Of a stretch of 64,000 nucleotides of DNA, positions 1 to 64,000 are shown piece by piece. The notes beneath the pieces are model-generated. The model saw nothing but the letters and a program-made list of their open reading frames with translations. It searched no databases and was not told the origin of the DNA. Made by a program: the position numbers and the translations under genes. The stretch spans positions 31,598,107-31,662,106 of the forward strand of contig JALGQZ010000009.1 of the NCBI GenBank assembly GCA_023105745.1, read 5' to 3'. How positions within the stretch are numbered: position 1 is the stretch's first letter; each line of letters starts with the position of its first letter. This DNA comes from Austropuccinia psidii. Taxonomy: Eukaryota > Basidiomycota > Pucciniomycetes > Pucciniales > Sphaerophragmiaceae.

Positions 1-700
1 GTTTTTATTTACCTCCTTGGCACGTCAAAATAGCAGGTTATTTGCCATTTTCTTATAATTTACTGTAGTTGTAACATGGTAACCAAGTTCCCAAAAGGTT
101 TTAGTTTACTAATTGGGCCAAGATCAGCCATGGATCAAAGCTTTGGAGTTGTCCACGCCTCAGAGGCCTCAGAAGTTGGGTACCCTGGCTCTCTTTGATG
201 TCTTTTGTCCCCCTTGCCTATTTTGTACGTCAAAACAGAAATTTAAGCTTAAAATGAGATATCCACTATGGGTGTACCAAAAGTGCATGTAAGAATACCA
301 TGATATTAAGTTCTCAAAACATGCATAACACTATTCTTAGTGTGTATGTAACATGGGATTTCTCTCATTCCCATTATTTTGGCGTGAAATAGAGAAAAAC
401 AAAAATTTTCACGGATCTTTTATGTGGTATTGAAGTATTTTCCATTTTACCACCTCAAAGAGTTGATTTGAGCTTATTCACTCTATGGAGCTACCCTAGG
501 TGAAATTTTTTGTGTAGAATCCAAATCTGCCCTTAAATTCATGGAGTTACTTACTCAATAAAAGGTTATGCATCTTTTCTGAAATTAAAAATGATTAATT
601 TTTAATATATGCATGACTTATGGGTTATGCATAGTTCAGAATCTATTTTTCAGATAATTGTGGCCTATTTGGGTATGTAAAATATACCTCAAGGCTCAGA
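1..700 (-). repeat. Truncated LTR, gypsy family 1 (A/B type)
   Basis: This stretch matches the inner-to-terminal part of the element A LTR (10192-10898) in the same orientation. It shares the CCTCCTTGGCACGTC start, the GGTACCCTGGCTCTC block, and the end CTCAAGGCTCAGA where the A copy has CTCACA. No polypurine tract follows position 700. The fragment therefore looks like the outer end of a 5' LTR or a solo LTR whose other part lies before the window, rather than a 3' LTR joined to an internal region. The terminal CA is mutated to GA. Confidence 0.85.
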
Positions 701-3240
701 TTTTGGGAGCCCCGGGGGCCCTCGATGGGAGCTGTCTTTTCCCCCTTTAATACCTCTTGATTTCATTATGTGACTCCATTTTTGGTGAGGAACTTTCTTG
801 CATGGGTCAGGTGATTTAAGGTTTGATGATAATTTTTTCTCTTCACAGCCTCCATTCATCACATGATGGTCTTTTGGTAAATTAATTATGATGTGATTGT
901 CAGGATGAAACTATGATGAAGGCATGAATAGGCTAAGTACAGCTTTAACTATGTTTGTGACACGGTAAAAATGGTTTATAAACATTTAGAAGGGCTTCAA
1001 GGTAATTTCATTTAGGATTAAAAGGGCTTTACTATATATGATATAGTGGTGGTGAGTTCTGTTGAAAGCCCTGGGTGCAGCTTTATCTGTTGGGTTACAA
1101 TAATAAAAGACTACAATAATTAAGATATATAATTATACCTGATTATTAACCAAGAGTAAAACTGTTTTTGACAGTTTACTACATAGGTTATTCAAGAGTG
1201 GGATGAGGAGACAATTCTGGCTGTGAAAAGCCTCCTTTTTATCCTGAAATGTGGTGCAAAGGGTGCTAGACCTTTCCACGTAGAGGAAGTGAAGATTTTT
1301 TCACTCTATAGTACTGGCTTGTGGTTTGCAAAAAGCCTGCATAACCTTTATTGGGCTCATATGTGGTTTTGAAACCACATCCGGGCAGTTTTCACCAATA
1401 CAGGGTGAAGAGTTTCATCTGGGGACCTCACAGCCTGATTCTGACATGTATGATGCGTACAATGCTGTACAGAAACTGTATGGGACCCCAGTATTGACTG
1501 AAATATGAGGTATTGAAGTAAAAACAAGCTTCTTTGTCTATTAGAAACCTCATATTCATGGTTATGTGATATTATCACATGGCAAGGCGGTATATGACAG
1601 CAGGTGGGAATCTGACCTTAAAACAGCCATACCTTTGTCAATTCTTGAGATATCAACCTCAGAATTGGTTCAGTGTGTAGCCCTCTATGTGCTCTACACA
1701 ATGGTACCTCATTTGATATGGGTATCATTATATATGGCAAAGCTATCCCATGTACAAGATTTTTGTACATTTGCGTGGTATAGGCAAAAAGCTGTATTGA
1801 GCTTATTTGCCCCATAACTCTTGTTCTAGTCGAGCTATGGGGAAATGGATGACACTATCACATATCCCTGATTGTGCTCTTCCCAAAAAGACCCCACTTA
1901 AAGTATCCCACACTAAAACTGTAGAAGTTAGATGAGAGGTGAATGTTTTGTTCACCCTTATTTGGCCTGAAATTGACCATAACTCCAGTAATATTGGTGC
2001 TAGCTCAGTTTGGCTGGTACCATTGGATAGACCTGGCTCAGAGCTTCATTTTGAGTACCCATTTGATGGTGTTAAGTCTCTCCTTCTGGATTTTAGATGA
2101 GAGGTCAAAATTAAGGTTTATGCTCAGCAATAACTTTGAGCAGGAATAACTTTGTTATTTCTTGTCCTATGGTGATGGGACTTATGTTTTCAGAAAGGGG
2201 TGAGTTTCCTCTTTCTTTTGATATCTTTTGAACTGATTTGGCTCAGATCCATGTTTTGGTGGTATCTTGGCTATACCATTGCTTTATGGTATTTTGGCTG
2301 TCATGCTTGTGCTCTGGTTTTGAGTCACAGGCTGACAGTGATATTCTTGCATTTTACTTGCATTCATGATGTGATTTTATGTTGGCTGAGAATTTTTCTC
2401 ATTCACAGCCTTTTTTTTCTGTCACATGATATTCTGTTGGTGGGTGTAGTATTGCATGATGACTTTGTATTTCCTTTTCATATGTCATATTTTAGGCTTG
2501 GTAGAAGTGGCTGTTTCATTTATTCAGGTGTGATAGTTGTTTTTCGTCTTTTTGACTTTAAAATGAGGTCAGGTGATAATTTCTTTCACTGATGAATTAA
2601 CTGTTTTTTATGAGATGATGTGATTTTTGAGTTTGACAAATGCTGTGCATAGTCATGTGGTTAGATTTAATTAAAATTGTGTACTGCATGCAGCTTTTTG
2701 TAACTAGCTTTGGTTTTCATGAGGTGATGAGTGGTGTAAATAATTTTGATTCTGTTTTAAGGTTTCAAGTGGGGTAACTGAGGAAATAAGATAAGGTACT
2801 CCTGTGGCTGTGTTGTAAATGACTTGCAGGATTTCCTTGAAGTTTAGCTTTGCATCATGTGATTTTCTATGTTAAATGCAAGTTTTCTGTGAAGTTCTTT
2901 CAGGTGTCCTTTTCTTGCTGCATGAGTCCTGCGGCTATAGAGGGGTGTAAAGCTGGGTGGGGTGTTTAGTTTAAAGGGTGGTACCTTATTTGTTGTAAGT
3001 AGTTTTCTATATGTAACTCAATTTTTACATATGCATAATGAAATTGTATAATTTATTTAAGCACATACACTGCCCTTTCCTGCCTGTGCCATGGTTTTAT
3101 GAGTTAAATCCAGCTTCTTGCTCTAAAATTTACCTTTTGGTGTAAAATCTGAGTGTAAGTCTGCCTGTAGGCTGTAATTACTGCTGTTATGGGGTACTAT
3201 GAGCTTGGGCCTGCTCAAAAAAATGGTATGGAATACCACA
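701..3240. other. Unassigned DNA with short inverted repeats
   Basis: About 2.5 kb of moderately AT-rich, T-biased sequence with no recognisable coding region. Several short perfect or near-perfect inverted repeats cluster between 1361 and 1840. Loosely similar stretches recur around 800-890 and 2390-2590, both with CAGGTGAT-like and TTCACAGCC-like words, so it may be an old repeat. Open frames here (for example 2200-2592) are Phe/Leu-rich products of T-rich DNA and are not supported as genes. Confidence 0.4.
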
Positions 3241-3531
3241 TCAGCTTCCCAAGTAGTGTAGATTTTGAACTCCTTCTTAGTAGTCTAAACACCTTTTTTT
3301 AGAAAACATTATATATCTTTCCTTCCAAAAAGAAAATATGTCAAGATAGAATTCTTTTTCATTTTAGATAAACTTCATATTTCTTTATGGGTTCCCAAGA
3401 ATGATAATTTGAGAAATAGACCCATATTTTACTTAAAAGGCTTGTATAATCCTATATTATACTTTGAGAAAGTTATTTGTCTCATCCACAAGATGTAATC
3501 AAGAATTAGTTTATTACCTGATAGTATAATC

Positions 3532-3789
3532 TTAACAATGAAAAATAGATATCATTAGTTTTTCAATGGTCAAGAAAAGAATTATTAACCAAATTAAGAG
3601 ACTCAGACTCTCATTTCCGAGTAAAGGATGAAAAACTCTGTTGCCATCCTCTAATTTCAAGAAATTTCTACTTTCACTCGACCAAAAATGCAGGGAAATA
3701 TGAGTTCTTTGAAGTTTCTTCTGTGAGAAATCAGTAAGATTCTTATCAACTTCCAAGAAGCAGAAGAAAAAAAGATCTCCAATGATCAT
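3532..3789 (-). CDS. Hypothetical open frame, unrecognised
   Basis: An 85-codon minus-strand open frame starting with ATG at 3789. The N-terminal part is Phe-rich, the middle is Lys/Ser-rich, and the C-terminal third (a run of Leu, Ile and Trp) could form one hydrophobic helix. No family is recognised. It lies about 640 bp downstream of the open frame at 4431-4775 on the same strand, so the two could be pieces of one broken gene. Random occurrence in AT-rich DNA is a realistic alternative. Confidence 0.12.
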   Translation of the reverse strand: MIIGDLFFFCFLEVDKNLTDFSQKKLQRTHISLHFWSSESRNFLKLEDGNRVFHPLLGNESLSLLIWLIILFLTIEKLMISIFHC

Positions 3790-4430
3790 TAGAAGCCTCT
3801 TTTAATATATCTCAATATCTCAATGCAACTAATTATCTGGATATTGTTAAAGAGAATGGAAGATTCTCACTTTAGAGATCTCACCATCATTAGTATTAAA
3901 CAATTTTATGGGATGAAAAGAAATCTTACTGGTTAATTCTCAAGTAAACACCCACCCTTGTAGGAATCTGGATAAATCCATATCATTCAAGTGGTGAAGG
4001 TAGATTTTGTGAACAAAATACGTACCCATTAAGATTACCATTCCATTATAAAAAAACATAATATCCAATTTTTATTCCTTCAGACATATAAGACGTTACA
4101 GGTACACAGAAAATTACTTGAATTTTTTCAACACTCTCGATGATATATTGATCTCCCATAAGCCCTTTTAGAGTCATTGAATTTGAATAAAATTGGTTTG
4201 AGTCAAAAAAAGTGGCTCTAATATTCCAAAACCTCCTTGGAACCTGTTAGTGTAGAATAAAATAGAAATAACATTACAAATACTTCAGCTGGTAGGGGAC
4301 TTTATTTGTGGAAAATTAGATTATTTATAGAGTATAAAATCCTAAAAGGAACAGGGAACTAAGAAGTAGTGGAAGGATAAGATGAGCTGACTATAGTTGA
4401 TTTCTTGAACCCACTTAGTTACCCTCATAC

Positions 4431-4775
4431 TTAAAATGATGCATAAGAAGTCCTCCGTTGATGGAGCATCACATATTTCACAGTCCAACAAGTGTCAAAA
4501 AACTCATAAAAAGGAGATGAACGGTTTCTTTTGACATTTCGATTCGAAATGTTAACATCAAAAAAGAAATTGGTGTTTATCATTTTGGAACTCTCACTAT
4601 CTTTAGACTTATAGGAAATGACTGTGTAACAGTCAAAATCCCTTTGCACATTAAATTCAAAGCATAGTTTCCTGAGTGAGACTAGTAAAGCTAGATAATC
4701 AAACTTCAAACAGAATTCCAAGAAAAGAAAATGAGACACATTCTTACTTTGCAATTTGGGATGAAAATTAGGCAC
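4431..4775 (-). CDS. Hypothetical open frame, unrecognised
   Basis: An open minus-strand stretch of about 114 codons that begins without ATG (first listed codon is GTG) and ends at a stop. The translation has a mixed composition with lysine, serine, phenylalanine and asparagine. It contains no motif I can name and no membrane segment. Directly upstream on the same strand is a TTTATTTCAG-like sequence, which would suit a splice acceptor, so this could be a terminal exon. There is no neighbour that explains it. It may equally be a chance frame in a decayed region, and this reading should be held lightly. Confidence 0.15.
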   Translation of the reverse strand: MPNFHPKLQSKNVSHFLFLEFCLKFDYLALLVSLRKLCFEFNVQRDFDCYTVISYKSKDSESSKMINTNFFFDVNISNRNVKRNRSSPFYEFFDTCWTVKYVMLHQRRTSYASF

Positions 4776-6885
4776 CTGCTTGCGGATCCCTTACACCTAC
4801 TGAAATAAATCAATTTAATAGTATTAGAACTTATCATGATCTCTCACATTTTAAAGGTTTATTAATTGGTTTTCCACATTTGCATTGGTTTATTAAGCGC
4901 AACAGAATTTTAAGTTCTCATATTGTAATTACAATTTTCTGTCAACTTGTGATTTCTAGAAGCTTCCACGATCTTCAATTCAAGTCGAGATTGTTTCCTA
5001 TTATTCTTACAAGTAGATCTAAGGTAGACCTAGCAAACAGGTCCCAAGAAGATTATTGAAACTGAACAAAAATAGGATTAATTGGAAATCTCACATTCAA
5101 TATTATTTTGCTCTCAAATCCAAACTATAATTAAAGGAAAGCTTTTTCCCAATAAATATTATCCGAGGAAACCCTATTCATGTGATAAAGCTCAGATTTC
5201 GTGGGAGGAGTGCAAATTCACCTTAATCACAATTACTTTTTAAGGTGCTTTGGTCATGATTTGACTAAAAATGAGTACAAAAATGAAAAAGGTATCATTT
5301 ATTATGATAAAAAAACCATTCTCATAAATAAAGTAGTAGTTATTTGGAAGATAATCTCACACGGGCAATTATCTGTAATGAGAGCTTCCTTCTCAGTATA
5401 TATAAAGTCTACCAAGTTTTCTAAATGACTACAAAAGCTATAGTAACCCAAATATTCCTTTCAGAAATAAAATTAGCTTTTTCAAATGTTTAACTCTTCA
5501 ATAAAAACCCAAATTTGATTTATAATGAGATATATTTCGTTATTTTATTCAATTCTTTGAGGTGAACTTGATGGGTGTACTACATAGATTTCCACGAAAA
5601 TAAGTGTTAAGTATTTCAGGCGTTTTCAAATTATAGTATAGATTAAAAGAGGTTTGACAAATTTTAAAATCGTGTACAGTTTAAAAAATTTGAATCCCAG
5701 GTATATGAAGTAGCATATTCAGTTAAATGATTATATATCTCTGATAGTAACACCCTTCTCTCTTCCTAGTGTAGAAACCAAAGCTTATCAGGCTGTTTTC
5801 ATAATTTCGAACCAAATATACCTTTATCGGAAATTGAGAAACCTTCATTCCGTATGTTTTTTCATACTGATATCAAGTTGTATAATTTGAGTACCTATTT
5901 TTTATATATCAGAAAGGGCTACCTTTATAGCTATTTACGATAAATTTGTCTCACAACTGCCTTCTCACAGCAATGTAAGACTTCAATTATTAATTTCATT
6001 AGTTCCTTGAGTTTTTCAGAATTCATAACTCAATTTTACAGATTTAAAAACGTCATTATGAAGGAAATCAAAGGATTTCACCTTCTCTTTCAAAATAAAC
6101 AGCACTGAACCTTTATAAAAAGTCCCGAAGTATGTGTGGGTTCATTATGCGGTCTTTGTTGATGGCTTGTACTCACAAGGTATTTTTTTAAGAATATTGT
6201 TTGCTTTAAAGATGCATTAAGGAGAATAGCCACTTTTCCCCTTCTATAAAATGGCCCTTTCCTTACTAAATGAGTGATAATTATGAAATTATTATTATGA
6301 ATACTTTGACAATATTTGAGAAATAAAATTTTCTTTTCATACCTTTTCTATCAATTTGTTGTCCATATATTCATAGAAAAATCAGATTCGAAAAAGTAAG
6401 TTTTTCTTATAAGTAGCAAATTAATTTATCTATAGTTGCAATGGAGCTCACAAGATGTAATTTTAATCAAAGATAATAATGAGTTGATATCTATAAACTC
6501 TTTATAGAATTTGATATGAATTTTCACTTATTTCTTAATTTCAATCACTAAACTATGATGACATCTAGATATACAAAAGAACAAATTATGATAATTTCAA
6601 GGAAAGAATGATATATATTTTCTTTTGTATTTTTAGTCATAAAGCTTATACTGATTTCAAATCTGAAGATTTGCCTGCTTTTTTTTATAGTGTAAGATGC
6701 AATAAAGTTAAAATTGATATTTTTCATATCTTTCTATGAATCAAATCAAGCTAACAAGTGAGACTATTGCACTATTTAGTAATGAAATACATTGAAAATA
6801 AATTTACTCCTAACCCTAGCGTCAGCTTATATCCTTCTAATTAGTAAATATACTTCAAAATAGTATTACAATATCAGACTTAAGC

Positions 6886-8791
6886 TGTGAGCCTTGAGGT
6901 ATATTTCACATACTTAAACAGGCCACAATTATCTCAAAGATAAATTCTTAACTATGAATAACCTATAACTCATGCATATATTCAAAATTAATCATTTTTG
7001 ATTTCAGAAAAGATGAATAGCCTTTTATTGAGTAGGTAAATCCATGGATTTAAGGCCAGATTTGGATTCTACACAAAATTTCACCTAGGGTATTTTGATA
7101 GAGTGAATAAGCTTAAATAAACTCTTTGAGGTGTTAATATGGAAAATACTTCAATAACACGTAAAAGATGTGTGAAAAAATTTGTTTTTCTCAAGTTCAC
7201 ACCAAGATAATGGGAATGTGAGAAATCCCATGTAACATATACACTAAGAATAGTGTTATGCATGCTTTTAGAACTTAATATTATGTTATTCTTACATGCA
7301 CTTTTGGTACACCCATAGGGGATATCTCACTTGAAGCCTGAATTTATCTTTTGATGTAAAAAATAGTCAAGGGGGACAAAAGACATCAAAGAGAGCCAGG
7401 GTACCAAACTTCTGAGGCCTCTGAGGCATGGACAGCTCCAAATCTTGAATCTATGGCCAATCTTTCCCCAATTAGTAAACTAAAACCTTTTGGGAACTTG
7501 GTTACCATGTCAAAACTTCATTATACCAGAAGAAAATAGCAAATAAGCTGCCATTTTGATGTGCCAAGGAGGTGAAGAGCAACTTAGACTCCTGTAATAA
7601 TGTCAATTCTCTATGACTTTCCATTTATAGACCTTAAAAGAGTAATTAAAACACTTTTTGGACTAGTATCCACTGATTTACCTCATACTAATCAGCCATA
7701 TACTGCTATTTGCAATTCTATGTAGAAATGAGGTAAAAACTTCAAAAATTCATTAAAAATACAATGCTTAATGCAGAATTTTGAAACTTTCAGGACCAAT
7801 TGAGACCTGTACACTCCATATAAAAACCAAAAAAAACTCCACTTTTATAAGTAGAATTGAATGTTTTACATACAGTCCATTTTTGATGATTCCACGTGAA
7901 ATACTAAATCTTTAAAAATTTATAGAAAATACACTCTGTGATAAAATTTTCAATGAAATTGATACCTTTGAGAAATAAATTATTATTATGTAATAAAATA
8001 ATATTTACAGTTATTAATCCTTTTATTCTTAAACATAAATATTTTGGTAGTCAGGTAAAAGCATCAATAAAGTAATAATGATAATCTTACATGACAACAG
8101 ATGATGCAATCAATAATCCAAAAAGAATTATTGTTTTCCCACTTACTGGTATTTAAGTTTGCTCCATGGAATGCCTCTGTGAGTTTTCTTAGACTTAAAA
8201 GAGGCCTCCTCTTGCTGTTTTTTCCAAATCATCACATTATTCAATTATACCTTTATTACCCACAAGTAAGTATTAGGTAAATCTTCTCTTAAGTGTTTTA
8301 AAACTTTCAGAATCAATCAGAAAGACGTGCATTAATCTGATTCAACTATATATTGTTGTGATATTGTTTTATATCCATTTTTTGATTTTTTAAATCCACA
8401 ATTATCTGTCAAATCTCTCTACTTTTATCTTGAATAAGCTCTTTGGAGTGTTAGTGAGTGATTAATTCTAATTCTTAAAGTTGTTCTCTAGTAATTGTTT
8501 TCTCCAATAATTATATTTATAATCATCATTGCAAAAGCTAATTATACATTAAAACAATTTTTTTATTTTAATAAAGAAGTTTTATTATTAAATACTTGTA
8601 ATTGATTCTGGTAGACAATTACTGCTGACTGTTATAATCAGTAGTAGTGTATAACAAGTAAAAGAAACAATTGATTATTTAATTATTTAATTGTGGTTAT
8701 AATAATCTTTATTATAATATTTCATAAGAACAGTCATAGTGCTGTTGATTAATAGTAATATTATCAAAAAGTTTCATAGACACATCTTACA
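6886..8791 (+). repeat. Solo LTR, gypsy family 1
   Basis: A complete 1906-bp LTR in the orientation opposite to element A. It begins TGTGAGCCTTGAGG, ends CATCTTACA, and is flanked on both sides by the 5-bp direct repeat TAAGC (6881-6885 and 8792-8796). No internal region is present, so this is the product of recombination between the two LTRs of a former full element. Several ACGT sites conserved in elements A and B appear here with C-to-T or G-to-A changes, consistent with greater age. Confidence 0.93.
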
Positions 8792-8796
8792 TAAGC

Positions 8797-8976
8797 ATTG
8801 ATAAACTCTGACAATACACATATATTCAGTAATCCTGTTTAATCGTTTTCAAAAATTTAATCATTCATAAGATTATCATTCTGAGCTTTTTTTCTGATTT
8901 TATTTATTTTACTTCTTGACCTTATTTTTGTTGACTATTTTTTTTCTGAATCAAATCATATATCAATCAGTAAAGA
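8797..8976. other. Short unassigned spacer, ends in TSD of element A
   Basis: AT-rich spacer between the solo LTR and element A with no gene visible. Its last five bases AAAGA (8972-8976) are the left target-site duplication of element A; the right copy is at 19260-19264. Confidence 0.7.
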
Positions 8977-10898
8977 TGTAAGATGTGACTATGAAACTGG
9001 TGATAATATTACTATTAATCAACAGTACTATGTCTGTTCTTATGAAATATAATAATAAAATATTATTATAACCACAATTAAATAATTCAAAAATTATTTC
9101 TTTCACGTGTTAAGCACTACTAGTGATTTTAACAGTGAGAAAGTAATTGTCTACAAGAATCAATTACAAGAAGAATTTAATAATAAAAACTTCTTTATTA
9201 AAATCATAAAATTATTTTAATATATAATTATCTTTTGCAAGAATAATTATAAAGATAATTCTTGAAGAAAACTATTACTAGAGAAAAACTTTAAGAATTA
9301 AGAATAAATGACTCACTAATACTCCAAAGAACTTATTGATAGATAAGAGTAGAGAAATTTGACGTAGAATTGTGGATTTAAGGGATCAAAAAGATTTATA
9401 ACAGTATTACAACAATATATAGTTGGATTCTATGATTTCACGTCTTTCAGGATGATTTTGAAAGATTTAAAACACTTAAGAATAGCTTTAACTAATACTT
9501 ACTTGTTGGTAATAATGATTTAATAAATTGATAAGATGATGATACGGAAAAAACAGCAAGAATAGGCTTCTTTTAAGTCAACAACAGCTCACAGAGGCGT
9601 GCCATGGAGCAAACTGAAAAACAAGTGAGTGAGAAAACAATAAACCCTTTTGGATTAATGATTGCATCATCTGTTGTCACGTAAGATTATCATAATTACT
9701 TAATTGATGCTTTTACGTGACTACCAACCCCAATATGGTTAAGAATAAAAGGAGTAACATCTGTAAATCTTCTTTTATTCTAAAATAATCATTGATTTCT
9801 CAAAGTTATCAATGTTATTGCCAATTTCATCACAGGTTGTAATTACTGTGATTTTTTGAAGATTCAGTGTTTCACGTAGAATGGTCAAAAATGGACTTTA
9901 AGTAAAACTTTTAATTTTACTAGTAAAACCATAATTCTTTTTGGTTGTACCATAGATAATACAGCTCTTCATTGGTCCTGAAAGTTTCAGGAATATTCAT
10001 TAAGAATTGTATTTTTAATGAATTTTTGAAGTTTTTACCTCATTTCTACATAGAATTGCAAATAGCAGTATTTTGCTGGTTGCTATGAGGTAAATCAATG
10101 AATATGGATCCCAAAAGGGTTTAATTACTCTTTTAGAGTCTAGTCATGGAAAGTCATCAAGAATTGACATGGTTACAGGAGCCTAAGTAGCTTATTACCT
10201 CCTTGGCACGTCAAAATAGCAGGTTATTTGCTATTTTTCTTATGATTACAGTAGGTGTAACTTGGTAACCAAGTTCCCAAAGAGTTTTAGTTTACCAATT
10301 GGGCCAAGATGAGCCATGGATTCATGCTCTGGAGCTATCCACGCCTCTGAGGCCTCAGAAGTTGGGTACCCTGGCTCTCTTTGATGTCTTTTGTCCCCCT
10401 TGCCTAATTTTTACGTCAAAATAGTAATTTAAGCTTAAAGTGAGATATCCACTATGGGTGTACCAAAAGTCCATGTAAGAATACCATGATATTAAGTGCT
10501 CAAAACATGCATAACACTATTCTTAGTGTATATGTAACATGGGATTTCTCACTTTCCCATTATTTTGGCTAAAAATCAAGAAAAACAAAAAATTTCACGG
10601 ATCTTTTATGTGGTATTAATGATGTGGTATTGAAGTATTTTCCATTTTACCACCTCAAATACTTAAATTGAGCTTATTCACTCTATGGAGCTACCCTAGG
10701 TGAATTTTTGTGTAGAACCCAAATCTGGTCTTAAATCCATGGATTTACTTACTCAATAAAAAGTTATTCATCTTTCCTGAAATTGAAAATGATGAATTTT
10801 GGATATATGAATGACTTATGAGTTTTGCATAATTCAAAATTTCTTTTTAAGATAATTGTGGCCTATTTGGGTATGTAAAATATACCTCAAGGCTCACA
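8977..10898 (-). repeat. Element A 3' LTR
   Basis: 1922 bp, TGTAAGATGTG at its left edge and CAAGGCTCACA at its right edge. In sense orientation it therefore starts TGTGAGCC and ends CTTACA. It contains many ACGT words, a 9-bp inverted pair GTCACGTAA (9676-9684) / TTACGTGAC (9713-9721), a CTGAGGCCTCAG palindrome near 10349, and a local duplication of ATGTGGTATT around 10608-10634. The last of these is shared with the 5' LTR but is missing from element B and the solo LTR. Confidence 0.96.
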
Positions 10899-10910
10899 TT
10901 CCCTCCCACC
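10899..10910 (-). promoter_or_regulatory. Polypurine tract of element A
   Basis: In sense orientation GGTGGGAGGGAA directly abuts the 3' LTR start TGTGAGCC. This is the expected position and composition for the RNase H-resistant plus-strand primer. The same tract is present in element B (46431-46442), and a close variant in element F (62187-62200). Confidence 0.85.
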
Positions 10911-11037
10911 AAAAAATAAAATTGTACTACAATTTTATTAGTGAAAAAAGAATAAGGCCCCAAAGGGGGTAATGTCCACTGTCCAACCTCTTCACATTAC
11001 TCAGATCAAGTAATTTAAAGCACATTTATAGACATAT

Positions 11038-12804
11038 TCAGGCTTGTGGCCTTCTTTCATGTCTAAATCTTCTTAAGAGTTTATCTGAGTCAGGTATTTC
11101 TGATTCTGCCATCCATTCATCTTCATGTACTGGATTTCTATATCTGACAAGATATTCTCTTTGATTTTTACCCCTAAGTCTCCTTTCTTTAATGACTTTA
11201 TTTATCTTTTTGTCTTCATTCTGTTCCACAGGTGGTACAGTTAAAGGAGTTGGGTTTCTTAAGGGAAACAATTCTTTGTCAGCTGGTTGATAAGGCTTTA
11301 TCAAGCTGACTGGAAATGTGGGGTGTTTATTTTCCAATTCACCACTCAATTCCACTTGAACTGCATTGGTTCCATGTAAAGCAACAATAACAAAAGGTCC
11401 TACATAAGAATCTTTAAGTTTCTTTGGGCCTTTGATATTATTAAAAGTCAAGGTTGAAACTAGAACTAAGTCCCCTTTTTTGAAGTCTGGTACTTTATGA
11501 CTCTTGTCCCACTTCTGTTTTGCATAATCAAAAGCATCATCCATACTCTGTTTTGCATGGTGTTTTACTTTATCTAGCATTAATTTGAAGCTGGAAGCTG
11601 TAGGATGAATGTCAATCAAGTCTTTCCTCAGTGTGTCTGCTGGGAGTCTTGGATTCCATCCTTTTTCTAACATAGCAGGAGTTTGTCCTGTGGAAGAGTG
11701 GACTGATGTCTTGTATGCCAATTCTAATGCAGGTATTAGAGTGCACCAGTCATGGGTAAAGCCATCTGAGTCTTTGAATTCTAATCCATAAGCACAAAAT
11801 CTCCTGATCATGTCTTCTAAAGTTTGAATCATCCTCTCTGCTAGCCCATCTGTTTGAGGGTGATATGCTGTAGAGAATGATAACTTAGTCCCAAACAATC
11901 TATGAAGATTGGTCCAAAGTGCAGATGTGAATTTGGGATCTCTGTCACTTATGATATTCTTAAATAACCCTGTATGAGAAATAACTCTACTCCATAAAAG
12001 AAGAGCTGTATCCATAGCAGTGTCATCTTTATGACATGGTAATAATATGGGAGTTTTGCTATATCTGTCTACAATGACTAAACAAGCATTATAACTTTTG
12101 TCACCACTTGGAGGAAGTGCTGTGACCCAATCCATGTGAACAACTTCCCAAGGGGATTTTGGTTCTTGAATATGGATCATCAATCCAAATTTCTTGCCTG
12201 TACTCCTGTTTGCTTTTTGGCATCTATCACAGGTATGGCAATATTCAATGGTTTCTTTTCTCCAAGATGGCCACCATGCACAGTTCTTCACCTTTTCAAG
12301 TGTTCTGTCTTCTGATAGGTGTCCAGAGTAAATGCTATCATGGCATTCATGAAGAATGGTATTGATAAGCAATCTACTACACAGTGTCATCACACAAGAA
12401 TGCTTTGTTCTATGGTAAATAATCCCATCAAACAAGTGAAATCTTCGTTCAGAATAGGAATTTTTCCAAACTTCATCAAGTGCATTAACTAAAGATGTAT
12501 CTTTGCAGTCTTTATCTAATAAAGAAGTCAAGATATGGCAATTCTTGTCTTGTTTATAAGACTCTCTGACCTCTTCAAAGAATTCAGTCCCAATATCAGT
12601 TATGTTAATTCCTTCAATTGGAATCTGTGGTTCAGCTTCCAAAGGTACATAAGCTGGGTTATCAGGAGTGTTGGCTAAAGCCCATCTACTAAGTCCATCA
12701 GCATTCTTGTGAATGTTTCCTGCTTTATGAACTATAGTCATGTTTCCTCTATATTCTTGAATGGCTATTTGCCATCTCAACATATGTCTGTTGGGAGTTT
12801 TCAT
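11038..12804 (-). CDS. pol: RNase H end, integrase and chromodomain-like tail, element A
   Basis: 588 codons. Residues 1-41 finish RNase H (KNADGLSRW). The integrase zinc-binding region uses His155, His162, Cys192 and Cys195. The catalytic triad is Asp225 (HMDW), Asp287 (ISDRD) and Glu323 (LAERM), with exactly 35 residues between the last two. [11 protein letters not shown]...[12 protein letters not shown] module follows. The last 60 residues (KERRLRG...[10 protein letters not shown]...DEW) match the core pattern of a chromodomain, which in chromoviruses targets integration to marked chromatin. The stop at 11038 is shared with B and is taken as the natural end of pol. Confidence 0.95.
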
Positions 12805-12813
12805 GTTAAGAAG

Positions 12814-14025
12814 TCATTTGACGGCATTACAGTCAGTTATCACTTCAAAACCACTGCCATCAAGATAATAGTGTAGTTTCTCAAGTGCCCATACCAAACA
12901 TAAGCACTCCATTTGGCTTGCACCATATCTGGCTTCTGTTGGTTTGATTTGTCTTGAGATATAACAAACTGGTCCTTCTGTAGGTTTGTCATCAATAATT
13001 TGGACTTGATGTAGGGCTTCCCCTAATCCATCTCCACATGCATCAATGTACAATTTAAAAGGAATATTCCAGTCAGGCATGAGGAGTAAAGGTGCTTCTG
13101 TAAGGGCTTTCTTTATCTTCTCATAAGCTTTAATTCTTTCCTGTGTCATCTCAAATACAGTCTGTTGATCACAGATTCTATAAAGTGACTTGGCTAGAAT
13201 TGCAAATTCTTTCAAGTGCTGCCTATAATAACTGGCAAACACAAGAAAATACATCATTTCTTTTTCATTATGGGATATTGGCTTAAGTAACACTGCTGCT
13301 ACTTTATTCTTGTCAATACCCAAGCTCAAACCAGAAACAACATGTCCTAATGCTTTGAGTTCTTCAAAACAAAAATTGCATTTCTTAAGTGAAATTTTCA
13401 TGTTCACTTCTGCAACTTTATGAAGTACTCTTGCAAGTCTTTCAAGGTGCAAAGACCATGAGTCAGAACATATAATAATATCATCAATATAAATGATAAG
13501 CCATCCTTCAGACAATTCTGTGGGGAAGATGGTATTCATCATTCTTTGATAATGAGATGGAGCATTTTTAATGCCAAATGGCATTCTAAGATACTCAAAA
13601 ATGCCACAGTGGGTGATAATTCTAAGTAATTTCTTTTCTTTAGGCGTCAAAACATTTTGATGAAAGCCTTTCAATGCATCCATTGATGTTATATACTTTG
13701 CTTTAGAAAATTGAGTCAAGGTTTCTTGAATTCTAGGGATTGGATACCTATCTGGAACTGTGTAGGTATTCAAAGCTCTAAAATCTCCAACCATTCTTGA
13801 CTTATCATTATGCCATGCAATAATAACAGGTGTTGTCACTTCAACTTCCTCATTATGGCCTACTTTCCTTAGCACACCAAGTTGGATCAACTCTTGGATA
13901 TGTTTTTCCAAGGCCTCTCTAGCTCTGGGACTGGCTGGATAAGCTGGTCTTCTAAGTACTGGAGGATATGGTCTGTCAATATTAACAGTAATATCAACTT
14001 CATGTCCTCTTATAGTGCCTAATGG
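12814..14025 (-). CDS. pol: Reverse transcriptase and RNase H segment, element A
   Basis: Open from just after the TAA at 14026 to the TGA at 12811-12813. Counting from 13911, the reverse transcriptase shows the [19 protein letters not shown] block (43-61), MRMPFG-like LRMPFG (108-113) and the catalytic YIDD at 141-144. RNase H follows with Asp290, Glu335 (ASQMEC) and Asp360 (VITDCNAVK), the usual D-E-D set. The frame stops in the middle of RNase H by a TCA-to-TGA change, and the domain resumes in the next segment. It would copy genomic RNA into DNA in the particle. It is very close to the matching segment of B (47203-49446). Confidence 0.95.
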
Positions 14026-15354
14026 TTAATTATCAGAGGCAAATGCATTTTTATATGTGTATAACACATTAATAAGCTCATTCCTCATCTTTGGTGACAA
14101 TGATTGATTAATTTGTGCTTCAACAAGTTGATTAGTCACAAATTCATCTTTGTAAGTATCCTTGACAGAAGATACTACAGATATCTGTTTTGGCATATTG
14201 GAGAAAGCAAATTTTTGTCTCTTGTTATCTCCAATTGTGAAATATCTATCTTTATGGTTATTTATACCAATACCATAAATATTCAAGTAATCATTTCCAA
14301 GAATGATGTGCTGAGATGTGCAATTATCCATTACTACAATCTCAGTTTTCATTCTTACACTTCCTGCTGGATGTGGGAATACAATATTAGTGTCCAATAT
14401 GCCCAAAGGGTACATATTGTTACTGGCACTACTGAGTTGTACACCTTCTATTGGTAATAGATGGTTTTTCCATTCAGGAAGTATAATTTGGAGATAATCT
14501 TTGCCAACACAAGTGCAAAATGCCCCTGTATCCAAATTTACTTTGGCTTCAATATCACTCATCAGAACTGATGTGATAGAGGATGCTCCAGCAGTATAAC
14601 CCTTTCCTCTAGCAGGTTTTGTTTTACACATTCTGGCATCTTGGATATTGATCAGGTTGCAGCAATCTTCACTGTACTGTGGCAAGTTGGTATGGACTTC
14701 TGTGACCTCAAAGAAAGCTGAAATGTTTTCAATGGGATAGTCCTCCACTGGTGTATCTTCAGAGACTGCAGAATCTTGATCAGACTCCTCTTTCTCTTCA
14801 GTACACTGAATTTCTTCAATGACTTGAACTTCATTGATTTTTGTCTTCTTAGGACAAGTGTTGGCCAAATGTGAAGTACTTCCACATTTATGACACTTCA
14901 AGACAGGTCTTTCTGGTCTTCTTTCCTCTCTAGGAATCTTTGAGACTATTTTGGACTCTGTTGGGTTTTTAATCCAAGTTTTACCAATTCTTGTCCTGGT
15001 AATGATATCTTCCATAGCATTAATGTAGTCCTCTGTTGAACAAGGTTCCACACATCTGCTTTTGATAGCATGTTCCAATTCTCCTCCACACTTTCTTAAT
15101 ATTTTCATATTAATCATAGTGTCAGACATATCTGGGTGTAAAGCAGATAATCTGTCTTTTTGTTTGAAGAACCAAGTAAGTGGTTTGTCTTTTTCTGAGT
15201 TAAAAATGGCACTTTCAAAAGCATTCTCCATTTTAAACCTCCAAGAATTATTGGCCCATTTGGTAATCACTTCAGATTTCCACCAAGACCAGTCATGTTT
15301 ACCATGATCAATCCTCATTTTGTAATACCATTTCTTTGCAGTTTTGGTAAACAA
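14026..15354 (-). CDS. Gag C-terminal, zinc knuckle and protease segment, element A
   Basis: A 442-codon open stretch. Residues 1-115 hold the Trp-rich Retrotrans_gag core (KKWYYKM...LTWFFKQKDRL). Residues 154-167 are a CCHC zinc knuckle, CHKCGSTSHLANTC (CX2CX4HX4C), which would bind RNA. An acidic linker follows. The aspartic protease has its catalytic DTGA at 275-278 and the IILGNDYL flap-side motif near 360. The frame ends at TAA 14026-14028, where element B reads CAA (Gln), so this is a nonsense mutation and not the natural end of Gag. The first codon is internal; upstream residues continue in the gag frame across the 15368 frameshift. Confidence 0.9.
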   Translation of the reverse strand: MFTKTAKKWYYKMRIDHGKHDWSWWKSEVITKWANNSWRFKMENAFESAIFNSEKDKPLTWFFKQKDRLSALHPDMSDTMINMKILRKCGGELEHAIKSRCVEPCSTEDYINAMEDIITRTRIGKTWIKNPTESKIVSKIPREERRPERPVLKCHKCGSTSHLANTCPKKTKINEVQVIEEIQCTEEKEESDQDSAVSEDTPVEDYPIENISAFFEVTEVHTNLPQYSEDCCNLINIQDARMCKTKPARGKGYTAGASSITSVLMSDIEAKVNLDTGAFCTCVGKDYLQIILPEWKNHLLPIEGVQLSSASNNMYPLGILDTNIVFPHPAGSVRMKTEIVVMDNCTSQHIILGNDYLNIYGIGINNHKDRYFTIGDNKRQKFAFSNMPKQISVVSSVKDTYKDEFVTNQLVEAQINQSLSPKMRNELINVLYTYKNAFASDN

Positions 15355-16739
15355 ACAGTGTAATTTTCCACTATGATTTCATCAGGTATATTAAAGTCTT
15401 CTTGCAACATATCAATAGTTCTGATGAATTCAATATGGTTATATTCTCCTTCACCAGAGAATGTTGGCCATTCTTCTATTTTGGGAATATCTCTTGCAGA
15501 GTAGGCATTTTCTCCTAAGAATGGAGTCAAACTTTCTTTGACAGAAAGTTTTTCTTCAGTCAAAGGTGTAGAATGTCTTGGCATATGTGGTTCATGATTC
15601 TTATGAATTTGCTCCACACTTGCAATTATATCATTCTTCAATTTCTGCCTTTCACTGTCACTTTTTGCTAAATGTATAGCAAATTGATTGGTGTTCTTAA
15701 CTATTTGTAAGACATGGTCTTCAAGAGTTTTAAGTCTATCATTTACTTTAAAAATGGAAGGATCCTCTGTGTCATTATTTTGACATTGGGTCTCAATTCT
15801 TTCACAAGAATTGCTAATTGACTCAAGGGTGACAGTTGTCACTTGATGCCAATAAGAATGTTGCTTGTCATTTTTCTTTAAATCATTGATGTCTAATGTA
15901 ATTTGCTTTAACTTTGACTCAAGTTTGCCAATTTCTACACTAATACTTCTATGTACATCATTTATTTGCGTGGAAAAGTCCTGTTCATCCTTTCCTGCTC
16001 CTTGGCTGTGAATTCCATAAGAGTTCTGGCCATATTGAAGACACTGTCCACGGCTGAAGGCTCCAATTTGGGGATCCTGTACCCTTGTGGGTAAGGTCTG
16101 TGCCAATTGGCTTTGCCTTTGCCCTTGCCTTGATGGTTCTTGGGACCTCTCTGTTTCTTTTGAGGTCCTTTGGGCTTGTCCTTGGGCGCTTCTGGAGCTG
16201 GTTTGGAGCTGGTAGATGCCACTGGTGCCTCTGTCTCCAAAGCTGGAGTCATTTCCAACTCTTTCTTCTGGTCTATGGATAAAAGACTTTGGTTCTTCAA
16301 CCAATTCTTTATCTTTTTGACCTTGTCTTTGCAAGACAGGGGGCTCCATCCTCCTAAGAGTTCTATGGTCTTCTCCTGACCCAGAAAGCTCTTGATGTGT
16401 AAGTAGGAGTTCATGGCCCCCTGCCAAAGGCTTGGGCAGATTTCCCACTCCTCTTCCTTGGCTGCTCTGAACCAGTTTTTGTACTGGCATTGATATATTT
16501 CTATTGCTGCCACCTGAAAGTGGTTCAGCCCTGGAAATATTACCATAAATCAGTTCAGGCTCAGAATTTACGTCAAAATCTGTTGGTACAGACCTTGGGG
16601 AATGGGGGGCAACTCTGGCATCCTCCAGATGTGTCTTTCTTGTGGAAGATTTGGCACTTCTGGATTTGGTCTTGCCTCTTCCTTGTCCACATCCATCTGG
16701 TTGGACTGAATAGTTGCTTCCATTTCTGGTATGCACCAT
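15315..16739 (-). CDS. gag: Gag N-terminal segment, element A (gag frame)
   Basis: ATG at 16739 opens the gag frame, with B and E starting at the homologous codon. The first 250 or so residues are disordered, rich in Gly, Gln, Ser and Arg, and lie over a second reading frame (see 15962-16723). They are followed by a Lys/Asp/Ser-rich helical stretch likely to be coiled coil. After that comes a conserved segment with EEWPTFSGEGEYNHIEF, which precedes the Retrotrans_gag-like core. A one-base deletion near 15368 throws the frame off into a short false tail ending at 15315. The structural role in particle assembly is inferred from position and from the following zinc knuckle. Confidence 0.85.
   Translation of the reverse strand: MVHTRNGSNYSVQPDGCGQGRGKTKSRSAKSSTRKTHLEDARVAPHSPRSVPTDFDVNSEPELIYGNISRAEPLSGGSNRNISMPVQKLVQSSQGRGVGNLPKPLAGGHELLLTHQELSGSGEDHRTLRRMEPPVLQRQGQKDKELVEEPKSFIHRPEERVGNDSSFGDRGTSGIYQLQTSSRSAQGQAQRTSKETERSQEPSRQGQRQSQLAQTLPTRVQDPQIGAFSRGQCLQYGQNSYGIHSQGAGKDEQDFSTQINDVHRSISVEIGKLESKLKQITLDINDLKKNDKQHSYWHQVTTVTLESISNSCERIETQCQNNDTEDPSIFKVNDRLKTLEDHVLQIVKNTNQFAIHLAKSDSERQKLKNDIIASVEQIHKNHEPHMPRHSTPLTEEKLSVKESLTPFLGENAYSARDIPKIEEWPTFSGEGEYNHIEFIRTIDMLQEDFNIPDEIIVENYTVCLPKLQRNGITK
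15962..16723 (-). CDS. Overprinted second gag-region protein (ORF2), predicted to be spliced
   Basis: This frame lies +1 relative to gag. It opens at ATG 16723, 16 bases after the gag ATG, and ends at 15962. Two in-frame stops near its start fall inside a GT-AG segment at 16531-16593 (63 bases); without that segment the frame codes for about 232 residues. The product is Trp- and Lys-rich and looks folded. There is an EIYQ...NWF helix region, MNSYL, an ELLGGW turn and IKNWLK, then a Pro/Lys/Gly-rich basic linker, then a conserved end with NVFNMARTLMEF. Element E has the same frame at 58868-59371 with roughly half of the residues identical by eye, clearly better than the overlapping gag frame. 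The function is unknown; the basic tail suggests RNA binding or a capsid role. Confidence 0.72.
16531..16593 (-). other. Predicted intron inside ORF2 (63 nt)
   Basis: The minus-strand sequence starts GTCTGT, contains the branch-like CTGAT about 20 bases before the end, and ends TTTCCAG. Removing it deletes both stop codons of the ORF2 frame and keeps phase, because 63 is a multiple of three. Element B has the same GT and AG edges at 52084-52146 (63 nt). Element E has a GT...TAG segment of 69 nt at 58737-58805, also a multiple of three and also containing the ORF2-frame stops. Confidence 0.6.
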
Positions 16740-16790
16740 TTTCACGTCAATTTAAAGATAAAAGGTGAAAATATAAGATAAAATACACAC
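16726..16790 (-). other. Predicted intron that contains the gag start codon (65 nt)
   Basis: The minus-strand sequence starts GTGTGT, has TTGAC as a possible branch site, and ends ATACCAG. The gag ATG (16739-16737) lies inside it. Removing it joins the open leader exon 16791-16950 in frame to ORF2. The same structure occurs in B at 52279-52343 (65 nt) and in E at 58541-58602 (62 nt, GTGAAT...CTACTAG), again with the gag ATG 11 to 13 bases before the acceptor. Confidence 0.55.
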
Positions 16791-16950
16791 CTTTTGGTGG
16801 TAATTTAGCTTTTTCTGAGTTGAATAAAGTGCCTCTTTTAGCAATCTGCACCTCAATACTGTCTTCAGATTCTGCTTCTGAAGATTCTGGACTATTGATG
16901 TATCTTTTAGTGAGTCTGTTACCAGCTGCACAGTATTTGATTAAAGACAC
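16791..16950 (-). CDS. Predicted leader exon read in frame with ORF2
   Basis: An open stretch of about 53 codons without its own ATG, rich in Ser, Glu and Lys (SPESSEAESED), lying just upstream of gag. On its 5' side is a pyrimidine tract ending TTTAAG, a good splice acceptor, also seen in B (TTTTTAG) and E (TTCTCTAG at about 58435). Its 3' edge AAAG|GTGTGT is a donor. If both are used, it continues directly into the ORF2 frame. The start codon would then lie in a further upstream exon, not identified. In B the exon has a one-base loss (GGTAACAG to GGAACAG). Homology with E is visible at SS-SEA-like residues. Confidence 0.45.
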
Positions 16951-17319
16951 TTAAAGAAAAAAAAATATGATAAAAGAAATTATTTTTGTGTTTTAAGATA
17001 TTTTTTAAAAGATTTTTTATGAATTTGATTATTTTTTAATATTAAAAAAATTATTCTTTTTAAAGAAAAAAATTAAAATTTAAGATTTTGAATGAAAATT
17101 AATTCAGAGTAACTCAAAGAATAATTTTATAAGTTTTTGGATGTGAAAAAGCCACGTGTAAAAACAGTATAAAATTAAACCAAATTCCTCAATGAAAAGA
17201 TTTTCAAAACAATTTCAAAAATAAGAATTATTTTAACTTTAAAATGAAAGAAAAAATTATTAAATTAATATATTTTAGAGCTTAAAAATATATTAATTAA
17301 GGGTACAAGGTTCAAAAAA
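16951..17319 (-). other. Element A untranslated leader
   Basis: About 370 bases of very AT-rich sequence between the 5' LTR and the leader exon, with no ORF. Its downstream edge is a pyrimidine-rich stretch ending TTTAAG (sense orientation), the proposed splice acceptor. The matching region in B (52505-52870) is closely similar. Confidence 0.6.
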
Positions 17320-17337
17320 CACGGCCAGCCCCCCAAA
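17320..17337 (-). promoter_or_regulatory. Candidate primer binding site, element A
   Basis: In sense orientation the bases next to the 5' LTR read TTTGGGGGGCTGGCCGTG. A TGG two bases inside the LTR edge suits pairing with a tRNA CCA end. B (TTTGGGGGCCTGGCCGTG) and E (TTTGGGGTCCTGGCTGTG) keep the pattern. I could not assign the tRNA. Confidence 0.55.
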
Positions 17338-19259
17338 TGTAAGATGTGACTATGAAACTGGTGATAATATTACTATTAATCAACAGTACTATGTCTTTGC
17401 TTATGAAATATAATAATAAAATATTATTATAACCACAATTAAATAATTAAAAAATTATTTCTTTCACGTGTTAAGCACTACTAGTGATTTTAACAGTGAG
17501 CAAGTAATTGTCTACAAGAATCAATTACAAGAAGAATTTAATAATAAAAACTTCTTTATTAAAATAATAAAATTATTTTAATATATAATTATCTTTTGCA
17601 AGAATAATTATAAAGATAATTCTTGAAGAAAACTATTACTAGAGAAAAACTTTAAGAATTAAGAATAAATGACTCACTAATACTCCAAAGAACTTATTGA
17701 TAGATAAGAGTAGAGAAATTTGACGTAGAATTGTGGATTTAAGGGATCAAAAAGATTTATAACAGTATTACAACAATATATAGTTGGATTCTATGATTTC
17801 ACGTCTTTCAGGATGATTTTGAAAGATTTAAAACACTTAAGAATAGCTTTAACTAATACTTACTTGTTGGTAATAATGATTTAATAAATTGATAAGATGA
17901 TGATACGGAAAAAACAGCAAGAATAGGCTTCTTTTAAGTCAACAACAGCTCACAGAGGCGTGCCATGGAGCAAACTGAAAAACCAGTGAGTGAGAAAACA
18001 ATAAACCCTTTTGGATTAATGATTGCATCATCTGTTGTCACGTAAGATTATCATAATTACTTAATTGATGCTTTTACGTGACTACCAACCCCAATATGGT
18101 TAAGAATAAAAGGAGTAACATCTGTAAATCTTATTTTATTCTAAAATAATCATTGATTTCTCAAAGTTATCAATGTTATTGCCAATTTCATCACAGGTTG
18201 TAATTACTGTGATTTTTTGAAGATTCAGTGTTTCACGTAGAATGGTCAAAAATGGACTTTAAGTAAACCTTTTAATTTTACTAGTAAAACCATAATTCTT
18301 TTTGGTTGTACCATAGATAATACAGCTCTTCATTGGTCCTGAAGGTTTCAGGAATATTCATTAAGAATTGTATTTTTAATGAATTTTTGAAGTTTTTACC
18401 TCATTTCTACGTAGAATTGCAAATAGCAGTATTTTGCTGGTTGCTATGAGGTAAATCAATGAATATGGATCCCAAAAGGGTTTAATTACTCTTTTAGAGT
18501 CTAGTCATGGAAAGTCATCAAGAATTGACGTGGTTACAGGAGCCTAAGTAGCTTATTACCTCCTTGGCACGTCAAAATAGCAGGTTATTTGCTATTTTTC
18601 TTATGATTACAGTAGGTGTAACTTGGTAACCAAGTTCCCAAAGAGTTTTAGTTTACCAATTGGGCCAAGATGAGCCATGGATCCATGCTCTGGAGCTATC
18701 CACGCCTCTGAGGCCTCAGAAGTTGGGTACCCTGGCTCTCTTTGATGTCTTTTGTCCCCCTTGCCTAATTTTTACGTCAAAATAGTAATTTAAGCTTAAA
18801 GTGAGATATCCACTATGGGTGTACCAAAAGTCCATGTAAGAATACCATGATATTAAGTGCTCAAAACATGCATAACACTATTCTTAGTGTATATGTAACA
18901 TGGGATTTCTCACTTTCCCATTATTTTGGCTAAAAATCAAGAAAAACAAAACTTTTCACGGATCTTTTATGTGGTATTAATGATGTGGTATTGAAGTATT
19001 TTCCATTTTACCACCTCAAATACTTAAATTGAGCTTATTCACTCTATGGAGCTACCCTAGGTGAATTTTTGTGTAGAATCCAAATCTGGTCTTAAATCCA
19101 TGGATTTACTTACTCAATAAAAAGTTATTCATCTTTTCTGAAATTGAAAATGATGAATTTTGGATATATGCATGACTTATGAGTTTTGCATAAGTCAAAA
19201 TTTCTTTTTAAGATAATTGTGGCCTATTTGGGTATGTAAAATATACCTCAAGGCTCACA
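17338..19259 (-). repeat. Element A 5' LTR
   Basis: 1922 bp, the same length as the 3' LTR and differing at about 18-20 positions by eye with no net indel. On the plus strand it starts TGTAAGATGTGAC and ends AAGGCTCACA, followed by target duplication AAAGA (19260-19264). It should hold the promoter of the element; the ACGT-containing inverted pair is near 18037-18082. Confidence 0.96.
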
Positions 19260-19264
19260 AAAGA

Positions 19265-20294
19265 CAACATTTATTCAGACTATTTTCCCTTGAGAAAATC
19301 CAAATTTATGTTTAATTGGTATTTTTGTACACACAAATATTGAAGAAAAAGATAATTAATTAAAATAAATTCAAATAAAATATAATTTGGAGCTTCTAGT
19401 GGTTTTTTGAAGTCATAATTAGGCTTATTGATGAAGTTTTATATCCTTTTATCTTATTTTCTATTGTTATTTTCTTCTTATAACATTTTTTTGTATATTT
19501 CAGTCCAAAACATATTTTTCCCTTTTTTAATATTTCATGTCATAATCAAATTCAAAATATTCATTTAAAATAACATTTCTAACTAGCCTAAAATTACATA
19601 GCAAATTTAATCATTTATCTTGATCCTAAAAGATAAAGCTTCCTTCAAACTAATATCTCACAAATAATGTAAATGGTGTCCCAAGTATTCCAAAGAGAAC
19701 TTTGAAAGTGCGAAATTATTTTAGCCAAATCCCACATAGATTTATTGTTCTTTTATGAATTAAACAGTCAATCAAGCATTATATCTCATGCACCAACGCC
19801 TATGCTTTTTGGTACCTAACCCCATATTTCTTTCCAAACCCCACATTTTACACAAACTCTTTCAGTAAATCTTATTTAATTTAATTGATAAAATATTGAA
19901 TCACATAATTCCTTAGAAACTGCATCTAAAAATTTCCCAACCTTCAATAATGCCTAAAGCTCAATATTATAATGTTTGAGTCGGGACTTAAAATCATTAC
20001 ATCAAAAACAAGCTTTGGAGCTCAAATATCAACATGGTATGGAACCCATCCTTATCCTACATTCAATCTGTTCAAAGCATTATTTCAGAAAATTTATTTT
20101 AAACTATTCACCTCTAACGTACATAGCTAATTACTTGACAAATTCATCATCTGATAAATTGAAAAATTTATGTCAAACCACACATCTTTAATCTAATATA
20201 TAGCAGGAAATATTGTTAAATACTATCCCAATATGAGAAATGACTCAAGCTTAAAGCAAAAGAGCCCATCAATCAAATCATCTTTAGCCTTATA
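19265..20294. other. AT-rich unassigned spacer
   Basis: About 1 kb of AT-rich DNA between element A and the copia element. I see no coding region, repeat or RNA gene. The only open frame (19976-20191, 71 codons) shows no recognisable motif and is not supported. Confidence 0.6.
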
Positions 20295-20716
20295 TGTTAA
20301 GCAGATTTGATACTCAATATAGTTTTTATTTTATGTACTTTTATTAGTTATAATGTTTACAAGAAATATAATTTAATTTCTTTCTATTTCTAGCTATCTT
20401 CTTTTTTACAACGATGTCAGCAAGGACCTCTTTTTATACAAGATACGATGCAATTTAGGTAATTTTTCTTTTGTTGGTATCCATCTTTTCTTATTGATAT
20501 TCAAATAACTTTTTGACTTAGGTTATTTACTTTTTTGTTGGTCTACATGATTTACTTCCCTTTTCCGTATGATTCTTTTATTATTGACTAAACTAATTCC
20601 TTTACTAATTGTCTTTTTTATTATTTTTTCTATTAGTTTTAAATCTTTATTTTATATTTTCATTGTTACTATTGATGAATTTGGATATTTCTTTATTATT
20701 CATTGTTCCTCCAACA
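20295..20716 (-). repeat. Copia 3' LTR
   Basis: 422 bp. In sense orientation it starts TGTTGGAGGAACA and ends CTGCTTAACA. The purine-rich AAATGGGGTG just upstream in sense (20717-20726) is the likely polypurine tract. It matches 34836-35247 along its whole length with many substitutions. Confidence 0.85.
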
Positions 20717-20990
20717 CACCCCATTTATTTATAATGGAAAATGTCTGAAATGGAAGCGTTTTCACTTATTTCTTTATAACATACTATTATAATTAGCCCA
20801 TCAACTGATTCAATTTATTATTTCTATATCTATATAGTGCTTTAGTCAAACAATAGGCCATCAATTCACTTGTTGGCCAATATAAAAAGTTAATTTATTT
20901 TTTTTCTATTAACACATGTATACTGTTGTAGTTTGCATCTATGTGTTTTTTTTGAGGGTGATGAATGGCATTTTTCACTCAACCAATTTC

Positions 20991-22360
20991 TCATTGATTG
21001 TCATTGTAGATTGTGATACATTCAGGGTTTTTACGTAATATTTTGGATTGATGTAATGATAACCATTTTGCCTCTTGGAATGCACATAAGAATGATCGGA
21101 ATTCAGCTCCAGTTGATGTTACATTGGAAGCTCCAAGCTTCTTACTCTTCCAAATAATAATTCCTCCAGAAAATAAGAAGAAGCATCCTGACCATGATCT
21201 TCTATTCAAGTCTTCCGCCCAACTGGAAGCTGAATAACCAGTAATGTAGTCTTCTCCATCTCTTGAGTAATATATTCCTAAGGTTCTTGTTCTTTTTAAA
21301 TATATTAGGACTCATTTGGAAGCAGTCCAATTTAATAAAAAGTATTTTCTAAAAATTGAGATAGATTTCCAACTCTGTATGATATATCTGGGCAAGTACA
21401 TTGTTCTAAATAATTTGATGATCCTACTGCTTACCGATAGTATTCTTTTGTATTTTTAAATTCTGAATGTGGTGCGTCTGTTGCTTTTTCCAATTGTATA
21501 TTAATCTGTAAAGGTGTTGGTGTGTTTTGGAAATCTTCCATATTATACTTCTTTGATATATTATTTATAAAGTGAGTTTGATTTAACACTATTACACTAT
21601 TTTCCTAGTAATCTTTATTCCTAGCACATGACTTGCTAGTCCAAGATCTTTGATATTGAAGTCATTTTTTAGCCTTTTCATAGTCTTGTTTGCTTCTTCT
21701 CCAACAATAATGATATCATCAAGCCATGCAAAGAGTATTGTTTTTCTATTGATACATAAACATGCGTCTGAATTTCTAATACAAAAACAATTTTTAAGTA
21801 ACCAGGATGAGAGAGTATTTTACCAACTAAAAGCTGCTTGGTTCAAACCATAGAGAAGCTTCGTCAACTTCAAAACGTAATCTTTTTTATTTTGTATTGA
21901 AGGTATTGTTATTGGGTCATAAATAATTGATGGTTTTGTTTCTTTTATCCATTCAATAAATCTTTCTGATATTGTAGTGTATACTTTTTTGTCTTCAGTT
22001 AGTCTTGAATTAAGGTAATATTTTACAAAATCAGCTTGTATTATTTATTTATTCTTTTCAACTGCATAATAATCTTAGTTTTGAAAGTCTTCCAGTAATT
22101 GAGAATGTTTCTTGATACTCCATACCTTCTTTTTGTTCAAATCCTCTTGCTATGCATCTGGATTTCTATTGACTTAGGATTCCTTTTTCATTAAGTCTCT
22201 TTGTGAATACCCAAAACGTATTAATTAATGTTTTATTCTCAGGTATCTCCTTTTTTCAATAACTTGAAATACTTATTGTTCAGAGATTGATTCTAGTTCA
22301 GTAAACTAACCTTCCTTCCATTTTAGAAAGTCTGATTTTATTTTTGCTTCCATTATCTTA
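20991..22360 (-). pseudogene. Copia reverse transcriptase and RNase H remnant
   Basis: Read on the minus strand with many stops and frame changes. Near 22350 is the RVT_2-type entry segment (KIMEAKIKSDFLKWKEG). Around 21840 is LLYGLNQAAFSW, the copia hallmark. Near 21720 is WLDDIIIVGEEANK, equivalent to the catalytic YVDD box, then DLGLASHVLGIKI. RNase H ends the element at about 21210-20991 with RSWSGCFFLFSGG, KSKKLGASNVTSTGAEF and ITIYNDNQ, which carry its conserved acidic positions. The leading tyrosine of the YVDD box is replaced. Far too many lesions are present for function. Confidence 0.85.
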
Positions 22361-22899
22361 TTTGGAACTGATTCTTCAATATAGTTGACAGCATTGGAAA
22401 AAAATATTGTGTATTTTCTCATCTATCTCTTCTTCTACTTTCCTAAGGTGGTCATGTTTCTGGTTTTTTGTGGTAGAATATTTTGTTTTGAAATGGTTGA
22501 GCTATTGTTTTTAGTCGGTTGTTCGTAGTCCATGCCCATTTTGGCCTTCTAATTATCACCCCCTCATTGCTCAAGCCATTTCCACTAGCATTTTGTTGTT
22601 CATCAACTTTGGCCATTGTGATATCATCAAAAAATTTGTTTCAGAATTACGTCCATCTTCAGGATTATTGTGTTGCAAGCCTACCAGGTCACTGGCCTCA
22701 TCAATGACCCATACTGAACTCTGTTCCTTCTGATCCAATACTTTTTCTTTGTAAGGAATTATTTATTTTTAAAGTCTTACATCCCTGTTTTTAATTACTT
22801 TACCAATATCCATTAATGTTCTTTAGGCACCAAACTCCTGCTTTTATCTTATCAGAACACCTTTCTCCACACTATTGTCTAACTTCTTTTTATAAATAT

Positions 22900-23455
22900 T
22901 TACAACCACAAATGATCAACAACCAAAAAACTTAATTTACTTCAAATTTGGTGCTTTGCCAAATAAAAGTTTGTAATTGCCTTTTCCACTCTTATTTATT
23001 CTTACATGGAAGAAATTTGCGGTGTTTCCTATTTATCCCCATATATCCTTTGCAGTATGGACCCAACTTGCATAGGCCTGCATTTTGTCATTAGATTTCT
23101 ATTTAATCTTTCAATAATTCTATTGTGCTGTGGAGTGTAAGGAGTAGTAGATATGTGAGTTATTCCCTTTTCTGAAAATAACCTCTTGATTTCACTATTT
23201 CCAAATTCCTTTCCCCGGTGCCGAATAATTGTTTTACAATCCTTTCTATCTTTTTTCCATGATCCTGATTATCTCCATTAGGTGGTCTGTTTAATCACTT
23301 TTTTCTCTAACCTTCATACCCAAGAAAGCCTTGTGTCATTATCAACTACAGCCAGTACATAAATAGCACATCCTATTGTTTATGGAGATATTGGACCCAT
23401 CAAATCAACCAATATCTCAACCAAGAATTGACCAGTATGTTCAATTGTTCATTTT
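22900..23455 (-). pseudogene. Copia integrase remnant
   Basis: Downstream of the protease on the minus strand, near 23420-23380, is a readable FLVEILVDLMGPISP segment that corresponds to the start of the integrase catalytic core, with the first Asp in VDLMGP. It is followed by a stretch reading IYVLAV(V)D-like with several stops. Further pieces down to about 22900 can be matched only in scattered frames. This reading depends on position between protease and reverse transcriptase as much as on sequence. Confidence 0.6.
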
Positions 23456-23893
23456 AAAGAATTTTGTGTTCCCTTCTCTGACTTTTGTGCTTCACAATTA
23501 CCCAATTTCCAATTTTGTCCTAATTTTTCATTCTCAGCTATAAACAACTCTTTATTGTTCAATTGTAAGTGTAATAATTCATTCTCAATTGATTCATATG
23601 ATATGAAGTTGTTATACTTCTTAATACTGAAAGTATCATTTCTTTCTTTCTTCGAATATGCTCCTTGTTTCCATATCTGCAATAGAGAAACCAAACTATA
23701 TGGTAGCTTTGGTACTAGTAGTGCATTATTGAAGCTTATAATATTATTATTACTCCTTTTTCTAACAGTTACTTTTCCTTCAATTGGGTTTTTAAAACCT
23801 TCTTGGCATATTTGAACTCCACCACTTGCATCTTCTAGTCTTATGAAATCATTCCTGTCTGTGAACATGGGATCATTAGCTCCTGAATCCAGG
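23449..23893 (-). pseudogene. Copia protease and linker remnant, cut by element D
   Basis: An open minus-strand frame that starts inside the LTR of element D and enters genuine copia sequence at 23893: WLLHLDSGANDPMF, with DSGA as the catalytic triad of the aspartic protease. It is followed by the conserved VTVRKRSNNNIISFNNALLV-like region and the LVSLLQIWKQGA motif that closes the domain. The Gag-pre-integrase segment then runs to a stop at 23449. The true upstream part of the frame continues at 33995, on the far side of element D. The first residues of the open frame belong to D and are not copia. Confidence 0.85.
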
Positions 23894-24653
23894 TGTAACA
23901 ACCACTCACCAGGGGCAAGGGTATTCATCAATACAGACACTAAAACACCTCAAATCAGCAGATCCACTATCTGCATCAGCATTCAGTTTCAGCAATCTTC
24001 CTTGCTGAAACATGAATACAGCTTGGTACTTCAATACAGCCTGTCAACATCTGTACAGGTTGGATTCACCCAATACAGTTTCAATACACCAGCATGAAAC
24101 TGTATGATCACTCAAATACACCACACCTCTTGTACAGGCTCTGTACAGCTGTGCAGGACCTGTATTGGCCAGACTCAATTCAATCATTCAATCCTCTCAT
24201 GAAAATTCCTACTCTGGATCAGGGCTGGGGATTCTCACATATACCAGCCCCTCTTTCTCCCCCTGGGGACTTTTCCCCAGTTAATTAATTTAGTTATTTA
24301 TTATTTTATGAATATTCTTATCCTTATTTTGGGTATTATATTTATTTAATATCAAGTTAGCCTTTGCATTTCTCTCTTTGCCTGTACAGTATGAGTTGGG
24401 TGGCCATATCCTTATTAACCCTTCTCTTTTCATTCTGACAGGTTGAAACAGTGGACTTGGACTTGTTTGTGGTTGGCTCTTCTATTATTTACTCTTATTT
24501 CTTTTGTTGCTTCTTTCTTATATTCTTTATTTTAGTAATTCATCTCTTGCACTCTTAAGTGTATTCCTTCTTACCATATCTTTGAGCCCTCCATAAGTGA
24601 GTCCCGGTTTAATGAGTGCCAGGCCCTCTTCACTTTGAAGAGCCCCTGTGACA
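23894..24653 (+). repeat. Element D 5' LTR
   Basis: 760 bp, starting TGTAACAACCACTCACC and ending AGCCCCTGTGACA. Its 3' half (from the TATA-like ATATA at 24239 onward) resembles the LTR of element C, while its 5' half does not. It is about half the length of the C LTR (1540 bp). Confidence 0.94.
24239..24292 (+). promoter_or_regulatory. Candidate core promoter and self-primer segment of element D
   Basis: ATATA at 24239-24243 lies about 38 bases before CAGTTAATTAATTTA (24278-24292). Element C keeps the same order: CACATATAC, then CTTTTCCCCAGTTAATTAATATA. The 14 bases 24279-24292 are perfectly complementary to 24655-24668, just inside the LTR. This is the arrangement known from self-priming chromoviruses such as Tf1, where the first bases of the RNA prime reverse transcription. 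The transcription start is inferred, not seen. Confidence 0.5.
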
Positions 24654-24670
24654 TTAAATTAATTAACTCA
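24654..24670 (+). promoter_or_regulatory. Primer binding site of element D, self-priming type
   Basis: The bases after the 5' LTR read TTAAATTAATTAACTCA, with no TGG expected for a tRNA primer. Bases 24655-24668 pair perfectly with LTR bases 24279-24292. Element C has TTATATCAATTAACTCA here, and its LTR changes at the matching position. Because the word is AT-rich and contains the palindrome TTAATTAA, chance must be considered. Confidence 0.5.
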
Positions 24671-25409
24671 TATTGATTCTTTATTTTCATTCTTTTATAT
24701 CCATTTCTCCCATTCATCAATTATGACTTTTTAATGATATCATGATTCTTAATTATTATGATTTTCTCTCTCATCAATTTTCATCTCATTCATTTCATTT
24801 ATGTGAAAATTGATTCTTTCTTCTTTCTTAATCATTGCTGACCATTTCATCACTTGATTTTATTTTTATCAAGTCAAATTTTTCTGTGTTCTCATTCAGG
24901 TCTTATTTAGGAATTATTGATTGGTTTAATTGATTGGATTATTGATTGGGACTCATTGGGTTCATTGATTCAGTGATTAAGGATTTTTCATTTGGATTGT
25001 ATTGATTGACTTTGAGTTCTCAAGAGATTTCATTGATCCTCGAGAATTTATTTTCATTATTGATTGATTTTGACTCATCAAGATATTTGAATTGATTTCT
25101 GAAGATTTTGAATTGATTGATTGATTCCTAAAGACCCTGATTTCATATTGAAGATGCTGATTTATTGATTGATTGATTATTGATTGAATATTGATTGATT
25201 GTTGATTTACTCAAGATTATTGATATCTGATTTGAATTTGACTTATTGTTTATTATTGATTGAATTGATTGATTGTTGATTGAAGTTGATTTCACCTCAA
25301 GAATTGAATTGATTCCTCCCGACTCATCAAGATTTTTATTGTGATTGATTTGGCCAAGTTTTGATTTTTTTTCTCAATACTATCAAGTTTTGTTTATTCT
25401 AATTCTGTT
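24671..25409 (+). other. Element D leader, rich in TTGATTGA words
   Basis: A 0.7-kb untranslated leader. From about 24890 to 25350 it is a degenerate array of ATTGATTGATT-like words, with few G/C and little potential for stable structure. The leader of element C (43273-43760) has the same character in its own sense. Confidence 0.7.
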
Positions 25410-26774
25410 CATAATGCCAGTTCAGCATACTCCCCCAGCAAAGAAAACTAGATCCCAAAAATTCCAGCTGTTCTCACTCCTACAGCAAGGGCTCCTCTTC
25501 ACCGCACACCATCAGTTCATTAACTGAGTGCAAACTTGGACAGAGGACCACCAATGGAAGGAGCAGCACCCTCAAGAAGAGGTGGAATGAAATATAGAAG
25601 ATCAAGATCCTTTTCTGGACTTTTGGGTGGCTACCCTGGCATGTCTGAAGGTGCAAGAGCAAGATTAGGGGAAGTTGAAGATGAAGAGGGGGAAGAGTCT
25701 GTGGAAGAGGAAGATTCTGGGGAGACTGAAGTGGCAGAAGCCTTTACAAATGCTCCAGAGGTGCCTCAGAGTTCTAATATAGCCCTTTCTAGTCAACCTC
25801 TTGTCTCTCAAACTGATCCAAGTCTTCTCAAGATGATGTAGCAGATGACTCAATTCATAGGGCAACTCACTCAAGCAGTTGCTCCCAGAGACAATTCCAA
25901 AGCCCCTGCTTTCAAGACTCCATCCATGAAGGCACCTGATTCTTTTGATGGTACTCAAGCTCATAAATTGCGAGGATTTATCCAATCCTGTCAATTAATC
26001 TTCCATAATGATCCAGCGAACTCCTTCTCTGACAGGAAGAAAGTTCTTTACTCAGCTTCTTTTCTCACTGGTAGAGCTGGAAAGTGGATTGAAACCTATC
26101 TCTCAAATATTTTCAATGAAGACCCTTCTTATCTCCTCAAAAATTGGCCATTATTTGAATCCCAATTATTTATTCTGTTTGGTGACCCCAATGAAGTCAG
26201 GAAAGCTGAACAAGAGTTGGACAATTTGAGGATGAAGGAAAGTGGTCATGTATCCTTGTACATTGCTGACTTCAGAAGCTTAATGTCAAGAATTGGAGAT
26301 TGGGGGGAAAGAGCTTATATCCATGTTTACAGAAGAGGATTTGCATCAAGATTATTGAATCAGTTGGCCCCTCACCCTGGAACTTTTGATACTCTTCAAG
26401 AACTTATTGATGTCACTTTAGAATTACACACAAGATATCATGAGAGGCAAAAAGAAAAGGGTGGCAATCAAGAGAAGAAGCCTCCTGTCAATTGATCCAA
26501 TCAGTCTAGGCCTCCTCAAAACTCATCTTCAAAGAGGCCTCACCAAAAGAAGAACAAGAAGGGCAAGCAGTTCCAATCTTCCAAGGAAAAGCCTCATGCT
26601 GCTCTCCTAAATAAGGACAATAAATTAATTGGTTCTGAAAAGGAGAGGAGGATTAAAGAGGGTTTGTGTACTTATTGTGGTGGAAAGCCCCCAATTGAAA
26701 AATGCTTCAAGAGACCTCAGAACAAGCCTGGGTCATCATCAAGAGGCTTCCCTAGCAAGCAGGGAAAAGCCTGA
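25410..26774 (+). pseudogene. gag: Element D gag
   Basis: Starts at ATG 25410 (MPVQHTPPAKKTRSQ, matched by C). A frameshift follows near 25457. An acidic Ser/Glu-rich region covers 25536-25841, then an in-frame TAG at 25839. The Retrotrans_gag core follows (FDGTQAHKLRGFIQSCQLIF through FRSLMSRIGDWGERA to DVTLELHTRYHERQ). A TGA at 26493 interrupts a basic linker. The zinc knuckle region near 26670 reads CTYCGGKPPIEKC, where the histidine kept in C is replaced by Pro. The natural end is TGA 26772-26774, one codon after the slippery heptamer. Gag would package the RNA. Confidence 0.88.
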
Positions 26775-26806
26775 GTGGGTATCATGATGTGTTCAATGGT
26801 TCTCAC
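26762..26806 (+). promoter_or_regulatory. -1 ribosomal frameshift signal between gag and pol, element D
   Basis: The gag frame reads G GGA AAA GCC TGA at 26762-26774. Slipping back one base on GGGAAAA gives GGG AAA AGC CTG, which is exactly the open pol frame. After a 6-base spacer, bases 26775-26781 can pair with 26800-26806 around an 18-base loop. Element C has an identical heptamer, spacer and stop (41896-41908) and a stronger 7-bp stem. Confidence 0.7.
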
Positions 26807-27706
26807 TTATTTCCTTCAAGAGCACAATTGTGCACTCTGAATACTAGTGTCAAGAAATCTTTAAAGTTTCTTATTTTCTCTTCTGCCTCTGATATTTTTT
26901 ATAGTATTCTCATTGATGCTGGTGCTATAAACTCCTTTATTGCAAAGACTTTTGTTCTCAAGTAATCATTGACTCTGTCAGAGCTCCCTGAAAATATTCC
27001 TCTTTTCATTCTGGATTCTCATGAATCCCCTGCCTTGCTCATCACCCATTATACCAAGTAGGTAGTTGGCTTGCCTTCCTTCCCAAGCTTTGAATGGGAC
27101 TTCTTTATCATAGATTCACCCAAGGGAGAAGACCTGATATTGGGCTATGATTTCCTTTACCACTTTAAACCCATTATTGATTGAAAAAATGGATTGATCA
27201 TCTATGATTCTAGTCATAAAGATCCTAGTGGTATTATTCCTTCTACTAGTAATGACTTCTCCACTGCTGTAAACAGTGTTGTTCTGGTTGGTGAGCTTAA
27301 GACACCTTCCCTTCCTTCTTCTGTCCATATCCCTTCCATCATTCCCTCTCAGTCATTACTTCCATTAAGAGATGAAGTCTTCAAAGAGATAAAGGATATT
27401 GGAGAAGATGTTGCTATATCTTCACTTCATCTATTTCAAGGGGATATGGACCTTCCTCTTTTATCTTTTCATGCCTCCCTGGAGGAGCAGTGGGAGGAGA
27501 AGGAAGAGCCAGAAGAAATTGAAACTGTGTTGAAGGTAGTCCCCCCTGTTTATCACCAATATTTGGATGTATTCTCCAAGGTGAAAGCAGAGAAACTTCC
27601 TCCACACCGTGCCTGTGATCATCATATTGAATTGGAGGGTCTTCTACCTCAAATTGGTGTTATCTACTCATTATCAAATCAAGAGTCAGAAACACTACGG
27701 GCCTAA

Positions 27707-29053
27707 ATTTCAGAGAATGTAGAGAAAGGTTTCATAAGAGCAAGCTCCTCTTCAACAGGAGAACCTGTCCTTTTTGTTAAGAAAAAGTATGGAGGTCTTC
27801 GTTTGTGTGTTGACTACTGCAAACTCAATGCTGTTACTAGGAAGAACAGGTATCCTGTTCCTCCTATGAACCAGCTCTTTACCGTATTCAACGGTTCCAC
27901 TATCTTCTCCAAGATCGACTTGTGTGGTGCATATAAGCTTTTGAGAATCAAAGAGGGGGATGAGCACTTAACTGTCTTTAGAACCAAATATGGTAGTTAT
28001 GAGTATTTGGTCATTCCATTTGGTTTAACCAATGCTCCTGCTTCTTTCAAGAATCTAGTAAATGATACCTTTTCAGATTTCTTGGATGTATTTGTTGTGG
28101 TTTATCTGGATGATATCATGGTCTTTTCCAGTTCTGAAGAGGAACATGTCAAACATGTGGCCTCTGTCCTCCAAAGACTGAGGGACAATAATTTGTTTGG
28201 CAAAGCCTCCAAGTGTGTATTCCATGCCTCAAGTGTGGAATACTTGGGCTATGTTGTTTCAAGTGATGGCCTCAAGATGGATTCTTCAAAAGCTCAGCAA
28301 ATCCTCAATTGGCCTCAGCCCAAAAACATCAAGGCTCTTCAATCTTTCCTTTGCTTTGCCAATTTTTATTGTTGTTTCATAAAAAATTATTCTAAAAAAA
28401 TCACTGCTCTCACCTCCCTTCTCAAAAAAGATTCTCCCTTTATCTTCAATGAGGAAGCTGTTAGCCAGTTTCAATCACTAAAAGAAGCTTTCACTACTGC
28501 TCCTATCTTATCTCATTCCAATCCTTCTCTACCTACTATTGTAGAGACTGATGCTTCTGATTATGCCTTGGGTGCTGTACTGAGCCAGGTGAATGACTCA
28601 GGAAAGCATCCCATTGCATTTGATAGTCGCAAGCTTCTCCCAGCTGAGCTGAACTAAGAAATTCATGACAAGGAACTCCTTGGGATAGTTTGGTCTCTCA
28701 AGCGCTGGAAAGCATTTCTTCTCTCTCTTTCCAATTCTTTTGAGGTTTTGACAGACCACTCTTCCTTGCAGTATTTTATGTCTTCCAAAGTTCTTACTCG
28801 TCGTCAGGCCCGTTGGGCTGAGTTCCTTTCAGAATTTCACTTCACTATCACTTACCGCCCAGGCAGGCTGGCCACTTTACCAGATGCCTTGTCACGTTGG
28901 GACGACACGTACCCAGAGAGGGGGGTGGACTTCATCAGCAAGAATCGTCAAAATCTTCATCAAGTAATCAAGCAAGATGGAATTCAAGAGTCAAGATTCT
29001 TTTCAATCAAAGTAGAAGTATTTTCATATTTAGTTGACAAGATTCAAAAATAA
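27707..29053 (+). CDS. pol: Reverse transcriptase and RNase H segment, element D
   Basis: RT: LCVDYCKLNAVTRKNRYPVP near 27800, FSKIDLCGAYKLLRI near 27910, VIPFGLTNAPASF near 28010, catalytic VYLDDIMVF near 28110. RNase [15 protein letters not shown] near 28550, FDSRKLLPAELN, then an in-frame TAA at 28655 followed by [12 protein letters not shown] with the conserved Glu. [10 protein letters not shown] near 28750 carries the next Asp, and LPDALSRW is near 28880. All polymerase residues are present, so only the stops inactivate this part. The sequence is close to the RT of C (39755-40720), which in contrast has lost an RT aspartate. Confidence 0.92.
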
Positions 29054-29942
29054 GTATGGCAAGACAAAGACTATAAAGAAATACTCAAGCAACTAGCAAG
29101 AGGTGAATCAACTCCAGATTATTCTCTTGAACCTCAAGCCAAGTTGTTATTATTCAAAGATATAGTGGTAATCCCAAGCAATGAAGAACTTCAACTCAAT
29201 ATTCTTCAAAAGCGTCATGACTCACCTTTGGCTGGCTATCCTGGCCAGGAGAAGACCCTCAAGCTCATCAAGAGGGATTTTTATTGGGCTGGAATGAATA
29301 AATTCATCGAGGAATATGTGTCCTCATGTCAGCAATGTTCAAGAAACAAGAACATTCATCACAAGAAGTTTGGACTACTCAAGCCTCTTCAAATTCCATC
29401 TGGTCCTTGGAATTCCTTATCAATGGCCTTTATCACTCAATTGCCCTTTGCAAACAACTTTGACTCAATTCTAGTAGTTGTGGACAGGTTTTCAAAAATG
29501 GAAATCTTCATTCCAACTTATGGAACAATCACTGCTCTGGACTTAGCTCAAATCTTCATTAGTCATGTATTTTCCAAGCATGGCCTTCAAGTCAGTATTG
29601 TCAGTCATAGAGGATCCTTATTTGTTTCATGATTCTGGACTCAATTATGTCAGCAGCTCAAGATATCAAGAGATCCTTAAACTGCTTTTCATCCTGAAAC
29701 AGATGGAGAGACAGAGAGGGTAAATCAGATTCTAGAACAGTATCTTCAGATGTATGTCAGTTACCATCAAGATGACTGGCACACCTTGCTCCCTCTGGTT
29801 GAATTTTCCTATAATAATGCAGAACATTCATCAACAAAGCAATCCCCTTTTTTTCACCATTTATGGAAGAAATCCCAGCTTTGACTCAATCCATCTTTCT
29901 CAATATTCACCTGCTGGAAAGCTATCAACAAAACTCCAATAA
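29054..29942 (+). pseudogene. Integrase segment of element D, catalytic residues lost
   Basis: The zinc-binding region keeps the first His and the CQQC cysteines, but the second His is Tyr (PLAGYPG against PLAGHPV in C). In the catalytic core the first Asp is Ala (SMAFI against MDFI in C) and the second is His (SHRGSLF against SDRGSLF). The Glu in TERVNQ remains. There are stops at 29630 and about 29678 and a frameshift near 29870. Two of the three DDE residues are therefore gone in addition to the breaks, so new insertions by this copy would need integrase supplied by another element. Confidence 0.85.
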
Positions 29943-30029
29943 GTACAGCAAGCTGTCAAAGAACAATTAGAGTCAGAAATAAGGAGATCCAAGAAGTATG
30001 CAGATAGAAATAGAGAAATTCCACCTGAT

Positions 30030-30557
30030 TTGCAACCTGGGGGAAATGTATGGCTAGCTTCCAAGAACATCAAGACAACAAAACCCACCAAGAAATTATC
30101 AGAAAGATTGTTGGGACCTTTTGAAGCTCTGAAGAAGGTTGGCAGCCATGCATATCACCTCAAGTTGCCTCAGCAATGGAAGTCAGTTCACCCTGTATTC
30201 CATGTGTCCCTATTAGAACCAGTGAAGAATTCAACTATCCCAAACCGAAATCAATTGCCACCACCACCAGTATTAGTGGAGGGGAAAGAAGAATGGGAAG
30301 TGGCTCAGGTTCTGGACTCAAAACTCAAGAGAGGTAATTTATGGTATCTTGTAGAGTGGAAAGGATTCATTGAAGACCCAGAAAGAACCACTTGGGAACC
30401 AGCTTCCAACCTTACAAACACACCAGACCTTGTCAAGAATTTTCATTCATTGTATCCAGACAAGCCTGGCCCAAATACCTCAAGAGTTTTATTTTACGGT
30501 GCTTGGTGGGGAGAAGAAGTTATGAAAGTAAGTTCCTCTCCTGGCATGCACCTTTAA
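30030..30557 (+). CDS. Integrase C-terminal domain and chromodomain, element D
   Basis: A 175-codon open stretch. The first part (GGNVWLASKNI, RLLGPFEALKKVG, HPVFHVSLLEPV) is the GPY/F-type module that follows the integrase core. The second (EEWEVAQVLDSKLKRG, WYLVEWKGF, TTWEPASNL, FHSLYPDKPGP) is a classical chromodomain with its aromatic residues in place. It is about 55 residues long, expected to read histone methylation and steer integration. It ends at 30557. In element C the first half of this chromodomain is deleted (38265-38585). Confidence 0.93.
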   Translation: MQPGGNVWLASKNIKTTKPTKKLSERLLGPFEALKKVGSHAYHLKLPQQWKSVHPVFHVSLLEPVKNSTIPNRNQLPPPPVLVEGKEEWEVAQVLDSKLKRGNLWYLVEWKGFIEDPERTTWEPASNLTNTPDLVKNFHSLYPDKPGPNTSRVLFYGAWWGEEVMKVSSSPGMHL

Positions 30558-31005
30558 GGGGGTATTCTACCCATATGTTGTTGTAAGCATCACCTTGGCC
30601 ACTTTGTGAGCACTTGCCAATTCTTTGGACAGGTTCAGGAAGTATGAAACATCAATACCCTCCATTTGAACCTTATCAAGATATGGCCAAATGTTTCTTT
30701 CTTTCTTTTCCTTTTCTTTTTATTTATCATTTCATTTATGCCAATTATCATAATTCAAGACATTCATTACTTCAAGTCCTCTATGGCAATTCATTTCAGA
30801 AATCATTTATGGAAATTAATTTCAGAGTTCATTCATGGCAATTCATTTCAGAAGTCATTTTTGGCAATTTATTTCAGTCTTTATGGTGATTGGTGGGGAG
30901 TGGGAGTTATGAAAGTAGGTTCCATCTCCTGGTATGCATCCCTGAGGTTTCTACTTCTTGTAAAACATCATCTTGGCCACTCTGTGAGCATCAAATGCTT
31001 GGTTT
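30497..31005 (+). repeat. Duplicated non-coding module after pol, element D
   Basis: Two copies of a roughly 120-bp module, 30497-30617 and 30883-31005. Each starts near GGTGNTTGGTGGGGAG, passes GTTCC-CTCCTGG-ATGCA, and ends CATCNTCTTGGCCACTNTG or a close variant plus TGAGCA. Element C has the same two modules (38140-38259 and 37875-37996). The first copy overlaps the last pol codons. Confidence 0.75.
30783..30886 (+). repeat. 26-bp minisatellite, four units
   Basis: Four consecutive units at 30783, 30809, 30835 and 30861, each like ATGGCAATTCATTTCAGAA followed by an RTCATTT-like end. Units 1 and 3 differ at one base; units 2 and 4 are more diverged. Every unit contains TTTCAG. It lies between the two copies of the duplicated module. 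Confidence 0.9.
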
Positions 31006-31277
31006 TCATCTTTTAAGACATTTCTTGGCCAAAATCAAGCAGCTCACCACAAGAAGGACAAATCATCAGGAGTTTCTTTATTTCTGTTTCTTTACTCTAT
31101 TTTTCTCTCATTTTCTTTCTTTTCTTTACTTGTATAATCGTTTTATTTTTATTTTCTTTAAAGCAGCAGCATCCCCTCCCAAATCATGTATTGGGAGGTT
31201 CCATCATTTTTTCATTTTTTATTAATTTATGAGAATGTGGATAGAAGTCAAACCAAACACGAACAAGGACAAGGAAA

Positions 31278-32566
31278 CTAGTTATCTCTACCTAATTCAT
31301 CAAAAGTTCTGTGAAAATTGCTTATCAACTCATCTTCATACCAGGAAAGGTTTGCAGCCATCTCTTCAGAAGCAGTACCTGGAATAGTCCTGTCATTGGC
31401 ATACATAATCACCTCTCTGCTATTTCTGTCAACCCTCCTGAATAATATGGCCACAGCTTCTTGGTTTTCACTAGCCGTGTTGGGATCTTCTCTGGTAACC
31501 CGGATAGGCCAACATTCTCTTCTTTGAAAAACTTGAGCAGCAGGAAATGGCAAAGGGGAAAATCCATCTCTTCTTCTGCTAGAGCTGGCCACAGGTTGGA
31601 GTTGGTGGGAGGTGGTTATGGGTGAGTTTCTGGATTGCTTAACTGGTGATGGTCTTGCTGCTGGATTCAAGGAAGGCCTGGCATGGTAAGTACTTGGTGA
31701 AGGAGGAGAAATGGTAGTAGGGATGGAAGCAAGAACTGGTTGGAAGGTTCTGGTAGTACTGGGAATTACTTGACATTGAAATCTGTTGACAAGGGGTTGA
31801 GTAGAGGAATTTCTGGATGGATGGCCAACTGAATGAGGAACAACGTGAACTTATTCACCATCCAGCGCATCACTTCCTTCAGAATCTGGATCAGTGGCGG
31901 AATCATCTCTCCTTCTTACTCTCTTCACTATCTTCACTACCCCTTCAGTATTGGTCCTTGAGATTGGGACCTCTGAGCTGGAATATATGGGCCTACCACC
32001 AACTGGAATTGGCTGTCCAACACTAGTCCACCTTTCCACATTCCTCTGCCTGGAACCAGTCACTACATCAAAATATCAGTACCAATTCAATCAAGATATG
32101 CAAATCACTCAAATTGAGAAAATCCTGAAGTTCCATCAGGAGTAAGTGCCTCAGAGACTGGGAATTCTTTCCCAAAAGGCCCATCCTTTCTACTCCATAA
32201 ATACCTCCTGACGTTAGAAGACAACACCCCAGTACAATGACATAGTTTCTTTCCAATGAAGCAAAAATGGCATTTTGAAAATCAGGGATTGTAGTGTTGA
32301 AAACAATCCTTACCCTTGGCCAAACATTCAGTACAGGCAGGATCAAGAGCTTCAACTGCTCTGTATCCATCATAGGTTTGGGAGGGATCAAATAAACCAG
32401 AAGAAGCCATGGAGGATGAAGATAATAGACTGAAGACACCAGAACCACAAAGAACAGATGGTGGCGGTGCAGAAGGAGAAGATTCAGTGAGTTCAGTCAG
32501 TTTGGAACTCATAACTGAAGGATATGCAAGCAGAAGATTCAAGACGTCAGAATCACTCCACTCCAT
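31278..32566 (-). pseudogene. Antisense gene in element D with Zn(II)2Cys6-like cysteine spacing
   Basis: On the strand opposite to pol, between the end of pol and the 3' LTR. Candidate starts are ATG 32566 or ATG 32512 (MSSKLTEL). A Ser/Pro-rich start is followed by FDPSQTYDGYRAVEALDPACTECLAKGKDC-type sequence, here described by motif. Cysteines at 32335, 32326, 32305, 32272, 32263 and 32242 have spacing CX2CX6CX10CX2CX6C, which fits the fungal Zn(II)2Cys6 consensus. Next come RRYLWSRKDGPFGKEF and, after a frame change near 32115-32063 (an intron or indel), a Ser/Pro/Arg-rich half ending in MAANLSWYEDEL and FDELGRDN at 31278. Stops at 32282 and 31851 break it. It is possibly a DNA-binding regulator; the function is not shown. 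Confidence 0.7.
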
Positions 32567-32608
32567 ATCAAACAATTTTACCTCAAAGAAATGGGGGCCA
32601 TAACTCAA

Positions 32609-33214
32609 TTATGCCCCCCCTCAAAGCCTCTAACCATGGCCCACGGACCATAGGACCCCAGAAGACAAAAATGGCCATACATCATAAAATCACCAAAATC
32701 ACCAAGAACCCCAAAAAGGCCCAAAAGGCCATGAAATAAAATTTTATCAAGATTAACCATAGAAAAGGCCATAGCCCAAATTCATTATAGAGGTCTGTTT
32801 GAGGCAATTTCCAAGGACAATGGGGACAAGACCCCTTGAAGGCATTATTCAAGGTTTTATTTTGATTGAGCCTTGCCAAATGAGTACACTTCATATACTC
32901 ATTGGGCATCATTTTTTGAGCACAAGAGCTCAGTGGCCATCATTTTGGGATACATCCCAAGGCCATACCCCAAGGACAAAGATTGATTGAATCAGAAGAA
33001 AAAAATATATATTTCAAAGTGGAATACTTACTCAAAATTTGAAAGAAGGGGGGAATCAATTTAATTTGACAGAAGAGAATTGAAGAAGGATTTTCAGGAT
33101 AATGGTCAAGGGGAAAAGAAAATTGAAAAGAAAATTTTTTGAAAAAAATGTGGAGATATTGAGATGCCACTCAACAATGGCAAGGTATTATGGTGTTCAG
33201 GAGCCCACCAGTTT
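32609..33214. other. GGCC-rich non-coding stretch before the D 3' LTR
   Basis: No supported gene. From 32640 to 32780 it has repeated AAAGGCC and CATGGCC-like words that resemble the GGCC-rich part of the C LTR. It lies directly upstream of the antisense gene and would be the natural place for its promoter. Confidence 0.45.
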
Positions 33215-33227
33215 CAAGAGGGGGATA
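33215..33227 (+). promoter_or_regulatory. Polypurine tract of element D
   Basis: CAAGAGGGGGATA directly precedes the 3' LTR start TGGTAACAACC. Position and composition fit a plus-strand primer. Confidence 0.75.
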
Positions 33228-33989
33228 TGGTAACAACCACTCACCAGGGGTAAGGGTATTCATCAATACACCCACTCAAACACCTCAAATAAGCAGATCC
33301 ACCATCTGCATCAGCATTCAGTTTCAGCAATCTTCCTTGCTGAAACATGAATACAGCTTGGTACTTCAATACAGCCTGTCAACATCTGTACAGGTTGGAT
33401 TCACCCAATACAGTTTCAATACACCAGCATGAAACTGTATGATTACTCAAATACACCACACCTCTTGTACAGGTTCTTTACAGCTGTACAGGACCTTTAT
33501 TGGCCAGACTCAATTCAATCATTCAATCCTCTCATGAAAATTCTTCCTCTGGATCAGGGCTGGGGATTCTCACATATACCAGCCCCTCTTTCTCCCCCCT
33601 GGGGACTTTTCCCCAGTTAATTAATTTAGTTATTTATTATTTTATGAATATTCTTATCCTTATTTTGGGTATTATATTTATTTAATATTAAGTTAGTCTT
33701 TGCATTTCTCTCTTTGCCTGTACAGTATGAGTTGGGTGGCCATATCCTTATTAACCCTTCTCTTTTCATTCTGACAGGTTGAAACAGTGGACTTGGACTT
33801 GTTTGTGGTTGGCTCTTCTATTCTTTACTCTTATTTCTTTTGTTTCTGCTTTCTTATATTCTTTATTTTAGTAATTCATCTCTTGCACTCTTAAGTGTAT
33901 TCCTTCTTACCATATCTTTGAGCCCTCCATAAGTGCATCCCAGTTTACTGAGTGCCAGGGCCTCTTCACTTCAAAGAGCCCCTGTGACA
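33228..33989 (+). repeat. Element D 3' LTR
   Basis: 762 bp, matching 23894-24653 with about 25-30 differences by eye. The start has one extra G (TGGTAAC against TGTAAC). It ends CCTGTGACA, followed by target duplication CCAGG (33990-33994). Confidence 0.93.
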
Positions 33990-33994
33990 CCAGG

Positions 33995-34720
33995 ATAGTT
34001 TGTTTTGTTTCGTTAACCATAAACACTTCTTTGAAAAGATGAAGGGCCAAAAAGGAAATTCTTTCTTCTTCTTCTTTTTCTTTCACAGACAGTTCTGCTT
34101 TCACTGACTTTTTATGATTGTATTTATTGTTATTTTTCTGTTTTACTTATGCAATTCCTGGCTAAATAACTTATTTTTCAGCTTGCATAGCAGGTGATCT
34201 ATTTTTGGATGTTCCTTTCAGATTGAATTGCAGTCTCTTCTTGTTCATCATTTTTTTCAAGCTGAGCTTGATTGTATTCTAGACATGAGATAATTCCTTC
34301 AATGCTTGGATAGTTATCACTCTTACAAGCTATTCAAATATCTTTGGGAGTAATATAATTTCTATTCTTGATATTAGGTCATTATCAATCAATGCTCTGG
34401 CTAGCTTTATCTCTCTTGTCAATTTTCTTAAGTTTTCTATTCATTGATCTTTATTCTTAAATTTTAGGTAGAAGAATTGATCCAACACTTCTCCTTTTTC
34501 CTGAATATTACTTCCAATCAGTTTTGCTTTAATAATTGTGCAAAGAATTTTTCCATCTCCTTCTTCTTCCGGTTTGATTATATTGCTTATAAATGAGACC
34601 ATATTTTCATCAATATATCTCATTAATAAACAATAGGATTTTTCAGATTTTACTTCAATATCTTGCTCATCAAGTCCTTCAATGTATTTAAGACATATAG
34701 GATTTCTTCGTTCTGATATA
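33995..34720 (-). pseudogene. Copia gag remnant
   Basis: Minus-strand remnants between the copia 5' LTR and the element D insertion. The best piece, about 34623-34441, reads RYIDENMVSFISNIIKPEEE and LIGSNIQEKGEVLDQF, which has the shape of the helical UBN2-type Gag of copia elements. A second piece up to 34104 reads FVMVNETKQTILVSQ near the protease border. Frames change between the pieces. Assignment as gag rests on these helical segments and on the position directly upstream of the protease. Confidence 0.65.
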
Positions 34721-34835
34721 ATAGATAAGTTCCAAGCTGCATATTTTTTGGTTGAGAATTATTCAACAAGATTGAGTTTTTTCCATTTTTTCATTTGAAA
34801 AGTATTTAAGCTACAAATCCCTGTTACTAATGATG

Positions 34836-35247
34836 TGTTAAGCAGACTGAATATTCAAGAAAGTTTTCATTTTAAGTAATTTTATTAATCATAATTTTGA
34901 CAAGAGATATAATGTAGTTTCTTTCTATTTCTAACTACCTTCGTTTTACAACAATGCCAAGAAGTCCCTCTTTTTTTACAAAATATGATGCCATGTAGGT
35001 AATTTGGCTGGTATCAATATTTCTTATTGATAGTCAAACAACTTGTTAACTTAGGGTATTTACTTTTTTGTTTGTCTACATAATTTACTTTTATTTTCCA
35101 TATTATTCTTTTTTATTGACTAAAATAATGCCTTCACTAATTGTCTTTTTTATTATTTTGTCTATTATTTTTGAAATATTCTTTATCTTTTAATTGTTAC
35201 TATTGATGATTTTTAATATTTCTTCATTATTAAATTTTCCTCAAATC
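34836..35247 (-). repeat. Copia 5' LTR
   Basis: About 412 bp matching 20295-20716, including the TGTTAAGCAGA edge and the TTTACAACAATGCCAAGAA block. The outer edge is worn: where the partner has CCTCCAACA this copy has CCTCAAATC, so the end is placed at 35247 by alignment. Confidence 0.75.
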
Positions 35248-35276
35248 TTATCAAGACTTGTATCAAACGGAAGTTC

Positions 35277-35950
35277 TGTTTGGGATCGTGAGGTATGTTT
35301 GACATACCCATAAGGCCAGAAATAACTTTAAAAATGGTAGATTTAGTCTTAAACAGACTTATCAGTTGAATTTAAAACAAAAATTACCAAATTTAACATA
35401 ACTTTCTTTTGGATAAACAAGGTTATGATTATTGTGTTATCTTTGGATTCTACACTAAAAATAGCCTAGGGTAGATCCATAGGGTGTTTTACCCAGAAAT
35501 GGTTATTTCTTATGTTATTAGAAGATTTAAGAATCTTGAAGTACAATTGAAGCTTTTTTAACATTTTTTAAAATAGTTGAATTTAAGCTTATTTAAGCTT
35601 AAACTTAAAGCTGCATGAGGTTTATGGAAAACTACCAAAATTTTGATCAAAATTGAGGTGTTGTGTATGTTTACTGAATGGGCTAAGGAGTTGCCATACA
35701 GAATGTAGATCCTGTGTGAGATCAATTTAAAATGGATTAAGGCCATAGAATGGCTTTAAATAAGTAAAAGGGCAGAATCCACACAGAAAAGTGAGACAAA
35801 GGAAAAAGACAAAACAGAGCTGGGGTACCCATCTTTTTGGATCTTCAGGGATTAAATGAAGGTTGTCCAACTGTATTGGAGAATTTTAAACCTTATTCAA
35901 GCTTTAAGATTATAATCTGACTCAATCTTGAAGTTCAAACTGGTTTTATC
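35277..35950 (+). repeat. Element E 5' LTR, first piece
   Basis: Begins TGTTTGGGATCGTGAGG and shares with family 1 LTRs the order TTGGATTCTACAC, CCTAGGGTAG, CCATAGGGTG and GACAAAGG-AGAGC-GGGTACCC. It stops at the C insertion (TTATC at 35946-35950). Bases from about 35440 on are repeated at 55880-56399. Confidence 0.75.
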
Positions 35951-37490
35951 TGTCACAGGGGCTCTTATGGAAGCAAGAGTGGCCTGGCACTCAGGAATCA
36001 AGAACTCACTTGGAAGGCTCCAAAGGGATAAAGGAATAAGAAGGAATAAGAGTAAAGACAAGTATGCCAAAAGATAAAGAGAAAAGGAAGCCAATGGCCA
36101 AGATGATAAGAAAGCCAAAAGCCAAAGAGCCAACCAAATGAATCCTCAATTCACTGTTTCAACCTGCCAGAAAGAACAATGAAATTAGTAAAGGATATGA
36201 CCACCAATATCCACTGAAAGGCAAAGGCACAAGGTGCAAATGACTGACTTAAGATTATCATTGTTTATTTGAATAAGGTAAAAGAAAATAAGAATAAAAA
36301 TAGATTGAATATATTAATTAACGGGGGAAAAGTCCTCAGGTGATGAAAGGTGGCCAGTATATGTGAAAAGCTGAAAGGCTGATCCTGGAAGGTGAGTCAC
36401 CTGGCTGTATTTTCTGAATTGGGCCAATAAATTTCTGACCATATTGAGAATTGCGCTGTGGGACTGAATTCCCACAGTGGAATGTGAATTGGCCCAATTG
36501 GGTCAAGGCCATACAGGATGCTGGATTACTACCTGTATGGACCAATTGAGTTTTCCAAGGGATGCTGAATACTTGATGCCTTGACAATGATTGATTACCT
36601 CTGAGAATTTCCCTTAGAATAGTGCTGATGAGAATTGACAACCCAACTGCTGCAGGGCCATGTGGTTGAGGTCCTCAAATGGCCTTCTGGTTGCCACCAG
36701 GGAATTGCCAGACTGAATAGCTGAAAGTTCCTTCTTGGAAATTGGTGATGGATTTGTGACTTGTTTTTGAATCACGTAATTGGGTTCTGAAAGTGTCACT
36801 AGTGGATTGCTGAGCAACAATGCTGCATAAGGTATATTATACCATATATGCACCACTCCTGCATCCTTGAGTACAGGGTGCATTGAAGAAGGAGAAGTCT
36901 CCCCCTGAGCTGGAGGGAAATCCTTTTTTTGAGCTGCGCTGGTGGCCTCTGATGGTTGCCAGAGGACATGGACTGATTTATGGCCAATTTGGTTCCTAAG
37001 GTGGTTTTTGGCCATTTTGGGGCCAAAACTGGCTCAGGTGGGCCCACTTGACTTTGGGGGCTGATGAACTTCCCCCTGGGCCCCTTTTGGCCTCATTGGA
37101 ATTGGGCCAAAAAGGCCCCTAATAGTACCACAGACCATGGTGTGCGGAACGTGGTCCGTAGAGGCCATAGGGGGCCTAAATGGACCAAAAAGGCCATTTA
37201 GGCCAAAACCCCACTAATATAAGGTGTTGAGTCAAGGGCCCTGGTGGTGGTTAGAGGGGCCATAGGCCCCTGGAAGATTCAAAGGACCCCCCAGGTAATG
37301 GCCTGGAGGTTGGTGAGGTGGAGAGTTGGCCAAGAAGGTCGATGAAGGAAGAATATGGGCAAGAGGCCATAGAGCACTAGAGGGGGCCAATTTGTCATAA
37401 ATGATATGGTATGACCAATTGGCCCTCACTTGGGTCAGGCTAGAATTGCTGCAACACCCATTGAGGGGGGGATTATTTGTGGTTGTGACA
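35951..37490 (-). repeat. Element C 3' LTR
   Basis: 1540 bp. In sense orientation it begins TGTCACAACCACAAATAAT and ends CCCCTGTGACA. The part near 36990-37430 is unusually GC-rich with many GGCC words and holds a perfect 11-bp inverted repeat (37173-37183 / 37194-37204). The TATA-like CACATATAC is near 36355-36365, and GTTAATTAATATA follows. Confidence 0.93.
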
Positions 37491-37506
37491 GTACCCCCTT
37501 ACCTTT
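37491..37506 (-). promoter_or_regulatory. Polypurine tract of element C
   Basis: In sense orientation AAAGGTAAGGGGGTAC directly precedes the 3' LTR start TGTCACAAC. Confidence 0.7.
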
Positions 37507-37874
37507 GATGGTTAGCTCCTGAGCACCAAGATCAGGTAAAAGGCTGTTGAGACACATTGGAAATAGGGATTCCAGAGGTATTGAATCTTGCAAGGAATTT
37601 TCAGACTGGTAAAGAGGTTGTCATATGAGATGAGGTTGATTTGGTCTTCTTTTGACATTTGGCTTTGAAATTTGAAGAATGAGTTGATGTAAAGATTGGT
37701 ATTAAAGTTATAAGAAAAGAATTTTGAAAGAAATATGAAGAGAGAAAGATAATAGAGGAAATTGAAAATAAGAAAAAGGAAAAAATAAAAGAAAACAGAG
37801 TATTGAGAGGGATTCCAATGTTCACCATGGATATTGACAGTTGATTTGAGATGGCCAAGGACCTGGAAAACAAT

Positions 37875-38259
37875 ATTTGATGCCAGGTGCTCACAGAGTG
37901 GCCAAGGTGATGTTTTGAAAGATTGTAGACCCCTCAGGGAAGTGCACACCAGGAGAGGAACTTACTTTTGGTAGTTACAACTCCTGCCAGTGCCATAAAT
38001 TAAACATGATTTATGAAAGAATGTATTGAAATTTAATGACTTGGGAAAAAGGATTAAGAAGGGAAATGGTCAATTGCCCCAAGTGGAAATGGCAATAGAT
38101 TGGAATTTGATGTTAAAAGCCAGGCCACAAATTTGTGTCCACAATTGCAAAGTGTGCACAGAGTGGCCAAGGTGATGCTTACAACAGCAAAGAGTACAAT
38201 GCCCAAGATGCATACAAGGAGTGGAACTTTTGGTAGTTCCTCTCCCCACAAAGCACCAT
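37875..38259 (-). repeat. Duplicated non-coding module after pol, element C
   Basis: Two copies (38140-38259, then 37875-37996 in sense order) of the module also found twice in D. Both contain CATCACCTTGGCCACTCTG and an upstream GTTCC-CTCC block. The spacing is about 265 bp here and 386 bp in D. Confidence 0.75.
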
Positions 38260-38264
38260 AAAAA

Positions 38265-38585
38265 TCAAGCTCTTGAAGAATTGGGGCCTGGCTTGTCAGG
38301 ATATGAAGAATGGAAATGCTTGACAAGTTCAGGGAAATTCTTGAGGTTTTTGGCTGGTTCCCAAGTGGATCTTTCTGGGTCTTGATTGAAACCTTTCCAA
38401 TTCCTCTTCTTCTTCAATGATGATTGGAGGAGGAGGCTCTTGTGCCAATTTGGGATTGTTGATGTCTTGACTGGTTCAAGGAGGGAAATATGGAAGACTG
38501 AATTGATGGATTTCCATGAGACGGAAGCTTGAGGTGGTAGCCATGAGTACTGACTTTCTTCAAGATTTGAACAGGATCCAACCAT
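38265..38585 (-). pseudogene. Chromodomain remnant with internal deletion, element C
   Basis: An open piece with FHISLLEPVKTSTIPN (end of the GPY/F module), then an abrupt jump from a Lys/Arg-rich word to NWKGFNQDPERSTWEP and HFHSSYPDKPGP. Compared with D, about 25 residues covering the first strands of the chromodomain are missing. Chromatin binding by this fold would not be expected. Confidence 0.8.
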
Positions 38586-38709
38586 CTTTCAGACAGTTTT
38601 TTGGTGGGTCTGGTTGATCTGATGTTCTTGGAAGAAAGACATACAATGTCACCAGGATTGAAAACAGGTGGACTTGCTCTCCTTTTATCTGCATACCTCT
38701 TGAACCTGT

Positions 38710-39267
38710 TTATGGCAACTTGTAGTTCTCTCTTGACATCTTGGTGTACTGATTGGACTTTTGTTGATACCCTTCCAGCAGGAGTCTCTTGAGTAATTTG
38801 AACTGAGTCAAAATGGGGATCTCTTTCATAAACAGTGAAAACAGTGATTGTTTTGTTGAAGAGTGGTCAGATTTATTGTAGGAAAATTTGGCCAGAGGGA
38901 GCCAGGTGTTCCAATCATCTTGATGATAACTGACATACATCCAAAGGTACTGTTCTAGTATCTGATTTACCCTCTCTGTCTGTCCATCAGTTTCTGGATG
39001 GTAAGCACTTGACAGATATCTCAAAATATTGAGCTGCTGACAATGATTGGTCCAAAAGGAAGAACCAAAAAGAGAACCTCTATCACTAAAAATGCTTGAA
39101 GGAAGGCCATGCTTTGAGAAAATGTTCTTGATGCATAAATGAGCCAAATCCAGTGAAGTTATTGAAGACATTGTTGTAATAAGAACTGCCATTTTTGAGA
39201 ATCTGTCCATTATGACAAGGATTGAGTCAAAAGAATTGGACAGTGGCAATCGAATGATGAAATCCAT
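38710..39267 (-). CDS. Integrase core segment, element C
   Basis: A 185-codon open frame that contains the whole DDE core. MDFIIRLP gives the first Asp, IFSDRGSLFGSSFW the second, and HPETDGQTERVNQ the Glu, all intact. It continues into YHQDDWNTWLPLAKFSYN, the usual end of the core. Upstream, a stop separates it from the zinc-binding piece (39268-39597). At the C-terminal side the frame is lost before the GPY/F and chromodomain pieces at 38265-38585. By these residues it is better preserved than the D integrase. Confidence 0.9.
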   Translation of the reverse strand: MDFIIRLPLSNSFDSILVIMDRFSKMAVLITTMSSITSLDLAHLCIKNIFSKHGLPSSIFSDRGSLFGSSFWTNHCQQLNILRYLSSAYHPETDGQTERVNQILEQYLWMYVSYHQDDWNTWLPLAKFSYNKSDHSSTKQSLFSLFMKEIPILTQFKLLKRLLLEGYQQKSNQYTKMSRENYKLP

Positions 39268-41863
39268 TTAAAGGAAAATCCAAGGAACATTTGGAATTGG
39301 AAGAGGTTTGAGGATTCCAAACCTCTTGTGGTGATTATTTTTGTTTCTTGAACACTGTTGAAAGGATGATACATAATCCTTGATAAATTGACTCATGCCA
39401 GGCCAGTGAAGATCCCACTTGCCAGGTTTGAGAGTCTTCTCTTGGACAGGGTGTCCAGCTAGAGGAGAGTAATGCCTCTTTTGAAGTATGCTGAGGTGAA
39501 TTGTGGGGTAATTTGGGACCCCCACCCAATCTTTGAACAGGAGAAGTTGGGAAGAAGAATAAAGAGAATAATCTTGAACAGATTTAACTTTACCCAAATG
39601 TTGAGGAATACTTCTCTATTGATAATATTGCCATAATAATTTCTGAATTGAGTCAATCAAACTTAAAAATGATTCCACTTTGACTGCAAACAGCTTTGAG
39701 GCTTGAATTTCATTTTTCTTCATTATTTTTGAAAATTCATTGGAGTCTTGCTTATTAAATCTTCCCCCCTCTCTGGGTAAACATTTCCTGGACATGACAA
39801 TGCATCTGGAAGGGTGGCCAGGGCGCCAGGGCGGTAAGTGATTGAAGAATGAAATTCAGAGAGAAATTCAGCCTAGTGGGCTTGACGGCAAGTGAGAATC
39901 TTTGATGACATGAAGTATTGAAGTGAAGAATGATCAGTGAGGACTTTAAAGGATGAAGAAAGAGAAAGTAGAAAAGATCTCCAGCACTTGAGATCCCAGA
40001 GTATGCCAAGGAGCTCCTTGTCATGAATCTCATGGTTGAGCTCTTCTGGAAGGAGCCTGCGATTATCAAATGCAATGGGATGTTTTCCTGAGTCAGAGAC
40101 CTGACTCGGTACAGCACCCAAGGCATAATCAGAAGCATCATCTCTATAATGGTGGGTAGAGAAGGGTCAAAGTGAGAAAGCATTGAGGCAATGGTGGATA
40201 CCTCTTTGAGTTGTTGAAACTGTCTAAGAGCTCCCTCATTGAGGGGAAAACAGGAATCTTTCTTGAGGAAACTTGTGAGTGAACCAATTTTCTTTGAATA
40301 ATTCTTGATGAAATGGCAGTAAAAATTGGCAAAGGCAAGGAATGATTGAAGAGTCTTGAGGTTTCTTGGAGGTGGCCAATTGAGAATTTGCTGGACTTTT
40401 ACTTTGTCCATCTTGAGGCCTTCAGAAGAAACAACATAGCCTAAATACTCCACACTAGAAACATGAAATAGCCACTCGGAGGCCTTAGCAAAAATGTTAT
40501 TGGCTCTGAGTCTGGCAAGAACAGTAGACACATGAGTGACATGTTCTTCTTCAGATTTGGAAAAGACCATAATATTATCTAAATAAACCACAACATAAAT
40601 ATCAAGAAGATCATAGAAAATATCATTGACAAGTTTTTGAAAAGAGGTAGGGGCATTGGTGAGCCCAAATGGCATAACCAAATACTCATAGCTGCCGTAT
40701 TTATTTCTAAAACATGTCAAATGTTCATCACCTTCCTTGATTCTGAGAAGGTTCTATGCACCATGCAGATCAATATTGGAGAAGATAGAAGAACCATTAA
40801 AGAAATTAAGAAGCTGGTACATAGGAAGAACAGGATACTTGTTCTTCCTAGTCACAGCATTGAGTTTGTGGTAATCAACACACAAACGGAGGCCACCATC
40901 ATTTTTTTAACAAAGAGGACAGGTACTCCTGTTGAAGAGGAGCTTGGATGGATGAAATATTTCTCTACATTCTCTGAAATGTAGTCCCTGAGTGTATCTG
41001 ACTCCTGGTTTGATAAAGAGTAGACCGCCCCAACTGTAGGTAAATGCCCCTCCAGCCCAATATGATGATCACAGGCATGGTGAGGAGGAAGTTTCTCTGA
41101 TTTAACCTTGGAGAATACATCTAAGTAATGGTGATAGACAGAAGGAACAACCTTCATCATGGTTTCTACTTGTCCTGGCTCTTCCTCTTCACCCCAAGAC
41201 TCCTCCAGCAAGTCATGATAAGATGAAGGAGGAAGGTCCATATTCCCAAAGAAGAGATGAATTGAAGATACAGAATTATCTTATCCAAAATCTTGAATCT
41301 CTTTTAAGACTTCATCTCTAGATGATATTAATGACTGATGGGAATTAAGGCAAGAAAAATGGATAGAAGATGGAAATGATGGTGTTATAAAATCACCAAC
41401 CAGAGATGCACAAGATTTGGAAGAAGAAAATTCATTACTGAAATATTTTGAAGGATCATAATAGTCCTTATGATCAGCCCTTGCCTCCAATCAATAGAAG
41501 GATTGAAATGATTAAGAATTTCAAAGCCCAATATGAGGTCTTCTCCCTTGGGAGTATCAATGACTAAAAAGTCCCATACAAAGCTTGGGAATGAAGGAAA
41601 CTCAACCATATAGCTAGTATGGTGAGTAAAAAGTAGGGAAGGGGATTAAGAGGAGTTCAAAATGAGAAGAGGAATCTTATCTGGGAGTTCTGACATAGTC
41701 AAGGAATACTTGTGAACAAACTGCTTTGCAATAAATGAGCAGTAGAACCAGAATCAATGAGAATACTGTAAAAAACATCAGAAAGAGAAGAAAGAACAAA
41801 TAATTTCAGATAATTATTGAAACTAGTATTTAGAATGCACAATTGTGCTCTGGATGGAAAATG

Positions 41864-41908
41864 GTGAAGACCATTTAACACAACATGATCTTCACTCAGG
41901 CTTTTCCC
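41864..41908 (-). promoter_or_regulatory. -1 ribosomal frameshift signal between gag and pol, element C
   Basis: Sense sequence GGGAAAA (41908-41902), then GCC and TGA (41898-41896). A 7-base arm GTGAAGA (41895-41889) pairs perfectly with TCTTCAC (41870-41864) around an 18-base loop. Gag is open up to the TGA, and the frame one base back is open into the protease. The word from GGGAAAA through GCCTGAGTG is identical in D. Confidence 0.72.
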
Positions 41909-43204
41909 TGGCTGGGAAAATTGCCTGACGGTTGGGTAAGCTCATTCTGAGGCCTTTTGAAGCAGGAATAAAGAATATGCTTCCCACCACAACAGGTACA
42001 TAGACCCTCCTTAATTCTTCTTTCCTTTTTAGAATTCATTAACTTGAAGTCTTTATTAAGCAAAGATGAATGGGGCTTGTCCCTCTTCTGAAAATTTTTC
42101 TTCTTCCTTTTAGTTGAGCTTGAAGAATTTTGAGGATGAGAAGAATTTGACTTTGAGGATTCAGGCCTCTTCTCTTGATGATGACTCTTCTCCTTTTTCC
42201 TCTCATGGTACCTGGTATGAAGCTCCAGGGTAACATCCATTAAGTCTTGAAGAGAGTCAATTTTTGAAGGATGGGAGGCCAATTGATCCAAACTCCTGGA
42301 TGACAATCCCTTCCTGAAATGATGAATAAGAGCCCTTTCACCCCAATATCCAATTCTTGAAACCAAACTTCGGAAATTGGCTATGTACAAAGAAACATGG
42401 CCACCTTCTTTTATCATTACAGAATCCAATTCTTCTTCAGCTTTTCTGAATTCATTTGGGTCTCAAAATAAGGTGAAGAGTTGAGATTTGAATAAGCTCC
42501 ATGAATTGAGAAGGTGCTCTGGATATTGATTGGTGAGATTGGAAAGGTAAGGCTCAATCTATTTTGCAGCCCTGCCAATGAGAAATGAAGTGGCTTAGAG
42601 AACTTTCTTTCTGTCTCAAGAGAAATTTGCCATATTATTATATAAAAATAAATTGACAATACTGAATGAATCTTTTGATTTTGAAGGGCTGAGTCCCATC
42701 AAAGCATTCTGGTGCCTTCATAGATGAAGTCTGGAAGGCTGGTGGTCTTGATGACTCAGAAACTGAAGCTGCTTGAAAATTGGCCATAATTCGAGTCATC
42801 TGCTGCATAATGGTCAATAACGATGGTTCAGACTGATGAGAGACAGGCTGATCAGACTGGAGTAGAGTTGGTCCTGAAGCACCTTGGGATGCAAACATTG
42901 GAGCAGGAGCACCTTCAGTACCATCAGACTCTTCCTATTCCACAGAATTCTCCTCCTCCTCTTCACCAGGACCTCTTAGAGTGGTCCTTGAAGGTCCTGG
43001 AAATCCGCCAACTACTCCTGAGAATGAATTTGTTCTCCTTGGCCCTCTTCCTTCCTTCCATATGGGGTCCTCTATCTAATTGGGCCCTCAGTTGAGGAAC
43101 TTCTGGGGTGCCAACAAGAAAGCTCTTGGAGTTGTAGTAAGAACAGCTTGAGTTCAGGCCTGAGATCTGGTCTGTCTTGCAGGAGGTGAATGTTGAATGG
43201 GCAT
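41896..43204 (-). pseudogene. gag: Element C gag
   Basis: Starts at ATG 43204 (MPIQHSPPARQTRSQ) and soon meets a stop and frame changes. An open piece near 42898-42638 reads MKAPECFDGTQPFKIKRFIQ. The C-terminal part, 42429-41896, is open: HVSLYIANFRSLVSRIGYW, DVTLELHTRYHER, a Ser/Lys-rich basic linker, and an intact zinc knuckle CTCCGGKHILYSC (CX2CX3HX4C) near 41960. It ends at the TGA next to the slippery site. The role is as in D. Here the knuckle is intact while the core is broken. Confidence 0.85.
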
Positions 43205-43906
43205 GATTTCAGGAATAGAAATGATAGAAATGAATAAAAGATCAAAATTTGCTTGAAGTCAAAAATCAACAATGAAATCTTGAGGAAAAATCAATGAACC
43301 AAATAAATATCTTCAGCTAAATCAATCAATTAAATATCAAATGAAAACTTGAAGTCAATGCATCAATATGTCAAATCAGTCAAAATCAAAAAACTTGCAG
43401 GAAATCAAGAAATCAATATTCTGGAGGAAAACTCAAGTTAAGTCAAAAAAATCTTGATGTGAAAATCAGCAAAATCAATGAATTCTTTAGGTCAATCAAT
43501 TTTCTTGAATTCAATATCAATTATATGTCAAATCAATCAATCACATCAATCCAAGTGAATTCTTCCTGAAAATCAAATTTTCTTCAAGAATATTTCAAAA
43601 TGAAACTTGATATGAAGAGTGTATCTGAACAATCTTGATGACCAATTTGAAAAATCAAATGAGAAATGAGATTATGCCTGAATTAAGAATGGAATGAAAT
43701 CGATGATTTGAAATAAGATTTAAGAGAGAGAAAAAACATAAAATATGAATTGAGTCAGATTTCAATTTTAAAAATGAATAATGAATGAGAGAAATTGAGA
43801 AGTGACAAAGAATCATAAAGCTCATAAGCATTAAAGGGTCAAAATTTTGATGAAATGAGTGAATCAGAATGATTAAAGAATGAATGAAAAGAATAAAAAG
43901 ATATTA
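43205..43906 (-). other. Element C leader
   Basis: Untranslated, AT-rich, with many TTGATT words in sense orientation between 43273 and 43760, like the D leader. No ORF is supported. Confidence 0.65.
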
Positions 43907-43923
43907 TGAGTTAATTGATATAA
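43907..43923 (-). promoter_or_regulatory. Primer binding site of element C, self-priming type
   Basis: Sense TTATATCAATTAACTCA directly after the 5' LTR. 13 of 14 bases pair with AGTTAATTAATATA of its LTR (44302-44315). Relative to D, one pair is exchanged on both sides (A-T to T-A) and one mismatch exists. Confidence 0.45.
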
Positions 43924-44521
43924 TGTCACAGAGGCTCTTATGGAAGCAACAGTGGCCTGGCACTCAGGAATCAAGAAGTCACTTGGAAAGCTCCAAAGGG
44001 ATAAAGAAATAAGGAATAAATTTCTTTCAAGAAGAATAATAATAGTAGAGACAAGTATGCCAAAAGAGAAAGAGAAAAAGAATCCAATGGCCAAGATGAT
44101 ATAAAAACAAAAGGCAAAGAGCCAACCAAATGAATCCTCAATTCACTGTTTCAACCTTCCAGAAAGAACAATGGAATTAGTAAAGGATATGACCACCAAT
44201 ACCCACTGACAGGCAAAGGAGAAAGGTGCAAATGACTGACTTAAGATTATCAGTATTTACTCTAATAACATAAAAGAAAATAAGACTAAAAATAAATCCA
44301 ATATATTAATTAACTGGGGAAAAGGTCCCAGGTGATGAAAGGTGGCCAGTATATGTGAAAAGCTGAAAGGCTGGTCCTGGAAGGTGAGTCACCTGGCTGT
44401 ATTTTCTGGATTGGGCCAATACAGTTCTGGCCATCTTGAGAATTGAGCTGTGGGACTGAATTCCCACAATGGAAGTTGAATTGGCCCAATTGGGACAAGG
44501 CCATACAGGATGCTTGATTAC
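43924..44521 (-). repeat. Element C 5' LTR, inner piece
   Basis: Matches 35951-36535 of the 3' LTR. It is cut at ATTAC (44517-44521), the left target duplication of element B. Removing B and one ATTAC restores the sequence seen uninterrupted in the 3' LTR at 36529-36545. Confidence 0.95.
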
Positions 44522-46430
44522 TGTAAGATGTGACTATGAAACTGATGATAATATCACTATTAATCAACAGTACTATGTCTGTTCTTATGAAATATAATAA
44601 TAAGATATTATTATAACCACAATTAAATAATTAAAGAATTATTTCTTTCACGTGTTCAGCACTACTAGTGATTTTAACAGTGAGCAAGTAATTTTCTACT
44701 AGAATTAATTACAAGAAGATTTTAATAATAACAACTTCTTTTATTAAAATAATAAAATTATTTTGATATATAATTATGTTTTGAAAGAATAATTATAATG
44801 ATAATTCTTGAAGAAGACTGATGTTAGAGAAAAACTTTAAGAATTAAAGATAAATCACTCACTAATATTCCAAAGAGCTTATTGAAAGATAAGAAAGAGA
44901 GATTTGACGTAGAATTGTGGATTTAAGGATCAAAATAAATTTATAACATTATTACAATGATATATAGTTAGATTCTATTATTTCAAGTCTTTCTTATTGA
45001 TTCTGAAAGATTAAAAACACTTAAGAATAACTGTAACTAATACTTACTTGTTGGTAATAATGATTTAAAATGATAATAAGATGATGATGTGGAAAAAACA
45101 GCAAGAAGAGGCTTCTTTTAAGTCAACAACAGCTCACAGAGGCGTGCCATGGAGCAAACTGAAAAAACAGTGAGTGAGAAAACAATAAACCTTTTTGGAT
45201 TATTGATTGCATCATCTGTTGTCACGTAAGATTATCATAATTACTTAATTGATGCTTTTACGTGACTACCACCCCCAATATGGTTAAGAATAAAAGAAGT
45301 AAAATCTGTAAATCTTCTTTTATTCCAAAATAATCATTGATTTCTCAAAGTTATCAATGTTATTGCCAATTTCATCACAGGATGTAATTACTGTGAATTT
45401 TTGAAGATTCAGTGTTTCACGTAGAATAGTCAAAAATGCACTGTAAGTAAAACTTTTAATTTTACTAGTAAAACTGTAATTATTTTTGGTTGTACCATAG
45501 ATAATACAGTTCTCCATTGGTCCTGAAAGATTCAGAAAGATTCATTAAGAATTGTAATTTTAATGAATTTTTGACGTTTTTACCTCATTTCTATGTAGAA
45601 TTGCAAATATCAGTGTTTCACTGGTTGCTATGAGGTAAAGCAATGGATACAAGTCCAAAAAGGGTTTTAATTACTCTTTTGGGGTTTATCCATGGGAAGT
45701 CATTAAGAATTGACATGGTTACAGGAGTCTAAGTAGTTCTTTACCTCCTTGGCATGTCAAAATAGCAGGTTATTTGCTATTTTCTTAAGTTTTACTGTAG
45801 TTGTAACATGGTAACCAAGTTCTCAAAAGGTTTTAGTTTACCAATTAAGCCAAGATCAGCCATGGATCCAAGCTTTGGAGCTGTCCACGCCTCTGAGGCC
45901 TCAGAAGCTGGGTACCCTGGCTCTCTTTGATGTCTTTTGTCCCCCTTGCCTATTTTTCACGTCAAAATAGTAATTTAAGCTTAAAATGAGATATCCACTA
46001 TGGGTGTACCAAAAGTCCATGTAAGAATACCATGATATTAAGTTCTCAAAACATGCATAACACTATTCTTAGTGTATATGTAACATGGGATTTCTCACTT
46101 TCCCATTATTTTGGCGTGAAATGAAGAAAAACAAAAGTTTTCACGGATCTTTTATGTGGTATTGAAGTATTTTCCATTTTACCACCTCACAGAGTTAATT
46201 TGAGCTTATTCACTCTATGGAGCTACCCTGGGTCAATTTTAGTGTAGAATCCAAATCTGGCCTTAAATCCATGGATTTACTTACTCATCAAAAAGTTATT
46301 CATCTTTTCTGAAATCAAAAATGATGAATTTTGGATATATGCATGACTTATGAGTTATCAATAATTCAAAATTTCTTTTTAACATAATTGTGGCCTATTC
46401 GGGTATGTAAAATATACCTCAAGGCTGACA
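44522..46430 (-). repeat. Element B 3' LTR
   Basis: 1909 bp, TGTAAGATGTG at the left edge and AAGGCTGACA at the right (one change from CTCACA). The ACGT inverted pair GTCACGTAA / TTACGTGAC is kept near 45220-45266. Confidence 0.95.
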
Positions 46431-46442
46431 TTCCCTCCCACC
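46431..46442 (-). promoter_or_regulatory. Polypurine tract of element B
   Basis: Sense GGTGGGAGGGAA next to the 3' LTR, identical to element A. Confidence 0.85.
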
Positions 46443-47202
46443 AAAAAATAAAACTGTACTACAATTTTATCAATAATAGAAATGACAAAAAGCCCCAAAG
46501 GGGGGTTAATGTCCACTGTCCAACCTCTTTACATTACTCAGATCAAGTAATTTAAAGCACATTCATAGACATATTCAGGCTTGTGGCTTTCTTTCATGTC
46601 TAAATCTTCTCAAGAGTTTATCTGAGTCAGGTATACCTGATTCTGCCAGCCATTCATCTTCATGTACTGGATTTCTATATCTGACGAGATATTCTCTCTG
46701 ATTTTTACCCCTAAGTCTCCTTTCTTTAATGACTTTCTTTATCTTTTTGTCTTCATTCTGTTCCACTGGTGGGACAGTTAAAGGAGTTGGTTCCTTAGAG
46801 GAAACAATTCTTTATCAGCTGGTTGATAAGGTTTTATCAAGCTGACTGGAAAAGTGGGGTGTTTATTTTCCAATTCACCACTCAATTCCACTTGAACTGC
46901 ATTGGTTCCATGTAAGGCAACAATAACAAAAGGTCCTACATAAGAATCTTTAATTTTCTTTGGGCCTTTGATATTATTAAAATTCAAGGTTGAAACTAGA
47001 ACTAAGTCCCCTACTTTGAAGTCTGGTACTTTATGACTCTTGTCCCACTTCTTTTTTGCATAATCAAAAGCATCATCCATACTTTGTTTTGCATGATGTT
47101 TTACTTTATCAAGCATTATCTTGAAGCTGGAAGCTGTAGGATGAATGTCAATCAAGTATTTCCTCAGTGTGTCTGCTGGGAGTCTTGGATTCCATCCTTT
47201 TT

Positions 47203-49446
47203 CTAACATAACAGCAGTTTTCCTGTGAAAGAATGGACTGATGTCTTGTATGCCAATTCTAATGCAGGTATCAGAGTGCACCAGTCATTGGTAAAGCCAT
47301 CTGAGTCTTTGAATTCTAACCCATAAGCAAAAAATCTCCTGATCATGTCTTCTAAAGTTTGAATCATCCTCTCTGCTAGCCCATCTGTCTGAGGGTGATA
47401 TGCTGTAGAGAATGATAACTTAGTCCCAAACAATCTATGAAGATTGGTCCAAAGTGCAGATGTGAACTTGGGATCTCTGTCACTTATGATATTCTTAAAT
47501 AATCCTGTATGAGAAATAACTCTACTCCATAGAAGAATAGCTGTGTCAATAGCAGTGTCATCTTTATGACATGGTAAGAATATGGGAGTCTTGCTATATC
47601 TGTCTACAATGACTAAACAAGCATTATAACTTTTGTCACCACTTGGAGGAGGTGCTGTGACCCAATCCATGTGAACAACTTCCCATGGGGAGTTTGGTTC
47701 TTGAATATGGATCAAAAGTCCAAATTTCTTGCCTGTACTCCTGTTTGCTTTTTGGCATCTGTCACAGTTGTGGCAATATTCAATGGATTCTTTTCTCCAA
47801 GATGTCCACCATGCACAGTTCTTTACTTTTTCATGGGTTCTGTCTTCTGACAGGTGTCCAGAGTAGATGCTATCATTGCATTCATGAAGAATTGTATTGA
47901 TAAGCAATCTGCTGCATAATGTCATGACACAAGAATGTTTGGTTCTGTGGTAAATAATCCCATCAAACAAGTGAAATCTACCTTCAGAATAGGAATTTCT
48001 CCAAACTTCATCTAGTGCATTTACCAAAGATGTATCTTTGCAGTCTTTATCTAATAAAGAAGTCAAGATATGGAAATTCATGTCTTTCTTATAAGATTCT
48101 CTGACCTCTTCAAAGAGTTCAGTCCCAATATCAGTTATATTAATCCCTTCAATTGGAATATGTGGTTCAGCTTCCAAGGGTATATAAGCTGGGTTATCAG
48201 GAGTGTTGGCTAATGCCCACCTTCTAAGTCCATCAGCATTCTTATAAATGTTTCCTGCTTTGTGGACTATATTCATGTTTCCTCTATATTCCTGAATGGC
48301 TATTTGCCATCTCAACATGTGTCTGTTGGGAGTTTTCATGTTGAGAAGTGATTTTACTGCATTACAGTCAGTTATCACTTCAAAAACACTGCCATCAAGA
48401 TAATAGTGTAATTTCTCAAGTGCCCATACCAAGCATAAGCACTCCATTTGGCTTGCACCATATCTGGCTTCTGTTGGTTTGATTTTCCTTGAGATGTAAC
48501 AAACTGGTCCTTCTGTAGGTTTGTCATCAATAATTTGGACTTGATGTAGGCCTGCCCCTAATCCATCTCCAAATGCATCAATGTACAATTTAAAAAGAAT
48601 ATTCCATTCAGGCATGAGGAGTAAAGGTGCTTCTGTAAGAGCTCTTCTTATCTTCTCATAAGCTTTAATTCTCTCCTGTGTCATCTCAAATACAGTCTTT
48701 TGATCACAGATTCTATAAAGTGACTTGGCTAGAATTGCAAATTCTTTCAAGTGCTGCCTATAATAACTGGAAAACACAAGAAAACACATCATTTCTTTTT
48801 CATTATGGGATATTGGCTTAAGTAACACTGCTGCTACTTTGTTCTTATCAATACCCAAGCTTAAACCAGAAAAAATATGTCCTAATGCTTTGAGTTCTTC
48901 AAAACCAAAATTGCATTTCTTAAGTGAAATTTTCATGTTCACTTCTGAAACTTTGTGAAGTACTCTTGCAAGTCTTTCAAGGTGCACAGACCATGAATAA
49001 GAACATATGATAATATCATCAATATAAATGATAAGCCATCCTTCAGATAATCCTGTGGGAAGGATTGTGTTAATCATTCTTTGATAATGGGATGCAGCAT
49101 TTATAATTCCAAATGGCATTCTAAGATACTCATAAATACCACAGTGAGTGATAATTCGAAGTAATTTCTTAGCTTTAGGCGTCAAAACATTCTGATGGAA
49201 ACCTTTCAATGCATCCATTGATGTTATATACTTGGCTTTAGACAATTGAGTCAAGGTTTCTTGAATTCTAGGGATTGGATACCTATCTGGAACTGTGTAG
49301 GTATTCAATGCTCTGAAATCTCCAACCATTCTTGACTTGTCATTATGCCATGCAGTAATAACAGGTGTTGTCATTTCAACTTCCTCATTATGGCCTACTT
49401 TTCTTAGTACACCAAGTTGGATTAACTCTTGGATATGTTTTTCCAA
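47203..49446 (-). CDS. pol: RT, RNase H and integrase segment, element B
   Basis: 747 codons uninterrupted. [21 protein letters not shown] and catalytic YIDD. RNase [32 protein letters not shown], read without the stop that breaks A. Integrase: zinc-binding His/Cys set, [12 protein letters not shown] and LAERM all present. The segment ends shortly after the integrase core, where one base is missing relative to A (near 47222) and a false tail follows. The remaining C-terminal pieces are at 46778-47230 and 46575-46766 (chromodomain-like). This is the longest open frame of the window. Confidence 0.94.
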
Positions 49447-51514
49447 GGCTTCTCTAGCTCTGGGACTGGCTGGATAGGCTGGTCTTCTAAGTACTGGATG
49501 ATAAGGTCTGTCAATATTAAGAGTAATATCAACTTCATGTCCCCTTATAGCACCTAATGGTTGATTATCAGAGGCAAATGCATTTATGTATGTTTATAAC
49601 ACATTAATAAGTTCATTCCTCATTTTTGGTGATAATGATGGATTAATTTGTGCTCCAAGAAGTTGATTAGACACAAATTCATTTTTGTAAGTATCCTTGA
49701 CAGAAGATACTACAGATATTTGTTTTGGCATATTGGAAAAAGCAAATTTTTGTCACTTGTTATCCCCAATTGTGAAATATCTGTCTTTATGGTTATTTAT
49801 GTCAATACCATAGATATTCAAGTAATCATTTCCAAGAATGATGTGCTGAGATGTGCAATTATCCATTACCACAATCTCAGTTTTCATCCTCACACTTCCT
49901 GCTGGGTGTGGAAATACAAGATTAATATCTAATATACCTAAGGGGTACATATTGTTACTGGCACTACTAAATTGCACACCTTCTATTGGTAATAGCTGGT
50001 TTTTCCATTCAGGAAGTATAATTTGGAGATAATCTTTGCCTACACAAGTGCAAAATGCCCCTGTATCCAAGTTTACTTTGGCTTCAATATCACTCATCAA
50101 AACTGATGTGATACAGGATGCCCCAGCAGTGTAACCCTTTTCTCTAGCAGGTTTTGTTTTACACATTCTGGAATATTTGATATTGATCAGTTTGCAGCAA
50201 TCCTCACTGTACTGTGGCAAGTGGGTATGGACTTCTGTGACCTCAAAGAAAGCTGAAATGTTTTCAATGGGATAGTCCTCCACTGGTGTATCTTCAGAGA
50301 CTGAAGAATCTTGATCAGACTCTTCTTTCTCTTCAGTACACTGAATTTCTTCAATGACCTGAACTTCATTGATTTTAGTCTTTTTGGTGCTAGTATTTGC
50401 TAAATTTGAAGTACTTCAACATTTATGACACTTCAAGACAGGTCTTTCTGGTCTTTTATCCTCTCTGGGAATCTTTGGCATCATCTTGGATTCCATAGGG
50501 ATTCTAGTTCAAGTTTTACCAATTCTTGTTCTGGTAATGATATCTTCCATTGCATTAATGTAGTCCTCTGTTGAACAGGGTTCTACACATCTTCTTTTGA
50601 TAGCATGTTCCAGTTCTCCTCCACACTTTCTTAATATCTTCATATTAATCATAGTGTCAGACATATCTGGGTGCAAAGCAGATAATCTGTCTTTTTGTTT
50701 CAAGAACCAAGTAAGTGGTTTATCTTTCTCTGAGTTGAAAATGGCACTTTCAAAAGCATTTTCCATTTTAAACCTCCAAGAATTGTTAGCCCATGTGGTA
50801 ATCACTTCAGATTTCCACCAAGTCTAATCATGTTTTACATGATCCATCCTCATCTTGTAATACCATTTCTTTGCAGTCCTGGTAAACAGAGAATGTAATT
50901 TCCCCACTATGATTTCATCAGGTATATTAAAGTCTTCCTGTAACATATCAATAGTCCTGATGAACTCAATATGGTTATATTCTCCTTCACCAGAGAATGT
51001 TGGCCATTCTTCTAATTTGGGAATATCTTTGACAGAGGCAACATTTTCTCCTAGAAGTGGGGTAAAACTTCCTTCAACAGAAAGTTTTTCTTCAGTCAAA
51101 GATGTAGAATGTCTTGGAATATGTGGTTCATAATTCTTTTGAATTTGTTCTACACTTGCAATGATTTCATTCTTTAACTTCTGCCTTTCACTGTCACTTT
51201 TTGCTAAATGTGTAGCAAACTGATTGGTATTTTCAACTATCTTCAAGACATGATCTTGTAGAATCTTAAGTTGATCATTCATTTTAAAAATAGAAAGATC
51301 TTCCATTTCATCATTTTAAATCTGACATGTACTCTCAATTCTGCTACAAGCATTGGTAGTTGAATCAAATCTGGCATTTGTTAATTCATACCATTCAGTA
51401 TATTTTTTGTCATTTCTTTTTAATTCACTTATGTCCAATATGATTCTATTTAACTTGCATCAAATTTGCCAAGTTCTACATCAATACTAGATTTAACAAA
51501 GTGTATTTCATAAA

Positions 51515-52276
51515 TTATTTGTGTGTAAAAGTCCTGTCCATCCTTTCTTGTTCCTTCGCTGTGAATTCCATGAGAGTTCTGGCCATGTTGAACACGCTGT
51601 CCACTGCTGAAGGCTCCAATTTGGGGATCCTGTACCCTTGTGGGTAAGGTCTGTGCCAATTTGCTTTCCCTTTTCCCTTGCCTTGATGGCTCTTGGGACC
51701 TCTCTGCTTCTTCTGAGGTCCTTTGGGCTTTACTTTGGATACTTCTGGAGCTGGTTTGGAGCTGGTAGACGCCACTGGGGCCTCTGTCTCCAAAGATGGA
51801 GTCATTTCCAGTTCCTTCTTCTGGTCTATGGATAAAATACTTTGGTTCTTAAACCAATTCTTTATCTATTTGACCTTGTCTTTGCAAGACAGGGGGCTCT
51901 ATCCTCCTAAGAGTTCTATGGTCCGCTCCTGACCCAGAAAGCTCTTGATGTGTAAGTAGGAGTTCATGGCCCCCTGCCAAAGGCTTGGGCATATTTCCGA
52001 CTCCTCTTCTTTGGCTGCTCTGAACCAATTTTTGTACTGGAATTGATATATTTCTATTGCTGCCACTTGAAAATGGTTCAGCCCTGGAAATATGGTCATG
52101 AATCAGTTCAGGCTCAGAATTCACTTCAAAATCTGTTGGTACAGACTGTGGGGAATGGGGGGCAACTCTGGCATCCTCCAAATGTGTTTTTGTTGCGGAA
52201 GACTTGGCACTTCTGGATTTGGTCTTGCCTCTTCCTTGTCCACATCCATCTGGTTGGACTGAATAGTTGCTTCCAT
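51515..52276 (-). pseudogene. Overprinted ORF2 of element B, one nonsense change
   Basis: Same +1 frame as in A. ATG at 52276, predicted intron 52084-52146 (63 nt), open to near 51897, where TGG (Trp) has become TAG, then open again from 51805 to 51515. The same G-to-A change alters only Met to Ile in the overlapping gag frame. The C-terminal GKGKGKANWHRPYPQ and NVFNMARTLMEF motifs match A. The predicted upstream intron is 52279-52343 and the leader exon about 52344-52503. Confidence 0.7.
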
Positions 52277-52885
52277 TTCTGGTATGCACCATTTTCACAT
52301 CAATTTATAGATAAAAGGTGAAAATATAAGATAAAATACACACCTTTTGGTGGTAATTTAGCTTTTTCTGAGTTAAATAAGGTGCCTCTTTTAGCAATTT
52401 TCACCTCAATACTGTCTTCAGATTCTGCTTCTGAAGATTCTGGACTAGTGATATATCTTTCACTGACTCTGTTCCAGCTGCACAGTATTTGATTAAAGGC
52501 ACTAAAAATTATAAAAGAGAAAACATTTTTTTTATTCTTTTTTAAAATATTTTTTAAAGATTTTTTATAAGTTTTATATTTTTTAATATTAAAAGAATTG
52601 TTCTTTTTAAAGAAAAAAATTAAAATTTAAGATTTTGAATGAAAATTAATTCAGAGTAACTCAAAGAATAATTTTATAAGTTTTTGGATGTGAAAAAGCC
52701 ACGTGTAAAACAGTATAAAATTAAACCAAATTCCTGAATGAAAAAGATTTCCAAAACAATTTCAAAAATAAGAATTATTTTAGCTTTAAAATGAAAGAAA
52801 AAAATTATTAAATTAATATATTTTAGAACTTAAAAATATATTAATTAAGGGTACAAGGTTCAAAAAACACGGCCAGGCCCCCAAA

Positions 52886-54794
52886 TGTAAGATGTGACTA
52901 TGAAACTGATGATAATATCACTATTAATCAACAGTACTATGTCTGTTCTTATGAAATATAATAATAAAATATTATTATAACCACAATTAAATAATTAAAG
53001 AATTATTTCTTTCACGTGTTAAGCACTACTAGTGATTTTAACAGTGAGCAAGTAATTGTCTACTAGAATCAATTACAAGAACATTTTAATAATAAAAACT
53101 TCTTTTATTAAAATAATAAAATTATTTTGATATATAATTATCTTTTGAAAGAATAATTATAATGATAATTCTTGAATAAAACTAATTTTAGAGAAAAACC
53201 TTAAGAATTAAAGATAAATCACTCACTAATATTCCAAAGAGCTTATTGAAAGATAACATAGAGAGATTTGACGTAGAATTGTGGATTTAAGGATCAAAAT
53301 AGATTTATAACAGTATTACAACAATATATAGTTGGATTCTATGCTTTCACGTCTTTCTGATTGATTGTGAAAGATTAAAAACACTTAAGAATAAATGTAA
53401 CTAATACTTAATTTTTGGTAATAATGATTTAAGATGATAATAAGCTGATGATGTGGAAAAAATAGCAAGAAGAGGCTTCTTTTAAGTCAACAACAGCTCA
53501 CAGAGGCGTTCCATGGAGCAAACTGAAAAAACAGTGAGTGAGAAAACAATAAACCTTTTTGGATTATTGATTGCATCATCTGTTGTCACGTAAGATTATC
53601 ATAATTACTTAATTGATGCTTTTACGTGACTACCACCCCCAATATGGTTAAGAATAAAAGGAGTAACATCTGTAAATCTTCTTTTATTCCAAAATAATCA
53701 TTTATTTCTCAAAGTTATAAATTTTATTTCCAATTTCATCACAGGATGTAATTACTGTGAATTTTTGAAGATTCAGTGTTTCACGTAGAATAGTCAAAAA
53801 TGGACTGTAAGTAAAACCTTTAATTTTACTACTAAAACTGGAATTATTTTTGGTTGTACCATAGATAATACAGTTCTCCATTACTCCTGAAAGCTTCAGA
53901 AAGATTAATTAAGAATTGTATTTTTAATGAATTTTTGACGTTTTTACCTCATTTCTATGTAGAATTGCAAATATCAGTGTTTCACTGGTTGCTATGAGGT
54001 AAATTAATGGATACAAGTCCAAAAAGGGTTTTAATGACTCTTTTGGGGTTTATCCATGGGAAGTCATTAAGAATTTACATGGTTACAGGAGTCTAAGTAG
54101 CTCTTTACCTCCTTGGCATGTCAAAATAGCAGGTTATTTGCTATTTTCTTAAGTTTTACTGTAGTTGTAACATGGTAACCAAGTTCTCAAAAGGTTTCAG
54201 TTTACCAATTAGGCCAAGATCAGCCATGGATCCAAGCTTAGGAGCTTTCCAGGCCTCTGAGGCCTCAGAAGTTGGGTACCCTGGCTCTCTTTGATGTCTT
54301 TTGTCCCCCTTGCCTATTTTTCACGTCAAAATAGTAATTTAAGCTTAAAGTGAGATATCCACTATGGGTGTACCAAAAGTCCATGTAGGAATACCATGAT
54401 ATTAAGTGCTCAAAACATGCATAACGCTATTCTTAGTGTATATGTAACATGGGATTTCTCACTTTCCCATTATTTTGGCGTGAAATTAAGAAAAACAAAA
54501 ATTTTCACGGATCTTTTATGTGGTATTGAAGTATTTTCCATTTTACCACCTCACAGAGTTAATTTGAGCTTATTCACTCTATGGAGCTACCCTGGGTGAA
54601 TATTTGTTTAGAATCCAAATCTGGCCTTAAATCCATGGATTTACTTACTCATCAAAAAGTTATTCATCTTTTCTGAAATCAAAAATGATGAATTTTGGAT
54701 ATATGCATGACTTATGAGTTATGCATAATTCAAAATTTCTTTTTAAGATAATTGTGGCCTATTTGGGTATGTAGAATATACCTCAAGGCTCACA
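52886..54794 (-). repeat. Element B 5' LTR
   Basis: 1909 bp, same edges as the 3' LTR (TGTAAGATGTG ... AAGGCTCACA). The candidate primer site next to it (52868-52885, sense) reads TTTGGGGGCCTGGCCGTG. Confidence 0.95.
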
Positions 54795-55785
54795 ATTACT
54801 ACCTCTATTGACCAATTGAGTTTTCCAAGGGATGCTGAATACTTGATGCCTTGAAAATGGTTCAAATGATTGATTACCTCTGAGGATTTCCTTTAAAATA
54901 CTCCTGATGAGAATTGAAAACCCAACTTCTGCAGGGCCAGGAGGTTGGGGTCCTCAAACGGTCTTTTGGTCACCACCAGGGAATTGCCAGACTGAATAGC
55001 TGAAAAGTCCTCCTTTGAAATGGGTGATGGATTTGGGACTTGTTTTGGAATTACGTATTTGGGTTCTGAAAGTGTCGCCATGGGATGGCTGAGAAAAAAT
55101 GGTGCATGATGGTATATTATACCATATATGTACCACTCCTGGATCCTTGAGTACAGGGTGCATTGAAGAAGGAGAAGTCTCCCCCTGAACTGGAGGGGAA
55201 TCCTTGTTTTGAGCTGAGCTGGTGGCCTCTGGTGGTTGCCAGAGTTTATGGACTGATTTATGGCCATTTTGGGTCTTAAGGTGGTTTTTGGGCATTTTGG
55301 GTTGATTGGCTTTTGGGGCCACTTGTGGTTTGGGACCCCCCTGGCTTTTGGGGCTGATGAACTGCCCCCTTGGCCCCTTTTGGTTTGATTGGAATTGGGC
55401 CAAAAAGGGGCCTAATAGTCCCATGGGCCGCGGGGGCCTAAATGGCCCAAAAAGGCCATTTAGGCCAAAACCCTACTAATATAAGGGGTTGGACCAAGGG
55501 CCCTGGTGGTGGCTAGAGGGGCCATAGGCCCCTGGAATATTGAAAGGACCCCCAGGCCAAAAAACAAAGGTAATGGCCTGGGGGTTGGTGGGGTGGAGAG
55601 TTGGCCAAGAAGGCCAATGAAGGCAGGATATGGGCAGAGAAGAGGTGAGATGGCCAAGAGGCCATACAGAACAAGAGGGGGCCAATTTTCCATAGATGAT
55701 ATGGTAGGACCAATTTAGCCCACCTTGGGTCAGGCTAGAATTGCCATAACACCCATTGAGGGGGTGATTATTTGTGGTTGTGACA
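54795..55785 (-). repeat. Element C 5' LTR, outer piece
   Basis: Begins with the right ATTAC duplication of B (54795-54799) and continues the LTR to GGTTGTGACA at 55785. It holds the conserved GGCC hairpin (55435-55445 / 55456-55466). The whole 5' LTR is about 1584 bp, 44 longer than its partner, with many differences. Confidence 0.95.
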
Positions 55786-55790
55786 TTATC

Positions 55791-57878
55791 CCACCTTGGA
55801 GAGCAATTTCAAGCTTCCAAAGGGTAAGTCCCAATATGCAATCTTGAAATCAAGGTTTTAAGAACTTTTGAAGCTTTCATTTTTGAATTCTACACCAAAA
55901 ATGACCTAGGGTACACCCATAGGGTGTTATACCCAAAAGAGCTTATTTCTTATGTTATTGGAAGATTTAAGAATCTCAAAGTACTCATGTATCTTTTTTA
56001 ACAGTTTTAAAATTGTTAAATTTAAGCTTAAATAAGCTTAAATTTAAAGTTGCATAAGGTTTATGCAAACCTACCAAAATTTTAGTTAAAATTGAGGTGT
56101 TGATTATATTTACTGAGCTGGCTAAGGATTGGCCATACCGAATCTAAATCCTGCATGAGCTCAATTCAAAAGTGTTTATCGCCATAGTATGGCTTTAAAT
56201 AAATAAAAGGGCAAAATCCATGCAAAAAGGTGGGACAAAGGAAAAAGACCAAACAGAGCTGGAGTACCCAACTTTTTGGATCTGCAAGGATTCAATTAAG
56301 GTTGTCCACCTGTATTGGAGGATTTTCAACCTTATTTAAACTTTAAGAGTAGACTTTGATCCAACATTAAAGGTTAAACTGGTTTTATCCCAATTTGGAC
56401 ACAAATTCCAAACTGCCAAATGGTAAGTACCAATATGCAGGCTTGAAATTAAAGTGTTGAGACCTGTCAAAGCTTAAATAAGCTTAAACCTTTAATGTTA
56501 CAAGAATTAAAACCTTATCAAAAGTTAAGGTTTAGTGTGTATTGCTATTTTACATGGAAAAACAGTGATAACTTCAAAAATTCATCAAAAATCCAATTCT
56601 TAATGGATTTTCTTGGAAATCTAACACACCTCACAATTTATCATTATCTATATATGAATTCAATTTTAAGTATCTTTTAGTAACAGATTTCGTGGGTAAT
56701 TAGCCTACAAAGTTATTCTTTTAGTTATACTTAAAGAAAATTAAGATTTCTTTAAAAATTAATTGAAAATTGAATTTAAGAGATTTCTACTTGAGACTCT
56801 ATTTTTAAGTCTTTCATGTGATTAACTTTAATATAAATAAGCTTATTTCATATTAAAACTTGAAATAATTCACTTCAATGAGGATTAAGATAACTTGGAG
56901 CTAAGAATAACACTGGTAGCTTTAAATTTGAATTGAAAAAATTTACCTTAAGTTAAGAACCTTATTTTCAAGCATGGATTTTCAGTTTTTACCTCAGCAC
57001 GCCCTTTATATCCATTATGAATGATGAGAGCTGTTATGTAGACATAACAAGAGTCTTTTCATCACTGTTTAGTCCATCATCAATTATCAATCCAATCATA
57101 TTAGACATTTAAACAGGTAAAGGTTTTATTATATATAAAATCTTATTATTAAAATATTTCTGAGGTATTTTATTCTTTATAAATCTTAAATTAAAGAATT
57201 GAAATAATAGAAATTAGATTATTGTTGTAATCACCTATAATATATTTTTTTTTAAAAAATTATTGTCTTTGAAATATCTTTTAAGATCCACAAATTCCTC
57301 TAAAAACCTTTTTGGTCTTTTTTTATCATAAAGAGTTGTTTTATCATTTAAAGTATTGATTTTTGGCGTGTTTTTAACTTATACTAATCAATTAATATAA
57401 TAACTGTTATATTTGACTTGTTGTATTAAATTTATATGATAGATAAGTTTTCTCTCAAATTCTCTATCTTTTTTAGCTATTATTATTTTTTTTATATACA
57501 AATTTTCTATAAGAATTGTTTCTTCACGGTGTGTTTTATAATTATTTTATAAATAATATTTATATATTATTTATAAGTGGTTAAATATTTATATTTTCCA
57601 TTTGTAATTGTCTCACTAAGAGCTTTACACTCCTTATTGTTATAATTGTCAGTGACTATAGCAATAATAGAATAATTATAATTTATTATAATCATTATAT
57701 TTGTTATTATTATTTCATATAATGATACTTCAATTTATTTCTCTATATAATTCTTTTTAATAATTAGATTTCAATTTGTGGTTATAATATTTTATTATAT
57801 TATATTTTTCTACTGAGGACAGTCATAGTACTCTTGTTATTGTTACTATTATCAAGGGTTTCATGGACAAACCTTACA
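55791..57878 (+). repeat. Element E 5' LTR, second piece, with tandem duplication
   Basis: Continues the LTR after C. The site GGTTTTATCCCA, into which C inserted, recurs at 56391-56402, a period of 609 bp once C is removed. The LTR therefore carries about two copies of a roughly 600-bp unit that includes the conserved GACAAAGG...GGGTACCC block. The total without C is about 2.76 kb, against 1.98 kb in F. It ends AAACCTTACA at 57878. Confidence 0.78.
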
Positions 57879-57896
57879 TTTGGGGTCCTGGCTGTG
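57879..57896 (+). promoter_or_regulatory. Candidate primer binding site, element E
   Basis: TTTGGGGTCCTGGCTGTG follows the 5' LTR end CCTTACA. It has the same layout as A and B, with TGG two bases inside. The tRNA is not identified. Confidence 0.55.
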
Positions 57897-58588
57897 ATTT
57901 AAACCAATTTTTGGGAGATAAATCATATTCTAGACCTGATTTTATTGTTTTTTGACCTAAAATTGCTATATTTGCTTTAATATTGGCTCTTCTGGGACTT
58001 ATCCCTTATAAATAATCTTTATAATATTGATAAAGTTATTTTCTCTAAAGAATATTGTTTGAAACAATATACTATTGAGGGACTTGGAATAAATTTCTTT
58101 TGTCTAACTAGTGGCCTTTTCACATCACAGACTTGAAATTTATTCTTTGAGCTATTCTAGTATAAAGTGAATAATAATACAATTTTGATTAATAGCTTAT
58201 TAATTGCATAATCATTATTTCTTTGAAGAAAATATAAAATCAAATAAAAAATTTGAAAATTAAAAGTCTTTACTAAGAACATTTTTTCTTCAATCTTAGA
58301 AATTTTGCTTTATTTTGGACGTAATTTGCCATAAATTACATTAAAACAACTTTATCCGATAAGTTTAGTTTATAGGTTATTGTTATTGTTTGATAGAATA
58401 ACTTATAATTTTCTTTTTCTCTAGTGTCATCCATCAGAGAAAGCTCTTCAGACTCTGAAGCCTCAGAGTTAGTATTTAAATTCAAACTAGCCCAGCACCG
58501 AGGGGTTTAATTACCAAATAACCCTTTAAAGGGCCAGAAGGTGAATTCAATTCATTTCTAAGTCTTAATTGATTTATATTGACTTGAA
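57897..58588 (+). other. Element E leader, with predicted acceptor and leader exon
   Basis: A pyrimidine tract ending TTCTCTAG at about 58435 is followed by an open Ser/Glu-rich stretch up to AGAAG|GTGAAT (donor at 58541). One in-frame TAA lies within it. A predicted intron at 58541-58602 covers the gag ATG (58589). The arrangement matches A and B. The rest is AT-rich without features. Confidence 0.5.
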
Positions 58589-60205
58589 ATGCCTCCTACT
58601 AGAAGTGGAAGTAATAATCCATCCAATTAAATGGATCTGGACCAGGACATTCAAATCATAAATCCAAAAGACAGAAAGGTCAGCACAGAGGAGAGGCACA
58701 AATGGCGGATGCCAGAGCTTCCACCAGTTCCCAAATGTTAGCCAGCACCTTTGACACTTTTATTGAAATTCCACAAGCTGAAATAACTGCTATTGCTGTT
58801 GTTAGCCCTGAATCACTTTTAACAGGCAACAATAGAGATATACCAGTCTCAGTACAAGAACTGTTTTATGGCAGCAAAACAGAAAGAGTGGGAACTTCTC
58901 TCAAATCTTTGGACATGCACCATGAACTCATATCTTCAAGTGAAGAAGTTCATGGGGCCAGAAAAGACAGAAGAGCTTCTGAAGGGTTGGAAACCCATTT
59001 CTTTCAAAGGACGAGTCCAGCAGATAAAAGCTTGGTTGAAAACCCAAAGCATGTTATCAGAGGACCAGAAGAAGAAGTTGGCCCAAGGGAAGGAAAACAG
59101 CCCAGTGGAAGCTCCCCAAGCCTCCAAAAGCAAAAATCTGCCTCAACAAGTTCCAAACAAGCTCAAGAAACCCCCAAAGACCAGCCAGAAGAGCAAACAA
59201 AAGGCAAAGGGAAAGGGAAAGCCCAAGTGGAACAAGCCTTACCCGCAGAATTACAGGATTCCCAATAGAGAGAAGACAGCCATGGACAATGTGTTCAATA
59301 TGGCAAGAACTCTGATGGAGTTCAAAAACAAGGAAGAGGAAAGATTGAACCAATATTTTCCAAATAAGTAGATCTTTTAAAGCCTTTAAACTAAATTGAA
59401 GCTTGTAATAAAGAAATTATAACAAATCTTAACACCTTTGATTATATCCAACAGAAGTTGGGTAATGAGATACTACAAGTGAAAGAGTCACAAAAGACCA
59501 TTGTTGGCCTTGAAAATTTTAATAAAGACAATGTTTTGGCTTTGGCACAAATTTGTGAGAGAATTGAGTCTCAGGTTACCTTACTCAATAAACCAGATGA
59601 TAATTCTATTTCTTTCATAAGTATACAGTTAAAAGAATTAAGAATACAAGTTCAAAACTTGGAAAGCTCAACTGGGAGCAATGCATCTCTTTTCCAAGAA
59701 CAATTGGAAAAAGGTTAGAAAGCAAGACTTGAATTGAAAGAAGATATTCAATCAAGTATCAATAATATATCACTGAAAAATGATTTTCAAAGACAGTCTA
59801 CACCAATTCTTGACAGAAATGTGCTAAACTTGAATAATAACTTACATCATATAATTTCAAGTAATGCAGAAGTGGAAACTGCTCGCAATTTTAAAGAAAT
59901 TCCAAGATTAGAGGAATGGCCAACCTTCAGCGGCTAAGGGGAATATAATCATATGGAATTTATGAAAACAATGGATAGGTTCAAAGAAGACTTTAACATA
60001 CCAGATGAATACATAAGCTCCAGATTAAATTCATTGTTTACCAAATGGGAAAAGAAATGGTATTACAAAACAAGAAAAGACCATGGTAAACATTCTTGGC
60101 TTTGGTGGAAAGAACAAATTAATTCCAAATGGGAAAATGATTCCTGGAGATTTAAAATGGAGAATTCTTTTGAAGATGCCATTTTCAATATTGAGAGGGA
60201 CAGGC
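58589..60205 (+). pseudogene. gag: Element E gag, interrupted by F
   Basis: ATG 58589 (MPPTRSGSNN, like MVHTRNGSNY of A). One base is lost soon after relative to A. From 58702 the gag frame is open to 59268, and after stops it continues in the same frame through 59458-59718, 59734-59937 (EIPRLEEWPTFSG) and 59953-60205 (KKWYYKTRKDHGKH, the Retrotrans_gag core). It is broken off by F exactly where A reads SEKDKPLTWF. Because no frame change occurs along 1.4 kb, E shows the ancestral gag frame best. Nonsense codons at 59266, 59716 and 59935 inactivate it. Confidence 0.85.
58868..59371 (+). CDS. Overprinted ORF2 of element E
   Basis: 167 codons open in the +1 frame relative to gag. The homology to A actually begins upstream at EIYQSQYKNCF (about 58835), after a TAA that replaces the CAG of A. 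Shared motifs are MNSYL, EELLKGW, IKAWLKTQS, DQKK, a KGKGKPKWNKPYPQNYRIP tract and NVFNMARTLMEF, ending FPNK. Length and end point agree with A (FPRK). A GT...TAG segment of 69 nt (58737-58805) corresponds to the intron of A. Conservation between copies this old is the main reason to regard ORF2 as a real gene. Its role is unknown. Confidence 0.7.
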   Translation: MAAKQKEWELLSNLWTCTMNSYLQVKKFMGPEKTEELLKGWKPISFKGRVQQIKAWLKTQSMLSEDQKKKLAQGKENSPVEAPQASKSKNLPQQVPNKLKKPPKTSQKSKQKAKGKGKPKWNKPYPQNYRIPNREKTAMDNVFNMARTLMEFKNKEEERLNQYFPNK

Positions 60206-62186
60206 TGTAAGGTTTGACTATGAAACAAGAAGTAAAAATTACTAATATTTTACTTATTGTACTATGAATTTCCTTATAAATGAAATAAATAAGAAAAAAA
60301 AATTGTAATAATAAAGAATTATTATAATTATCGCGTAAAATAATTATATTATTAAACAAATATAATAATATAATTTATATTATAAGAAAATAATATAATA
60401 AGTAAATACATTAATATAAGATAATTAATATGTTTAAAGGCGCTTTATTATTGTTACCAACAAATAATAAAGGCGTAAAAAATTGTGTTTTATTAATAAA
60501 AAACAATTAATAACTATAATATTACTAATATTAAAGTTATAAATTAATATAAATACTATTTATAGCAATTATAGAATTATTAAAGTAATAATAGAGAAAA
60601 ATTATTATAATAAGAGAAATAACCTACTTTTAATGCTTAATATAATAATTTTGAATAATTTTAGTCCTAAAGATGTAAATACAACTTATTTAAATTGTAG
60701 TTACAATAAAATTTAAGAGATATTGCAATTTTTCTTGATTTTACATGGAATAGAGGTTTTTAAGAGAAATTTAAACAAAACAATTGAATAATTGCAATAA
60801 TCACGTCAGATATGAATATTATAATAAGATTGTTCTTGGTCCCTAATAATACAAAATCTTCATATATAAAGAATAAAGAAATTACCTTTTTATTTAATGA
60901 TTTAATGTTTTGTAAGCGTCTGAGGGGAAAACAGAGTAAAAAGAGCTCTATTTATAGTAAATACCTCCCTCCTAGAGTCCAGAAGGCTTCTAGTAGACGT
61001 GTACTGATGTTTACTACTAGACTTGATTGATATTTTAAGGTTTGGTGATGATTACATCATGGTCAATCCATCTTACCTCATAATTACGCCATTATTTAGA
61101 GTTATCACTATAACTCTAAGTTTGCTGACATCATAGGCTTGGAAGAAGTCTAAGCTTCGTGAATTTTATTAGTATTAATCATATTCTAATATTATTCACC
61201 AGTTTTATCACTTATATGACTGTTAAACTTAAAATAAGATTACAGTGAGTTTTCTTAAATGATCAAATTTAAGCTTAAGCTTTGATCATTAATAATTTTA
61301 AAGTTATACATGCTACAGCTATTCTGAGAGTGCATTCCAATAGCTTGGCATTTCCTCTCAACACTTCTAATAGAATTCTATTACATCATAAGAACTGTAT
61401 TTTTGATATTTTTTCTTGTAACTCATCTTTTCTGTCAAAATTTAATATTTTAAACTTCAAACCATGATTTCAAGGGGTTATACCTTGAATATTGTGATAA
61501 CAAATACATCATTCTTCACGAATGAACTAGTAGAATCCAACTGTCTACTATTTTGTAAGCTTGGACCACTTTCACCACAAAGTGGTCAACAGCTCCATTG
61601 ATTTTAATCAATAATCCCTTACAGGTTTTAACGTTGTTTATAGGTTGTGAAATAAAGTTCATTTCTATATTCTTGCAGTAATTACGTGGGGACTTTATTT
61701 TTGGTTCATCACTCTATCATGTATATCTCAAAAGATATTAGCTAAAGTCCTTGAATATATGTGTTGACCAAAAAAGTGCATATATTCAGCTTAACTCTTT
61801 AAGTAATGACTTTAAAGATTAGCTTCTTAATTGTTTTATGTGTAGAGTCTTATGGAGAATCCAATTTTACCATTTATTTCACATGTTGTTTCCTTGGTAT
61901 TTGAAATAATTAAGGATTCATGTTCTTTATAAGGTATTATTACTTATAACTCATTAAATATTGATTTTACAGGTATGCCATAAAAATGGTATATGTGTAT
62001 TTTACCATGGAGGATCCAATGGTAGAATTTATTTCACATGTTTGTTCATTTGTTTTTAAGTTAAGCCAATTTTTATGCCTTTATATGGCATTTATGTAGC
62101 TTTAAGGTAATTATTTTTAATGTACAATTATTTTAAATATTTCTTGTGACCTTTTTGGGTATGTGGTCATATACCAAAGGTTCACA
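60206..62186 (-). repeat. Element F 3' LTR
   Basis: 1981 bp. In sense it begins TGTGAACCTTTGG and ends CAAACCTTACA. Very AT-rich between 60230 and 60800. No coding region is supported inside. Confidence 0.88.
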
Positions 62187-62200
62187 TTCCCTACCACCCA
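62187..62200 (-). promoter_or_regulatory. Polypurine tract of element F
   Basis: Sense TGGGTGGTAGGGAA directly before the 3' LTR start TGTGAACC. A variant of the tract in A and B. Confidence 0.8.
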
Positions 62201-62299
62201 AAGGATTGCACCACAATCTGATATTTGTAATTAGGGTATCATCCACTGTCCTACCTCTTCAATAGACTTTGTTAGTTTTGATGCTCAATGATGCTTGAT

Positions 62300-64000
62300 T
62301 ATTGTATTCTTTAGGTTTTCTTTCATGTCTGAACCTTCTTAGTAGTTTATCAGAATTTGTTATATCTTTCTCAAGTAGCCATTCATCTTCTTGAGTTGAA
62401 TTTCTATACCTTACAAGGTATTCTCTTTTTTTTTGTTACTTGTCCTTCCTTCATTAAGGACTTTTACAATTTTCTTTTCTTCTCCTTCTATCAAGGGGGG
62501 AACTTCAAGTGGGGGTTTATTTCTTAGTGGAAATAATTCCTTGTCAGTTGAGCTGAAAGGTTTTTTCAGAATTACAGGGAAAGCTGGGTGTTTGTTCATT
62601 AATTCACCTGTGAGTTCCAATTGCACAGCATTGGGTCCATGAAGTGCCTTTATCATAAATGTTCCTGCAAAGGAATCTTTCAATTTCTTTGGACCTTTTA
62701 TGTTATTGAAATTAAGGGTTGATACTAGGATCAAGTCTCCTATTTTGGAGTCAGGTGGTTTATGACTTTTATCCTATCTTTCTTTTGCATATTTGAAAGA
62801 ATCTTGCATACATCTGTTTTCATGGTGTCTTGCTTTGTCAAGAATTATCTTAAAACTGCTTGCTCTTGGATGTATATCCACTAAGTCCTTTTTGAGGGTA
62901 TCATAAGGAATTCTTGGATTCCAACCTTTTTCTAGCATTGCTGGTGTTTTTCCAGTAGAAGAATGGATTGATGTTTTATATTCCAGTTCAAGGGCTGGTA
63001 TTAGTGTACACCAATCATGGGTAAAGCCATCAGAATCTTTGAATTCTATTCCATAAGCACAGAATCTTCTGATCATGTTCTCCAAGGTTTGTAACATTCT
63101 TTCTGCTAAACCATCAGTTTGAGGATGGTAAGCTGTTGAGAATGATAACTTTGTCCCAAACAGGTTATGGAGATTTGTCCATAATCCTGAAGTGAATTTT
63201 GGGTCTCTGTCACTTATAATATTCTGGAATAAGCCTGTATGGCTAATGACTTTATTCCATATCATTATGGGTGTGTCTATAGCTGTGTCATTTTTGTGAC
63301 ATGGTAGGAACATGGGAGTTTTGCTATACCTGTCAACTAATACTAGGCATGCATTATAGCTTCTTTCTCCTCCTGGAGGTAATTCTGTTACCCAATCCAT
63401 ATGAACTATTTCCCAAGGGGATTTTGGTTCTTGGATTTGGATCATCATTCCAAATTTCTTTCCAGTGGCTCTGTTGGATTTTTGACATCTGTCACAGGTT
63501 TGGCAGTATTCTGCAACATCTTTCTTCCAATTTGGCCACCAAGAGCAGGTTTTCACCCGTTCTAGTGTTCTGTCTTCTGAGAGATGTCCAGCTGCAACAC
63601 TATCACAACACTCATGTAAAATAGTGTTTATCAGGGTTCTATCTGTTAAGGCCATAACACATGTTTCTTTTGTTCTATGGTAAAGGATTCCATCAAGGAG
63701 GTGGAATCTTCCTTCATCATATGCCTTTTTCCATTTTTCATCTAATTTTGATGAAAGTGATGGAACTTTGCAGTCTTTCATTATAGGTTGGCTTAAGATA
63801 TGGCAATTCTTGTCTATCTTATAGCTTTCTTTAACTTTGTTAAAGAATTCTGTGCCAATGTCTGTAACACATATTCCTTCTATATGGTGCTCTTACTGTG
63901 GTACCCATGCTGGATTGTCAGGGGTATTTGCTAGAGCCCATCTGCTAAGACCATCTGCATTTTTATGAATATTACCAGATTTATGAACAATAGTCATATT
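62300..64000 (-). pseudogene. pol: Element F pol, RNase H end, integrase and chromodomain-like tail
   Basis: 63897-64000 reads the end of RNase H ([11 protein letters not shown]), then a stop near 63895. 63894-62774 is open integrase: zinc-binding His/Cys set (NTILHECC...GHLSED, CQTCDRCQ), Asp in HMDW, Asp in ISDRDPKF and Glu in LAERM, all present. TGG became TAG at 62774. The segment 62734-62411 carries GDLILVSTLNF and HPAFPV. A frameshift in an A/T run near 62425 throws the chromodomain-like tail ([14 protein letters not shown]) into another frame, ending near 62300. Divergence from A is clear but moderate. The start lies beyond the window. Confidence 0.9.

What the first reader, a model, noticed from the sequence alone, without database searches (positions are those of the whole stretch)
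15962..16950. A second, better conserved protein is overprinted on gag and appears to be made by splicing that removes the gag start codon
In A, B and E a +1 frame inside gag encodes the same Trp/Lys-rich protein (MNSYL, WLK-QS, NVFNMARTLMEF), in each case starting 16 bases or equivalent after the gag ATG. Two GT-AG segments are conserved in place. One (65, 65 and 62 nt) contains the gag ATG and joins an open leader exon to ORF2. The other (63, 63 and 69 nt, always a multiple of three) removes the ORF2-frame stops. A simple model is that unspliced RNA gives Gag-Pol and spliced RNA gives ORF2, a retrovirus-like switch in a Ty3/gypsy element. Dual coding is seen directly; the splicing is inference.
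Basis: partly seen in the sequence, partly recalled or inferred. Interest (0 to 1): 0.92.

Follow-up and report, generated by a model that had tools for sequence, protein, structure and literature searches.

The report
Spliced protein gene overlapping gag
Abundant jumping genes in a rust-fungus genome carry, in another reading frame over the start of their capsid gene, a conserved extra protein whose message has to be spliced, and the genome preserves copies that look as if made from the spliced RNA.

Summary
The genome (1.015 Gb) is most likely Austropuccinia psidii. ORF2 is open over the 5' part of gag, and three element families (A/B, E, F) share the layout. In the main exon ORF2 is under strong purifying selection. 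The gag frame there is kept free of stops, but its amino acids are about as variable as those of the unused third frame, so in that exon gag is the passenger.

The splicing, which was inference, now has genomic evidence: copies that lack intron 1, intron 2 or both at the predicted ends. Family A: 9 lack intron 1 (one of them one base off) and 8 lack intron 2. Family E: 1 lacks intron 1, none found lacking intron 2. Family F: 2 lack both, including a GC-AG intron named before the search. A pseudo-intron control gave none. They look like reverse-transcribed spliced RNA.

The leader exon evolves as coding sequence in the spliced frame and begins AG|TG in all three families. I infer a further intron from the LTR that builds the start codon A|TG; this is not shown. 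The mechanism resembles retroviral spliced genes and Cer1 CERV. An RNA-export role is a hypothesis. No RNA data were available.

The parts
8976..19259 (-). Element A, Ty3/gypsy LTR retrotransposon; LTRs 17337-19259 (5') and 8976-10898 (3'), 1923 bp, 99.1% identical
   Evidence: self-BLAST; Pol domains RVT_1, RNase H, H2C2, rve
17320..17337 (-). Probable primer-binding-site region just inside the 5' LTR
   Evidence: position; inference from place and TGG-rich sequence
17864..17864 (-). Last base (A) of the proposed exon 1 in the LTR, before GTAAGT (inferred donor of intron 0)
   Evidence: A|GTAAGT in A, L001-L008 and L040-L044, L046, L047 (B reads ATTAAGT; L045 not located; L048 and L049 not examined) and in 26 of 30 E-type loci (2 mutated, 2 not located); not found in the one F copy examined
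16950..17863 (-). Proposed intron 0 (914 nt), would remove the rest of the LTR and the primer-binding site
   Evidence: inference; no genomic copy lacking it was found (0 matches with up to 3 mismatches)
16791..16949 (-). Exon 2 (leader exon), coding in the ORF2-linked frame; begins TG after a T-rich AG
   Evidence: codon-phase constraint
16726..16790 (-). Intron 1 (65 nt, GT-AG), contains the gag ATG
   Evidence: absent from 8 genomic copies L042-L049, and with one base more lost in L040
16737..16739 (-). gag start codon
16594..16725 (-). Exon 3 of ORF2 (overlaps gag)
   Evidence: part of public gene models such as P0002
16531..16593 (-). Intron 2 (63 nt, GT-AG), in frame for gag, holds ORF2-frame stops
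   Evidence: absent from 8 genomic copies L040-L043 and L045-L048
15962..16530 (-). Exon 4 of ORF2, main conserved exon, in the +1 frame relative to gag
15315..16739 (-). gag frame of this copy (stops at 15315; in L005 and L008 the frame stays open to the locus end, 763 codons)
14026..15354 (-). rest of Gag with a CCHC zinc knuckle, continuing towards Pol, in another frame in this copy
51515..52501 (-). ORF2 region of element B (decayed): intron 1 52343-52279, intron 2 52146-52084
58425..59371 (+). ORF2 region of element E: exon 2 from 58425, intron 1 58541-58602, intron 2 58737-58805, exon 4 to 59371

Best explanation
ORF2 is a real accessory protein of a group of Ty3/gypsy retrotransposons, made from spliced RNA. 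RNA that keeps intron 1 carries the gag AUG, which lies at the 3' end of that intron, and is translated into Gag(-Pol). Splicing introns 1 and 2 removes that AUG and two pieces that would break the ORF2 frame, and joins a coding leader exon to a conserved helical, lysine-rich protein read in the +1 frame of gag. A third intron running from a donor in the LTR to the leader exon would build the start codon A|TG, and would also remove the primer-binding site so that fully spliced mRNA cannot be a template. Shown: the conserved ORF2 frame, a gag frame kept open, coding of the leader exon, and loss of introns 1 and 2 at their predicted ends in genomic copies. Inferred: that those copies come from spliced RNA (by far the simplest reading), the LTR intron and split start codon, the mutually exclusive translation, and the function. 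My best guess for function is a regulator of the unspliced RNA (export or protection from splicing), at about 0.4. The confidence below is for ORF2 being a selected protein expressed through splicing of introns 1 and 2.
For: Intron-less copies: A-family intron 1 junction in 8 copies, reversed-pattern control 0, six of which also lack intron 2; A-family intron 2 junction in 2 further copies, both with gap 0 although gaps of 0-30 were allowed; E-type intron 1 in 1 copy; F intron 2, a GC-AG intron written down in the notebook before the search and also suggested by public protein P0256, in 2 copies with 0 mismatches, both also lacking the 87-nt intron 1. A 61-nt pseudo-intron of exon 4 with AAG|GT..AG ends gave 0. 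By eye on the tree, with irreversible loss, each A-family intron was lost at least 5 times. Selection in exon 4: changes silent in ORF2 but not gag run at 0.15-0.82 per site, changes silent in gag but not ORF2 at 0-0.22, in 10 of 11 pairs, which share sequences (the 11th is nearly identical, one change in each of these two classes). Leader exon, E-type: 16 of 39 third positions vary against 2 first and 3 second positions of 39 each; dN/dS 0.14-0.26 in the ORF2-linked phase in 6 of 6 pairs, all against L033, and 0.7 or more in the other phases. Public gene models of A. psidii MF-1 remove intron 2 at this place.
Against: No RNA or protein data were examined. The proposed LTR intron has no intron-less copy (0 matches; expected if it removes the primer-binding site, but no support either), and its GTAAGT donor was not found in the F copy examined. 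E-type intron 2 has no intron-less copy (0 matches each). L040 lacks one base more than the predicted intron 1. Splice sites share a 2-3 base repeat, so a repeat-mediated deletion would give the same product. One copy (L070) has an ordinary 42-base deletion inside intron 1. Intron-less copies are few. In exon 3 the substitution classes are mixed: changes silent in gag are the faster class in 5 of 8 pairs, those silent in ORF2 in 3 of 8. ORF2 openness given gag is only weakly unlikely. No fold or family match tells the function.
Confidence: 0.9

Rival explanations
1. The intron-less copies arose by DNA deletion between short repeats at the splice sites, not by reverse transcription of spliced RNA; ORF2 is then read in some other way.
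For: The splice sites bring a 2-3 base repeat (AG or AGG) to both ends; ordinary internal deletions do occur, one in intron 1 (L070).
Against: Both introns are missing together in 7 of 10 A-family copies and 2 of 2 F copies. With gaps of 0-30 allowed, 2 of 2 and 3 of 4 matches are exact. A pseudo-intron with similar ends gave 0. The GC-AG intron of F was named first and then found absent exactly.
Confidence: 0.03
2. ORF2 is translated from unspliced RNA by leaky scanning or reinitiation, and the splicing is rare noise.
For: In A the ORF2 ATG lies 16 bases after the gag ATG; some public proteins start at M in MNSYL, inside exon 4; intron-less copies are few compared with 2888 candidates in the first look for family A.
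Against: Unspliced ORF2 is cut by stops in intron 2 in A, B, E, the E-type copies translated and F. E-type and F copies lack the nearby ATG. The leader exon shows coding constraint in the frame that only splicing links to ORF2. Introns 1 and 2 keep their place and GT/GC..AG ends across families that share about 47-59% of exon 4 residues.
Confidence: 0.06
3. ORF2 is a structural particle protein (matrix- or nucleocapsid-like) made from spliced RNA, not a regulator of RNA.
For: Helical N-terminal half and a lysine-rich stretch; it overlaps the gene for the particle protein.
Against: No capsid or nucleocapsid fold appears among the rows shown, which is weak evidence; Gag of the same element already has its own zinc knuckle.
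Confidence: 0.25
4. ORF2 is a chance open frame forced by the composition of gag.
For: Given gag, an open ORF2 frame is not very rare (P 0.012-0.122; 0.038-0.042).
Against: ORF2 amino acids are better conserved than the gag ones in 10 of 11 pairs (the 11th is nearly identical) and 3 of 3, and the substitution classes point to ORF2.
Confidence: 0.01

Closest known systems
Cer1 / CERV of Caenorhabditis elegans (PMC10309623; abstract and passages read)
   Same: Ty3/gypsy element; an accessory protein from a multi-exon spliced mRNA (517 aa, 5 exons) that uses a reading frame of its own in exon 4; unspliced RNA encodes Gag and Pol.
   Different: [quoted passage not shown] Here the protein is encoded at the 5' end, with exons 3 and 4 across gag in the other frame. 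No sequence comparison with CERV was made. Nuclear export function is shown for CERV, not here.
Multiply spliced regulatory genes of complex retroviruses (Rev, Rex, Rem class; recalled, Rev also in passages of PMC10309623)
   Same: Overlapping frames, several splice sites, unspliced RNA reserved for Gag-Pol.
   Different: No sequence relation was tested; host is a fungus; an envelope gene was not looked for.
BARE1 of barley (PMC3735527, passages) and Ogre, EVADE and Bagy2 (as cited in PMC12786077 and PMC3735527, passages)
   Same: Plant LTR retrotransposons whose RNA is spliced into subgenomic mRNA.
   Different: As far as the passages say, BARE1 splicing makes Gag-only RNA, Bagy2 env RNA, and Ogre splices between ORFs (EVADE: subgenomic RNAs, kind not stated there); none is described there as switching to a protein overprinted on gag.
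sORF1/sORF2 of insect MDG1-group elements (PMC11952523, passages)
   Same: Extra small proteins encoded upstream of gag in LTR retrotransposons.
   Different: Those transcripts showed no evidence of splicing, and sORF2 is a membrane protein.

Membership tests
Ty3/gypsy LTR retrotransposon | Pol order reverse transcriptase, RNase H, integrase between LTRs | tested here: met
   RVT_1, RT_RNaseH, then Integrase_H2C2, rve; LTRs of 1923 bp
Ty3/gypsy LTR retrotransposon | Gag with zinc knuckle | tested here: met
   C-x2-C-x4-H-x4-C is read directly in 14026-15354; Pfam knuckle hits stay below their cut-offs
chromovirus branch | chromodomain at the end of integrase | tested here: inconclusive
   Chromo 18.8 bits, cut-off 25.1
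accessory gene expressed from spliced retroelement RNA (Cer1 CERV type) | protein encoded across introns whose removal is seen | tested here: met
   intron-less genomic copies; no RNA seen
accessory gene expressed from spliced retroelement RNA (Cer1 CERV type) | nuclear protein needed for export of unspliced RNA | not testable with these tools
   needs cell biology
accessory gene expressed from spliced retroelement RNA (Cer1 CERV type) | sequence homology with CERV or Rev | not tested
   no CERV or Rev sequence was fetched; the ORF2 profile matched no PDB sequence at E <= 1 (0 of 177635)
MIT-domain proteins | three-helix MIT fold | tested here: inconclusive
   [not shown]
retroelement capsid or nucleocapsid | capsid fold | tested here: inconclusive
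   none among the rows shown; pTM of the model 0.38

The most novel reading that the evidence does not exclude
A fungal LTR retrotransposon runs a retrovirus-style genetic switch. An LTR exon is spliced to build the start codon A|TG and to drop the primer-binding site, and two further introns remove the gag AUG and restore an overprinted frame. The multiply spliced mRNA makes a Rev/CERV-like protein that lets unspliced RNA leave the nucleus. This evolved independently of animal retroviruses, and it belongs to element families that are very abundant in a giant fungal genome.
Probability: 0.35. Interest if true: 0.92.

Novelty: new variant of a known kind. Interest (0 to 1): 0.82.

Why it matters
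Splicing-based regulation with overprinted accessory genes is a hallmark of complex retroviruses. Here it appears in a fungal Ty3/gypsy element, with the genome holding copies that record the splicing. That makes it possible to ask when and how often retroelements evolved control of their unspliced RNA. That I saw no such report for rust fungi rests on the listings and passages of PMC8063080 and PMC12210899, in a library without most subscription journals. It also explains hundreds of public hypothetical proteins of A. psidii (914 and 543 proteins at E <= 0.001; only the 120 best were listed each time, all of them from A. psidii MF-1, so other species among the rest are not excluded).

Tried and rejected
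Tried without result: Pfam and NCBIfam for ORF2 (no match above cut-off). PDB by profile (0). Fold searches in PDB and viral models: only weak helical-bundle matches, MIT-like first, no capsid or nucleocapsid among the rows shown. Viral contigs: 152 stretches matched a pattern, none a relative. Papers for a prior report: none seen for fungi. RNA-seq could not be searched.

Considered and rejected: chance ORF; deletion instead of splicing; the ATG 16 bases after the gag ATG as the shared true start (absent in E-type and F copies). Results against: E-type intron 2 junction 0 matches, intron 0 junction 0 matches, no GTAAGT donor at the matching place in the one F copy examined, L040 one base off, one internal deletion among the gap-control matches.

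Full report
Where this is. The window lies in an unnamed 1.015-Gb genome. The species is therefore an inference. Element A spans 8976-19259 on the minus strand with LTRs of 1923 bp that are 99.1% identical; Pol domains are those of Ty3/gypsy.

The observation. ORF2 exon 4 (16530-15962) is open in the +1 frame of gag, and the third frame is full of stops. The gag frame runs from ATG 16739, and in two copies about 99% identical to A (L005, L008) it stays open to the end of the locus (763 codons). Elements B and E show the same layout, although both are decayed. A further family, F, next to the window (L039) and frequent in the genome, has it too. The first look of the genome searches held 2888 candidates for A DNA and 39410 and 39064 for the E and F proteins, of which 40, 150 and 150 were scored; these are not copy counts. 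Between families exon 4 of ORF2 shares 57-59% (A with E and E-type) and 47-48% (F with A and with E-type) of residues.

More than chance. Shuffling synonymous codons of ORF2 puts on average 7.0-9.1 stops into the gag frame; the sequences have 0 (A and three E-type copies) or 1 (L010); none of 5000 shuffles was as low in any of the 5 copies. Family F gives 0 against about 5, P 0.0003-0.001 in 3 copies. So the gag frame is kept open. Conversely ORF2 is the constrained protein: in exon 4, changes silent for ORF2 but not for gag accumulate at 0.15-0.82 per site, and changes silent for gag but not for ORF2 at 0-0.22, in 10 of 11 pairs; the pairs share sequences, and the 11th is nearly identical. 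Gag amino-acid identity is about that of the unused third frame: above it in 4, below it in 5 and equal in 2 of the 11 pairs (for A and L014 0.36 and 0.37, where ORF2 has 0.59). In exon 3 both frames show constraint and the balance is mixed, 5 of 8 pairs favouring gag and 3 of 8 ORF2. In intron 2, where only gag could be coding, gag dN and dS do not differ clearly (few changes, 5 pairs).

Genomic evidence for splicing. If spliced RNA is sometimes reverse transcribed, the genome should hold copies that lack exactly the introns. It does. Searching the whole genome for the joined exon ends of A-family intron 1 with up to 3 mismatches gave 8 copies, against 0 for the reversed pattern. Six of the 8 also lack intron 2 and two keep it. 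Searching for intron 2 with 0-30 bases allowed between the flanks gave 2 further copies, both with 0 bases; one of them also lacks intron 1 plus one base, the other keeps it. The same gap search for intron 1 gave 4 matches: 3 exact and one ordinary internal deletion that keeps both splice sites. A 61-nt pseudo-intron in exon 4 with similar ends gave 0. An E-type copy lacks intron 1 exactly and keeps intron 2; none lacking intron 2 was found. In family F, I wrote down before the search that intron 2 should be a GC-AG intron of 66 nt, from the frame and from the public protein P0256; the search found 2 copies with that junction and no mismatch, both also lacking the 87-nt intron 1. These two are 97% identical to each other and may descend from one event. 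On the tree of the A family, counting by eye with irreversible loss, intron 1 was lost at least 5 times and intron 2 at least 5 times without L048, whose place is unreliable. Recombination between packaged RNAs could lower these numbers.

The leader exon and a probable third intron. Exon 2 (159 nt in A, 117 nt in E-type copy L033) is coding in the frame that only intron 1 splicing connects to ORF2: among 30 E-type copies (E included) 16 of 39 third positions vary against 2 and 3 of 39; dN/dS is 0.14-0.26 in 6 of 6 pairs, all against L033, in that phase and 0.7 or more in the others; the A family shows the same tendency (10 of 53 against 2 and 5, 19 sequences, L048 left out). It has no ATG of its own in the copies translated and starts with TG directly after a T-rich AG in A, B, 27 of 30 E-type copies and the 16 F loci examined; the decayed F element in L039 reads AG|TT. 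An upstream exon ending in A would therefore build ATG at the join. A|GTAAGT lies in the LTR of A and of 26 of 30 E-type copies, about 0.9-1.0 kb upstream, but I did not find it at that place in the one F copy whose LTR I fetched, and no copy lacking this intron was found. This intron would remove the primer-binding site, so no ordinary retrocopy is expected. I hold the split start codon at about 0.65.

What the protein may do. The conceptual product of A is 286 residues with 46 Lys or Arg and seven Trp. The model of exon 4 is six helices over residues 9-98, a low-confidence stretch, and a long C-terminal helix (mean pLDDT 70, pTM 0.38). No known family or fold was identified. The logic of the gene, a protein that needs removal of the gag start from the RNA while Gag needs its retention, is that of retroviral regulatory proteins, and the nearest worked case I saw is CERV of the Ty3/gypsy element Cer1, made from a spliced five-exon mRNA and required for export of unspliced RNA (PMC10309623, abstract and passages). 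I propose that ORF2 acts on the unspliced RNA. A structural particle protein is the main rival.

Public annotation. MF-1 gene models already remove intron 2, for example the 232-residue P0002 (24 of the 120 listed ORF2 hits have that length; examples). The gag frame is annotated as well, 101 of 120 listed Gag hits matching at least 150 of the 196 overlapped residues. These are predictions, not RNA evidence.

Noticed in passing
window 25845-29632, plus strand: Another Ty3/gypsy element with a recognisable Ty3_capsid and Retrotrans_gag domain, unlike element A of the finding, whose Gag pieces had no Pfam capsid match.
   Followed up: no
window 38710-40720, minus strand: Broken gypsy element (reverse transcriptase, then integrase core).
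   Followed up: no
window 23449-23940, minus strand: Fragment with Pol_BBD, which I take for a Copia-type sign (recalled).
   Followed up: no
window 7001 (or earlier) to 8792, plus strand: LTR related to that of element A (83.6% identical) on the other strand; 7001 is where my query began.
   Followed up: no
L040 near 776 and L042 near 900: By eye, the stretch after the primer-binding site in these A-type copies differs from A and looks like that of the E type, a possible sign of recombination between families.
   Followed up: no
L070 (G000:C2:7800007): A-type copy with a 42-base deletion inside intron 1 that keeps the gag ATG and both splice sites.
   Followed up: no
P0054, P0076, P0092: Public gene models join ORF2 to downstream Gag sequence; possibly decayed copies or gene-finder artefacts, but an ORF2-Gag fusion by splicing was not excluded.
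   Followed up: no
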